From assembly GCF_000003815.2 (NCBI RefSeq), contig NC_049993.1, positions 6,406,489 to 6,470,488 of the forward strand: 64,000 nucleotides of DNA, read 5' to 3'. Each line of letters opens with the position of its first letter. The first letter of the stretch is position 1. A model generated the notes under the pieces. The model had not been told where the DNA came from. It was given only the letters and a program-made list of their open reading frames with translations, and did no database searches. A program made the position numbers and the translations under genes. This stretch comes from Branchiostoma floridae. Lineage: Eukaryota; Chordata; Leptocardii; Amphioxiformes; Branchiostomatidae. Positions 1 through 64,000 of the stretch are shown piece by piece.

Positions 1-3000
1 GTCTTACAGACTACCAGATATAAAACATTTCCACAAAACACAGGAACATTCACAACAAAAACATCAAATTACACAACACAAATCACAGCCTTACAACGAA
101 ACACCGACAGAACAAGCGACAGAGTAACACAAACAAGCTTAAAGACAGCATCAACTTCTTCCTTCTTCACAGCTACTCTCCTGTCTGAGATAAACACAAC
201 AAGAACCAGGAATGAAAACGGGACTATGACGGATTATCCACCGACGAACACGTCCCTACAACTTACTACAGACACGATACAACAGTCACACACTTCAGCA
301 GCAGCATCCATTGCTATTGGAAGCCAAACAGACGCAGCAACCAGTCACACTGGCACAAGTGCAAAACCAACTATAAACAATTCTACATTCTTCATGCCTA
401 CACCTTCCTCATTGGTGAGGGAACCCACTGTCAGTAACACACCATGACGACCAAACAAGTAGGGACCGACAATACGATACCTTCCACAACTGCAGCCCAC
501 GTAACGGACCATACCATCACATCTTCAGACAGATCCGCTACAGTTAATCCTACGGACATGCCGACTACATACATGACAATCATCGACAATATAACCCTAC
601 CCACAGACACAAGCAATTCAAGAAATATAATTGCAAACACGACCAATGCTCTTTCAACGAACACTGGCGGTACGTCATCATCAAAAGCAACCCTACGTAA
701 CCATATAATTACGCCAATGGCTTCTGTTGACAACTCTACATCTAACACAGCTCTAACCACGGCAATGTATACTGTCCCTATCTCATCCATAATCTCCTAT
801 ACTTCACCGTCTATGACAGCTTCTAGAGTGACCAGTCAGACTACTAAAAGTAAAACATACAACGCTACATCTCCCAATGTTAGTCAATTTGACACCGCAT
901 CTATGTCTTTGTTCAACAGCACCAGCTACAATGTGACGCTACAGGCATTTACAAGGACGACACATACAATGACGGCACCTACACCTATGTACTATAGTGC
1001 CAAATCAGCTACAGCCTCAAACACATCACATGACCTCACTGCATTGCCCTCAACAACCTCCGTCACCGGGGATGATGTAACAGCACCGACAACCACATAC
1101 AAAAGCACCAATGACGGCGTAACACTACCACCTGTTACACCTTCTAATCACACATTCAAATCACTGATTACTACATCAAATACCACCATTAGTAGCTCCA
1201 TGTCACGAAATTTCTCTACACATAGCCATACAACCTCCTTGACAATGACAAAATTCTCTACAAGTAACTACAACACATCAGCAACAACGACCGTTCCTTC
1301 ATTTGCTCATACCTCCATGTCACCAGTGACCAATACAACCAACAGTAAGGTCTCATTGCCAACAATGAACTATACTTACAGAACGCTACTGTCAACATTC
1401 AATACAACCAGTGACAATGACACACTACAAACAGTTTCCCTCTCCACTTTCGATACTACTTCCCTGTCAACAGCGACCACATTCAAAACTTCGGACAACG
1501 GTAGCATGTCAAATACAACCACTATGCATACAGTTGAATACACTGATATATCAAGAAGTACATCCGGTAACAATGGTACATTCCCAACAACACAACCCTT
1601 TACAACCAATCAAACTTCAATAGCACATAAAACTGCATTCAATGTAAGCAATGATATCGCAACTGCAACAGACACCCCATCAACAGTCACCCATACGCCA
1701 CTAGCAGCATTCAGTACAGCAAGTAAAAGTGGCAAATCAACAATCGCCACATTATTTACAATGATCTACACTTCAATAATACCGGATATTACTTCGCCAT
1801 CAGTTGCATACCCTACAGTTAATCGAACCTTCTCACCACATACTGACACTGTCAACATAAGCAGTAACAGTTCCACATCATATACGTCTACTCCTTCTTC
1901 CATCAAACATACTAGCAGATTCAGTACAACGGGTAACAACGTAAATTCACAAACGTACACAGATGTTCATTTGACACATAGTAAAACCGAGTCGTCCATA
2001 TCAAAAACATCTCGCGACAGCACTACATTACATACAGACATTACCACTACTCACAGTTCCATATCCAGCACAATCAGTCACAACACCACGTCTTACACAA
2101 ACACTACTCACACACCCAGTCATACTTCCGAATCCAGTAGTATCAATATTAACGCGACATCGCATACAAACGCCCTCCCTACACCAAACTTCACTTCAAC
2201 ATTCACCACGACCAGTGACAACGCCACATTACATGCAACTACACCCACTATCGACACGCACACTAGTACGCACACCACACCACCTACAGCCACTCTTCTC
2301 ACCGTCATTTACACTTCCATGTTCGATGCAATCAGAAACGACACGACACTACATACAGTACCTCCAGTCAGCAATGCTTCCATACCCAACACAACCAGTA
2401 GCATACCTGTATCACACACAGTTACACCTTACAGAGGCAATTACACTCTCACGTTAAATACAACTAGTAACGCTTCCGAATTCAACACAACCAGCAACAA
2501 TAACATGTCATATACAACTACTACTCTTACAACCATAGGATCATATACAACCACTACTCCTACAGCCATAGGATCATATACAACTACTACTCCTACAGCC
2601 ATAGGATCATATGCAACTACTACTCCTACAGCCGTAAGATCATATACAACCACTACCCCTACAGCCATAAGATCATATACAACGACTACTCCTACAGCCA
2701 TAAGTACCTTCCTGCTCAATGTAACAGGTAACGTCACCACTTTACATGCAGCTACTTCTCGTGCTGACTTTGCCACGTCTACATCCAATGAAATAAGCAA
2801 CAACAAAACTTCACAAACAACTGGTAATGTCAATTACACATCAAACACCACCAGTAGCATTGCCACATTGCGTACAACCACTCTTACAACAATCAGTCCC
2901 ATTTCCACAGTTAACATGACCAGTGACAACTCAAGACAGCACAATATCACCAATCCTACTTTTATATACAACAACACCAGTGATGCAGCTAGGATACAAA

Positions 3001-5355
3001 CAACCACTCCAGACTCTGGTTTCAATGACGCCTCACAAAATAACACCGCCAATGGCAATGAAAGAGCTACAATTACTCCATATACACCCAATTACATCTC
3101 CGTACTAAACACAACAAGTGACACAACAGCACCACATACATTAATTCATTCTACTGTTAATAAAAATTTGACCTCTGATACAACCGTTACCACATCTACT
3201 TTCAATACAGACGGTGACAACCCNNNNNNNNNNNNNNNNNNNNNNNNNNNNNNNNNNNNNNNNNNNNNNNNNNNNNNNNNNNNNNNNNNNNNNNNNNNNN
3301 NNNNNNNNNNNNNNNNNNNNNNNTCACATCATCATCACCATCTCCATCATCATCATCATTACCACCATCATCTTCCGATAGCAGTACATCATCAACGGCA
3401 GTAACCGCAGGTCTCACAATACAAGACACATTGTCACCATCTGCAGCTACAGTGGCTGATCATGCTTCTATGCCATCAACGACTACATCACCAGATACTC
3501 ACACACCTGTTCATTCATCAGTAGCAACAGGTCCAGCTGTTTCATTATCAACGACACGGAGCACCTTTACATCTACAACTCTCCCAAATACAACACATTA
3601 CTCCGATCCACCCTTCAACATAACATTTACGGCGACAGATCAAACAGATGATTTAGTAACTGCAAACGCCACCGTCAAAAGAGACGTTTCTTCTCCACCT
3701 CTCACTTACACACGACTGATGACTGCCAATACTAACATGACATCGTTTGACAAGCGCGACACCACATTGTCCTTGACAACGTCCACTGTGACCAACAGAA
3801 ACACTGCACAGAGCATCAGACAGCTACAGCGTTGATATTAAATACATTCTCATCATCAAGAGAAGATAACGATACAGATACGCTCTTCCAAAACAGGTAT
3901 ATCCACATCCGTGAGCTACATTACCACGCCACCAACACTAAAGCCCGTAGGAACTCAGTACATGTCCCATGCATCCACTACAACACCCGTAACAACAACA
4001 GGCACGTTAACATCTCATATTGATCTACTTACAAGAACAGATCATAACATCACGACGCCTAAAACAACAATCACGACCCCTGTATCAAAGTCTACACGTG
4101 CACCCGTAGAGTTAAACAAGTCTTTTCCGTCATCGACAGTCAGAGTTACAGAAAGTCTTCACTTGACCACATTGCCCATATCGAGAAATACGGCCACAAG
4201 TTCTGATATCACATTTTCAGTCAAACATGCGAACGGAACTACTACACCTTATGGTTATCAAAATGACACGGCGGTATTAACGACAGAGAATCAGACAAAA
4301 AGCTATAGTTCGACGACATTCATGACAACAGTAACGACGGACGATCATTCTGCTACATCACCTATGACAACGCCGCCAACAACCACAGCAACATTACCAA
4401 TGGTTACGTCTAGAAAAACCGATTCTTCCAATACGTCAATGGTGTTTGGCACACGCACAAAGGGTCCACACACTGACAGTACCAGAACAACAGGGTCGCT
4501 GTCACAAACTAAATCATTCGCTAGTGCTATAACCGTACCGGGGAACACATTACAGTATTCAAACAGCCCGGCCTTTACACAAATTCCTATCACAACAGGC
4601 ACGAAAAATACTTTACTGAAAACTATGTCCTCTTGGCAATACACAAAAAGAAATTTAGCGATATCCTCCACCGCCACCACAAGTGCACCGACTTCAGAGG
4701 TAAATTCAGACAACCTCGCCTCCACACAGGTTTCAACACTGGACACAGCAAATACTCGTTTAACATCACAACACATAACGGTTACACCGACATACCGACA
4801 TGAACAGCAAAACTCGTCGCACAATTTATCTAGAACGGAAATTCCCACATCTACTCTTTTACCAGCCACTGTGTCTCCTAGAACAAGGACAGAAAGTACG
4901 ACACCAACACATGAGGACGAACCTGCCACGATAGTTGTAGAAACAGAAACAGACATTCTTACAAACCCTCCAACTGTCGCTCGCCCACACACCAACACCC
5001 ACTTCAACAAACACAACCACACGACGGTACTTAGTAGGGAATCAACGGCAAGATTTACCACAGAGTCCAGAAAATCAGAAACAGCCACAACTTCAACAAT
5101 CATCAACGCAGAAGTGAGGACAACGACACAGACCACATCCAGAATCAAACTGGCGGACGTAGACGCCCCTCAGACTAAAAAGGGGTGTGAAGTGATGACG
5201 TTCCCAGCGCCCATAGGGACCGTGGCGAGAAGGGTTGAGGAGGACACCCCAGTTCACATGTACATCGCCATCGGGGGCGCCGCCGGCGGTGCCACACTGC
5301 TTCTCGCGGCAGCTATGCTGGGCTGGGTGTGTTGGCGGAGGACAATGGTCAAAAG
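1..5355 (+). CDS. Gene 1 large mucin-stalk and transmembrane exon (5' end not in window)
   Basis: The exon is open in frame 1 from base 1 to a TGA at 445-447. It then continues in frame 3 from about 438 to the gap at 3224-3323, in frame 2 to a TGA at 3833-3835, briefly in frame 1 (about 3825-3895), and again in frame 2 to the donor after 5355 (AAAAG|GTACAT). Each stretch has the same Thr/Ser/Asn-rich composition, so I read it as one exon with apparent one-base losses near 438-447 and 3815-3835 and a one-base gain near 3880-3905. The membrane segment is encoded at about 5260-5330 and is preceded by a lone Cys in KKGCEV. Codon use is strongly ACA/ACC-biased, giving a G-poor + strand. The long antisense ORFs here are shadows of that bias. 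Confidence 0.72.
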
Positions 5356-6242
5356 GTACATATGAACCTTAGTTGTGTTATCGTGTCAACTTGTGGTTTC
5401 ACTACAAGAATGTAAACAAAAAGAGACTAGTTTAGCATTTATAACTCTGGAATCTGCAATAATTTGAATGACATAATTCAACTTTCTTGCATGCATACGT
5501 TAATCTTAATGTTTCATTCTTTTGTCTTCAGGGCACATGTTTATACCAATGCGGGTTTTGCAAAAGGTATGTAGTATGCTTTACTATCTATGTTTCACTA
5601 CTGGTATATGCGGCACGTAACAGTACTAGTCTTTTAAACAACCATTCACATATGCAGATTTAAATCCATGCCAGAGAAGTGCAGTTCTAGAGCGCACTGT
5701 GACCTTATATGTGGATAAGCTGCAAATGGGTTCTTCATCAAATAGCATGGTTAGTGTCATGTGTCACTTTGATAGTACACAAATCTTTCCTCAACACCTC
5801 ACAGAAGATTCGCTCCGTCACCACGTTATGTTTACATATGATAATGTGTTATCTTCACTAAGTATGCCATTTTTCGTCAACAGAAAACATTATCTACGAA
5901 GATCCCATTTACCTTTGGCCCAAGGACATCGTAAACACAGGTAAACCCAGTGTTTCGTTTCCGTATAAAACATATGACGTAAAGAAGTAGCTAATTCATC
6001 CTATAGCACTGCATTCTTTGACATTTCAAAGCATTTTCTATGCGATCGTCAGTCTACTAGTTTGGCATACTCAAAACAGTCTTATCATGCGAAGATAACA
6101 TCCCGGTTCATCCCTCACAGACGACGTGAAATGGACCAGTGAAGACCAGGTGACCCTGTGGCCGTGGGAGGCCACTCCTATCTACCAGCGGCAGTGGTTA
6201 CCTACACCCTCCACCATCTCAGAGGAGGAGGAGATATCATAA
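1..6242 (+). CDS. Gene 1: mucin-like single-pass membrane protein, 3' part (spliced, 5' end outside window)
   Basis: I assembled this model from four exons: 1-5355, 5532-5566, 5884-5940 and 6121-6242. The splice junctions have matching phases (2, 1, 1) and canonical GT/AG. The extracellular part is roughly 1750 residues of Thr/Ser-rich sequence with very many N-x-S/T sequons. It is followed by a Gly/Ala/Leu-rich membrane helix (about 5260-5330) and a basic stop-transfer (WRR..MVKR). The cytoplasmic tail carries four tyrosines, in VYTN, IYED, IYLW and IYQR contexts, and ends in an acidic EEEEIS before TAA. Such proteins are heavily O-glycosylated surface molecules; the tail suggests tyrosine-kinase signalling, which is inference. 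The N-terminal domains, if any, lie upstream of base 1. No homologous named gene is recognised. It is oddly broken by three one-base frame changes and an N gap. It is probably a paralogue of the kringle gene downstream. Confidence 0.75.
2508..2705 (+). repeat. Six 33-bp tandem repeats in the gene 1 stalk
   Basis: Six consecutive 33-bp units (2508, 2541, 2574, 2607, 2640, 2673) encode an 11-residue repeat of the form SYTTTTPTAIG with small changes (N-A for T-A, V-R, I-R). Unit length is a multiple of three, so the frame is kept. This is a coding minisatellite of the mucin PTS type, and its copy number is likely to vary between alleles. Confidence 0.9.
3224..3323. other. Assembly gap (100 N) inside gene 1
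   Basis: Exactly 100 N, the usual placeholder for a gap of unknown size. It lies in a Ser/Thr repeat: the right flank is a (TCA)n-like tract encoding poly-Ser in frame 2. The frame change across it is therefore uninformative. Confidence 0.98.
5532..5566 (+). CDS. Gene 1 tail exon A (VYTN motif)
   Basis: A 35-nt exon between TCTTCAG and GTATGT. With AG carried over from the previous exon it encodes R-AHVYTNAGFAK and leaves phase 1. Y-T-N fits the pY-x-N consensus for Grb2-type SH2 domains; binding is inference. The phase match on both sides and the similarity to VYSNPVF in gene 2 support a real exon. Confidence 0.78.
5884..5940 (+). CDS. Gene 1 tail exon B (YEDP / LWP motif)
   Basis: A 57-nt exon between CGTCAACAG and GTAAAC, phase 1 in and phase 1 out. 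It encodes ENIIYEDPIYLWPKDIVNT. The EDPxxLW and N-T-D-D-V-K path, completed by the next exon, matches the tail of gene 2 (DDPQLLW, NIDDVK). Two tyrosines lie in acidic/hydrophobic contexts suited to phosphorylation. Confidence 0.8.
6121..6242 (+). CDS. Gene 1 terminal coding exon
   Basis: Follows TCCCTCACAG. It completes the phase-1 codon and encodes DDVKWTSEDQ, a Trp-rich stretch (LWPWE), IYQRQW and a closing EEEEIS, then TAA at 6240-6242. It is intracellular, with one further tyrosine. The stop is followed by AT-rich sequence. Possible poly(A) signals (AATAAA) are at 6688, 6946 and 7182; which one is used cannot be decided. Confidence 0.78.
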
Positions 6243-6436
6243 CAATAATATCTTCAGGTAAAGCTATTTATCATTGTAGTAAAAGTAAAAGATGACTTTC
6301 TCCCTATATATAACTATAAAGCACAATATGCTTCAATGAGTAGATAGAGTGTCGTTGGATCGGTAAGTTTACTAAACAGTGCCAGTGTTTGCTTATGGTT
6401 GTGGTACACCTTACGATCTCAAAAGTCGCTGTAATA

Positions 6437-6668
6437 CCCCTGTCACATTTGGCGAATATCGATCGGACGACGATTCTGCGGCAATCGCCCGAGCCTCGCT
6501 TATAATAATAACTTTATTTCACAACAATTGTACAAGGTACAAAGGATGACTTGTATGTGACAGGGATGGTTTTCAGGTGAAAAATACGCGCAACCCTCAG
6601 TCGATCTTAAATATAGCCGATCTTCCATCGATACGCCCGAAGATCGTGGATAATGTGACCGGGGCATA
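6437..6668. mobile_element. MITE-like element with CCCCTGTCACAT ends
   Basis: CCCCTGTCACAT at 6437 is mirrored by ATGTGACAGGG (6555-6565) and again by a diverged ATAATGTGACCGGGGCA ending near 6668. Internal sequence includes an ACTTTATTTCACAACAATTGTACAAGGTAC tail-like tract typical of retroelement 3' ends, so it may be nested. The same ends recur in the array at 20290, 23775, 27735 and 32490-33975. No coding content. Confidence 0.5.
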
Positions 6669-7529
6669 AGGGCTTTGTTGTATATTTAATAAAGATCTCT
6701 TCGTTTGGTCTTCGAGCGGTCGGAAAGAAGACATAAGCATGCGATGTCCACATGAATTATGCAAAGTAACCCAGGTCTCCCCTACTATTCTCAAAGTCTT
6801 TGATAGGTTTTCTAGATCTTCTGATATAGTAGTGAGTGCAGGAAGTGATCAGGTATGTTTCTTGTGTTTTTTTTACAGGGTAAAACAAGTGATTCCATGC
6901 CGCCATGATGACGTCAACAAAGCAGCCAGCAAATATCATGTCTACAATAAAGACTTTTTTATTGATGTACTTTTCATTACTGTGACATGAATTCCCAAGT
7001 GAGGTTGTTGACGTGCCCGCAGACGTAAATTTAATCTAACATGATGTAAATGACGTTCTATCATGGTTGAATCGGGGTCAAATATCATGAGCGCTCCCTC
7101 GCGTGAGCTGTTCATATTGCAGAATACGTCGAAATAGAATATCTCTGTTTTCTATGTACTGGCTCAGTCCATGAGTATGACAATAAAGTGATAATTTTCC
7201 TTTATGTTCTGTCCTTACTTGCCCTTTCCCTGTGGAGTTGAAGTAGATTAGACAGCCAAAAGACCATGTTCATTTTATTATATGGATGACATCCTCTGTG
7301 AACACGAAAACTGACGCGAGCGTGCGAATAAAAAACTTTGGCCAAAAAGGCCTTTATTACGAAATATAAATGATCAGGAAAGTTGAACAAATGACTGAAC
7401 ACACAGATTTTGTACTTTCATATCTTCTTCTTTGACTTTGTAATTTACTTTTGCATTCTCTGACATTAGTGTATATTTTCCGCTATGACCGTATGATTTG
7501 TCGACCTACGATGTACGATTTACAGTATT
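6669..7529. other. Intergenic, AT-rich; possible gene 1 3' UTR and partial MITE
   Basis: No ORF with recognisable content. It holds three AATAAA motifs (6688, 6946, 7182). From about 7270 there is a diverged copy of the TGGATGACATCC repeat whose mirror image lies at about 8095-8125, outside the 525-bp MITE. Confidence 0.4.
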
Positions 7530-8054
7530 GCCACAGCAAGTAAATTTTATGGATGACATCCTCTGCAGACTGCAAAAATAATGCGATAGGGCGAAAAAAA
7601 ACAAGACGGGTGAAAAAAAACAAGATGGCTTCATTTCCCAAACTAGGCACCATAAAGGTGTGATGAATGTTGTAACAAGAATCAAGGGGACAAAACATGG
7701 TATCAGAGCCAACAAGGCATTCATTCCTGAATTCAAGACATGTACTGGTGTGGTAAAAGTGACACTAGTGTGGCAGACTGGCATCACCAACAAAGTTGGT
7801 AACCACACTCATGGCTTCCATATTGGTGTCACTTTTACAATTAACTATTACAACTACAGTCCTGAGTACCTCGCAAGTGTCACTTCTACAAGTACAATTA
7901 TTAAGCTACAATACAACATATTTGCTCATTTTGGTACTTTATCGTCATGTTGGCCATCCCTGAAGAAGAAAGGAAATCTTGTTTTTTTTTTTCTGAAATA
8001 AGGTGAAAATCAATGCGCGCGCGGATGTCATCCATAAAATTTACTTGCTGTGGC
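7530..8054. mobile_element. 525-bp MITE with perfect 32-bp terminal inverted repeats
   Basis: The 32 bases at 7530-7561 (beginning GCCACAGCAAG) are the exact reverse complement of 8023-8054 (ending CTTGCTGTGGC). The interior is non-coding; an ORF at 7660-8001 shows no domain and sits inside the element. It is flanked by diverged inverted copies of the same TGGATGACATCC core (about 7275 and 8105), so it appears nested in a relative. Perfect ends suggest recent insertion; that is inference. Confidence 0.8.
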
Positions 8055-8140
8055 CTATGGTAGAAAACTTTTTTCTTCTTACAAACAGCCGAAAATTGAT
8101 GCGCACGCGGATGTCATCCATGTAATCAAATTAACAAGGC

Positions 8141-9233
8141 CTAACAAGAGGAAATGTTGATACATTAACACTGGGTCACGTATGAAAACGGTATCTGTAT
8201 CCATATATCATGGATGCTCTCATCATGACGTACTGACCAAAAATAAGCAAGGAGTTTAAAAATAACCGATGATGTTGTAAATAGATGTTTTATCTATTTC
8301 TAATGGTTGTCAAGTGAATGTTTTGCCTTTGAGTCTATAATAAACATAGCAAAATCAAAACATATTCAGCTGACTGTACGTGCGCCCGGGGCCCACATTT
8401 CGCTGTGTTCGTGTAATCATATCATCTATCTCTGTCGCTTATCCAGTGTTGACCTTGGTAGATGACGTTTTACCACAGGAAAAACAGAAGAAAGACAAAA
8501 AGTTGCCAAGATCTAAGCAGGTGTATTTACAAAACCTGCCATTCCTATTCTTAAAATCGATAACATATCGAGTCAAACGTTCGTCATGAAATAAAAGATT
8601 TTTGTTTTGGAGTGAGTGGATACGTCAGAGAGGGATTAATATTTGATAAGGCTACGTGTTGAACGCTTGTCCTAAATTAGATCGTTTCTTAAGAACATTC
8701 CCAGCGGTACCGTCGACAGATGTGGTGTTTAAGTCAGAAGGGCAGTATCACGCATTCCTGTGTAACAGCCCAACACACTAAGGTAGGAACTTCACGTATG
8801 TACTCTTTCCTATACGTTGCGGATATAACTCAAAGAGTGGTTAGTTTATATGGTTATTACATCTTATAGTATTACTGTAGTGACAAAAAGAGCAAATGTT
8901 TATTTAGCAGAAGCTTGTAATAGCTTATTGCGAATATAGGTATCATTACTATAATGGTTCTTACGCATCATTGCTGATAACAAAGTAATATCCGTTTTCT
9001 GATCATCTGTAAGATGATTTTGATAGATAAACTACAAACACTCTGGGTTTTGAAGCCACAAGTAAATTTTTCTATTCACTGGTTTAGTTGATCATGGTAC
9101 ACAGCCAGGGCTGCCCAACTAGCCTCTGACAGTCTGGCTATTACAAAGGGCTAGACCTACTGGTAAAGACTATTCGGATGGAATAAAAGGTTGACATAAA
9201 CATGATGAAAGTTGTTAACTAATTATTATTTCA
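8141..9233. other. Intergenic region upstream of gene 2
   Basis: No supported coding exon. A short non-coding 5' exon of gene 2 ending in CACACTAAG|GTAGGA near 8780 is possible but unproven. Otherwise unique-looking AT-rich sequence. Confidence 0.3.
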
Positions 9234-9275
9234 TACTGAAAGGATTGTGTGGACTACTGAAAGGATTGTGTGGAC
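9234..9275. repeat. 21-bp direct duplication upstream of the gene 2 start
   Basis: Two exact, adjacent 21-bp copies (9234-9254 and 9255-9275; core GAAAGGATTGTGTGGAC) lie about 50 bases before the start codon of gene 2, within its probable 5' UTR or promoter. Confidence 0.85.
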
Positions 9276-9324
9276 TAACCTATTTGACGCTTTTTAAAGT
9301 AAAGAAGTGCGGACTCGGCTGGCG

Positions 9325-9385
9325 ATGGCCCGGTACGCTACATTGGCGGTTATGGTTACACTTCTGTTCGCCAGTAAAGGCAGTG
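9325..9385 (+). CDS. Gene 2 exon 1: signal peptide
   Basis: ATG at 9325 opens [20 protein letters not shown]: a short basic start, a hydrophobic core and small residues before cleavage. It ends at donor G|GTAAGT in phase 1. The hydrophobic leader directly before the first kringle exon decides this start. Confidence 0.82.
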
Positions 9386-12300
9386 GTAAGTACACACTAA
9401 GGATACCAGGCACAGATTCAAGCACAGAGAGAGGGGTTGAGAAAGAGAGAGAGTGGGAAGGGAGAAAAAAATTGTAACTAGAGGTTTTAATGGGCATAGG
9501 AGTTGAGAAAGAAAGAGACGGAGAGAGAAGTATGGTATTTAAGGCACAAACGTAACAACACGTATGCCGTAACAACTTCTAAAAGTATGCAATTTTGAAC
9601 ATTAGTTTTAAACATTAAGGCCTTAATCTTGGAATGAATTAATTCTTGTCTGTACCAAACGGTATATTTGTTTACTGCTATACGTGTTAGCATTGTGATT
9701 TTACAAGCAATTAATGATCAATTATAATGCAACGTCCTTGCTTTGATTGGATTAATAATGTCAGTGTCTGTCAATGTGAAAAATTCTGACTTAAAGGCAT
9801 TTTTCATGGAACACAAGAATCCCTAAACGCAATGTTGACGCAGCCGCCATAACCACACGTTAGGGCTTTTGTAAGTACCCAGATTGAAGCGACAATCTGA
9901 CGGCGAGGCTCTCACGCAAGGGAAGAATTGTCAATTACCAAAGGGCACCGCATCCATTGTAAACTAAGTCAACCATCCGCCACTGGTTTTATCAGATTAG
10001 CTTCCCAACACTTTTTCATGGACCATAAATGTTGCTGTAAAGACATGGACATGAAGTAACAAAATGGCTTATTTAGCGTTGTTTCTTCAAAAACGATGCC
10101 TTTCCTGCATATATCATCCACACACAGCCAAACATGACTGCCCTTTGTGCTGAACACCATCCACACACAGCCAAATATGCCTGCCCTTGGTGCTGAACAC
10201 CATCAACACACAGCCAAACATGCCTGCCCTTGGTGCTGAACACCATCTGCACACAGCCAAATATGCCTTCGATTGGTGCTGAACATCATTCACACACAGC
10301 AAAACATGCCTATCCTTGGTGCTGAACACCATCCACTTAAAAAACAAACCTGTCCTTGGTGCTGAACACCACTCACACACGAAACATGTCTGTCTTTGGT
10401 GCTGAACGCCATCCATAGGCAAAATACACCTTCTTATCCGACCATGCATGTTGTGTATCCGCATGTGGTGCTTTCCCAAAACCAGCAACAATTAAGAGAC
10501 TAACAATACACACAATACGTATTGTTGTTGAACACTGGTTATATATATTTTCCTAACAGGAAGATACTGTCTGGAAGGTGACGGCACCTCCTACCGCGGA
10601 ACAGTCTCAGAGACGGGATCAGGGTTAACATGTCAGGCTTGGGGCAGCCAGGCCCCACGTTCTCATAGGTACGTCTTATACTAGACAACCCATCTATCAT
10701 ACAACACACCTGTTCCTTCATCTGCACCAGAACTGAAAAAAGAGAAGTGGAATTTATCTAATGTTAGTTGTATCTTGTATCTGTTAAATGTATTACTTCA
10801 ACATGTCTTGTTGTGACCTGTATTTAGCCCGATGTGGCAAAAAATGTGAAATAAAGGTGTACATTAAATCTCTTATGCACAATCCAAGGCGTAAATGTTT
10901 AAAGCGACATTGAACAAAATGGAGGTGGCTACTTCGTTTGTCTATCCTAAACGGGAATAACCATGATAACAAACGGGTCATTTTATCAAATCGCTTTGAA
11001 CAACACTTGGAGATTGATGAGTCCAGGCACATTGCTTGATTTAACATTACACCGTTTCGTCGAGTGTTACATCCTCTTGGACCACACAGCTGTGCAAGCG
11101 CAGAAAATGCTACAGCAGGCGGCTGCAACTTGACGGCTGGTTGTGCTATGCGTGTCTTATCCCTTAGTACTCATCGCTGTTCAAAGAAACCGTATATATT
11201 ATTGTTACCAAAAACAGATACACGAAACGGAACGGAAAGTGTGTTCTAAAATCTATTTTGTTCCAACCTGTAATTGTGATCATATTGAATATCCCCAGGT
11301 TTCGCCCTGAGGACTATCCAGACGCCGGACTGGAGGAGAACTACTGTAGGAACCCGGATGGAGATCCCATGGGCCTTTGGTGCGTGACGACGGACCCTAG
11401 CAGGGACTGGGAGTACTGCACCGTCCCGTCATGCACCCGTACGTTGTATCTATTTACTCTGGGATGTAAGTGGATTTTGCCAGTTCATTCTAGTGACGCT
11501 GAAGAAGAGTGATGGGTGTCACTCGAAACATCCGGAAGTAAATCTCCGTTAATATCCAGTTGAGGAGATGAATTGTATTTGTTTACCTGGATATCTAACC
11601 TTCATAAGTTATTAGGTGGGCAGTGTAATCACATAGTTTCCAGTTAGAATTTTCATTCAGCTTGCTTCCCCTATTCAAGTAAAAAGCCTGCTTGTCCTAT
11701 CTATTGAAGGATAAATGTATCCACAGACGTTTAACCATTATGCACAAAATCTAAGTTTGACATTGAAAATATAAGTGTCCTCATGTATTTTCTCATGCAT
11801 GTATGTTTTGGCCAAGGTCTAAAAACGAAAAAAAAAATCTTTAAAAAAAGATAATCCTTCACTGACCCTAATTTTTCAGGACTGAAAAAGGAAACACAAT
11901 ATGTCTTTCCTAGGCCTCATCTTGATTATGCTCAAATGTCAATACTACAACAAGTAGGGGGATAGAGCCATATAAAATAGATACCGTTACCCTTCTCATG
12001 GGAAACCTTCACCTGTTCCAGCCAACATCCTCCACTGCCTGTACGCATCACAACACCAGTTCCACTGCACCAACGGCGACTGTGTCCCGCAGGACTACGT
12101 GTGCGACGGCTGGTATGACTGTGGTGACTGGAGTGACGAGCTCAGCGGCTGCCGTAAGTACCGTCACCCCCCATTGTTTACATGGAACTATGATTTTAAA
12201 ATGACAGTGGAAGTCGGATACTCCAACAAACAGAATCTTCTTTGTAGTGAGATGGACCATTGTTTTGATTATCGCCCATTTACAAGTTTTCACATTCAAC

Positions 12301-15300
12301 CAGGTCAACCTAGTGATTACGTATACAAGACGGTTTGTGAATCAAAATTACAGTTCCGGCGTACCTGATCAAATAAGGTGTTTGCTCCGACGCCATGACA
12401 GCCACTACAGGCAAAAGATAGCTGTTTATTCGTCCACGGATTCGGAGGTTGCTACTTTTCAGCGCCCGCACTTACAAGATGTAGAATACTGGCAATCCTT
12501 CCAGTGTGCGATTGTATAGTTTTGACTTGGCAAGTCACCAAATATATCTAAAGCTGTAAGATCTATTCATGTCTAGGCTTGAGAAAACACTGCTTTTTGT
12601 GGGTTTGATTATATCTGTCAAATACTAAGTCATACTTTCTTCCCTCCAAACTTGCAGCATGTCTAGAAGGAGACGGTACCTCATATCGTGGCTCCATCGC
12701 CGAGACCAGTTCCGGACTAACCTGCCAAGCCTGGGACAGCCAGGAGCCACATCTCCACGACTACGGGCCGGAAAACTATCCAGATTCCGGACTGGAAAAC
12801 AACAGTTTCTGCAGGAATCCGGACGAAGATCCGAACGGCCCTTGGTGTATCACAGTGGACCCGGATAAAGAATGGGAGTACTGCACTATTCCTTTGTGTG
12901 GCGGTAAGTGTTTACGTTTATGTTTGTTATCAAAATGAGTACTCCAAACTTTGCCCTACAAACTTTTTAAAATATTTTATGCCACTCACTATTTCAAAAC
13001 AAAGATACAGAAGAGTCTGGAACAGTTCAAGGGAGGGGTTCCTCAAAGAGAGCGACAATACCCTGCCATGTGATTTCACCGCTAAAACCAACCTTGTTTG
13101 GCGGGACTCTTACGATACTTTGTTTGTGATTCAGGAACTGCGACAGTGCGAACACCACTGATTCAATGGTCAACTAAAACATCAGCCCAAACATCCTCAC
13201 ACCTTCCTTCGACTTCAATTGTCTCCACTCAAGTTGGGGGCTCCTGGCGACCAAACGATAATGCTGTCACCAAGGCAACGAAGGCAAGCAACACAGGTTC
13301 TACAAACCATCAAACTACCAACGATTCCTTGTCATCAACCTCACCTACAACTCCAACTCCAAATTTTCCAGAAAGCGTGTCTAAAAAAGTTACCAAAACC
13401 ACGGACGTTATGTTGTCCACAATTGGTAAGGTGACATCCACCAATGCAAAATTGCCACCCCATACAGACATGGTACAATCCAAAACCTCTGATGCTTCTA
13501 CTACCACAGCCACAACTGCCATGCCAGCTTCTCCCGCCAGGAGGCCAGCCTCTGTTTCTACCCTACATACCACTAGTTTTCCCAGCCCTGTACTGTCCTC
13601 TACGGTACCACAAACATCCAGACCTGAAACTGCTCCGCCAGACAGTACCGGTCCCTACTGAAATTGATATGTCTATTCCTAGTTCTACCATAACCACTCC
13701 GGTGTTATCCTCTACCCAAACAAGAGAAATGGATACTACACAATTGCAAGCATCTACCACTAACTTGTTATCAACTTCTACCATATCCAAGGTAATCAAG
13801 CCCTTTACTGTGGCAACATCAACAACCCCCAGTCGGTCTTACCTTTTTACTACAGCAAGTAAAACTGAACTGCCACTTGATTCTTCACACGCTGCCTCTG
13901 TATCCAGAAAAAGACCAACCCCAGTCCCTACAGTTTTCACAACACTGGCTACTCAGATGCCAGAACCTGGCTTTTTTTCAACAAGTGATAAGAGAACCAA
14001 CAGTGCGAGCATGACAGGTACTGCAACTACCGTCAGGATTGGCGCATCAACACGTAAACTTCACCCAAGAAGCTCCTATACAGCACGCAAGACAACAGGT
14101 GTTTCTTATCTCATGCCGTCAGCTAGCAATAACTTGCTAGCCGCTTCGCGACCTCCCATACCAAGTTCTCCATTCAGTGAAATAAAACTTTTCACCACGA
14201 TGCAGGAAACGTTCGACGAAAGTTCCAGTTCCACAGATAAAATCGAAATACCACAAACTACTACAGATGCTGCACAACTCAACTCTGACTCTACGGCCAT
14301 GAAAACCCCAGTTTCAGCTCAAGCATTTTCAACGCCTGTCACTCAAATGATAGGACCTGATGACTCTTTGGAAACTATACGTAGTACGGTAGTCAACCCT
14401 ATTAGCATGACAAGTACTGCAACCACCGCCAGGATTGGTACAGCTACGCGTAAACTCCACCATGGAAGCTCCAACACAGTAAGCAAGATGGCAAGCGTTC
14501 CTTACGTTATACCGTCATCTACCATTAAATCTCTGCCAGCCTCACAATTTGCGATACCGACAACTTCTAAACCCAGTGAAAGAGAATCTGACGAAAACAT
14601 GACGACACCGACACAGAAAACTACCAACGAAATCTCAAGTTCAACAACTCAAATCGTAATTCCAGAAGCTATTACAGATGCTATAAAACTCAACTCTGAC
14701 TCTACCGCCAGGAATACTTCATCCTTTCCTCTCATCTCCACTTTTGTAACAGAACCGGTCTCACCGAAGACAAATTCTGACGACTTAATCCATGCACAAA
14801 CCACCAGTGTAGCTACAACGGCTAAACTGTTTACAGCAACATATTGGAGAACACGTGAATTGTATTCCAAAACCTCCACGCTCTCTACCACAACTAAGAC
14901 AACAGAAGTCCGTATTTCCAAAACACTCCCGAATACAATTGGACCTGACGCTACAGTCACTCAAAATAAAACTCTGTTTCCGTCTACTATTCATCCTATA
15001 ACCAAACCAAGAACATCGACTGTGCGGTCAACGACTTCAGGGAACACTGCAGCAACACCAGCACAAGTGTTCACAACATCTATCACAAGCAAACTTCCTA
15101 CTGAGGCAACGATACAAATTGCAAGTGCTACAGACGCTCCGGAGCAAATAACGGCCAGTACAAGGCCGTTATCCTCGCCAGCTTTACCTCACAAGTCGGA
15201 TACAACTGGACAAAGCACAACAACAAATGATGACAATTTAAAATATGCAATGACATTGGATTTAGGAAGCAGAGGAAAAGGAAATGACAAACAACAAGAC

Positions 15301-18300
15301 GACGGCGACTCGGTTACAAGACCCCAAACCTTCGCAGCTATAGGAGGCACAATCTCTGTGTTGGTGCTACTTGGGGTTCTGATATTCGCGTTGTTGGTCT
15401 ACCGGAGGAAGAGAAGAAAAGAGTAAGTAGTGAACGATACTCAGGTGTATGGAGACAAATATTACTGTAAATGCGTAAACGTTCGCGGTGGATTAATGTT
15501 TGCGGTTTTCGCGGTGGCCGCTTCACCGCGAATTTTAAACCACCGCGAACATTTTTCCATGGCAGTAAGAGACTACTGTAACAGTGCATGGTGCTACCGC
15601 GAACTTAAAACCACCGCGAAAAGTCCTTTTTCTTGCTACCGCGAAATTAAATCCCCGCGAACTTAAATGCATTTACAGCTTACTGTTCAAGATACATGCG
15701 TGTATATACCATTTTCCAAGCATTGTTATTGTATTTCGATGTAGCATTTTGTGCACCTTTTCGTATGTCTCAATCAGAGGTAAGAATTTTTTTAGTTGAC
15801 CCTCTCTCTTGATATGTTTTATATTTCAGGACAGTGACAGTGGAGGAAGCAAGGTATTTTATTTGCTTTTACATTTGTTAAAATGCATTACTGATTACAC
15901 AGCGGAGGGCCGTGTTATCTTTTCATATGCATGATAAGAAATCATCGCCAAAAGATCATATGTGGGCAACATTGATAAAGAATATATTATAGACCATGTT
16001 GCGTGGTCTGTTAGTCCATAGGCCAGAACGCCAAATTTCAAATATCGGTACTCTCTAAGTGGCAAATTCTCCTTGTTATTTTTGAATAGTAGAAGGCCTG
16101 TATCATATATTTTGATGTGATAGCCTTTCTGGTATAGTAGCTTTCTACCGGCTATCAGCCTTCAAACCTATCACCATCTAAATGATCTGGAAATTTCGTG
16201 TCTTAAACAAAGGGGGGGGGGTCAAAAATTAAACATAAATATTTTTCCATTAAAATTCACACTCTGGGCTGAGAACCTGCTAAGCTAAAAGGATCATAAA
16301 ATATCAATTAATTTTCGATATCATGATTCAACACAAAATTAAGACCACCTAAAATCGGATTATTTCTGATTTTTTCGTCAAAAACATATACTTTATTTTC
16401 CAATATCGTGCATTTATTCACATTACTTATGTGGCCTTGCCTGATGAGATAGACTTACCGTTCGTATCATGCCCTGCATATCAAAATATGATCGAAATCC
16501 GTCAATAATGATGGCACATGACCTCGAAATTTTTATTATATGCAAATCCTCCAGCCTGTCATAGGGTATCGAGTTTTGATACACGATAGCAACACATTTC
16601 CATTAGATCTCCCTCTGATTCAATTCCAACACTGTATTCATCATACTTAGTTACGCCTATGATATTGATTATGAAGTAGCAGATGTTTAAAAGTGATCGT
16701 CTTTATTTCTTCTAAATGAGATAGTATACAATGCGTGACACCAAAGCATGGCTTTTAGCGTCCAGATGTAACAGATATGCCTGCACGTGCGTGACTTCTT
16801 CGATTCAACAGCGGATAATGATCTGTGAAACAAACCTTCATGCCATGAATATTTGTGCACAGGCTTACTGCCACGGTCATGGTCATGGTCATGGGGCAAA
16901 ATAATAAACATTTGCGACCTGCATACCGCTCGGTTCTGTTCTTGTATCTTATAACGTTTACATGAATAAGCACAGTACGGACCGTGCTGGGGGGACGGTA
17001 AAGAAGGGAAGTGTCGAATACCTTGTTTATCAAGACTCTCCTAATATATATGCAAATGGTGGAGCAACGCCTCTATCCTGCCACAGGGTGTCGGGTTTTA
17101 CTACGCGATAGCAACACGTTTCGATAAGATCTACTTCTCATACCATTCAAACAGTTTCTTAATCATACTTGGTTATATTTAGATACTGATAATGAATTAG
17201 AAGCTATCTAAAGAGTTACATTTGTTATAAATGAGACACTATACGAAACACTGAATGAACTTGCACCATAGTTGGCTCCTTGCCTTGTTCTGAATGTCCA
17301 GATCCAACAGATATATGCCTGTACGTGACTTCTCCTGTACTGATAATGATTTGTTAAACAAACGGCCGTGCCATGAATATGAGTGATCGACCGTAACTGC
17401 GCCACTGGACCATAGCATGTAGAAACTGCCGTGCAGCTCACTTGTCATCTGTACACAAAGTAAAGTACAGAATCCTTCTTGTGCTGCAGTACTGTAACGT
17501 TACAGCGTAATTCTGTCCAAGCATCTTTTGTTCATATCTTTAGTAGATCTATGAGGATATCCATCGTAATTTCGGTAATTAATTAACTTGATTTGATTTT
17601 CGACGGCCACGGTTCTACTAGCCTGTGAATTTTGATGGAAAAGTATTAATGTTTAATTTTTTGCCCCTACCCGTTGTTTAAGACACGAAATTTCCAGATC
17701 ATTTAGATGGTGATAGGTTTGAAGGCTGTTAGCCGGTAGAAAGCTACCATACCAGAATGGCTATCACATAAAGATATAGGCCACAGGCTTTCTACTATTC
17801 AAAAATAACAAGGAGAATTTGCCACCCCGGAGGTACCGATTTTTTTCTCTGGCCCATCGACAATATACGTTTGGTTAAGAACAATCACCGTCGAATGTCT
17901 CGCACAATACACGTACGCTATTCAAGACAATAGTGCGTATTTGTTTTCGCACGCAACGCAAATTCCCACATTTTATGCATGTTGATTTATTCATACCTTT
18001 AGATATCCATATAACGTTATGTGTGTTAAATTGTATGTAGCTGTTATACATGTAGACCTTACGAAAGTCGCTGCACTTTTGTCGTGTCTCAATAAAGATT
18101 ATTATTTGTTTGCTGTCAATTTTTTTCAGAGAACATCCCCGCTCTTCGACTGACGTCTACAGCAACCCGGTATTTGACCAGTAAGAAATGAATAATGATA
18201 TTATTGATTATATATGCTTTTGATTCATTTTTGTCTTCATGAATTCAGGTTTCAATATCAATAGATGTAGAGCCATTCTTGAGGGTTTCCTAGATTCTAT

Positions 18301-18557
18301 TGTGTCTCTTATAAATATTTAGAAACACTGAAGATGGACGCGGCACTGCCTCGTTCGACGATCCTCAGCTTCTGTGGACGGAGAAAGCAGACAACATTGA
18401 TGACGTCAAACCTGATGATGACGTCCTAGGTGACAGTGCCTACCACACCCTCCGTGGGTGGACTGAAACCAGCACCCAATTTGAGAACACCCATGACGAA
18501 GCAGGAAGAAAGACAGATGCACAAAGAAGTGAAAACGAGCATGTACATGTAGTGTGA
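9325..18557 (+). CDS. Gene 2: kringle-LDLa-kringle mucin-stalk type I membrane protein
   Basis: Nine exons with fully matching phases: 9325-9385, 10560-10668, 11299-11438, 12022-12153, 12658-12903, 13135-15422, 15830-15853, 18130-18180 and 18323-18557, about 1095 codons. Order of parts: signal peptide (1-21); kringle 1 (Cys24-Cys102); LDLa (Cys109-Cys147); kringle 2 (Cys149-Cys228); Ser/Thr-rich stalk of about 750 residues; membrane helix ([14 protein letters not shown]) with RRKRR stop-transfer; tail with [14 protein letters not shown] and NIDDVK. Kringles bind lysine-containing or glycan ligands and LDLa modules bind ligands with calcium, so this is a likely cell-surface recognition protein; the ligand is unknown. 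The stalk exon has one apparent frame change. The tail resembles that of gene 1. It is not KREMEN or ROR: no WSC, CUB, Frizzled or kinase domain is seen. Confidence 0.85.
10115..10412. repeat. 43-bp minisatellite in gene 2 intron 1
   Basis: About seven tandem copies with starts near 10118, 10161, 10204, 10247, 10290, 10333 and 10372. The core reads CACACAGCCAAACATGCC followed by TTGGTGCTGAACACCAT. The antisense ORF over it (10114-10491) is just the repeat read through and is not a gene. Confidence 0.88.
10560..10668 (+). CDS. Gene 2 exon 2: first half of kringle 1
   Basis: Acceptor CCTAACAG, donor ATAG|GTACGT, phase 1 to phase 2. It encodes [12 protein letters not shown], a Ser/Thr-Gly turn and [14 protein letters not shown], the standard kringle opening with Cys1 and Cys2 and the conserved SYRG and CQAW motifs. 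The intron after this exon splits the kringle in its middle. Confidence 0.9.
11299..11438 (+). CDS. Gene 2 exon 3: second half of kringle 1
   Basis: Acceptor ATCCCCAG, donor CACCC|GTACGT, phase 2 to phase 1. It encodes the [20 protein letters not shown] region, [13 protein letters not shown] and [10 protein letters not shown], supplying Cys3-Cys6. The D-x-D (NPDGD) and the aromatic W and W-x-Y positions known from lysine-binding kringles are kept. Kringle 1 is 79 residues Cys-to-Cys, the normal size. Confidence 0.92.
12022..12153 (+). CDS. Gene 2 exon 4: LDL-receptor class A module
   Basis: Acceptor CTGTTCCAG, donor GCC|GTAAGT, phase 1 to 1, a self-contained shuffled-module exon. Six cysteines follow the LDLa pattern, with F-x-[20 protein letters not shown] and a final Cys. 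The calcium-cage residues of the C-D-G-x-x-D-C-x-D-x-S-D-E signature are all present. Kringle 2 follows with only one residue between the two domain cysteines. Confidence 0.93.
12658..12903 (+). CDS. Gene 2 exon 5: complete kringle 2
   Basis: Acceptor AACTTGCAG, donor GGCG|GTAAGT, phase 1 to 1. One exon holds an entire 80-residue kringle: [59 protein letters not shown] and the last Cys. Unlike kringle 1, it has no internal intron. The D-x-D (NPDED) and aromatic lysine-site positions are kept. High similarity to kringle 1 suggests an internal duplication. Confidence 0.93.
13135..15422 (+). CDS. Gene 2 exon 6: Ser/Thr-rich stalk and transmembrane helix
   Basis: Acceptor GTGATTCAG, phase 1 in. 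The exon is open in frame 3 to a TGA at 13659-13661. A Ser/Thr/Pro-rich reading then continues in frame 1 (from about 13640) to the membrane helix and donor AAAGA|GTAAGT, phase 2 out. The switch behaves like one extra base near 13630-13660. There are two diverged internal repeats: the block at 14012-14300, with TATTVRIG and TRKLHP then ITDA/TTDA..LNSDSTA, recurs at 14405-14710. The helix is preceded by FAAIGGT and followed by YRRKRRKE. A mucin-like, O-glycosylated stalk lifting the N-terminal modules from the membrane is inferred. Confidence 0.82.
15463..15680. mobile_element. Palindromic GC-motif MITE in gene 2 intron 6
   Basis: ACTGTAAATGCG at the left is mirrored by GCATTTACAG at the right. 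The interior is built of alternating direct and inverted copies of a TTCGCGGTGGT / ACCACCGCGAA motif with TTTAAATTC-like spacers (at least eight occurrences). This element type is common in marine invertebrate DNA. It starts only 40 bases after the splice donor. Confidence 0.72.
15830..15853 (+). CDS. Gene 2 exon 7: 24-nt microexon
   Basis: Flanked by ATATTTCAG and GTATTT. It carries phase 2 through and encodes ETVTVEEAR with its neighbours. It is short, but the phase on both sides and the later reading frame only work if it is included or cleanly skipped (24 is a multiple of three), so it could also be an alternative cassette. Confidence 0.62.
16021..17854. mobile_element. 1.8-kb non-autonomous element with ~240-bp inverted terminal repeats
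   Basis: The arm at 16021-16262 (starting GGCCAGA) and the arm at 17624-17854 (ending TCTGGCC) are reverse complements with scattered differences. They include the tract AATTTCGTGTCTTAAACAA and its mirror. Between them are two direct copies of a ~350-bp block (16539-16880 and 17049-17410, both opening TATGCAAAT). No transposase reading frame is visible. It fills most of gene 2 intron 7. Confidence 0.78.
18130..18180 (+). CDS. Gene 2 exon 8: VYSNPVF tail exon
   Basis: Acceptor TTTTTTTCAG, donor GACCA|GTAAGA, phase 2 to 2. It encodes [21 protein letters not shown] fits pY-x-N. The position and sequence match VYTNAGF in gene 1. It is preceded by a long pyrimidine tract. Confidence 0.85.
18323..18557 (+). 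CDS. Gene 2 exon 9: terminal cytoplasmic exon
   Basis: Acceptor AAATATTTAG. It encodes [20 protein letters not shown], the [13 protein letters not shown] stretch, then SAYHTLRGW and a hydrophilic end with HVHVV before TGA (18555-18557). The FDDPQLLW and NIDDVK blocks match gene 1. A candidate poly(A) signal AATAAA lies at 19095-19100, already inside repeat sequence. Confidence 0.82.
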
Positions 18558-18867
18558 ATCAAAATGACGTTGTGGGCCAGCGTAGATTTTCTATATGCGT
18601 ACAAGGAGTCATTGTGCATGTACGTCCAAAGCAAACCCACGCTCAACCCACCTTCCTAACATAGAGATGATTGAGTTAAGCGATCTTGATATCTAAATAC
18701 CGTTCTTTATACTGTCAAAAACTACATTCAACGCACCTATTTACAAATTAGACCGAAAAAGTGCCTATATATACTCTAGAGAGAGAGAAAGAGACATGAG
18801 TTTTGTGTAAGAATCTGCTATCATATACATATATAAAGTTAACACTACAGAGAGAGAAAGAAAAGAC

Positions 18868-18886
18868 TTTCTTTCTTTCTTTCTAC
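18868..18886. repeat. Short CTTT/GAGA simple repeats
   Basis: (CTTT)n at about 18868-18886, next to GAGAGAGAAAG tracts at 18780 and 18850, in the presumed 3' UTR of gene 2. Confidence 0.7.
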
Positions 18887-20012
18887 TATCATTGTGTGTA
18901 CCTTACAACTTGACACTGTCCATCAGCGCTTGATACCAGTACAAATATGCATATTGAATTTTTTTTCAATATTTGACAGGCGTTCTAGCTTTTCCGTTAG
19001 AAGTGTATTATTTTCAAAATCTCCATTGTTTTTGTTCCTCATGATAAGAGACCACTCTGTTTTCAGGCGAAGATCTCATGACCTATTGAACTGCAATAAA
19101 TAAAAGCAACTTGCATAAGATCGCCATGGTGGCTGTAGTCAGTGTCTGTGGGCGTTTACAGGCGACTGAAAAGTTGTACATTTACAGTCATATGAAAGCC
19201 TGATGGATTAACGTCTTTGAGCCAGGTCACTGCATTTTGGGAACAATGACTTATGTACATTTCGTAATACGTTAAGAAGCCGTTTAAATGCACAGCCTAT
19301 TTGCCAGCGTATTTCGTGCAATTATCCGACTGGAGCAATAATGCGAAGTTATCCAGCTGAACCGCACCTTTGTGGGATTTGGGATACCAGTTAACAAAAC
19401 TGTGCGTTAATGCGTTAACAATGCAAAAGCTTCTTCAGTCCTATAATTGGACGTTATCCGTCGAGGTCAGAATTCAACGGGTTGAACAATTCTAGAAGCT
19501 TGTGTTGTAATAATGAAGGATTCTCAGGAAGTGACCGTTGTAATAAATGTCAAAATTCACAACCACCTCCTGCCGCATTTGTTGATGACCAGAGGGTCGT
19601 GATTTTCAGAATCAACAGAGAGCAGCCCGTATTTTTCACCTGGACATCTACTTCATATATGAGATAAGCTTTACTGACACGGCAAAAAGTACAATGACTT
19701 TTGTATTGTCAACTATAAACTCGAAAAAAAACAGAGTGGATACCGAATACATCTTAAAACTCTACTAAGTGGATACAGAATACATCTTAAAACTCTACTA
19801 AACAATGTAGGGCTAAACGTGAGTGTCAGTATCTTTTCTGATCACAAAACAATCTTCATATTTGTCAAGAGAACAACTTCGGATCCTCAGCGCGATAGGT
19901 TGATCTATTTTGCTGCTGTGTAACACGTCATGTTGTGTAGCACGTGATGTTGTGTAACAGGCTTAATGACGTATACCTTTGAGTTTGATCACCGTCCGAC
20001 ACTAAAGTTATT

Positions 20013-20197
20013 AACAAACAAAAAAACTACGGCTACTCAGTTACGAGAACTAAAACCTCCGCAGCTGAGCAGTAGAAAAGAAGAGGGAGGCTCAGACGCT
20101 GCCTTGGTGTTACTCGGCGTTCTACCGGCGTTGTTGTTCTTCCGGAGGAAGAGAAGAGAAGAAAAGAGTAAGTAGTGAACGAAACTATGTATGGAGA
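20013..20197 (+). pseudogene. Decayed copy 1 of gene 2 transmembrane exon and donor
   Basis: Matches gene 2 from about 15288 to 15470: the ACAAACAA tract, GGAGGC, the helix codons, RRKRR, the GTAAGTAGTGAACGA donor and the TATGGAGA intron start. Two length changes are seen: a 16-bp insertion before GGAGGC and a 5-bp AGAAG insertion before the donor, which would shift the donor phase from 2 to 1. Exons 7-9 are absent downstream. It ends SDAALVLLGVLPALLFFRR then KRREEKSK. It is a gene fragment, not a gene. Confidence 0.82.
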
Positions 20198-21079
20198 AAA
20201 AATTTGAATTTTTTAATACTCGACCTGCGCTCTAGCTTTTTCGTCTCGAGTGTTTCATTTTCAAAGTCTCCGTTGTTTTGTTCCTTATACCCCAGTCACA
20301 TTAATGATTATGTACGATCTTTGGACGTACTTCGCAATCGCTGGAAGGTCGGCAAATTTTAAGATCTTCATAGGGTCTTGTGTATTTTCCGCCCCAAAAC
20401 TGTCCCTGTCACATATAAGCGAGACTCGTGCGATCGTCAGTGAATAAATGATAATGAACTTCCCATAACCTATTGCACGCGGACAAGGTAACACAAAACG
20501 TTCATCGCAAAAGGGCAAGAGATCAATACATGTTTATTCTTTTGTTGTCGGATTGTCGAAATCTTTTTAACCAATTAATGGAATGCGCGGGCATACTAGA
20601 AATGACAAATAAAAAGAAAGCGTGTCACGTGCCAGCCTACGTACTACTACAGGGGCCACGATGTCAGACTTACCCTCACATTTAAAGAAATTCAATATTT
20701 GCAAGAAAACCGGGCGTTCGCCATCCGATTTGCAAAATTGAAAAATTTTCCGGACCTCCCTTGTGACGACTAGCGCCCTCGGGGCGGGCCTGGTGAACAT
20801 GATGTGGTGGGAGAGTCGCCCTCAAAACCTTTCCCACGAATAAAGATTCATTGATCTAACCTTAGTTTAACAGCAAAATTTACCCCTTAAAATGCATGAA
20901 ATGACGTTTCAGAGGGTCCAGATTGCAAATTTCCCAGACCTGCATAGCAATGCGTGCTCGCGCCTTTGGTGTCGGACATGGTGAAAACGTGTCGGGGGAG
21001 TCTCCCTCAAAGACTTATGCCAAAAAGCTTGTGTAACTTAATAGCAATTCCATTAAACTTGGCCAGCAAATTTTGCCTG

Positions 21080-22320
21080 TCAAAATGCAGCAAATAGTGT
21101 TTCAGAGGGTAAACATTTTAAATCTTTTCCGGGGGAGCATGCCCCCGGACCCCTAGGCAAGTCGCGACTTCGGCGCTCGTTGGTCCCACAAATACTAAAA
21201 AGACCCCCCTCCTCAAGCAAAATCCTGGCTACGGTCATGCAATATGAAAGCCTAGTGGAATAACGTGTTTGATCCAGATCATTGATCACTCTGTTCTCAA
21301 TGACCCTGAGTTCAATGAATCGTTCAACTGAAATAAATTGAATTAAAACAACCTGTATTACCTGACCATGGCGGATGTGATCATTGTCTGTGGGCGTTTA
21401 CAGACGACTGCACTTTTGAAAATCTGTAAATTTACAATCAGTACATGCCCGTAGCCAGGGGGGTCGGGGAATCGGGGGAATCGGAAGATTCGCGACTCCG
21501 GCGCTCGATGGTCCCAGAAGTACTAAGAATACACCCCCCCCCCCGCAGCAAAATTCTGGCTACGGTCATGCAATATGAAAGCCTAGTGGAATAACGTGTT
21601 TGAGCCAGACCATTGATCACTCTGTTTTCAATGGCGCTGAGTTCAATGAATCGTTCAACTGAAATAAATTAAATTAAAACAACCTATGTAAGCTTACCAT
21701 GGCGGATGTAATCATTGTCGGTGGGCGTTTACAGACGACTGCACTTTTGAAAATCTGTAAATTTACAATCAGTACATGCCCGTAACCAGGGGGGTCGGGT
21801 GATTCGGGTGATTCGCGACTTCGGCTCTCGATGGTCCCACAAGTACTAAGAAGACCCCCCCCCCCAGCAACATCCTGGCTACGGTCATGCAATATGAAAG
21901 CCTAGTGGAATAACGTGTTTGAGCCAGACCATTGATCACTCTGTTTTCAATGACGCTGAGTTCAATGAATCGTTCAACTGAAATAAATCAAATCAAAACA
22001 ACCTATGTAAGTTTACCATGGCGGATGTAATCATTGTCGGTGGGCGTTTACAGACGACTGCACTTTTGAAAATCTGTAAATTTACAATCAGTACATGCCC
22101 GTAACCAGGGGGGGGGGGATCGGGGGATTCGGGGGATTCGCGACTTCGGCGCTCGATGGTCCCACAAGTACTAAGAAGACCCCCCCCCCCCCCCCAAGCA
22201 AAATTCTGGCTACGGTCATGCAGTATGAAAGCCTAATGGAATAACGTGTTTCAGCCAGGCCATTGACCACTCTGTTTTCAATGACCCTGAGTTCAATGAC
22301 TCGTTCGACTGGAATAAATC
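21080..22320. repeat. Tandem ~325-bp modules with long G and C runs (unit 1)
   Basis: Successive copies are anchored by CAGTACATGCCCGTA at 21438, 21771 and 22091, each followed by a G run, TCGCGACTTCGGCGCTCGATGG (shown in part), a C run of 8-15, GGCTACGGTCATGCA and ATCGTTCAACTGAAATAAAT. Related copies lie near 24930, 28890, 29215, 29760 and 45270. The G and C runs face each other about 60 bases apart and could pair. Confidence 0.8.
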
Positions 22321-22329
22321 AAATCAAAT

Positions 22330-22790
22330 CAAACCGGCACATCTTTCTGCAACCTTCCGAGGAACTTTCAGGAATCATGCCGACACGCGCAACCGGGACA
22401 CTAGTAACCAGATCATCCACAAGACCTCACCCTTACGTTGATAATGTACCTAGATCAAATACCCAACTTCACCTATCTTCTTATGTACCACGGACTAGTA
22501 GACTCTGGAATTCACTTCCAGCGTCAGCGTTTCCAGCAAGACCCAACATGAGCATTTTCAAGACAGCTGTTAACAAAGTCCTTATTAATTCCCAGAGGCA
22601 GAGCTAGTTTAACTGCATATGTATATGTTTGTATATATGAGCTGATGTAAACGCTTTTTGGATGTATATATGAGCTGATGTAAACGTTTTTCGGATCACA
22701 ATAATGTGCCTAATGTTCGAGGCTACTGTAATGTGACGTATGATTGCTTTTCTTTGTATTGTATGGACCGCATATCATCGGTAATGATGT
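22330..22790 (+). mobile_element. 3' end of a non-LTR retrotransposon (RT C-terminus relic), unit 1
   Basis: The reading frame at 22373-22607 ends in YVPRTSRLWNSLPAS, then FKTAVNKVL, the closing segment typical of CR1/Jockey-like ORF2 proteins (PRT-x-R-x-WNSLP...F). It is followed by a 3' UTR with a direct repeat of TATATATGAGCTGATGTAAACG. The catalytic RT and endonuclease parts are absent (5' truncated). Confidence 0.68.
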
Positions 22791-23533
22791 AAATATTCAG
22801 GCCCTTTTGTACTGATTAAAAAAACTTGCATAAGCTAACCATGGCGGCTGTAATAATTGTCTGTGGGCGTTTGCAGACGACTGAACTTTTGAAAAGTTGT
22901 AAGTTTACAATCAGTACATGCCCGTAGCCAGGGGAGGGGGGGGTCGGAAGACCCCCTCCCCATCCGACCCACACACACACACTCGCGAGCGCGCGCTCGA
23001 ATGTCCGCTTTTTCATGTCCAAGATGTTTTTTCAAAGGCATGACTGATTTGCATTGTTCACTGATTTAATTTTAATTATCAGCGAGATTTGTCCTAGAAA
23101 GTGCAGGAAAAAGCGTTTCAGAGGGTCCAGATTTCAAAATTTCCCGGACCTCCCTTGTGACGGCGCGCGAAGGATTCTCAGAAAGGGACCGTTGTAATAA
23201 ATGTCAAAATTCACAACCACCTCCTGCCGCATTTGTTGATGACCAGAGGGTCGTGATTTTCAGAATCAACAGAGAGTAGCCCGTATTTTTCACCTGAACA
23301 TCTACTTCATATATGAGATAAGCTTTACTGACACGACAAAAAGAACACTGACTTTCGTATTGTCAACTATTAACTACAAAAACAGAGTGGATACAGAATA
23401 CATCCTAAAACTCTAGATAGGTTGATCTATTTTGCTGTTGTGTAACACGTAATGTTTTGTATCACGTGATGTTGTGTAACAGGCTTAATGACGTATACCT
23501 TTGAGTTTGATCACCGTCCGACACTAAAGTTAT

Positions 23534-23706
23534 TAACAAACAAAAAAACTACGGCCACTCAGTTAAAAGAACTAAAACCTCCGCAGCTGAAGGAGGCTCA
23601 GACGCTGCCTTGGTGTTACTCGGCGTTCTACCGGCGTTGTTGTTCTTCCGGAGGAAGAGAAGAGAAGAAAAGAGTAAGTAGTGAACGAAACTATGTATGG
23701 AGAAAA
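23534..23706 (+). pseudogene. Decayed copy 2 of gene 2 transmembrane exon
   Basis: Same fragment in unit 2, without the 16-bp insertion. In the frame of gene 2 it reads NKQKNYGHSVKRTKTSAAEG and then the helix, co-linear with [22 protein letters not shown] of the parent (shown here in part). The 5-bp AGAAG insertion is present. The donor motif is retained but out of phase. Confidence 0.82.
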
Positions 23707-25179
23707 AATTTGCTCTAGCTTTTCGTCTCGAGTGTTTCATTTTCAAAGTCTCCGTTGTTTTGTTCCTTATACCCCAGTCACATTAATGATTATGTACGAT
23801 CTTTGGACGTACTTCGCAATCGCTGGAAGGTCGGCAAATTTTAAGATCTTAAGAGGGTCTTACGTATTTTCCGCCCCGAAACTGTCCCTGTCACATATAA
23901 GCGAGGCTCGTGTGATCGTCAGTGAATAAATGATAATGAACCTCCCATAACCTCTTGCACGCGGACAAGGTAACACAAAACGTTCATCGCAAAAAGGCAA
24001 GAGATCAATACATGTTTATTCTTTTGTTGTCGGATTGTCGAAATCTTTTTAACCAATTAATGGAATGCGCGGGCATACTAGAAATGACAAAACAAAAGAA
24101 AGCGTGTCACGAAGCCAGCCTACGTACTACTACAGGGGCCACGATGTCAGAATTACCCTCACATTTTAAGAAATTCAATATTTGCAAAAAAAACCTAAGT
24201 CGAGCGTTCACCATCCGATTTGCAAAATTCAAAAATTTTCCGAACCTCCCCCGTGACGACTAGCGCCCTCGGGGCGGGCCTGGTGAACATGATGTGGTGA
24301 GAGAGTCACCCTCAAAACCTTTCTCATGAATAAGGATTCATTGATCTAACCTTAGTTTAACAGCAAAATTTACTCCTTAAAATGCAGGAAATGACGTTTC
24401 AGAGGGTCCAGATTACAAATTTCCCAGACCTGCATAGCAATGCGTGCTCGCGCCTTTGGTGTCGGACATGGTGAAAACGTGTCGGGGGAGTCTCCCTCAA
24501 AGACTTATGCCAAAAAGCTTGTGTAACTTAATAGGAATTCCATTAAACTTGGCCAGCAAATTTTGCCGGTCAAAATGCAGCAAATAGTGTTTCAGAGGGT
24601 AAACATTTTAAATTTTTTTCCGGGGGAGCATGCCCCCGGACCCCCTAGGCAAGTCGCGACTTCGGCGCTCGTTGGTCCCACAAATACTAAAAAGACCCCC
24701 CTCCTCAAGCAAAATCCTGGCTACGGTCATGCAACATGGAAGCCTAGTGGAATAAGTGTTTGAGCCAGATCATTGATCACTCTGTTTTCAATGACCCTGA
24801 GTTCAATGAATCGTTCAACTGAAATAAATCAAATTAAAACAACCTGTATTTAATAGCTGACCATGGCGGATGTAATCATTGTCGGTGGGCGTTTACAGAC
24901 GACTGCACTTTTGAAAATCTGTAAATTTACAATCAGTACATGCCCGTAGCCAGGGGGGGGGGGTCGGAAGATTCGCGACTTCGGCGCTCGATGGTCCCAC
25001 AACTACTAAGAAGACACCCCCCCCCCCCAGCAAAATCCTGACTACGGTCATGCAGTATGAAAGCTAATGGAATAACGTGTTTCAGCCAGATCATTGACCA
25101 CTCTGTTTTCAATGACCCTGAGTTCAATGACTCGTTCAACTGAAATAAGTCAAATCAAATCAAACCAGTACATCTTTCT

Positions 25180-25750
25180 GCAACCTTCCGAGGAACTTTC
25201 AGGAATCATGCCGACACGCGCAACCGGGACACAAGTAACCACAAGCACAAGCGAGGTCAACAAATCTAAGAGCACCCAACAGAAAAAGCACCGAGAGACC
25301 ATGTCTAGCGGAGAAGTAGACGTTAAACAAGGACAACAACAACAGATCATCCACAAGACCTCACCCTTACGTTGATAATGTACCTAGATCAAATACCCAA
25401 CTTCACCTATCTTCTTATGTACCACGGACTAGTAGACTCTGGAATTCACTTCCAGCGTCAACGTTTCCAGCAAGACCCAAAAGCAACATGAGCATTTTCA
25501 AGACAGCTGTTAACAAAGTTCTTATTAACTATAATTCCCAGAGCTAGTTTAACTGCATATGTATATGTTGGTATATATGAGCTGATGTAAACGCTTTTTG
25601 GATGTATATATTAGCTGATGTAAACGTTTTTTTGATCACAATAATGTGCTTAATGTTCGAGGCTACTGTAATGTGATGTATGATTGCTTTTCTTTGTATT
25701 GTATGGGCCGCATATCATCGGTAATGATGTAAATATTCAGGCCCTTTTGT
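25180..25750 (+). mobile_element. Non-LTR retrotransposon 3' relic, unit 2
   Basis: Copy of the element at 22330. Relative to the other copies it carries an extra segment at about 25235-25345, between ACAAGTAACC and ATCATCCACAAG, that breaks the RT C-terminal frame. Confidence 0.65.
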
Positions 25751-27473
25751 ACTGATTAAAAAAAACTTGTATAAGCTAACCATGGCGGCTGTAATCATTG
25801 TCTGTGGGCGTTTGCAGATGATTGAACTTTTGAAAAGTTGTAAGTTTGTAATCAGTACGCCCGTAGCCAGGGGAGGGGGGGGGGGTTCGGAAGACCCCAT
25901 CCCACACACACGCGCGCGCGCGCGCGCTCGAAGGTCTGCTTTTTCGTGTCCAAGATGTTTTTTCAAAGGCATGACTGATTTGCATTTTTCACTGATTTCA
26001 TTTTAATTATCAGCGAGATTTGCCCTAGAAAGTGCAGGAAAAAGCGTTTCAGTGGGTCCAAATTTCAAAATTTCCCGGACCTCCCTTGTGACGGCGCACC
26101 CTCGGGCCGGACATGGTGAACATGATGTGGTGGGAGCGTTGCCCTTAAAAACTCTCTCATTAATTGATAAAATATTCATTGAAGTTAGTTTAGTTCAACA
26201 GCAAAATTTGCGCCTTAAAATTCAGGAAATGACGTTTCAGAGGTTCCGGATTAAAGATTTCCCGGACCTCCATTGCAATGCCTTGTGTATTTTAATAGCA
26301 ATTCCATTAAACTTGGCCAGCAAAGTTTACCTGTCAAATGGAACAAATAGTGTTTCAGAGGGTCAACATTTCAACTTTTTCCGGGGGAGCATTCTTCTGG
26401 ACCTCCCTAGGCAGCTCGCGCATTCGGCGCTCGATGGTCCCACAAGTATTAAGAAGACACCTCCCCCCCCCCCCCCCCCAACACACACACACACAAACAA
26501 GCAAAATCCTGGCTACGGGCATGCAGTATGAAAGCCTGCTGGGTTAACGAGTTTGAGCCAGTTCATTGCATCTTTGGAGTAAAAAACGACTTATGTGCGT
26601 TTCGTAGTACGTTAAGAATCCGTTTAATTGCACAGCCTATTTGCCAGCGTATTTCGCGCAATTATCCGACTGGGGCAATAAAGCGAAGTTATCCAGCTGG
26701 ACCTCACCGGTTTGTAATTTGGGGATTCCGTGCAACAGAAGTGTGCGTCGATGCAAATTAACAATGAATGAATGAATGACCTTTATTGTACATTTGTTCT
26801 CAAACAAGCTAAGTACAGGTCGTAGCGCTAGTGATAAGGTACAATTTTGACCAAAAAAAGGTACCTATGCAAAGCTTCGTCAGTCCTATAATTGGAGGTT
26901 ATCCGTCGAGGTCAGAACTCAACGGGTTGAACAATTCTAGAAGCTTGTGTTGTAATAATGAAGGATTCTCATGAAGGGACCGTTGTAATAAATGTCAAAA
27001 TTCACAACCACCTCCTGCCGCATTTGTTGATGACCAGAGGGTCGTGAATTTCAGAATCAACAGAGAGTAGCCCGTATTTTTCACCTGAACACCTACTTCA
27101 TATATGAGATAAGCTTTACTGACACGGCAAAAAGTACAATGACTTTTGTATTGTCAACAATAAACTACAAAAACAGAGTGGATACAGAATACATCTTAAA
27201 ACTCTACTAAACAATGTAGGAAAATAAGAAAACCTCCACACAATCAATTTTTTTGGCTAAACGTGAGTGTCACTATCTTTTCTGATCACAAAACAATCTT
27301 CATATTTGTCAAGAGAACAACTTCAGATCCTTTGGGAGCTCGCAGACTCAGCGCGATAGGTTGATCTATTTTGCTGTTGTGTAACACGTAATGTTTTGTA
27401 TCACGTGATGTTGTGTAACAGGCTTAATGACGTATACCTTTGAGTTTGATCACCGTCCGACACTAAAGTTATT

Positions 27474-27645
27474 AACAAACAAAAAAACTACGGCTACTCA
27501 ATTACAAGAACTAAAACCTCCGAAGCTGAAGGAGGCTCAGACGCTGCCTTGGTGTTACTCGGCGTTCTACCGGCGTTGTTGTTCTTCCGGGGGAAGAGAA
27601 GAGAAGAAAAGAGTAAGTAGTGAACGAAACTATGTATGGAGAAAA
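27474..27645 (+). pseudogene. Decayed copy 3 of gene 2 transmembrane exon
   Basis: Same fragment in unit 3, near-identical to copy 2 (no 16-bp insertion, 5-bp insertion present), with CGGGGGAAG for CGGAGGAAG at the stop-transfer region, changing an Arg codon. Confidence 0.82.
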
Positions 27646-29209
27646 AATTTGAATTTTTTAATACTCGACCCGCGCTCTAGCTTTTTCGTCTCGAGTGTTT
27701 CATTTTCAAAGTCTCCGTTGTTTTGTTCCTTATACCCCAGTCACATTATGTATGATCTTTGGACGTACTTCGCAATCGCTGGAAGGTCGGCAAATTTTAA
27801 GATCTTCAGAGGGTCTTGCGTATTTTCCGCCCCGAAACTGTCCCTGTCAGTGTCACATATAAGCGAGACTCGTGCGATCGTCAGTGAATAAATGATAATG
27901 AACTTCCCATAACCTCTTGCACGCGGACAAGGTAACACAGAACGTTCATCGCAAAAAGGGAAGAGATCAATACATGTTTATTCTTTTGTTGTCGGATTGT
28001 AGAAATCTTGTTAACCAATTAATGGAATGCGCGGGCATACTAGAAATGACAAAACAAAAGAAAGCGTGCCACGAAGCCAGCCTACGTACTACTACAGGGG
28101 CCACGATGTCAGAATTACCCTAACATTTAAAGAAATTCAATATTTGCAAGAAAACCTAAGTCGGGCGTTCGCCATCCGATTTGCAAAATTTAAAAATTTT
28201 CCGAACCTCCCTTGTGACGACTAGCGCCCTCGGGGCGGGCCTGGTGAACATGATGTGGTGGGAGAGTCGCCCTCAAAACCTTTCTCACGAATAAAGATTC
28301 ATTGATCTAACCTTAGTTTAACAGCAAAATTTACCCCTTAAAATGCATGAAATGACGTTTCAGAGGGTCCAGATTGCAAATTTCCCAGACCTGCATAGCA
28401 ATGCGTGCTCGCGCCTTTGGTGTCGGACATGGTGAAAACGTGTCGGGGGAGTCTCCCTCAAAGACTTATGCCAAAAAGCTTGTGTAACTTAATAGGAATT
28501 CCATTAAACTTGGCCAGCAAATTTTGCCGGTCAAAATGCAGCAAATAGTGTTTCAGAGGGTAAACATTTTAAATTTTTTTCCGGGGGAGCATGCCCCCGG
28601 ACCCCCTAGGCAAGTCGCGACTTCGGCGCTCGTTGGTCCCACAAATACTAAAAAGACCCCCTCCTCAAGCAAAATCCTGGCTACGGTCATGCAATATGAA
28701 TGCCTAGTGGAATAACGTGTTTGAGCCAGACCATTGATCACTCTGTTTTCAATGACCCTGAGTTCAATGAATCGTTCAACTGAAATAAATCAAATTAAAA
28801 CAACCTGTATTAGCTGACCATGGCGGATGTAATCATTGTCGGTGGGCGTTTACAGACGACTGCACTTTTGAAAATCTGTAAATTTACAATCAGTACATGC
28901 CCGTAACCAGGGGGGGGGGTTCGGGGGATTCGGGGGATTCGCGACTTCGGCGCTCGATGGTCCCACAAGTACTAAGAAGACACCCCCCCCCCCCAGCAAA
29001 ATTCTGGCTACGGTCATGCAATATGAAATCCTAGTGGAATTACGTGTTTAAGCCGGACCATTGATCACTCTGTTGTCAATGACGCTGAGTTCAATGAATC
29101 ATTCAACTCAAATAAATTACATTAAAACAACCTATGTAAGCTTACCATGGCGGATGTAATCATTGTCGGTGGGCGTTTACAGACGACTGCCCTTTTGAAA
29201 ATCTGTAAA

Positions 29210-29456
29210 TTTACAATCAGTACATGCCCCTAGGGGGGGGGGGGGGCCGGAGATTCCGAAAAATCCCCACTTTGGCGCCTGGGGGCCCCCAAAAAAATAA
29301 AAAAACCCCCCCCCCCCCCACAAAAAACCGGTTACCGGCGTGGAAAAAAAAAACCCCGGGGGAAAACCTGTTTTGGCCCCACCCATTTACCCCCTGTTTT
29401 TTAAGGGGGCCAGAATAAAAAAACCCCCCCCCCCAAAAAAATAAAATAAAACCACC
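29210..29456. other. Low-quality sequence at a gap edge
   Basis: The repeat module degrades into stuttered homopolymers (runs of G, A and C) that resemble the neighbouring module with bases doubled or lost, ending at N. I read this as poor read-end base calls, not biology. Confidence 0.75.
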
Positions 29457-29672
29457 NNNNNNNNNNNNNNNNNNNNNNNNNNNNNNNNNNNNNNNNNNNN
29501 NNNNNNNNNNNNNNNNNNNNNNNNNNNNNNNNNNNNNNNNNNNNNNNNNNNNNNNNNNNNNNNNNNNNNNNNNNNNNNNNNNNNNNNNNNNNNNNNNNNN
29601 NNNNNNNNNNNNNNNNNNNNNNNNNNNNNNNNNNNNNNNNNNNNNNNNNNNNNNNNNNNNNNNNNNNNNNNN
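29457..29672. other. Assembly gap (216 N)
   Basis: Run of N inside unit 3, between two G/C-run modules. Confidence 0.98.
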
Positions 29673-29999
29673 TACGGAGACAACGTGGACAGTCTGAACG
29701 TGTATGTACAGGCTGGGCCTTTGGTGGGTCAGCCCATTTGGAATATCTGTAAATTTTCAATCAGTCCAGTGGCCCTTGGGGGAGGGGGTGGATTCGGGTG
29801 TTTCGCGACTTCGGCGCTCGATGGTCCCCCAAGTACTAAGAAGACCACCCCCCCCCCCCCCAGCAAAATTCTAGCTACGGTCATGCAGTATGAAAGCCTA
29901 ATGGTATAACGTGTTTGAGCCTGGCCATTGACCACTCTGTTTTCAATGACCCTGAGTTCAATGGCTCGTTCAACTGAAATAAATCAAATCAAACCGGCA

Positions 30000-30480
30000 C
30001 ATCTTTCTGCAACTTTCCGAGGAACTTTCAGGAATCATGCGGACACGCGCAACCGGGACACAAGTAACAAGAACATCCACAAGACCTCACCCTTACGTTG
30101 ATAATGTACCTAGATCAAATACCCAACTTCACCTATCTTCTTATGTACCACGGACTAGTAGACTCTGGAATTCACTTCCAGCGTCAGCGTTTCCAGCAAG
30201 ACCCAACATGAACATTTTCAAGACAGCTGTTAACAAAGTTCTTATTAACTATAATTCCCAGAGCTAGTTTAACTGCATATGTATATGTTTGTATATATGA
30301 GCTGATGTAAACGCTTTTTGGATGTATATATGAGCTGATGTAAACGTTTTTTGGATCACAATAATGTGCTTAATGTTCGAGGCTACTGTAATGTGATGTA
30401 TGATTGCTTTTCTTTGTATTGTATGGACCGCATATCATCGGTAATGATGTAAATATTCAGGCCCTTTTGTAGTAATTTTA
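30000..30480 (+). mobile_element. Non-LTR retrotransposon 3' relic, unit 3
   Basis: Copy of the element at 22330 with frame 30037-30267 open and the same PRTSRLWNSLP motif, followed by the duplicated ATGAGCTGATGTAAACG 3' UTR. Confidence 0.68.
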
Positions 30481-32209
30481 AAAAAAAAAACTTGCATAAG
30501 CTAACCATGCCGGCTGTAATCATTGTCTGTGGGCGTTTGCAGACGACTGAACTTTTGAAAAGTAGTAAATTTACAATTACTTAGAATAAAGGAAAAAGCG
30601 TTTCAGAGGGTCCAAATTTCAAAATTTCCCGGACCTCCCTTGTGACGGCGCGCGCCCTCGGGGCCGGACATGGTGAACATGATGTGGTGGGAGCGTCGCC
30701 CTCAAAAACTTTCTCATTAATAAAATTGATGATTAAAGATTTCCCGGACCTCCATTGCAATGCCTCGCGCCTTTGGTTTCGGACATGGTGAAAATATGTC
30801 GGGGGAGTCGCCTTCAAAGACTTATGCCAAAAGCCTTGTGTATCTTAATAGCTATTCCATTAAACTTGGCCAGCAAATTTTGCCGGTCAAAATGCAACAA
30901 ATAGTGTTTCAGAGGTCAACATTTTAAATTCTTTCCGGGGGAGCATGCCTCTGGACCTCCCTAGGCAGCTCGCGCATTCGGCGCTCGATGGTCCCACAAG
31001 TATTAAGAAGACCCCCTCCCCTCAACACACACACACACAAACAAGCAAAATCCTGGCTACGGGCGCGGCATGCAGTATGAAAGCCTGATGGGTTAACGAC
31101 TTTGAGCCAGTTCATTGCATCTTTGGAGTAAAAAACGACTTATGTGCGTTTCGTAGTACGTTAAGAATCCGTTTAATTGCACAGCCTATTTGCCAGCGTA
31201 TTTCGCGCAATTATCCGACTGGGGCAATAATGCGAAGTTATCCAGCTGGACCGCACCGGTTTGTAAGTTGGGGATTCCGTGCAACAGAAGTGTGCGTCGA
31301 TGCAAATTAACAATGAATGAATGAATGACCTTTATTGTACATTTGTGCTCAAAGAAGCTAAGTACAGGTCGTAGCGCTAGTGATAAGGTAAAATTTTGAC
31401 CAAAAGAGGTATCTATGCAAAGCTTCGTTAGTCCTATAATTGGAGGTTATCCGTCAAGGTCAGAACTCACAGGTTGAACAATTCCGACAAGCGCTGTTTT
31501 TGACAGCGTATTTTGTGCGAAGTTATCCAGCAAGCTGGACCGCACCCTGTTTGGGATTTGGGATACCAGTTAACAAAACTGTGCGTTAATGCGCTAACAA
31601 TGCAAAAGCGTCTTCAATCCTATAATTGGAGGTTATCCGTCGAGGTCAGAACTCATCGGGTTGAACAATTCTAGAAGCTTGTGTTGTAATAATGAAGGAT
31701 TCTCATGAAGGGACCGTTGTAATAAATGTCAAAATTGACAACCACCTCCTGCCACATTTCTTGATGACCAGAAGGTCGTGAATTTCAGAATCAACAGAGA
31801 GTAGCCCGTATTTTTCACCTGGACATCTTCTTCATATATGAGATACGCTTTACTGACACGACAAAAAGTACAATGAGTTTTTGTATTGTCAACTATAAAC
31901 TACAAAAACAGAGTGGATACAGAATACATCTTAAAACTCTACTTAACAGTGTAGGATAATAAGAAAACCTCAATACAATCAGGGCATGGGGCTAAACGTG
32001 AGTGTCACTATCTTTTCTGATCACAAAGCAATCTTCATATTTGTCAAGAGAACAACTTCGGATCCTTTGGGAGCTCGCAGACTCAGCGCGATAGGTTGAT
32101 CTATTTTGCTGTTGTGTAACACGTCATGTTTTGTAGCACGTGATGTTGTGTAACAGGCTTAATGACGTATACCTTTGAGTTTGATCACCGTCCGACACTA
32201 AAGTTATTA

Positions 32210-32396
32210 ACAAACAAAAAAACTACGGCCACTCAGTTAAAAGAACTAAAACATCCGCAGCTGAGCAGTAGAAAAGAAGAAGGAGGCTCAGACGCTGCTT
32301 TGGTGTTACTCGGCGTTCTACCGGCGTTGTTGTTCTTCCGGAGGAAGAGAAGAGAAGAAAAGAGTAAGTAGTGAGCGAAACTATGTATGGAGAAAA
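32210..32396 (+). pseudogene. Decayed copy 4 of gene 2 transmembrane exon
   Basis: Same fragment in unit 4. It carries the 16-bp insertion like copy 1, so copies 1 and 4 share a sub-lineage, as do copies 2 and 3. The donor motif GTAAGTAGTGA is intact. Confidence 0.82.
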
Positions 32397-32486
32397 ATTT
32401 GAATTTTTATTAATACTCGACCTGCGCTCTAGCTTTTCCGTCTCAAGTGTCTCATTTTCAAAGTCTCCGTTGTTTTGTTCCTTATA

Positions 32487-33979
32487 CCCCTGTCACATTA
32501 TGTACGATCTTTGGACGTACTTCGCAATCGCTGGAAGGTCGGCAAATTTTAAGATCTTCAGAGGGTCTTGCGTATTTTCCGCCCCAAAACTGTCCCTGTC
32601 ACATATGAGCGAGGCTCGTGCGATCGTCAGTGAATAAATCTATGATAATATGTAAAGTTTATTGTAAATTCTTGCCCGTGGGCATTGCAGGTAACATAAG
32701 AGATTCAGACAGAGTACAAAATAATATCAAAGGTGTCTACTCTAGTCTAAAACTAGTAAAAGCTAACTCTAGGTCCTGGGCTATTGGGTTCGACTCCCTT
32801 TTCTAAGACAATGGAAGACGAAAGATCCCACCTTTTCTATTTTGTGTGGGTTTTGTGAAGTTAGAAGGAGAATTGTTTTCTTTTTATTGGTGAATGTTAA
32901 GAAGTTTGGATAGAATTTGGTGGCCTCTTCAAACAACTCTTTTCTTTCGTGTTCATAGAAAGAGCAGTTTGACATGAAATGTGTTTCGTCTTCCACCATG
33001 TTTGACGTGCACTGTTTGCACGTTCTTTTACATACAGGAAGCTTCTCTTACCGCCCTCTCTCAATTTCAAGAGGGTGGGAACTAATTCTAATTTTGCTGA
33101 TTGCCGAGCGTAGATCAAAATTATCTAATTCTAAGTATTTTTCCATAGTATGTGCTGTTTTACAAGTCTTGTAAAACCTTAGCTTACCGGTATCAGTGCT
33201 CAAGTTATGATGAGAGGTTTGGATAAACATATCAGAGATTCTAGATCTGATATTACTAAGTGAGTTACTGTAATACATGAATATAGCAGGTAGGAATGAC
33301 CCCTACCATCTAAAATTTCTTTGACTCGTTGTAACAAAGTTCTTCTACGACTATTAGAAATAGATAGCCTGTAAAAAGTCCCTGTCCATACGTTGCACTA
33401 ATACCAGAAGGCAGCGCTGCCCGAAACAACAAAATAATGAACCTCCCATGACCTCTTGCACGCGGATAACGTAACACAAAACGTTCCTCGCAAAAAGGCA
33501 AGAGATCAATACATGTTTATTCTTTTGTTGTCGGATTGTCGGTATCTTTTTAAGCAATTGATGGAATGCGCGGGCATACTAGAAATGACAAAACAAAATA
33601 AAGCGTGTCACGAAGCTAGCCTACATACTACTACGGGGCCACACTGTGTCAGAATTACCCTCACATTTTAAAAAAATCAATATTTGCAAACAAACCTAAG
33701 TCGGGCGTTTACCATTCGATTTTCACGATCTGCACGATCTGCAGGCGTCTTTGTAACGAACTTTGCGAACTCAGATCACCGGCGACTTGTCGCTTATGTT
33801 AAGAACATGTTTCGCTGCACCACGACTATCGTACGACCCCTGAAAATCGCCGGCGATCCTGAAAAATCGCGAGATGATCGTGAGAACACCAGATGGGACG
33901 TCTTACTCACGAAAATGTCATTTAGAGCTCGCAGAATGGTCGTCCGGTCGACTTTCGCGTAATGTGACAGGGGTATTAT
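32487..33979. mobile_element. MITE-type element with ACCCCTGTCACAT ends, unit 4
   Basis: TATACCCCTGTCACATTA at 32484 is mirrored by TAATGTGACAGGGGTATTATA ending near 33980. The 33710-33960 interior is a GC-richer hyphenated palindrome (ACGATC / GATCGT motifs). The retrotransposon fragment at 32645-33300 sits inside. Confidence 0.58.
32645..33300 (-). mobile_element. Retrotransposon RT C-terminal fragment (minus strand)
   Basis: On the minus strand one frame ends in LRSAISKIRISSHPLEIERG and, after a frame change, continues MVEDETHFMSNCSFYEHERK then FYPNFLTFTNKKK. This is the Ser-His / IERGR / EDE-x-HF-x-x-x-C signature seen at the end of many invertebrate non-LTR endonuclease-RT ORFs. It lies between two CCCCTGTCACAT-type ends (32487 and about 33975), as an insertion in the MITE module of unit 4. 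Confidence 0.7.
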
Positions 33980-34849
33980 AATGACAGACCACTTTGTTTT
34001 CAAGCGAAGAGTTTAATGAATCGTTCAACTGAAATAAACCAAATCAACTTGCTTAAGCTCACCATGACGGTTGTAATCATTGTCTGTGGGCGTTTGCAGA
34101 TCACAGACTGCACTTGTCAAAAGTTGTAAATCTACAATCAGTACATGCCCAATGCCAGGGGGTTCAGGGGGTTCCGAAGACACCCCCCCCCCCCCGGAAA
34201 AACACACACGCACATACACACACATACATATACACGCGCGCCCTCGAAGGCCCGCTTTTTCATGTCCAAGATGTCTTTTCAAAGGCATGACTGATTTGCA
34301 TTTTTCACTGATAAATATTTTATTTAAATCATCAGTGAGATTTGCCCTAGAAAGTGCAGGAAATAGCGTTTCAAAGGGATCAGACTTCAAAATTTCCCGG
34401 CCCTCCCTTGCGACGGCTAGTGCCCTCAGGGCCGGACATGGTGAACATGATGTGGCGGGAGCGTCGCCCTCAAAACCTAAAAAAAATTCAGAGAAGTTAG
34501 TTTAGTTTAACAGCAAAATTTGCCCCGTAAAACGCAGGAAATGACGTTTCAGAGGATCCAGATGAAAGATTTCTCGCATCTCCATTGCAATGCCTCGCGC
34601 CTTTGGTGTCGGACATGGTGGAAATATGTCGGGGGAGTCGACCTGAAAGACTTACTAGTATGCGAAAAGCCTTGTGTATCTTATTAGCAATTCTATTAAA
34701 CTTGGGCAGCAAATTTTGCCGGTCAAAATGCAGCAAAAAGCGTTTTAGATGGTCAACATCTTAATTTTTTCCCGGGGGAGCATGCCCCAGGACCCCCCCC
34801 CCCCTATTGGGGGCCAAGTGTTGCAAAATTAAACGTATACATAGAACGA

Positions 34850-35040
34850 ATTTTCTCTCACACAGAAGGGTTGAAAAGGTCTCACACACAGACAGATTTT
34901 TCTCTCTCACACAACAGTTGAAAAAGGTCGCACACATTGACAGATTTTTCTCTCTCACACAACCGTTAGAAAAGGTCGCACACATCGACAGATTTTTCTC
35001 TCCCACTCCAAAGTTGAAAAACTTCGCACGCAGCCACAGA
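34850..35040. repeat. ~60-bp tandem repeats near the left end of the foldback element
   Basis: Four diverged copies of a unit containing TTGAAAAGGTC(T/G)CACACA then GACAGATTTTTCTCTC. The mirror-image set is at about 45010-45200. ORFs over it are repeat read-through. Confidence 0.75.
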
Positions 35041-37530
35041 TTTTCAAAAGGTGATTTTTTTACCATGTGTTGTCCTATACCATTCTTCTCAAATGTTATA
35101 AATGCAAGCGTATACAGACGGTTTCTCGGTTCAACATGTACTTTATTCTTCAATATAGAGGCTATTATATTCTTTAAGTGAATACCGTGACCGGTATTCA
35201 AATCCATTTCTATTTCAGCATTAATGATACAATGGCCAGCATGACTTTGACTTTTGACCTGTTATATAGCTTATATGATTTGCCTTTTTCCCATAGAGAC
35301 ATGTATTTGAAATATACCGCGTAGCTGGAATGTCTCTGGATCCATAGAATGCACGCACACATGTCATATAAGTTGTCCTACACCGACTCAAACTTGCACG
35401 CTCGATATCTTTCTTAGATACTCTTTCCGATCGTTCGTGCAGTCATACATAATATCTGTAAAAACAAATATTATCCAAAAACTGAGGCTGAATTTTTTTT
35501 CACATACACAGCAAGAAGTTTCTGCAAGTCAGTCACCCATGGTAAGAAAGCTTAAGGTGGAAAAAAATCCGTCCCTTTAGAGAACAGTTTAAAAGATCCT
35601 TGTTCGGATGTATAAGTACGACGACTTTAAAGTTTTGGGGGTTGATTGCATTCTTCACATAGTGCAGACACCACGAGAATATGTCGCGTCAACAAATGTG
35701 CAATTTTTTGTCTCAAACACACGCAGAAATCAACTCTCAAACACATATCGAATTATTCTTTCCAAAGACAAACTATTCTTTGATACAGCAGACATTTTTA
35801 TTCCGACACACAAACACTAGAATTCTCTCTCACACACAGCACAAAAAGTTCTCTCACTTCGCGAGGCTTTCCCTGCCAACCCGGCTGTAGGAGTGAGCGA
35901 TTTTTTCGTCTGAGTGAGAGCGAAATTTGGTCGATGTGAGAGCGGAGTAGTGGAAGAATAACTTGCTTGAGTTTTCTGAACTTCCAAATGGCAATGAACA
36001 GTGTTATTTTCTTCAGTTTCCAATAATAAACCATTTTAACAATGACATTCTGTTATGTTATAGACATTTCCTCGACAATCACTTTATTCCGACACACAAC
36101 GCAGAAATTCTCGCTCACCCACAGAACAAAAAGTTCTTTCACCTCGGGGGCTTTCCCCGCCGATCAGGCTGGAGGAGTGAGCGATTTTTTTGGTCTGAGT
36201 GAGAGCGAAATTTGGTCGATGTGAGAGCGCTTTTGGAGTAGTGGAAGAATAACTTGCTTGAGTTTTCTTATCTTCTTAAAGGCAATGAACAGCGTCATTT
36301 TCTTCAGTTTCCAATAATAAACCTTTTCAAAAATGACATTCTGTTATATTATAGACATTTCCTCGACAATCATATCATTCCGACACACAACGCAGAAATT
36401 CTCTCTCACCCACAGAACAAAAGGTTCTCTCACCTCGGAGGCTTTCCCCGCCAATCAGGCTGTAGGAGTGAGCGATTTTTTTGGTCTGAGTGAGAGCGAA
36501 ATTTGGTCGATGTGAGAGCGCTTTCGGAGTAGTGGAAGAATAACTTGCTTGAGTTTTCTGAACTTCCAAATGGCAATGAACAGTGTCATTTTCTTGTTTC
36601 CACTAATGAACCTTTTTAACAATGACATTCTGTTATATCATAGACATTTCCTCGGCAGTCATATTATTCCGACACACAACGCTGAAATTCTCTCTCACCC
36701 ACAGAACAAAAAGTTCTTTCACTCCGCGAGGCTTCCCCTACCAACCCGGCTGGAGGAGTGAGCGATTACTTTGGTCTGAGTGAGAGCGAATCTTTGTCGA
36801 TGTGAGAGCGCTTTCGGAGTAGTGGAAGAATAACTTGCTTGAGTTTTCTTAACTTCTAAAGGGGAATAAACAGTGTCATTTTCTTCAGTTTCCAATAATA
36901 AACCATTTTAACAATGACATTCTGTTATGTTATAGACATTTCCTCGACAATTACTTTATTCCGACACACAACGCAGAAATTCTCTCTCAACCACAGAACA
37001 AAAAGTTCTTTCACCTCGGGAGCTTTCCCCGCCAACCCGGCTGGATGAGTGAGCGATTTATTTTGGTTTGAGTAAGAGCGAAATTTGGTCGATGTGAGAG
37101 CGCTTTCGGAGTAGTGAAAGAATAACTTCCTGGAGGTTTATTTACTTCAAACGCAAAAAAAAAACATTGACATTTTGTTCAGTTTGAAATGATATACATC
37201 ATGCAATAACAATCACTCATACGAAAGATATTGTGTTGACGATCAATCTTTTTCCGACACACAACGCTAAAATTCTCTCTCACACACAGAACAAAAAGTT
37301 CTCCCACTTCGGGAGGCTTTCCCTGCCAACCGGTATTAGGAGTGAGCCCTTTTTTGGGTCTGAGTGAGAGCGAAAATTCGTCGATGTGAGACCGCTTTCG
37401 GAGTAGTGAAAGAATAAATTCCTGGAGGTTTATTTACTTTAGACTCAAATCAACACCTGACATTCTGTTCAGTTTGAAACAATATACATCATACAATCAT
37501 AATCACCTATACCAAAGATATGTCTGACTG

Positions 37531-37968
37531 NNNNNNNNNNNNNNNNNNNNNNNNNNNNNNNNNNNNNNNNNNNNNNNNNNNNNNNNNNNNNNNNNNNNNN
37601 NNNNNNNNNNNNNNNNNNNNNNNNNNNNNNNNNNNNNNNNNNNNNNNNNNNNNNNNNNNNNNNNNNNNNNNNNNNNNNNNNNNNNNNNNNNNNNNNNNNN
37701 NNNNNNNNNNNNNNNNNNNNNNNNNNNNNNNNNNNNNNNNNNNNNNNNNNNNNNNNNNNNNNNNNNNNNNNNNNNNNNNNNNNNNNNNNNNNNNNNNNNN
37801 NNNNNNNNNNNNNNNNNNNNNNNNNNNNNNNNNNNNNNNNNNNNNNNNNNNNNNNNNNNNNNNNNNNNNNNNNNNNNNNNNNNNNNNNNNNNNNNNNNNN
37901 NNNNNNNNNNNNNNNNNNNNNNNNNNNNNNNNNNNNNNNNNNNNNNNNNNNNNNNNNNNNNNNNNNNN
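37531..37968. other. Assembly gap (438 N)
   Basis: Run of N in the left-arm ladder; about one and a half subrepeat lengths. Confidence 0.98.
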
Positions 37969-38331
37969 CTTTTGTCGATGTGAGAGCGCCTTCGGAGTTG
38001 TGGAAGAGCAAATTCTCTAAGTATTTTTTTTACTAAAAACGCAAAATGATCACTGACATTTTGTTTAGTTTGTAACGATATACACCATACAATAACAATC
38101 ACTTATATCAAATATTAAAGATATTGTCTTGACAATCAATCTTTTTCCGACACACAACGCTAAAATTCTCTCTCACCCACAGAACAAAAAGTTCTCTCAC
38201 TTCGGGAGGCTTCCTTGCCAACCCGGCTGTAGGAGTGAGCGCTTTTTGGGGTCTGAGTGAGTGCGAACTTTGGTCGATGTGAGAGCGCTTTCGGAATGGT
38301 GAAAGAATAATTTCCTTCAGTATTTTTCCAT

Positions 38332-38770
38332 GCCAAATATTTTATATACCTGTTTAAACAGTTCTTGCTTGAACATGGTCGCTCTAGCGCAGTGGGAAAA
38401 TTTGCGCATTGTAAACCCGGTTCGATTCCAGGGAGGCAATTTTTTTTTTTAACTTTCTTTTTTTTTCTTCTTTTACATCCATTAAAATACTAATTTTTGC
38501 ATCCATTGAAATACCTATTAACAATACTTTTGTATAGAACATTAAAACTCACATTTGCACCTGTTCTACTTCTGCATTTTTTCGATGTTGGGATATTTGA
38601 ATGAGACGTGCGATACTCTGCTTATATGTCGTTCTTACTTTCCATAAAATGCCCATACAACATCTATATCACAGAATTACACAAGAACAAACTGATTTTC
38701 TCGAATATATCTGCATACTGGCTTTTTTTTCAAAATACGCATCAGCCAGCTTTTTTTCAGAAGCTTTCTT
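38332..38770 (+). mobile_element. SINE-like insertion with pol III A and B boxes
   Basis: It interrupts one 295-bp subrepeat. A box TAGCGCAGTGG at 38385-38395 and a perfect B box GGTTCGATTCC at 38419-38429 are followed by a run of T from 38440, a pol III stop. The boxes start only 34 nt apart, shorter than in a tRNA, with a D-stem-like GCGC/GCGC but no room for a full anticodon arm. I infer a tRNA-derived or degenerate tRNA-like SINE head; it is not a functional tRNA. The remaining ~300 bp are AT-rich. Confidence 0.55.
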
Positions 38771-40014
38771 GTTTCACTTCAAGAGCAAAATAAACATTGA
38801 TATTTTGTATAGTTTATAACGATATACACTATACAATACAATCATTCATTCCAAAGATATGGTCTTGACAATCAATCTTTTTCCGACACACAACGCTAAA
38901 ATTCTCTCTCACCCACAGAACAAAAAGTTCTCTAACTTCGTGAAGCTCTCCTACCAACCCGGCTTTAGAAGTGAGCGAATTTTTCGGTCTGAGTGAGAGC
39001 GAATTTTTGTCGTTGTGAGAGCGTTTTAGGGGTAGTGAAAGAACAACTTCCTTCAGTATTTTTTCACTTAAAACACAAAATAAACGCTGACATTTTGTTC
39101 AATTTGCAACGATATACACTATACAATACCAATCACTTATACCAAATATTAAAGATATTGTCTTGACAATCAATCTTTATCCGACACACAACGCTGAAAT
39201 TCTCTTTCACCCACAGAACAAAAAGTTCTCTCACTCCGGGAGGCTTCACTGCCAACGCGGCTGTAGGAGTGAGCGATTTTTTGGGTCTGAGTGAGTGCGA
39301 ACTTTTGTCGGTGTGAGAGCGCTTTTGGAGTAGTGAAAGAACAACTTCTTTAAGTATTTTTTACTAAAAACGCAAAATGATCACTGGCATTTTTTTCAGT
39401 TTGTAACGATATACACCATACAATAACAATCACTTATACCAAATATTAAAGACATTGTCTTGACAATCAATCTTTTTCCGACACACAACGCTAAAATTCT
39501 CTCTCACACACAGAACAAAAAGTTCTCTCACTTCGGGAGGCTTCCTTGCCACCCCGGCTGTAGGAGTGAGCGCTTTTTGGGGTCTGAGTGAGTGCGAACT
39601 TTTGTCGATGTGAGAGCGCTTTTGGAGTAGTGAATGAACAACTTCTTTTAGTATTTTTTACTTAAAACTCAAAATAAACACTGACATTTTGTCTAGTTTG
39701 TAACGATATACACTATACAATAACAATCACTTATACCAAATACTAAGGATATTGTCTTGACAATCAATCTTTATCCGACACACAACACTGAAATTCTCTC
39801 TCACCCACAGAACAACAAGTTCTCTCACTTCGGGAGGCTTCCCTGCCAACGCGGCTGTAGGAGTGAGCGATTTTTGGAGTCTGAGTGAGTGCGAACTTTT
39901 GTCGATGTGAGAGCGCTTTTGGAGTAGTGAAAGAACAACTTCTTTTAGTATTTTTTACTTAAAACTCAAAATAAACACTGACATTTTCTTCAGTTTGCAA
40001 CGATATGCATCATA

Positions 40015-41450
40015 CAACTAGAGTTCCACGACCCCATACCTTCGCCAAATGATTCAATCTTTTACAACTGCTGTATCAATTGTGTTTGTCATTAATTATG
40101 CAAATAAGGTTCTGATTTGCATAATCTATATTACTTGATCATGTCCTCCACCAAACAACAGACGCACGCAATCTGTGTTAAGAAAATAGGCTTTTATCGC
40201 ATTTTCTGATAATTTATGCAAATGAGGACTCATTTACGTAGTTAATGTTCAACGATGTTCACCTGTACATAACTTCCAAATGCTACAAGTAAGAACTTCC
40301 AGTCATTTACCACGATGACATTATATCATTTTCTCATTAATTATGCAAATTAGGTCTCAATTTTGCATACTAGTAACTTGTAAGTTTCAATATTCTTGCC
40401 TTCCTCTGTTACAAATGTCACATGTTGCAATAGTCCTTTTAATAAACTGGGTGTGTTTAGACAATTTCATAATTTATCATGCAAATAAGATTTCAATTGG
40501 CATAGTTAATATGTAGTTATATAAAGCATCCCTTAAGCTATCTACATACCAAAAGTCATGACAATCCGTCAACCCTTTCTTGAGTTATATCCTTTCAAAG
40601 TCTGACACTAAACGTGCCCTGCAGTTCCAAAACAAGCCGCTAGGGGACTTAAACCTATACCACTTACTCTCGGCATATAGACCTGTCTATCACTCAAAAA
40701 TCATAGCCGCAGCATATCCAGAACTTGAGATATCAAACCAGAAGGTTCCGCTGCAGTACCGTTACATGCCGTTGGGGAGCCCAAAATCTAATTGTTTCCA
40801 GGTTTCATCAAGACCTACCCACATACCNNNNNNNNNNNNNNNNNNNNNNNNNNNNNNNNNNNNNNNNNNNNNNNNNNNNNNNNNNNNNNNNNNNNNNNNN
40901 NNNNNNNNNNNNNNNNNNNNNNNNNNNNNNNNNNNNNNNNNNNNNNNNNNNNNNNNNNNNNNNNNNNNNNNNNNNNNNNNNNNNNNNNNNNNNNNNNNNN
41001 NNNNNNNNNNNNNNNNNNNNNNNNNNNNNNNNNNNNNNNNNNNNNNNNNNNNNNNNNNNNNNNNNNNNNNNNNNNNNNNNNNNNNNNNNNNNNNNNNNNN
41101 NNNNNNNNNNNNNNNNNNNNNNNNNNNNNNNNNNNNNNNNNNNNNNNNNNNNNNNNNNNNNNNNNNNNNNNNNNNNNNNNNNNNNNNNNNNNNNNNNNNN
41201 NNNNNNNNNNNNNNNNNNNNNNNNNNNNNNNNNNNNNNNNNNNNNNNNNNNNNNNNNNNNNNNNNNNNNNNNNNNNNNNNNNNNNNNNNNNNNNNNNNNN
41301 NNNNNNNNNNNNNNNNNNNNNNNNNNNGGTGTGACAGCCTAACTCGGTAAGCACTGGGTTGGATCAAGATGATATTTAGTAAAAGGCAGGCCAAGTTAGA
41401 GTTAATGGGCCTCCTAGTGGCTTTCTAAGGTACAGCAGCGGAACTGAAAT
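40015..41450. other. Central spacer of the foldback element
   Basis: Unlike the arms. The left part (40080-40500) repeats a TTAATTATGCAAAT-AAG-type motif about every 110-180 bases, a dispersed-repeat pattern. The right part (41328-41450) is short. No transposase motif is visible in what is sequenced; 500 N intervene, so a coding core could be hidden. Confidence 0.5.
40828..41327. other. Assembly gap (500 N)
   Basis: Run of 500 N at the centre of the inverted repeat, where assembly of palindromes commonly fails. Confidence 0.98.
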
Positions 41451-41454
41451 GATG

Positions 41455-44280
41455 CTGAAAGAAGCTGTTCTTTCACTACTCCAAAAGCGCTCTCACATCG
41501 ACAAAAGTTCGCACTCACTCAGACCCAAAAAATCGCTCACTCCTACAGCCGCGTTGGCAGGGAAGCCTCCCGGAGTGAGAGAACTTTTTGTTCTGTGTGT
41601 GAGAGAGAATTTCAGCGTTGTGTGTCGGAGAAAGATTGATTGTCAAGACAATATCTTTAATATTTGGTATAAGTGATTGTTATTGTATGGTGTATATCGT
41701 TACAAACTGAAAAAAATGCCAGTGATTATTTTGCGTTTTTAGTAAAAAATACTTAAAGAAGTTGTTCTTTCACTACTCCAAAAGCACTCTCACATCGACA
41801 AAAGTTCGCACTCACTCAGACCCAAAAAATCGCTAACTCCTACAGCCGGGTTGGTAGGGGAAGCCTCGCGGAGTGAGAGAACTTTTTGTTCTGTGTGTGA
41901 AAGAGAATTTCAGCGTTGTGTGTCGGATAAAGATTGATTGTCAAGACAATATCTTTAATATTTGGTATAAGTGATTGTTATTGTATAGTGTATATCGTTA
42001 CAAACTAGACAAAATGTCTGCGTTTATTTTGAGTTTTAAGTAAAAAATACTAAAAGAATTTATTCTTTCACTATTCGAAAGCGCTCTCACATCGACAAAA
42101 GTTCGCACTCACTCAGACCCAAAAAATCGCTCACTCCTACAGCCGCGATGGCAAGGAAGCCTCCCGGAGTGAGAGAACTTTTTGTTCTGTGTGTGAGAGA
42201 GAATTTCAGCGTTGTGTGTCGGAGAAAGATTGATTGTCAAGACAATATCTTTAATATTTGGTATAAGTGATTGTTATTGTATAGTGTATATCGTTACAAA
42301 CTAGACAAAATGTCAGTGTTTATTTTGAGTTTTAAGTAAAAAATACTAAAAGAAGTTGTTCTTTCACTACTCCAAAAGCGCTCTCACATCGACAAAAGTT
42401 AGCACTCACTCAGACCCAAAAAATCGCTCACTACTACAGCCGCGTCGGCAGGGAAGCCTCCCGGAGTGAGAGAACTTTTTGTTCTGTGTGTGAGAGAGAA
42501 TTTCAGCGTTGTGTGTCGGAGAAAGATTGATTGTCAAGACAATATCTTTAATATTTGGTATAAGTGATTGTTATTGTATAGTGTATATCGTTACAAACTA
42601 GACAAAATGTCAGTGTTTATTTTGAGTTTTAAGTAAAAAATACTAAAAGAAGTTGTTCTTTCACTACTCCAAAAGCGCTCTCACATCGACAAAAGTTCGC
42701 ACTCACTCAGACCCCAAAAAGCGCTCACTCCTACAGCCGCGTTGGCAGGGAAGCCTCCCGAAGTGAGAGAACTTGTTGTTCTGTGTGTGAGAGAGAATTT
42801 CAGCGTTGTGTGTCGGAGAAAGATTGATTGTCAAGACAATATCTTTAATATTTGGTATAAGTGATTGGTATTGTATAGTGTATATTGTTACAAACTAAAC
42901 AAAATGTCAGCATTTATTTTGCATTTGAAGTGAAAAAATTCTGAAGGAAGTTATTCTTTCACTATTCCAAAAGCGCTCTCACATCGACAAAAGTTCGCTC
43001 TCACTCAGACCCAAAAAATCGCTCACTCCTACAGCCGGGTTGGCAGGGGAGGCCTCCCGAAGTGACAGAACTTTTTCTTCTGTAGGTGAGAGAGAATTGT
43101 AGCGTTGAGTGTCGGAAAAAGATTGATCGTCAAGACAATGTCTTTGGTTTAAGTGATTGTTAGTGTATGATGTATATCGTTTCAAACTATACAAAATGTC
43201 AGTTTTTAATATGCGCTTGAAGTAAAGAAATACTGAAGGAAGTTAGTCTTCCACTACTCCGAAAGCGCTCTCACATCGACCAAATTTCGCTCTCACTCAG
43301 ACCAAAATAAATCGCTCACTCCTCCAGCCGGGTTGGTAGGGGAAGCCTCGCGGAGTGAGAGAACTTTTTGTTCTGTGGGTGAGAGAGAATTTCAGCGTTG
43401 TGTGTCGGAATAATATGACTGTCGAGGAAATGTCTAAAATATAACAGAATGTCATTGTTAAAAAGATTTATTAGTGGAAACAAGAAAATGACACTGTTCA
43501 TTCCCCTTTAGAAGTAAATAAACTTCCAGGAAGTTATTCTTTCACTACTCCGAAAGCGCTCTCACATCGACAAAATTTCGCTCTCACTCAGACCCAAAAA
43601 AATCGCTCACTCCTACAGCCGCGTTGGCAAGGAAGCCTCCGAGGTGAGAGAACTTTTTGTTCCGTGGGTGAGAGAGAATTTCTGCGTTGTGTGTCGGAAC
43701 GATATGTTTTTCGAGGAAATGTCTATAATATAACAGAATGTTATTTTTGAAAAGGTTTATTATTGGAAACTGAAGAAAATGACGCTGTTCCTTGACTTTA
43801 AGAAGATAAGAAAACTCAAGCAAATTATTCTTGCACTATTCCGAAAGCGCTCTCACATCGACCAAATTTCGCTCTCACTCAAACCAAAATAAATCGCTCA
43901 CTCCTCCAGCCGGGTTGGCGGGGAAAGCCCACGAGGTGAAAGAACTTTTTGTTCTGTGGGTGAGAGAGAATTTCTGCGTTGTGTGTCGGAATAAAGTGAT
44001 TGTCGAGGAAATAACATAACAGAATGTCATTGTTAAAATGGTTTATTATTGGAAACTGAAGAAAATAACACTGTTCATTGCCATTTGGAAGTTCAGAAAA
44101 CTCAAGCAAGTTATTCTTCCACTACTCCGAAAGCGCTCTCACATCGACCAAATTTCGCTCTCACTCAGACGAAAAAATCGCTCACTCCTACAGCCGGGTT
44201 GGCAGGGAAAGCCTCGCGAAGTGAGAGAACTTTTTGTGCTGTGTGTGAGAGAGAATTCTAGTGTTTGTGTGTCGGAATAA
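41455..44280. repeat. ~295-bp subrepeat ladder, right arm
   Basis: Reverse-complement ladder of about ten units. The CACTCAGACC anchor recurs near 41515, 41812, 42108, 42405, 42700, 43000, 43295, 43587, 43875 and 44160. Inner units are more alike (recent homogenisation) than the outermost ones. ORFs of 60-80 codons here recur once per unit and are shadows. Confidence 0.85.
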
Positions 44281-46527
44281 AAATGTCTGCTGTATCAAAG
44301 AATTGTTTGTCTTTGGAAAGAATAATTCGATATGTATTTGAGAGTTGATTTCTGCGTGTGTTTGAGACAAAAAATTGCACATTTGTTGACGCGCCATATT
44401 CTCGTGGTGTGAAGAATGCAATCAACCCCCAAAACCTTAAAGTCGCCGTACTTATACATCCGAACAAGGATCTTTTAAACCTTTCTCTTAAGGGACGGAT
44501 TTTTTTCCACCTTAAGCTTTCTTACCATGGGTGTCTGACTTGCAGAAACTTCTTGCTGTGTATGTGAAAAAAAATCAGCCTCAGTTTTTGGATAATATTT
44601 GTTTTTACAGATATTATGTATGACCGCACGAACGATCTGAAAGAGTATCTAAGAAAGATATCGAGCGTGCAAGTTTGAGTCGGTGAAGGACAACTCATAT
44701 GACATGTGTGCGTGCATTCTATGGATCCAGAGACATTCCAGCTACGGTACATTTCAATTACATGTCTCTATGGGAAAAGGGCAAATCATATAAACTATAT
44801 AACAGGTCAAAAGTCAAAGTCATGCTGGCCATTGTATCATTAATGCTGAAATAGAAATGGATTTGAATACCGGTCACGGTATTCACTTAAAGAATATAAT
44901 AGCCTCTATATTGAAGAATAAAGTACATGTTGAACCGAGAAACCGTCTGTATATGCTTGCATTTATAACATTTATGAAGAACGATATAGGACAACACATG
45001 GTAAAAAATCACCTTTTGAAAATCTGTGACTGTGTGCGAAGTTTTTCAACTTTGGAGTGGGAGAGAAAAATCTGTCGATGTGTGCGACCTTTTCCAACGG
45101 TTGTGTGAGAGAAAAATCTGTCAATGTGTGAGACCTTTTTCCACTGTTGTGTGAGAGAGAAAAATCTGTCTGTGTGTGAGACCTTTTTCAACCCTTCTGT
45201 GTGAGAGAAAATTCGTTCTATGTATACGTTTAATTTTGCAACACTTGGCCCCCAATACCCCCCCCCCCCCTAGGCAACTCGCGCATTCGGTGCTCGATGA
45301 TCCCAGAAGTACTAAGAAGACCCCCCAGCAAAATTCTGGCTACGGTCATGCAGTATGAAAGCCTAATGGAATAACGTGTTTGAGCCAAATCAATGACCAC
45401 TCTGTTTTCAATGACTCTGAGTTCAATGAATCGTTCAACTGAAATAAATCAAATTAAAACAAACCGGCACATCTTTCTGCAACCTTGGCGGATGTAATCA
45501 TTGTGTGTGGTCCGCTCTTTCATGTCCAAGATGTTTTTTTCAAAGGCATGACTAATTTGCATTTTTCACTGATTTCATTTTAATTGTCGGCGAGATTTGC
45601 CCTAAAAAGTGCAGGAAATAGCGTTTCAGAGGGTCCAGATTTTAAAATTTCCAGGACCTCCCTTGCCTCGGCTAGCGCCCTCAGGGCCGGACATGGTGAA
45701 CATGATGTGGTGGGAGCGTCGCCCTCAAAACTTTCTCATTAATAAAAAAATTCATTGAACTTAGCTTAATTAAACAACAAAATTTGCCCCTTAAAATGCA
45801 GGAAATAGGGTTTCAGTGGGTCCAAATTTCAAAATTTTCCGGACCTCCCTTGTGACGGCTCGCGCCTTTGGTGTCGGACATGGTGACGTGGAAATATGTC
45901 GGGGGAGTTTCCCTCAAAGACTTATGCCAAAAGCCTTATGTATCTTACTAGCAATTCCATTAAACTTGGCCAGCAAATTTTTTTCGGTCAAAATGCAGCA
46001 AATAGCGTTTCAGAGGGTCAACAATTTAAAATTTTTCCGGGGGAGCATGCCCCAGGACCCCCCTAGGCAACTCGCGCATTCGGTGCTCGATGGTCCCAGA
46101 AGTACTAAGAAGACCCCCCCCCCCCTCAAGCAAAATCCTGGCTACGGTCATGCAGTATGAAAGCCTAATGGATTAACATGTTTTGGCCAGGTCATTGCAT
46201 CTTGGGAGTGTAAAACTACTTATGTGCATTTGTAATACGTTAACAAGTCGTTTAATTGCACAGTCTATTTCCCATCGTATTTCGTGCAATTATCCGACTG
46301 GTGCAATAAATCGAAGTTATCTAGCTGGACCGCACGGGTTTGGGATTTTGGGATTCCGTGCAGTTAACAGAAGTGTGCGTCGATGCAAATTAACAATGCA
46401 AAGCTTCGTCAGTCCTATAATTGGAGGTTATCCGTCGAGTTTCGGGAGTCAGAACTCAACTGGTTAAAGAATACTGTACTAGTAGTTTGTCTTGTATTCA
46501 TGAAGGACCCTCATAAAGGGACCGTAA

Positions 46528-46925
46528 TAAAGAGAGAATTTTATTGCACGACATTTGTACATGGTACAATGTATGGCAACTACTATTACACAGAGTACAA
46601 AATAGGTATATAGAATAAGACAATCCTAATTAACATAACAAGTAGGGATAACACAAGTCTTGGATATAATGTTACAATCGAGTTGGGCTAATCATGAGTT
46701 TCAGTGTTCTTTCTAATAGCAAAGCAGTCTTTGATATATTTGCCTATGGGAGTTGTGGCATCTAAAGATATATACAAATCAGTCTGTAGCATCGAGTCTC
46801 TTGAAATCTGCTGTACTGGATTCGAGAAATATGAATAGCTCATTGCGTAAAATAGCGTATCTAGAACATTCCATTAAAAAGGGAAATTCATCTTCAATAT
46901 GCTTTGGACTGAAAGGACAAAACCT
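46528..46925 (-). mobile_element. Retrotransposon 3' fragment inserted in unit 5
   Basis: It splits the array module CCGTTGTAATAAATGTCAA. On the minus strand a frame reads IEDEFPFLMECSRYAILRNE, the EDE-x-x-F-x-x-x-C RT C-terminal signature. It runs on to an AATAAAATTCTC 3' end at about 46528. Confidence 0.68.
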
Positions 46926-47350
46926 TTGATAAATGTCAACCACCTCCTGCCGCATTTGTTGATGACCAGAGGGTCGTGAATTTCAGAATCAACAGAGAGT
47001 AGCCCGTATTTTTCACCTGAACATCCACTTCATACATAAGTCTTATTGACACGCAAAAAGTACAATGACTTTTCTATTGTCAACTATAAACTACAAAAAC
47101 AAAGTGGATACAGAATACGTCTTAAAACTCTACTAAACAATGTAGGTAATAAGAAAACCTCCATACAATCAGGGCATGGGGCTAAACGTGAGTGTCACTA
47201 TCTATTCTAATCACAAAGCAATCTTAAGATTTGTAAAGACGACATCGGCCGCATTCCGACCCAAACAACATCAGATCCTTTCAGACTCGCCGTGATCGGC
47301 GCCAGTGACCCATTTTGCTGTTGTGTAAGTTGTAACACAGGGTTAATGAC

Positions 47351-48678
47351 CTATGCCTTTGATTATGCCGACGCCAAACCATGGTACCAAATGTCAGGTA
47401 ACGAACTACAGTACTACACATACGAAACATGCGGTAAACAGTGAACGTCCATCGGGAAATTGCTTTGGTATATACCCCTGATGTAACTTGTATCTGAACC
47501 ACGAAAATGATTTGATTAGGTTGCTGCGATACATGCATCTGACATACCAAAAATGGACAATAGCTTGGTGACCATACAGGTACCCAACTGTTTGTTGTTA
47601 ATTTATGTACGTCATACAGCCATATCCTGAGGCGTCGGTTTCATAAGTTTGATCACATGGTACCATCATGGTACCGAATGTAGGTCATGGTACCGAATGT
47701 AGGTCAGCGTGCTTACGTATGAAACTATCTTGCATGGCACACCGAGGCCTGCTTGTCTTTGGAAAGTTTCCTTGCTACATAGCACATACCCAAATGTAAC
47801 TTTCAACTGAGCCACGAACATTCTTGTGAGTAGAGATGTTGAGATAAACGTTCGTCTTCTATATAAAGTCCTTGAATTTATCAGGTTGTACAAACCACCC
47901 ATTCCTGAGGCCTGTTGCGCGCAGGTGCGTGTCCCTTTTCTAGTAGGAATCCTTTGTTTACGTTCCTCTCGGGGGGGTAGTTCTAATGACATTAATTGGA
48001 TGTAGATGACTTCCCTCCAGCATTGTTCCATCTCTTTATCAAAGACCCCCGGTGTGGAAAATTGGATCATTGGGACAAACCAAACGACCTGTAGCACATT
48101 AAAGACTGTAAAAAATGCGGCCTGCATAGACATATGCTAAACAGCAGTTTGTTTACATATGAAAGTCTCAAGCTTAGTATAACGTTACATTGGCATTCGA
48201 TTAATAGCATGACAATTAAAAAGTTCCGGAAGTATGCCACATGTACTGTGATGATGACATCCTCAACTCACAAGGCACAGGGGGTCTTGATGATTAGATA
48301 AAAAGACTAACAATAAACAATTATTCTGTATATCATCAGGATCAGCCTGTCACTGTATCACAACGATCATCATGAGGATCATTATGGGCTGTCAATGCCT
48401 CCATTATGCATGATTAATAGACTGTAATGTCTTATCTTTACAGCCTGGGCTAGAGGGCAGACGGAATGCCTTTCTGACAGCGATTAATCATACACGTGGT
48501 TTTCTGAAGCACAGAACCCTATTTCTTCTCCACCTCAGGCATGTTGATTCGGTTGTATGAATGAATCTATACGCGCATCAATTTCTGTCCCTTTCCATTA
48601 AAAAAAAAACACGTTTCCTACCGGACTGCAATTTCTACACAACAGCCGCAAAATGAGCAAATACTTTTAGTTTCTCCC
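47351..48678. other. No recognised gene; diverged duplicated block and repeat-poor stretch
   Basis: Minus-strand ORFs at 47281-47550 and 47666-48133 share a weak repeat (FVVQIQVTSG versus FVAQLKVTFG) but no domain I recognise. TGGTACCGAATGTAGGTCA is duplicated at about 47668-47705. From 48190 to 48500 the sequence looks unique and is rich in ATTA/TAAT and GATTA motifs. Confidence 0.35.
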
Positions 48679-48900
48679 NNNNNNNNNNNNNNNNNNNNNN
48701 NNNNNNNNNNNNNNNNNNNNNNNNNNNNNNNNNNNNNNNNNNNNNNNNNNNNNNNNNNNNNNNNNNNNNNNNNNNNNNNNNNNNNNNNNNNNNNNNNNNN
48801 NNNNNNNNNNNNNNNNNNNNNNNNNNNNNNNNNNNNNNNNNNNNNNNNNNNNNNNNNNNNNNNNNNNNNNNNNNNNNNNNNNNNNNNNNNNNNNNNNNNN
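48679..48900. other. Assembly gap (222 N)
   Basis: Run of N; the right flank to 49143 shows stuttered G and C runs (poor base calls). Confidence 0.98.
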
Positions 48901-49149
48901 TCCGGTAAACAGTTTTCCAAGTTTTATGGAACCTGGGCTTTTCAGCATCGATAGGAAGAAACGTTTAGATAGGAATTTGGGAAATTTTGGGTCCTCACCA
49001 GGAAACAAACATACTCGGGGTCCCCGGGGGAGTTCGGGGGTCCCAGAGTTAGGGGTTTCCATATGGGCGGGGGGTAACGTTCCAGTTTTGGAAGAAAAAT
49101 GTCCGGGGGGGGCCCCCCCGGGGCCCGGGGGGGGGGGGGGGGTGACAGA

Positions 49150-50990
49150 GCGCTGAACGACCTAGAGTTCAGAGATTAAAAGAACGAATCTTTTAACGTT
49201 TTGTATTTTTGTTGAATTTTCAATCGTAATTTTCTGTTTTGCATTTTTTTTTAATTATGGCGTCAAGAGTTGCACGAAAACAATTTAGGTCTCATTGAGG
49301 CTGCAGCGCGATCGCCGTTTGGTGGAAAGGGGTTGTCATCATCATCATCCTCCTCGCCGCATGTCAGTCAATGTTAATTGAAGCAGGCCGTCATTGTTCT
49401 CCACATGCAAGTTTTTACATTTTTTGTATTTGCTGCTATCCGTTGACCACCATAAGCCCCCCCCCCCCCTCCTCCTCGCCCAGGTGCATCCTATCTCAGC
49501 AGGGTCTCGCTCCACAGCTGTGAGTGAGTTACAGATATCAGACACCTATTTAAAAAGAATCTATGATGACGCAAATGCTCCCCACAAAATGGTCTAATAA
49601 TGCGATAAGTGTCACATGTTTTAATGAGATAATTCATCATGTCTAACCAACCACAACAAAAACCAAAAAACGAGACAAAAGAGGCCCTGACCTGTTTTCT
49701 AGACCAACCTAAGTTTCACATATGAGACATTCTATTCCACAGATTCTTCTGCAAATTAGTTCTACCTTTCGCCATTTATTCTGTTATGTGGTTTGTCAGT
49801 TTTTGTCGATTTCCATTTCCATTGTTTTTTTTTTCTTAGCCCAGATGTGTCAATCTGTTGAGCTTTTAATTTTGTCTCACATTGACGAAGATGTCGTCTG
49901 CGCATGCAGCAGCATTCAGTCAATGCATGTGGCTATGTTCGAGCTCAGAGGCAACCCCAGACCCTCCAAAGACGACTAGTCGCTTTAAAAGTGGGAATCT
50001 TGGCCTCCGGTGGGGAGTTTTGATAGATAAGGTAAGGTAAGGAGACAGAGACAAACAGACACACACACACACTCACACATATGCATAAACACAAACACTA
50101 TCCAAAACATTCCCCACATTTTCATGGAGATAAAAATGTGACACCTGAATTCTAGCTAGACACAGGCAACCATTTATTTTTGACATTTACAATACCCTTT
50201 GAGGAGCAATCAGGCGAACAGAGAACAAAGGCGAGGTGGAAACAGATACCTCACCTTTCCGATTCAACACGGTAGAAAGATAAGACTAATTTGTGTCTCA
50301 TGACCTAAAAAAATGACGGCTCTGATAGTTCCAAGAAAAAGAACCAAAGATAGCACAAGCTAAGCCCCTGACACGCCTCGATGCTGTGCCCTGGAGAAAG
50401 CCGCTAAACACCACCTTCCTCACTCAGGTGTTATTTTTGATATTTGATATTTGGTCGACTACTCTCTCTTGGCAGCCAGGGACTGAATTGCGAGGAGCTT
50501 ACAATAGGCGAGGCTATATCGCAAGGGTCTGGAGTGGCTGCCATTCGGCGCTAACTCAGGTGACCTCAAAACGACAGTGGAATCGGTGATGTAGAAATTA
50601 GTATTTAGCTTCAGTTTGGTAAGTCCCTCAAGTCGAACGTTATAAATGGGGGTCCCGTGTTTGAGAGAACAACACACGTCACTTTGCTTAACAAGAGTTC
50701 GGAGACCTCATATCTCCATGAAATAGTCCTATTATGTAAATGATTTCCACATTGACATAATCTATGCTTGATTATGTACACATTTAGACCCCATTCACAC
50801 TCAGAAAAACGATTCGGATAAAACATTTATCCGAATAAAAAAAATTCTATCCGATCCAAAATTGCGTTCACACTCGTCTTTGGCAACCCGATTAGTGCGC
50901 CCTCAGTCTTATCCGAATGAACATTAGGTTGAGGTCAAAGGGTAGCGAAACGAAGCATGCTATGATGGATGAAGTAGTCTTGTTATTGAC
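49150..50990. other. Repeat-poor non-coding stretch
   Basis: No ORF with recognisable content and little similarity to the repeats elsewhere in the window. It contains a C run at about 49457, a short CA tract at 50058, and a hyphenated palindrome ATTCGGATAAA / TTTATCCGAAT at 50811-50838. It could hold regulatory DNA, but nothing in the sequence proves it. Confidence 0.3.
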
Positions 50991-51019
50991 ATCACCCTGA
51001 AGAAATATACTGACACTAG

Positions 51020-51306
51020 TTTATGGGACACTAGTCAGTCCACAAAAAAATGACAAGTAGGTATGGGACACCAGTCAGAAGACAAAATGACGAGTAGGTA
51101 TGGGACACCAGCCCCCCCCCCCCCCCCCCAAATGACAAGTAGGTATGGGACACCAGTCAGAAGACAAAAATGACAAGTAGGTATGGGACACCAGTCAGAA
51201 GACAAAAAATGACGAGTAGGTATGGGTCACCAGTCAGTCCCCCACCCCCAACCCCCCGCAAAAAAACAAAACACAAGTAGGTATGAGACACCAGTCAGAA
51301 GACAAA
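51020..51306. repeat. Minisatellite (~40-60 bp) running into a gap
   Basis: Six copies of (A/G)AGTAGGTATGGGACACCAGTCAG, near 51054, 51092, 51137, 51175, 51214 and 51273, with variable spacers that include a C run. The array enters the N gap. Confidence 0.85.
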
Positions 51307-52103
51307 NNNNNNNNNNNNNNNNNNNNNNNNNNNNNNNNNNNNNNNNNNNNNNNNNNNNNNNNNNNNNNNNNNNNNNNNNNNNNNNNNNNNNNNNNNNNNN
51401 NNNNNNNNNNNNNNNNNNNNNNNNNNNNNNNNNNNNNNNNNNNNNNNNNNNNNNNNNNNNNNNNNNNNNNNNNNNNNNNNNNNNNNNNNNNNNNNNNNNN
51501 NNNNNNNNNNNNNNNNNNNNNNNNNNNNNNNNNNNNNNNNNNNNNNNNNNNNNNNNNNNNNNNNNNNNNNNNNNNNNNNNNNNNNNNNNNNNNNNNNNNN
51601 NNNNNNNNNNNNNNNNNNNNNNNNNNNNNNNNNNNNNNNNNNNNNNNNNNNNNNNNNNNNNNNNNNNNNNNNNNNNNNNNNNNNNNNNNNNNNNNNNNNN
51701 NNNNNNNNNNNNNNNNNNNNNNNNNNNNNNNNNNNNNNNNNNNNNNNNNNNNNNNNNNNNNNNNNNNNNNNNNNNNNNNNNNNNNNNNNNNNNNNNNNNN
51801 NNNNNNNNNNNNNNNNNNNNNNNNNNNNNNNNNNNNNNNNNNNNNNNNNNNNNNNNNNNNNNNNNNNNNNNNNNNNNNNNNNNNNNNNNNNNNNNNNNNN
51901 NNNNNNNNNNNNNNNNNNNNNNNNNNNNNNNNNNNNNNNNNNNNNNNNNNNNNNNNNNNNNNNNNNNNNNNNNNNNNNNNNNNNNNNNNNNNNNNNNNNN
52001 NNNNNNNNNNNNNNNNNNNNNNNNNNNNNNNNNNNNNNNNNNNNNNNNNNNNNNNNNNNNNNNNNNNNNNNNNNNNNNNNNNNNNNNNNNNNNNNNNNNN
52101 NNN
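51307..52103. other. Assembly gap (797 N)
   Basis: Run of N directly after the minisatellite. ORFs reported across it are artefacts. Confidence 0.98.
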
Positions 52104-52369
52104 CTTAAATTCATACATGAATCCATTTCTTTTGACGGCACTACATTAACTCAGTATAAAATGACTAGAGGGAGGAATGCAAGTCTGGATTTTTCACATT
52201 TCTAGCGTAAACAGTGGAAACGTAAACAATCTCCAAATGTTACCTGAATGGCCTGATTTCTATGTTTAAAGTGGATTGTAAGTCCTGTCATAGTTCTAAA
52301 TGCGGATATCACACAGAACTAGCCAAAATTGCACCAGGCGTGCATGAATTATCATCGTGAACACAGAAT

Positions 52370-53370
52370 GGATTTTTTTATTAATACAACAAAAGTACAG
52401 TGACTTCCGTAAGATCTATAACAGATACTTAACGTACATATAAACAGACATATATGAATAATCTAAGAATATGAATAAGTCAACATGTTGAGTGTAGAGT
52501 GTCATTTACACTATCGGTTCTAGGGCATAGGCAGTCTTTGATGTATTTGCCTATTTGTAAGGGCTATAACCTCCCAGCTAGAATGTAGTTGAAGTTATCT
52601 ATCGAACGGAAAGTATCAAAATCTTTAGAGCAAGCGGAAAGAAATGTTTTGTGTATTTATCATCATATCGTGAACAATCCATAATAAAGTGACGTTCATC
52701 TTCGATCTTACATATGAATTGAGCAAGACGACTCTTTCGTCGCTTGGGACTCTCTCACTGCCCTCTCACTGGACTTGCGTCAAGCTTGCGTCACTGTGGG
52801 GTTCGTTCACTGCGTCACTGAATGTTGTGTTATTTTCGCCGATTTAGATATTGCGTAAAACGTAAAAGTATGACTTAGAAGACGACAAAATACACAAAAA
52901 GTAAGAAAGTTCGTTCTTTATCTCTGAAATACGTGGAGTGTCTTTTGAACCCCGCAGTGACGCAAGCATGACGCAAGTGCAGTGATATGGCAACTTAAAG
53001 GTCATCTCTATAGCACCAGTCACCTTTCATAGCAGTACGTATAAGCAGACATATATGAATATCTATAGATATGAATAAGTCAAAATGACATTTTCACTAT
53101 GGTATTGGTTCTAAGATACAGTCTTTTGCCTATTTGTACACTGTAAGAGTACCGGGTATCGCCTCCCAGAATAATGTGGTTGAATTTATGTATTGAAAGG
53201 AAAGTATCAAATTCTTTAGAGCAAGCGTTAATCATCATATCGTGAACAATTCATGATAAAGAGACGTTCATCTGCGTTCTCACACATGTATTTAGACTCT
53301 TTCGTCGTTTGGGACTAGATGTTACTATAGGTCATCTCGATATATAGCAACAGTGACCTTTCATAGCCAC
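52370..53370 (-). mobile_element. Two tandem diverged retrotransposon 3' fragments
   Basis: On the minus strand the first copy (52370-53040) encodes IEDERHFIMDCSRYDD, an RT C-terminal signature. A second diverged copy lies at about 53040-53370. The shared order is AGGCAGTCTTTGATGTATTTGCC-like, GAAAGTATCAAA, CTCTTTCGTCG.TTGGGACT and CAGTGACCTTTCATAGC. Only the first is interrupted by the MITE at 52767-52984. Confidence 0.65.
52767..52984. mobile_element. 218-bp MITE with ~39-bp inverted ends
   Basis: CACTGGACTTGCGTCAAGC.. at 52767 is mirrored by ..GCATGACGCAAGTGCAGTG ending at 52984. The ends include an internal TTGCGTCA direct repeat. Absence of this segment in the adjacent copy (around 53310) shows it is a discrete insertion. 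Confidence 0.75.
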
Positions 53371-53512
53371 TAATAATTGTCTCCCAGCCTAGGATGAATT
53401 TCAGAAAATACCTGAAGTGACACATACAAAGGAACCGTCGCATGTTATGTGTTTATCTAATTTGTTGCCATGACGAAGTATTTTGTGTCATCATTAATAC
53501 TTCTCAAAGGCT

Positions 53513-53590
53513 GTAATTACGGCATCCTCCTACGCAGGGACATCCAACAGCCAAACTGTTGGATGTCCCTGCGTAGGATGTTGTAATTAC
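53513..53590. repeat. Near-perfect hairpin (long inverted repeat, 5-nt loop)
   Basis: The left arm 53513-53550 and right arm 53556-53590 pair over GTAATTAC, CATCC and a perfect 23-bp core (TCCTACGCAGGGACATCCAA then CAG) around the loop CCAAA. It would fold into a stable stem in DNA or RNA. It could be a solo palindromic MITE or a small-RNA precursor; nothing in the sequence decides. Confidence 0.85.
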
Positions 53591-54123
53591 TGTAGCTTTT
53601 CATGTCATAATTTACAACAAGGAAATTCCTTGCAACAAATCTGCCACCATTTTATCAAGACCATAGCGTGTCCAGGGCAAAAGATACAGGAAACAGAAGC
53701 TCTGCTGCAGTATCAAGGTAACATACTAGGGGGGGTGGGGCTAAGATTGACTTTGTCCTTCGTCTTCCCAACCCCTACCCACCTACCAAATATTATTGTA
53801 ATAATTTGAGAGGTTCTTGTGTTGTGTTGATACAAAAATCCGGACACACAGACACGCACACACGGACGCACAGACAGACACACCCAAAACTGGAGATTGG
53901 AAAATGTTTCAGCTGTCACGTAAAGCTGTCAGCACACAATTTTTTTTTCTTCTCCATTCTAAAACTTTGAGTCGCTTTCGCTCAGATTGTAGTTGAGATA
54001 AACGATTGGAGTCGGGTAGTGTTTCCTCCGAGCAGTACTTGACATGTGTGATTCCCAAGTTTATGTGTTTCGTTGTCACCTCCATGAAAATGGAGGTACA
54101 TGTACATAATATTATGAGTGCGT

Positions 54124-54792
54124 GGTGGGGTCACACCTGCGTATATATTTAAGTCTGTATGAGGCGCGCACTCTGATCTATACCCACATCTTATTTGTCT
54201 AAAGCTATTCCGAAGAGCGAGTAATGATAAAGTTTACTACTGTCCTCTATTAGAAGCGCCTCACACCTATCCACGTGTCCACACACACTGCGTATTTCGG
54301 GGTTGTTGAATGTGCGCCGCCTGGAATGCCGAAAACTTTCGATGAATTACATAATCCAATCAATCCAACCTACAGTTTTCTCATTTCAGAGAATATACAT
54401 ATAAAACTAGTGTTGGGGATTACATTTTCGAAAAAATAAATCAATTAAATAACTGTCAAGGGGGGATGGTCCGAGTTGTCCCGGCAGATGGGCCGAGTTG
54501 ACTGGGCCGAGTTGGTCATGGTCCGAGTCGTCCGACATTCCATGGGAGTACTTGCCTCCACAGGTCGTTGTAAAAATAATAGAAATTGGACAAACGTAAA
54601 CAGGTAACATGTCAGACGAGTTAGCTGGGTCGCTAACCATACTTCTCGGTCAGCTAACTCATCTGGCATGTTATGTATCTATATTTGTCCAATTTGTACT
54701 ATTTTTCCCGCGACCTGTGGAGCCTGGTAGAGACTAAGAGCTTTATACGCACCTCAAACGGACTTGAATATATACGCATGTGTGACCCCACC
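54124..54792. mobile_element. 669-bp MITE with 44-bp inverted ends
   Basis: GGTGGGGTCACACCTGCGTA.. (54124-54167) is mirrored by ..TACGCATGTGTGACCCCACC (54749-54792), about six mismatches in 44. The interior has four copies of a GG(T/G)CCGAGTTG(T/A)C(C/T) motif (54467-54532) and a nested hairpin. Non-coding. Confidence 0.78.
54556..54722. repeat. Nested ~165-bp palindrome
   Basis: CTCCACAGGTCG at the left and CGACCTGTGGAG at the right enclose arms that also pair across AATTGGACAAA / TTTGTCCAATT, AACATG(T/C)CAGA and GAGTTAGCTG / CAGCTAACTC, around a ~23-nt loop. It is wholly inside the 669-bp element. Confidence 0.8.
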
Positions 54793-55350
54793 TTTAGTCT
54801 CCAGAACGTTTCGAGTGAGTGCGAGAAGGTATTGTTGACCCGACGGTCAGGTTTGCTATCAGGCAAAGCTCTCCATGAAGGTCTGGTATCTCCAAAAACT
54901 AGTTTGTTCAGTTTGCGACATGGAGGTAATGGAAGGCTGAAATATAGAGTGGATCGAGTTTAGAGCTCGTCTTTCGTGATTCGTCTTCGGCTCACTGCAA
55001 AGGGAACTCAAGTCCATAAGCTTCAAATAGGGGGCGAAACATGATTAACTAAAATAATGTATAAACACAAATACACACATAATGACAACTTCGAATTCCA
55101 CGCTGTCAGGCGCTCCGGCCACGTTCCTGAGAAACACGTGTTGAGCTACACTCCAAGCAGAGGTTAGGCTCAGACTTTTTTTGTAGGCGTTTTTATCGGG
55201 CTTTCTATTTTGCACTGGTTTCTTTATGTTTCGCTTGGAGAGTAGTGTTCAACTACTTATAAGGGAAAAGGCAGTTGTCGTGCCATGCACGTGGCTCCTA
55301 GGGTACGGAGAGGTCAAAAACATTACAATAATTCAAGACAATTGCTCAAT

Positions 55351-55383
55351 CTTTGTCTGATCGTGAGTCACGATCAGACAAAG
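55351..55383. repeat. Perfect 16-bp palindrome with 1-nt centre
   Basis: CTTTGTCTGATCGTGA-G-TCACGATCAGACAAAG, followed by a T run. It would form a strong cruciform or hairpin. No neighbouring gene explains it. Confidence 0.88.
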
Positions 55384-56357
55384 TTTTTCTGTAAATGTCA
55401 ATGACCTCTTAAACCTTCTTTCCAGTGCGTTTCCCTATTGTTCCGCTCCATCATAAAAAGAAATCGAACCAGTAACAATGTATGTCAAAACATAGTTACT
55501 GTAACATACATTGTAAGTTGTTTTACCTTATGGGTAAGAACATATTAAAAAAACTGTCATGACGTACTATATTTTGTAGAGATTACATGTGAGCGTTTTC
55601 CCCTAGCTTTTATGACTATCTATATAGTGACAGTAGCTATGATTGAGTATGTTAATAAAGAGCAATTATTGGTACTTAGCCCGGTTATAAGGTCGGCGAG
55701 TTTTAACAAAAGACCTATAAGCAAGCAAGAATGTAGTTGTATATAACGTTACTAGAAAAAGTTTGTGGACATTTCCTACATATTGATAAACCAATGACAA
55801 TTGGCACCGCCTGTGCGTACTGTTTATTGATATCCAGTATCAACCGCCCCGTACTTGTACGCATGGCCTGCATAGCAGACAGCTGATTTTTGCACACGGT
55901 ACTGCAGTAGTACACACACTAGCACCACAGGTGGTTTCAAAACGCTATGGCTCGCCTCGACTCCCCGTCGTTTTCTGGGTACAACCGGTTTTGGTGGCTT
56001 GCTATTGGACGCCGACTCACTGGCCAGACTCACTGTACCCCTTGTGTAACACAGTAGAGAGTTACACAAGACACGCGGACGTCGTACGCACCACAGAGCG
56101 AGCTTCTAGAATATACTTGTACAGTCGACTGAAAGACTTACACGGTATGTATCCATATTTGTTTCTGCATCGCCGCATAACAACCACTTGCTTTAACGCA
56201 CTACCTTCGCGGGCAGGCGGCACGACAGGTGCTGGTTATATCCACTAAACGGCCTGTCACGCCCAGCCTCGCACATCTAAATGTAAGTGAGCGCCGTGTA
56301 AAGTTATCTAATGAGGACGTTTCTACGGTACTTGGTGGCAGCGAGTTCCACTCTACA

Positions 56358-56765
56358 ATGGTTTTTATTTAGGGTAGAACGAATTTTTGAACACGTCAAT
56401 TCTAGCTTGATAACTTTGGGACTTGAAGGCATGGCTTTTTCCTATTTTTGGGGGGGGGCACGGGTGTTGGATGCATGAGCTGTATGTGCCAAACTTTTGT
56501 TTGGCTTCTTTTTACGCTGCGAGCGGAGCAAAAAGTTTCATCAATTGCACTCGTCTCAGCGATGGTTTTTATTTAGGGTAGAACGAATTTTTGAACACGT
56601 CAATTCTAGCTTGATAACTTTGGGACTTGAAGGCATGGCCTTTTCCTATGTTTTTTGGGGGGGCACGGGTGTTAGATACGTGAGCTGTATGTGCCAAACT
56701 TTTGTTTGGCTTCTTTTTACGCTGCGAGCGGAGCAAAAAATTTCATCAATTGCACTCGTCTCAGC
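56358..56765. repeat. Two-copy 204-bp tandem duplication
   Basis: Copies at 56358-56561 and 56562-56765 are almost identical. Differences include the length of a G run (9 versus 7) and a few substitutions. Each ends GAGCGGAGCAAAAA..TTTCATCAATTGCACTCG. No coding content recognised. Confidence 0.88.
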
Positions 56766-56799
56766 AGATAACACATTTTAAGTCGAAAGGTCTTGTTGG

Positions 56800-58202
56800 A
56801 CCCCAAAGAGCTTATTCGCTTTAGTTCTATTTCTAGAACTTAAGTATAGTTCTTGAGCATAGTATCATCACTTTTGGCGGGGTAATTGCATAGCATTTAA
56901 GTCAATGATGTCTTCCAAGCATGTCTATTAACAGGACGCTATTTCGTGTCTATGCTATAGTGGGACGTCTGAAATGCAAGGGAAATCCGTTCAAATTTGG
57001 TAAAAATGGAAGAAATGTCACTGTCTGTGTTAAGCAGAATAATTGAAATTCGATCCTCCCGGGATTTCGCTTTTTCCCACCTGTTCCCCACCTAGCGACT
57101 ACTCGTCGGCATATGAAAGACTTGTCGGACAATACACATTTCGCAAATCCGTAGTCACACTATCGCCGATTGTCAGAAGATTGCCAAATTAAAAAATCCC
57201 ATTGGATCTGCAATCATCAGTCTAAAAATAGCAGAGAGCTCGGGAGGACACCGGGTATATTGCTGCCGAAAATGGCCCTCACAGCTCGCAGGTAGCCTGT
57301 ACCATAAGGGGATCGTAGAATTTGGCAAAAAGTCGGGAAATTCGTCCACGCTTAGGTTCATGTTTTCCCCTCGCGGCCGGCCAACTTTGTATACTGCCAA
57401 AACTCCCCTGGCAAATTATTCTCACTATGACAGCCAGCGTAGTCTGGTAGAGCCTAGCTCACAGACTTGTCAACTGCGTCGGGCTTCTTTTTTTTTCTGC
57501 TGTGCCGCCAGGTTATTAAAGTACGCGACATCGACTGATAATGTTACATCGGAGACATGCCACACCGACGCCCTGCACGAGCTCCTAAACAGACGTAGTC
57601 TCCCAACAGTAGTCTCCCAACAGTAGTAGTAGTCTTACTTAGTAGTCTCCCAATAGACTGTAGGGAGAATAGTTTTCCACGGTAGTTTTGCTGGCCTCCT
57701 TCGCATACTTCAGGATAGGAGGAGCAGTTTGGGATGAGCGCTGGGTCGCTATTTTCAACATGGAGTAGAGTTCTCTATGCCACAGAGGGAGTTCGCCGGG
57801 TGAAGGAGAAATGTACGCCCGCTGTTGAACACGATTCCCCCGGGTCAATCCCCCTAGACCCCACCCCCTGTAAAACAGTGAAACATTACTTGGTAGTGGG
57901 TACAAAACGTTACAATGGCTAACATACGTATTCTTTTGCCGGATAAAATCTGAGCTGAGCCCGGTCCAACTCGCCTACAGGTAGAGGCGGGCCGCCTGAC
58001 CGAGCACACCGCACCTCAGCCTGGATGCCATACTGTTTCCAGAGCCCTATACAATCCAACTCTGGTCCTCGGCTCTACGGCCAGCATGCCCCAAGAAAAC
58101 TCTGCAGCAGGCCCCATGAGTTAGAACCCCCGATGCATGGTAGATAGCAACGAGCCGGAGTCTTGTATCCAGGCTAATTCCACAAGTAGCTATAGTTGTC
58201 TG
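56800..58202. other. No recognised feature
   Basis: Mixed-composition sequence without convincing exons or known repeats. It holds a small CTCCCAACAGTAGT-type duplication at 57598-57655. Confidence 0.3.
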
Positions 58203-58302
58203 NNNNNNNNNNNNNNNNNNNNNNNNNNNNNNNNNNNNNNNNNNNNNNNNNNNNNNNNNNNNNNNNNNNNNNNNNNNNNNNNNNNNNNNNNNNNNNNNNN
58301 NN
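58203..58302. other. Assembly gap (100 N)
   Basis: Exactly 100 N, probably of unknown true length. Confidence 0.98.
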
Positions 58303-60453
58303 CCCCCCTCCCCACCCAAAAAAAATGCTAAAGCTTCATGGACAGAAGCTTACTGGCGTACCTAAAAACACAGTGACCTGCAAACGATCAATCGTTCAAC
58401 TACAAGCTAGGAATACGTGCCCATGTAAATATTACTAACACACCTGAACTTCACCTGCCTCGTCATTCCCAATCACAAACCAGTTGCGCGCGTTTCCTTA
58501 TCGTTATACGTTCTATTTTATAATATATATATCTCATATCAAGAACTTTTTATCAAGTTGGTCATAGCGGCCACTTGTAACAAACAACATGCACGCGCAA
58601 CTGCGAATAATTACAATGATCTTTATTTGCATGTTCAGTAGTTAAATAAAACGTTTCTGTAAAGAATCTTTACGGTGTCAGTGGGAGAGACAAAACAACT
58701 AAGGCTATGCTACACTATACGTACATCTATCGTTTACAAAATAGCCAAATATGTCATGCTATGCTATTCAAAAGATAATACATGAAATGTCAAACAGTAA
58801 AAGGGAGGATTGACATTAAAAACAGAAAGGTCAGGACTTCAAATGCAAACAATATGGGACGGGTGGCATCCACAGACCCTAGGATTAGTTAACGGAGATT
58901 GATTGGACTATTAATTATACCTTTACAAAGCCTCAAAATGATTTCTAGGTAATCCCTTAACAACGCCCCGATAGGGTTACAATAATTGAACACAGGAAAC
59001 TATAAGACTGCTGTGGCATTGGATATCATCTAGGCGAACACGTGCATTTCTTCCAAGCTATATGTGTCAAACGTAAAGATAAATTACACGCAGCAAATAA
59101 AAGAAAGCTAGTTCTTCTGTTAAGTAAATCTTTTGAGTGAAAACCACTTAAAAAGTACCAAAGTAGTATAAGAATGTCAGTCCAAGAAGTGGCAGGTGTC
59201 TTAGCATTTTCCCTGGACAGTGTTACATGTAGCAAAGTTGAGGGGAAATCAGAATACTGAACGATACTATACCAAGTACCATTTTGAAACGAGAATGTGG
59301 TGATCCTTGCTGGTTTGAAACTTTTTTTTTCCGCAATGACGTACTAAAGAGGTGACTTACAATCTTTTTGGCACCAACAAATGGTCTCAATATCACTCTA
59401 CTTCCCATTTACCTTCAAGCGAATTCCTTCACCTAATAGGCTTATGATTATGTAGACTATGTACACAGGTGGATTGAGCTGGGATTGTCGTACAGTCATT
59501 AGCCTTATGATTGACCAGTTTCTGAACCCCGGCATTATGAGCGCCCCAACAGATAAATAAATCAAAACAACCCGTAAGACAGTATAAATCATTTCGTCAA
59601 CTCAAAGCAACAAGGTCCGATTCACATCTTGATCGAGCTTCAGTTTGGTGTTCCTTACCCCCGCTAGCCCAAGGCCTAGAGAACAACACAAACACAAAAG
59701 ATAATACTGGTAAGATGGTACTGATAGTACTGGTCTCAGGACCCAGACATCACGTTTCAGTATGCGTTTAAAAATGAAGAATATGCGTTTGACGCGTCAC
59801 CAGGTGAGAACCTGTGTACCCACTTGTTCCCAACGAAAGCGGCAATGAAAACGACATGAGGGTCAATTATCCTTTTAGCAGAAGCTAGTAGTTATTAAGA
59901 AACGAATTGTCGAAGATTGCCAGGTGCGCGGATGAAAGGCGATGCCGACATGTTGACTGACAGGTGTAGGCGGACTCACGCAGGTTTATCACTTTCATGG
60001 TGTTACAAGTAGGTGCAACACTGTGTAACACAGGAGAATGTACTGTCCTGAAAGTTGGCAATATTCTTAAGTGATGCGTATGATTATGACACCTTTCGAC
60101 ACCCTTTGTCTGCGCTTAGAAGAGTCGGTTACACTCCATCAATCAGAGTGGTGCGCGCCCTTAGGTGGATATTTCCATGTGATTAATGATCCCCGTCCCT
60201 GGATCTATGTCTACAAATGTAGTAGCACAAATCTCCGTGCGGTTTCGTTTATCGTCACTTTGAGCAATGCACACACGTCAAACGGTATCTTTTGACTGAA
60301 ATATATATCATGGCCAATCAAAAGTCTGAATACTCGCATAATAATCGCAAACATGTGACGACCTCATAATGAATATGAAATGAGGCTTCTGATAAGTCAA
60401 TGTCGCTTATTACATGACATATATGACAGCAGAGTCATGATTTCTTATTTATT
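58303..60453. other. Intergenic region upstream of the SLC45-like gene
   Basis: No confident coding exon. Minus-strand AATAAA near 58626 and a quiet ~1-kb stretch beyond it would fit a minus-strand 3' UTR, but no matching coding exon is seen. A non-coding first exon of the downstream gene may lie here. Confidence 0.3.
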
Positions 60454-60482
60454 TTTTCTTCCAGCCTGACGCATCAGCAGTG

Positions 60483-60685
60483 ATGGAGACCGAAGAGCAG
60501 ACGCCGCTGCTGCGGAGAGACTCCGCCGCGTCCTCCGCCTCCGTGCCCGCCGTGCCGCGGCGCCCTTGGAGACAGCTGCTGATGAACGGCTCGATCCTGC
60601 TCGGGCGGGAGTTCTGCTACGCTCTGGAGGCCGCCCTCGTGCTGCCCGTGCTCATGACTATCGGCATGCCCAGGGAGCTGTACAG
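60483..60685 (+). CDS. Gene 3: SLC45-family transporter, first coding exon
   Basis: An ATG at 60483, 30 bases after a strong acceptor (TTTTTTCTTCCAG), opens 67 codons ending at TACAG|GTAAGG in phase 2. After a hydrophilic start, WRQLLMNGSILLGREFCYAL and EAALVLPVLMTIGMP form the first membrane helix. GREFCYA-(V/L/M)-E-(A/T)-A is the hallmark of SLC45A1/A2/A4-type proton-coupled sugar transporters (12-helix MFS). The N-terminus has an acidic dileucine signal (EQTPLL), which in other transporters directs endolysosomal sorting. The exon is much more GC-rich than its surroundings. The remaining exons are not seen before the window end. The SLC45 subtype cannot be assigned. Confidence 0.85.
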
Positions 60686-61046
60686 GTAAGGACATTACAC
60701 TCTTTCTACGGGTGCATGGTAAGAACACAACACACTTTAATACCGAGAACTTCATTTCAAGTAGAGGAAAGAGAATTGAAATCTCTCATGGATTTCAATA
60801 AAAGTCTCGCGGATTTCAATTAAACGGATATCAAGCTATTTACCCAATTCGTGTTTCCGCTACGTTTATGTAGCAAGAACCACGGGCTTAAGTTGGATCA
60901 AACGGAACACAAATAAGCAACGGATCCGGACAAATATCTAACGTTGTGGTTCTTGAAACAAAGTCATAAATGTTGAGAACTTGAGATGATTCTTCCCAGC
61001 AATCTGATAATAACTTACAGGACATCGTTACATGGGCGGCATCGCT

Positions 61047-61312
61047 ATAGTAAATGTATTACTTTGTCTAGACAGAACAGTAAAGCAATAAACAAGCTGT
61101 TGTCTGTTGCCATATTGAATCAGGTAAGTGAAAATTGTCCGCTAGTTATGGGCAGTTTTGACACATGTGTGACACCCAAAGATGTTTGAAAGGCGTTATA
61201 ATAATGTATTAACTTGTTTAGAAATAGCAACAAAGCAATAAACAAGTTGTTGTCTGTTACCGCGTTAAATCGGGTAGGTGAAAATTGTCCGCTAGTAACC
61301 CCCAAAGATGTT
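61047..61312. repeat. 150-bp tandem duplication
   Basis: AAAGCAATAAACAAG(C/T)TGTTGTCTGTT and GTGAAAATTGTCCGCTAGT recur with a 150-base offset (61086 versus 61236). The copies are diverged. Confidence 0.7.
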
Positions 61313-61379
61313 TCAATAAAAATGTTATCACCATAGAATGCTGCATTTCAAAGCAGCCGTCTGTATACGTACGCAACTT

Positions 61380-62027
61380 ACACAAAATAGTGACCGAGTG
61401 GATTGAAGACAGAAGGAAAATGTCCAGACTTTCCATGATGTACAAAATGACCAAAAACTGCTGGACTTACCTACCAGTAAGTATCTAATACCAGCTCAAA
61501 AAAAGAACAAGAAACAGTCATGCCCTCAAGTACCAGAATAACCAACCTAGCATTGATGCATGCGTTCTAAAATTCGCACTTTCCCAGAACTCTTAGAGAA
61601 TTGTACACATTGTGGAATTTGTTATCACCAAGCAGAGTATGGGCATCTTCTCTGGGTAGTTTTAAAGAGCACCTGCAGATAGATGTGCAAAAGTTAGGTG
61701 TGACGGATCGTTCGGTAATTGTATCATAAGGAACGAATTGCGCTTTATGAACATATCAGAAAAGAGTTCCCATATTTTAAACATTTTAATGCGACGGATA
61801 AATTTCTATTTTTTATGCGCCTAGATAAACCTTGTATATCAAGCATTATCTGTTCCTATATCTACACCTGTACAAAGAAGCGAGAAGATGTCGACCATCC
61901 TATTAGCCTAGTACCTTCAATTAGTTAAATTGTATCTTGTTGTCTCTGCATGTCTGTTATGTCTGTTATCAGTGACCTGTACCTAGCCCGTCGAGGCATG
62001 AATGTACAATAAAGGTCTTTCAATATT
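61380..62027 (+). mobile_element. Retrotransposon RT C-terminal relic (plus strand)
   Basis: Fragments in shifting frames read DRRKMSRLSMMYKMTKN, then FPRTLREL..WN.L, GSFKEHLQ, and FPYFKHFNATDKFLFFM. This is the order of the closing part of a non-LTR ORF2, ending at GTACAATAAAGG near 62012. It is frameshifted and 5' truncated. Confidence 0.62.
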
Positions 62028-62260
62028 ACCAACTGCTGCCGCGCCGCGTGCCTGCAAAGCTGGTGTTTTACGCCGAAAGGCGGTTATACCGGCTATATAA
62101 AAATTTAGACACAGATACAAATTGATGGATTCTTTACTTCTAGGCAAAGTTGGTTATTTTCACATGGTTCAACAAAGAAAGTGGTCTCGATCCAGTTTAA
62201 CTTCACTGTGGTCGTGACAGGGAGGTCGTGACAGACGCTATGTACAGTATTTACAGGTTC

Positions 62261-62567
62261 ATCTATTTATTTATTTATTCGTTTGGCTGGCATCACAGAC
62301 AGTCAAGGTCGCACAACTATCATAAAGGACTGGTCTTGGGAGAGAAACACAAAATACAAAAATACATACAGGTTCATTGTACCGGGGAAATTCCCCTAGC
62401 TCTTTTAGACAAGCACAATGATCAGTGGACCACGGCTTAACGTCCTGTCCTAAGGAGTGCAACCCTTTCCGGTAGCGTGCATGTCGGGTGAGCGACACAG
62501 TCGAATTCGAACTCACGGCTTTTAGTCTAGAGGCAAGGTCGCTATTGAACCACTGAACTACACAGAC
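62261..62567 (-). mobile_element. tRNA-derived SINE
   Basis: On the minus strand: A box TAGTTCAGTGG (62560-62550) and B box GAGTTCGAATTC (62514-62503), 46 nt apart as in a tRNA. A body follows with a CACGGCTTAACGTCC-type region, and the tail is (AAAT)n ending at 62262. The body type resembles tRNA-SINEs seen across marine deuterostomes; that assignment is from memory of the family, not a search. Confidence 0.75.
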
Positions 62568-62584
62568 GCAGGGTGGAAACTCAT

Positions 62585-62960
62585 TACAACAAGCTTTATT
62601 GACACGACAAAAAGTACAGTGACCTTTGTATCGTGAACTAAAAACTACAAAAATGTAGATACAGAATAAATCTTTAAACTATACTAAATAAACAATATAG
62701 GATAATAAGAAAACCTCCATACAATTAGGGTATGGGCTAGACATGAGTGTCACTATCTTTTCTAATCACAAAGCAATCTTTTATGTATTTACCTATCTTA
62801 GCATTATGAGGACTGTCGGATCTAAAGATAGAGTAAAATCTACTTCTGGTATCGAGTATTTTGAACAGCAGTTGTACTCATTGTTATCCTATTAAAAGAA
62901 CATTTGTCACTTGAAATGTCATCTTTGGTCTGTATAAAAATCGCACAGTGGCCGAGTGCA
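62585..62960 (-). mobile_element. Retrotransposon 3' fragment (minus strand)
   Basis: Same 3' end as the module at 19665-19870 in the array (GACACGACAAAAAGTACAGTGAC.., GAGTGTCACTATCTTTTCT). The minus-strand frame reads TKDDISSDKCSFNRI, a decayed EDE-x-HF-x-x-x-C region. Directly beyond, 62956-63150 on the plus strand reads VCPLCQELIDECRFWLYD, another zinc-knuckle-like RT tail. Confidence 0.6.
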
Positions 62961-63286
62961 CGCGCGTAGCCTGTATTCCGCCCAACGTCCCGATATTGAG
63001 TGCAAACTCGTCGAGCATGTTTCCTGCCACGTGACATGCACAGCACGTGCAAATCAAACCCGGAGAATCCAGAAAACATCGTGTGACCCGAGGGTTTGTC
63101 CACTCTGTCAAGAACTAATAGACGAATGTCGCTTTTGGCTGTATGACTGAAATATTTCTAGATGCGTGATTTACTCTGTCAATCAATGACATTTATTTAA
63201 ATTGGGATAGTAAGTCTATCGTACTCTAGACCGGTACTAGTATCCGTGGATTCTAAAGGACGGGATTTTTAGTACAATCGGCTTAA

Positions 63287-63516
63287 CCCTTAAACTGCCA
63301 GAGTTCCAGCACTATAAAATGCTATCAGTGCCAGGGTGGGCTGCTGACCTCCAAAAAGAACCCCCCGAACAAGGCCGAAGTCCCTAACTTCAGGGGTTCG
63401 TGAGCTATGCGCGCGCAAAGTTGCTACTTCGGGGGAATACGCTATCCCAGATATATCCGGGTGCGGCACACAGGACATGTATATGTGTGCCGGATATATC
63501 CGGGTTTGGCAGTTTA
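63287..63516. mobile_element. 230-bp TTAA-flanked MITE (piggyBac-like)
   Basis: Flanked by TTAA on both sides (63283-63286 and 63517-63520). The ends TTAAACTGCCAGA and TTTGGCAGTTTA are inverted, and subterminal GATATATCCGG / GGCACACA motifs form a second palindrome near the right end. TTAA duplication plus C-rich ends fits piggyBac-derived MITEs. Confidence 0.62.
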
Positions 63517-64000
63517 TTAAACCTACCACAGCTGTGTTAGACGGATTTCATACATTCATCCTATAATGTTAAAACCAAAGGAATGTACCATGATAATACC
63601 TGACAGCACAGGTATACAGCAGAGCACTGTAGGTGGTCAGCAACAAGGCAGGTGTCACTGTGTGAAGCGTATGATGGAACGGTGGCAGACAATGGAGTCT
63701 ACTGTTAACTATTTTGGGACAAGCAAGACGTTATATAGAATAACGTTCTTGGGACAAGTTATTGTTTTGACAACGAAACTACTGTTTATTTAGTTTCTAT
63801 CGTTAATGCAATGTCCCTTGACCTGTCTTTTGAAGGCAGTGTTACAGTTGAAAAGAACGGCATGCTACGTGGTTTACATGCAAACAGAAAACATGTTATT
63901 TCATGTCACAGACTGTATACAGAGCTCCATCTAAGATAATTGATGACTCCGTAGGTTTCTTGAGATCTCTTCTGACTCAATTCCAGTCAAAGTGTATGTA

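What the first reader, a model, noticed from the sequence alone, without database searches (positions are those of the whole stretch)
5356..18557. Two tandem mucin-stalk genes share a conserved cytoplasmic motif set
After splicing, the gene 1 tail reads VYTNAGF, YEDPIYLW, VNTDDVK. The gene 2 tail reads [22 protein letters not shown], in the same order and with similar spacing. The stalks are low-complexity and uninformative, so this tail is the best evidence of common descent. pY-x-N is the Grb2 SH2 consensus, so a signalling surface-receptor family is plausible. I know of no described family with this combination.
Basis: partly seen in the sequence, partly recalled or inferred. Interest (0 to 1): 0.78.

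Follow-up and report, generated by a model that had tools for sequence, protein, structure and literature searches.

The report
Paired kringle-mucin receptors with matching tails
Two neighbouring genes, apparently from a lancelet, look like duplicated cell-surface proteins with kringle heads, long sugar-bearing stalks and short inner tails that share three small motifs; it is a modest variant of known membrane-mucin receptors, and what the tails do is untested.

Summary
The spliced tails read as stated; every named junction is GT-AG and in frame. Tail similarity exceeds chance: 10 of 20,000 shuffles score as high and 0 of 6,126 translated genomic pieces do. The tail is not the only evidence of kinship. 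Gene 1's front half lies upstream of the window: two kringle exons before a Thr/Ser-rich stalk. Gene 2 reads kringle, LDLa, kringle, stalk, TM, tail. Layout says tandem paralogues; kringle trees neither establish nor reject sisterhood. Genome searches with each tail found only its own exons, but missed gene 1's own VYTNAGF exon, so a wider family is neither shown nor excluded.

Both tails share Y-[TS]-N-x-x-F. This fits Grb2-type pY-x-N, as in MUC1 YTNP, and equally a phosphorylation-independent N-x-x-F sorting signal; the second motif's tyrosine is Phe in gene 2. I favour a kringle-headed, mucin-stalked receptor whose tail acts in sorting, perhaps with switchable Grb2 binding. Gene 1's stalk has frame breaks in the assembly, and four decayed tail-less copies of gene 2's TM exon follow. 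A real but modest variant of a known kind.

The parts
1..5237 (+). Gene 1 mucin-like stalk (begins upstream at L004:9246); 100-N gap at 3224-3323; frame breaks near 438-447 and 3833-3841
   Evidence: T 0.23-0.27, S 0.12-0.20 in its four open pieces; 48 N-glycosylation sequons in 438-3221
5258..5335 (+). Gene 1 transmembrane segment MYIAIGGAAGGATLLLAAAMLGWVCW
   Evidence: hydrophobic run followed by RRTMVKR, read by eye
5532..5566 (+). Gene 1 tail exon with VYTNAGF (5539-5559)
   Evidence: GT-AG, phase 2 in, phase 1 out
5884..5940 (+). Gene 1 tail exon with YEDPIYLW (5895-5918) and the start of NTDDVK
   Evidence: GT-AG, in frame
6121..6242 (+). Gene 1 last coding exon, DDVKWTSEDQ...EEEEIS, stop
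9325..9385 (+). Gene 2 first exon, signal-peptide-like [20 protein letters not shown]
   Evidence: ATG and donor, phase 1; signal peptide judged by eye
10560..10668 (+). Gene 2 kringle 1, first half
11299..11438 (+). Gene 2 kringle 1, second half
12022..12153 (+). Gene 2 LDL-receptor class A module
   Evidence: Pfam PF00057 E 2.7e-10
12658..12903 (+). Gene 2 kringle 2, single exon
   Evidence: Pfam PF00051 E 8.4e-53 for the protein, two stretches
13135..15422 (+). Gene 2 stalk plus TM; frame changes near 13661 unless a short intron (candidates include 13426-13540 and 13431-13509) is removed; TM 15331-15402
   Evidence: TM by eye
15830..15853 (+). Gene 2 24-nt microexon, in frame, skippable
18130..18180 (+). 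Gene 2 tail exon with VYSNPVF (18155-18175)
18323..18557 (+). Gene 2 last coding exon with FDDPQLLW (18354-18377) and NIDDVK (18393-18410), stop
20014..20288 (+). Decayed copy of gene 2 TM exon joined to a 3'UTR piece, tail exons missing; sister copies start at 23536, 27475 and 32210
   Evidence: 70-78% identity to 15287-15459/60 and 79-82% to 18954/18984-19042

Best explanation
The two genes are adjacent, same-strand paralogues encoding type I surface proteins: kringle modules (with an LDLa in gene 2) held off the membrane by a long Thr/Ser-rich, presumably O-glycosylated stalk, one TM helix and a short tail. Shown: the domain order, phase-1 borders of the ectodomain modules, open tails, and tail similarity above chance. 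Inferred: the kringle/LDLa heads bind protein ligands, the stalk displays them, and the shared Y-[TS]-N-x-x-F, acidic DP..LW and N-x-DDVK motifs are adaptor docking sites. I think N-x-x-F works as a constitutive FERM/PTB sorting signal for uptake or recycling, and that tyrosine phosphorylation could switch the same site to Grb2-type SH2 binding, much as MUC1 YTNP is reported for both internalisation and GRB2 binding.
For: Exons and tails; tail score 51, reached by 10 of 20,000 shuffles and 0 of 6,126 genomic pieces; Kringle and LDLa Pfam matches in gene 2 and two Kringle matches upstream of gene 1's stalk; ectodomain exon borders phase 1 except the intron inside gene 2's first kringle (gene 2 computed, gene 1 read by eye); stop-to-ATG distance 3.1 kb on the same strand. 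MUC1 SSLSYTNP listed as interacting with GRB2, and internalisation said to depend on YHPM and YTNP (passages of PMC5039420). SNX17 FERM binds NPxY/NxxY cargo, and its own NxxF tail segment lies in that pocket in the authors' model (passages of PMC11772769).
Against: No transcript was available. g1K2 ranks only 40th of 150 scored genome kringles against g2K2, itself counted. In the first kringle tree g1K1 falls outside the other three window kringles; in the second, with plasminogen kringles and without g1K1, g1K2 does not join g2K1/K2, though one clade is not rejected (p-AU 0.4). Tail intron phases differ after the first intron. A cysteine-pattern scan for LDLa printed nothing for the 20 kb upstream of the window, so gene 1 seems to lack that module.
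Confidence: 0.55

Rival explanations
1. Phosphotyrosine signalling receptor: a kinase phosphorylates the Tyr of VY[TS]N, Grb2 docks and drives Ras/MAPK signalling.
For: Y-x-N is kept in both tails; MUC1, a transmembrane mucin, has the same kind of site, listed as interacting with GRB2 (PMC5039420 passages).
Against: Among the three motifs only one Tyr is shared; the second motif's Tyr is Phe in gene 2; the conserved Phe at N+3 is not needed for Grb2 (recalled). Motif-level only, untested.
Confidence: 0.25
2. Tail convergence: two unrelated kringle-mucin genes acquired similar short sorting motifs independently, or the similarity is chance picked out after the fact.
Against: 10 of 20,000 shuffles and 0 of 6,126 genomic pieces score as high; the genes are neighbours with the same head, stalk, TM and tail order.
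Confidence: 0.15
3. Gene 1 (perhaps also gene 2) is a decaying duplicate and the tails are relics.
For: Gene 1 stalk frame breaks at 438-447 and 3833-3841; four decayed TM-exon copies follow gene 2.
Against: The tail splice sites are canonical and the tails have no internal stop; stalk frames stay open for 928 codons (gene 1, 438-3221), 507 codons (gene 1, 3842-5365) and 556 codons (gene 2, 13663-15330). An N gap lies about 500 bases before the second break.
Confidence: 0.2

Closest known systems
MUC1 (vertebrate transmembrane mucin)
   Same: Thr/Ser-rich stalk, TM and short tail with a Y-T-N site; MUC1 SSLSYTNP is listed as interacting with GRB2, and YTNP as needed for internalisation (PMC5039420 passages)
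   Different: No SEA domain in the two stalk/TM pieces scanned; kringle and LDLa heads; no proline after N in gene 1; a following Phe that, as I recall, MUC1 lacks
Plasminogen/HGF-type kringle proteins
   Same: Gene 2 kringle 2 aligns over its whole length with all five plasminogen kringles; NPDxD and the next Trp, which I recall as lysine-binding, are kept against kringles 1 and 4, and the last Trp against kringle 4
   Different: No protease domain in the pieces scanned with Pfam; membrane-anchored; the Arg before the last Trp/Tyr is Glu in kringle 2 and Asp in kringle 1
Lancelet kringle/LDLa proteins already reported
   Same: Kringle and LDLa modules in amphioxus Adhesion GPCRs (PMC2246102 passages) and in SRCR-Kringle-LDLRA-Trypsin proteins of Branchiostoma (PMC6337849 passages)
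   Different: Those are seven-TM receptors or protease-type proteins; here a stalk, one TM helix and a short tail follow
LDL-receptor-type cargo tails (NPxY) and the SNX17 NxxF segment
   Same: N-x-x-aromatic, with an aromatic two residues before N; gene 2 reads YSNPVF
   Different: Phe in place of the final Tyr; binding untested

Membership tests
Transmembrane mucin | Long Thr/Ser-rich stalk followed by one TM helix | tested here: met
   T+S about 0.35-0.43 in the six stalk pieces measured; TM and basic stop-transfer read by eye in both genes
Transmembrane mucin | Dense O-glycosylation | not testable with these tools
   sequence only
MUC1 family | SEA domain next to the TM | tested here: not met
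   Pfam scan of window 13435-15426 and 3842-5365 gave no SEA; one Syndecan match, E 0.35, below cut-off
Kringle protein | Kringle domain by profile | tested here: met
   PF00051: gene 2 E 8.4e-53 (two stretches), gene 1 exons E 2.2e-20 and 3.6e-28
Grb2-recruiting receptor | Y-x-N in a cytoplasmic tail | tested here: met
   VYTN and VYSN; sequence motif only
Grb2-recruiting receptor | Phosphorylation-dependent SH2 binding | not testable with these tools
   needs peptide binding
SNX17/PTB cargo | N-x-x-[YF] motif in the tail | tested here: met
   NAGF and NPVF; NPxY/NxxY and NxxF wording from PMC11772769 passages
SNX17/PTB cargo | Binding to a FERM or PTB domain | not testable with these tools
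   needs peptide binding
A wider lancelet tail family | Further TM genes with all three motifs | tested here: inconclusive
   own-genome searches with each tail found only its own exons; gene 1's VYTNAGF exon was missed by its own query, so sensitivity is low
Sister paralogues by kringle sequence | g1K2 with g2K1 and g2K2 as one clade | tested here: inconclusive
   together at 85/69 in 34 rows, g1K1 outside; not together but not rejected, p-AU 0.4, in 38 rows with plasminogen kringles and without g1K1

The most novel reading that the evidence does not exclude
A lancelet-specific kringle-mucin receptor class has independently arrived at a MUC1-like tail in which one seven-residue element, V-Y-[TS]-N-x-x-F, is at once an N-x-x-F endosomal sorting signal and a Grb2 site, so that phosphorylation of one Tyr toggles the receptor between recycling and Ras signalling; DP..LW and DDVK form a second, shared docking surface for which I know no named partner.
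Probability: 0.15. Interest if true: 0.55.

Novelty: new variant of a known kind. Interest (0 to 1): 0.32.

Why it matters
If real, it shows mucin-type receptors with a Grb2/NxxF tail arising on a kringle-LDLa head outside vertebrates, a natural comparison for MUC1. The two diverged tails single out which tail residues matter, which makes the mechanism testable with short peptides.

Tried and rejected
Pfam on the two tails: no family up to E 10. Syndecan match of the gene 2 TM region, E 0.35, 11.3 bits against a 25.2-bit cut-off: rejected as a generic TM resemblance. Tail as the sole evidence of descent: rejected once gene 1's kringles were read upstream. Kringle tree as proof of a sister pair: rejected, it depends on sampling. 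The trees held 30 other lancelet kringles of the 149 others scored, chosen by likeness to g2K2, plus the window genes. Dropped before the trees: two duplicate kringle fragments (in L009 and L010) and pieces under 70 aa; g1K1 was also left out of the second tree as a long branch. C18 kringle cluster as tail-sharing relatives: 13 kb distinct were fetched (L038 and L039 overlap); the frames of L038 show, by eye, an LDLa-like and other modules, and the motif scan of the loci then held and the window (431,244 residues) showed, apart from the genes' own exons, one VYSNLAF preceded by a stop, in L038. Only that one cluster of the kringle loci was followed beyond 1.5 kb flanks. Nine open frames elsewhere (eight in the window, one in L004) have no Pfam match at E 0.01. 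A search with gene 1's second kringle and one with the decayed TM-exon copy did not complete. Papers: searches 'amphioxus kringle mucin' (one limpet paper, unopened), 'amphioxus kringle low-density lipoprotein receptor' (30), 'Branchiostoma kringle domain' (33), 'transmembrane mucin evolution lancelet' (46) and 'kringle mucin-like transmembrane LDL receptor class A' (77, 10 of 14 listed) showed, by title and start of abstract, no description of this architecture.
Full report
What is there. The window is G000:C15:6406489-6470488 of a 513-Mb genome. Gene 1: exons 5532-5566, 5884-5940, 6121-6242, intron phases 2, 1, 1. Gene 2: 15830-15853 (24 nt), 18130-18180, 18323-18557, phases 2, 2, 2. All are GT-AG and in frame.

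More than chance? Local alignment of the tails scores 51; 10 of 20,000 shuffles of tail 2 reach that. With the microexon left out the score is 54 (3 of 20,000), and with cheaper gaps 60 (6 of 20,000). As a background of real sequence, 6,126 pieces translated in six frames from the window with tail exons masked and from 33 fetched loci gave a best score of 47 against tail 1 and 46 against tail 2, so 0 of 6,126 reach 51 in either direction. A run without masking had one piece of 6,134 over the line in each direction; both were the genes' own last exons. The best match of tail 1 in the window outside gene 1 is gene 2's last exon, E 0.043.

What the genes are. Gene 2 runs signal-peptide-like exon (9325-9385), kringle 1 (10560-10668 and 11299-11438), LDLa (12022-12153), kringle 2 (12658-12903), Thr/Ser-rich stalk, TM, tail. 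Gene 1 starts before the window. In L004, the 10 kb upstream, two kringle exons (L004:3792-4049 and 8159-8401 by eye; Pfam E 2.2e-20 and 3.6e-28) come before a stalk that starts at L004:9246 and runs into the window in one frame. A cysteine-pattern scan for LDLa printed nothing for the 20 kb upstream. Both stalks begin at a phase-1 border. The stop of gene 1 (6240-6242) and the ATG of gene 2 (9325) are 3.1 kb apart on one strand. This shared layout, with the tail, is the case for a tandem pair.

Limits of that case. Gene 2's two kringles are 68% identical; g1K2 is 57% identical to each. A search of the genome with g2K2 gave 485 candidates, 150 scored; the nearest after itself are on C18 (60-67%), and g1K2 is 40th of 150. 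A tree of 34 kringles puts g1K2 with g2K1/K2 at 85/69, with g1K1 outside. With plasminogen kringles added and g1K1 left out it does not, but one clade is not rejected, p-AU 0.4. Kringle sequence therefore does not decide.

A wider tail family? Single-protein searches of the genome gave 2 matches from 2 scored candidates for tail 2 and 2 from 3 for tail 1, all the genes' own exons. Tail 1's query missed its own VYTNAGF exon and gene 2 altogether, so at most close copies are excluded.

How it may work. Kept between the tails: V-Y-[TS]-N-x-x-F, then [FY]-[DE]-D-P-x-x-L-W, then N-x-D-D-V-K. Y-x-N is the Grb2 SH2 consensus (recalled). MUC1, a transmembrane mucin, has SSLSYTNP listed as interacting with GRB2, and its internalisation is said to depend on YHPM and YTNP (passages seen in PMC5039420). 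But the Phe three after Asn is also kept, and N-x-x-[YF] fits FERM/PTB sorting: SNX17 FERM takes NPxY/NxxY cargo, and a segment of SNX17 with Phe in place of Tyr occupies that pocket in the authors' model (passages seen in PMC11772769). The Tyr of YEDP is Phe in gene 2, so that motif is not a shared phosphotyrosine site. I rank sorting first, with Grb2 as a possible switch on the same site. All binding is inference.

Heads. Gene 2 kringle 2 aligns with all five plasminogen kringles; it keeps NPDxD and the next Trp against kringles 1 and 4 and the last Trp against kringle 4, but has Glu where those have Arg (roles in lysine binding are recalled). Kringle and LDLa modules in lancelet proteins have precedent in Adhesion GPCRs (passages of PMC2246102) and in SRCR-Kringle-LDLRA-Trypsin proteins (passages of PMC6337849).

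Integrity. An N gap lies at 3224-3323. Gene 2's frame change near 13661 can be cured by any of 11 short or medium candidate introns. Whether the gene 1 breaks are assembly errors or real is open.

Around it. Downstream of gene 2 a tandem array carries four decayed copies of its TM exon (15287-15459), each joined to a 3'UTR piece (18954-19042) with the tail exons absent.

Verdict. Five paper searches (listings, with passages of two listed papers) showed no description of this architecture in the held library.

Noticed in passing
20014, 23536, 27475, 32210 (array about 19.0-35 kb): Four decayed copies of gene 2's TM exon fused to its 3'UTR, tail exons gone, spaced 3.5, 3.9 and 4.7 kb; two copies share a 16-nt insert, and all four have a 3-nt loss and a 5-nt gain.
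   Followed up: partly
35056-45008: Large inverted repeat built largely from 291-298-bp satellite units; arm pairs 82-99% complementary among the 25 longest shown.
   Followed up: no
16040-16261 and 17624-17844: Inverted pair, 89% identical, inside gene 2's tail intron; looks like the ends of an inserted element.
   Followed up: no
438-447 and 3833-3841: Frame breaks in gene 1's stalk that no single intron in the scan explains; the second looks like two compensating shifts about 60 nt apart.
   Followed up: partly
10113-10415: Diverged tandem repeat of about 85 nt inside gene 2's first intron.
   Followed up: no
G000 genome: 150 scored kringle matches (485 first-look candidates), many in clusters, for example on C3, C4, C5, C7, C8 and C18.
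   Followed up: no
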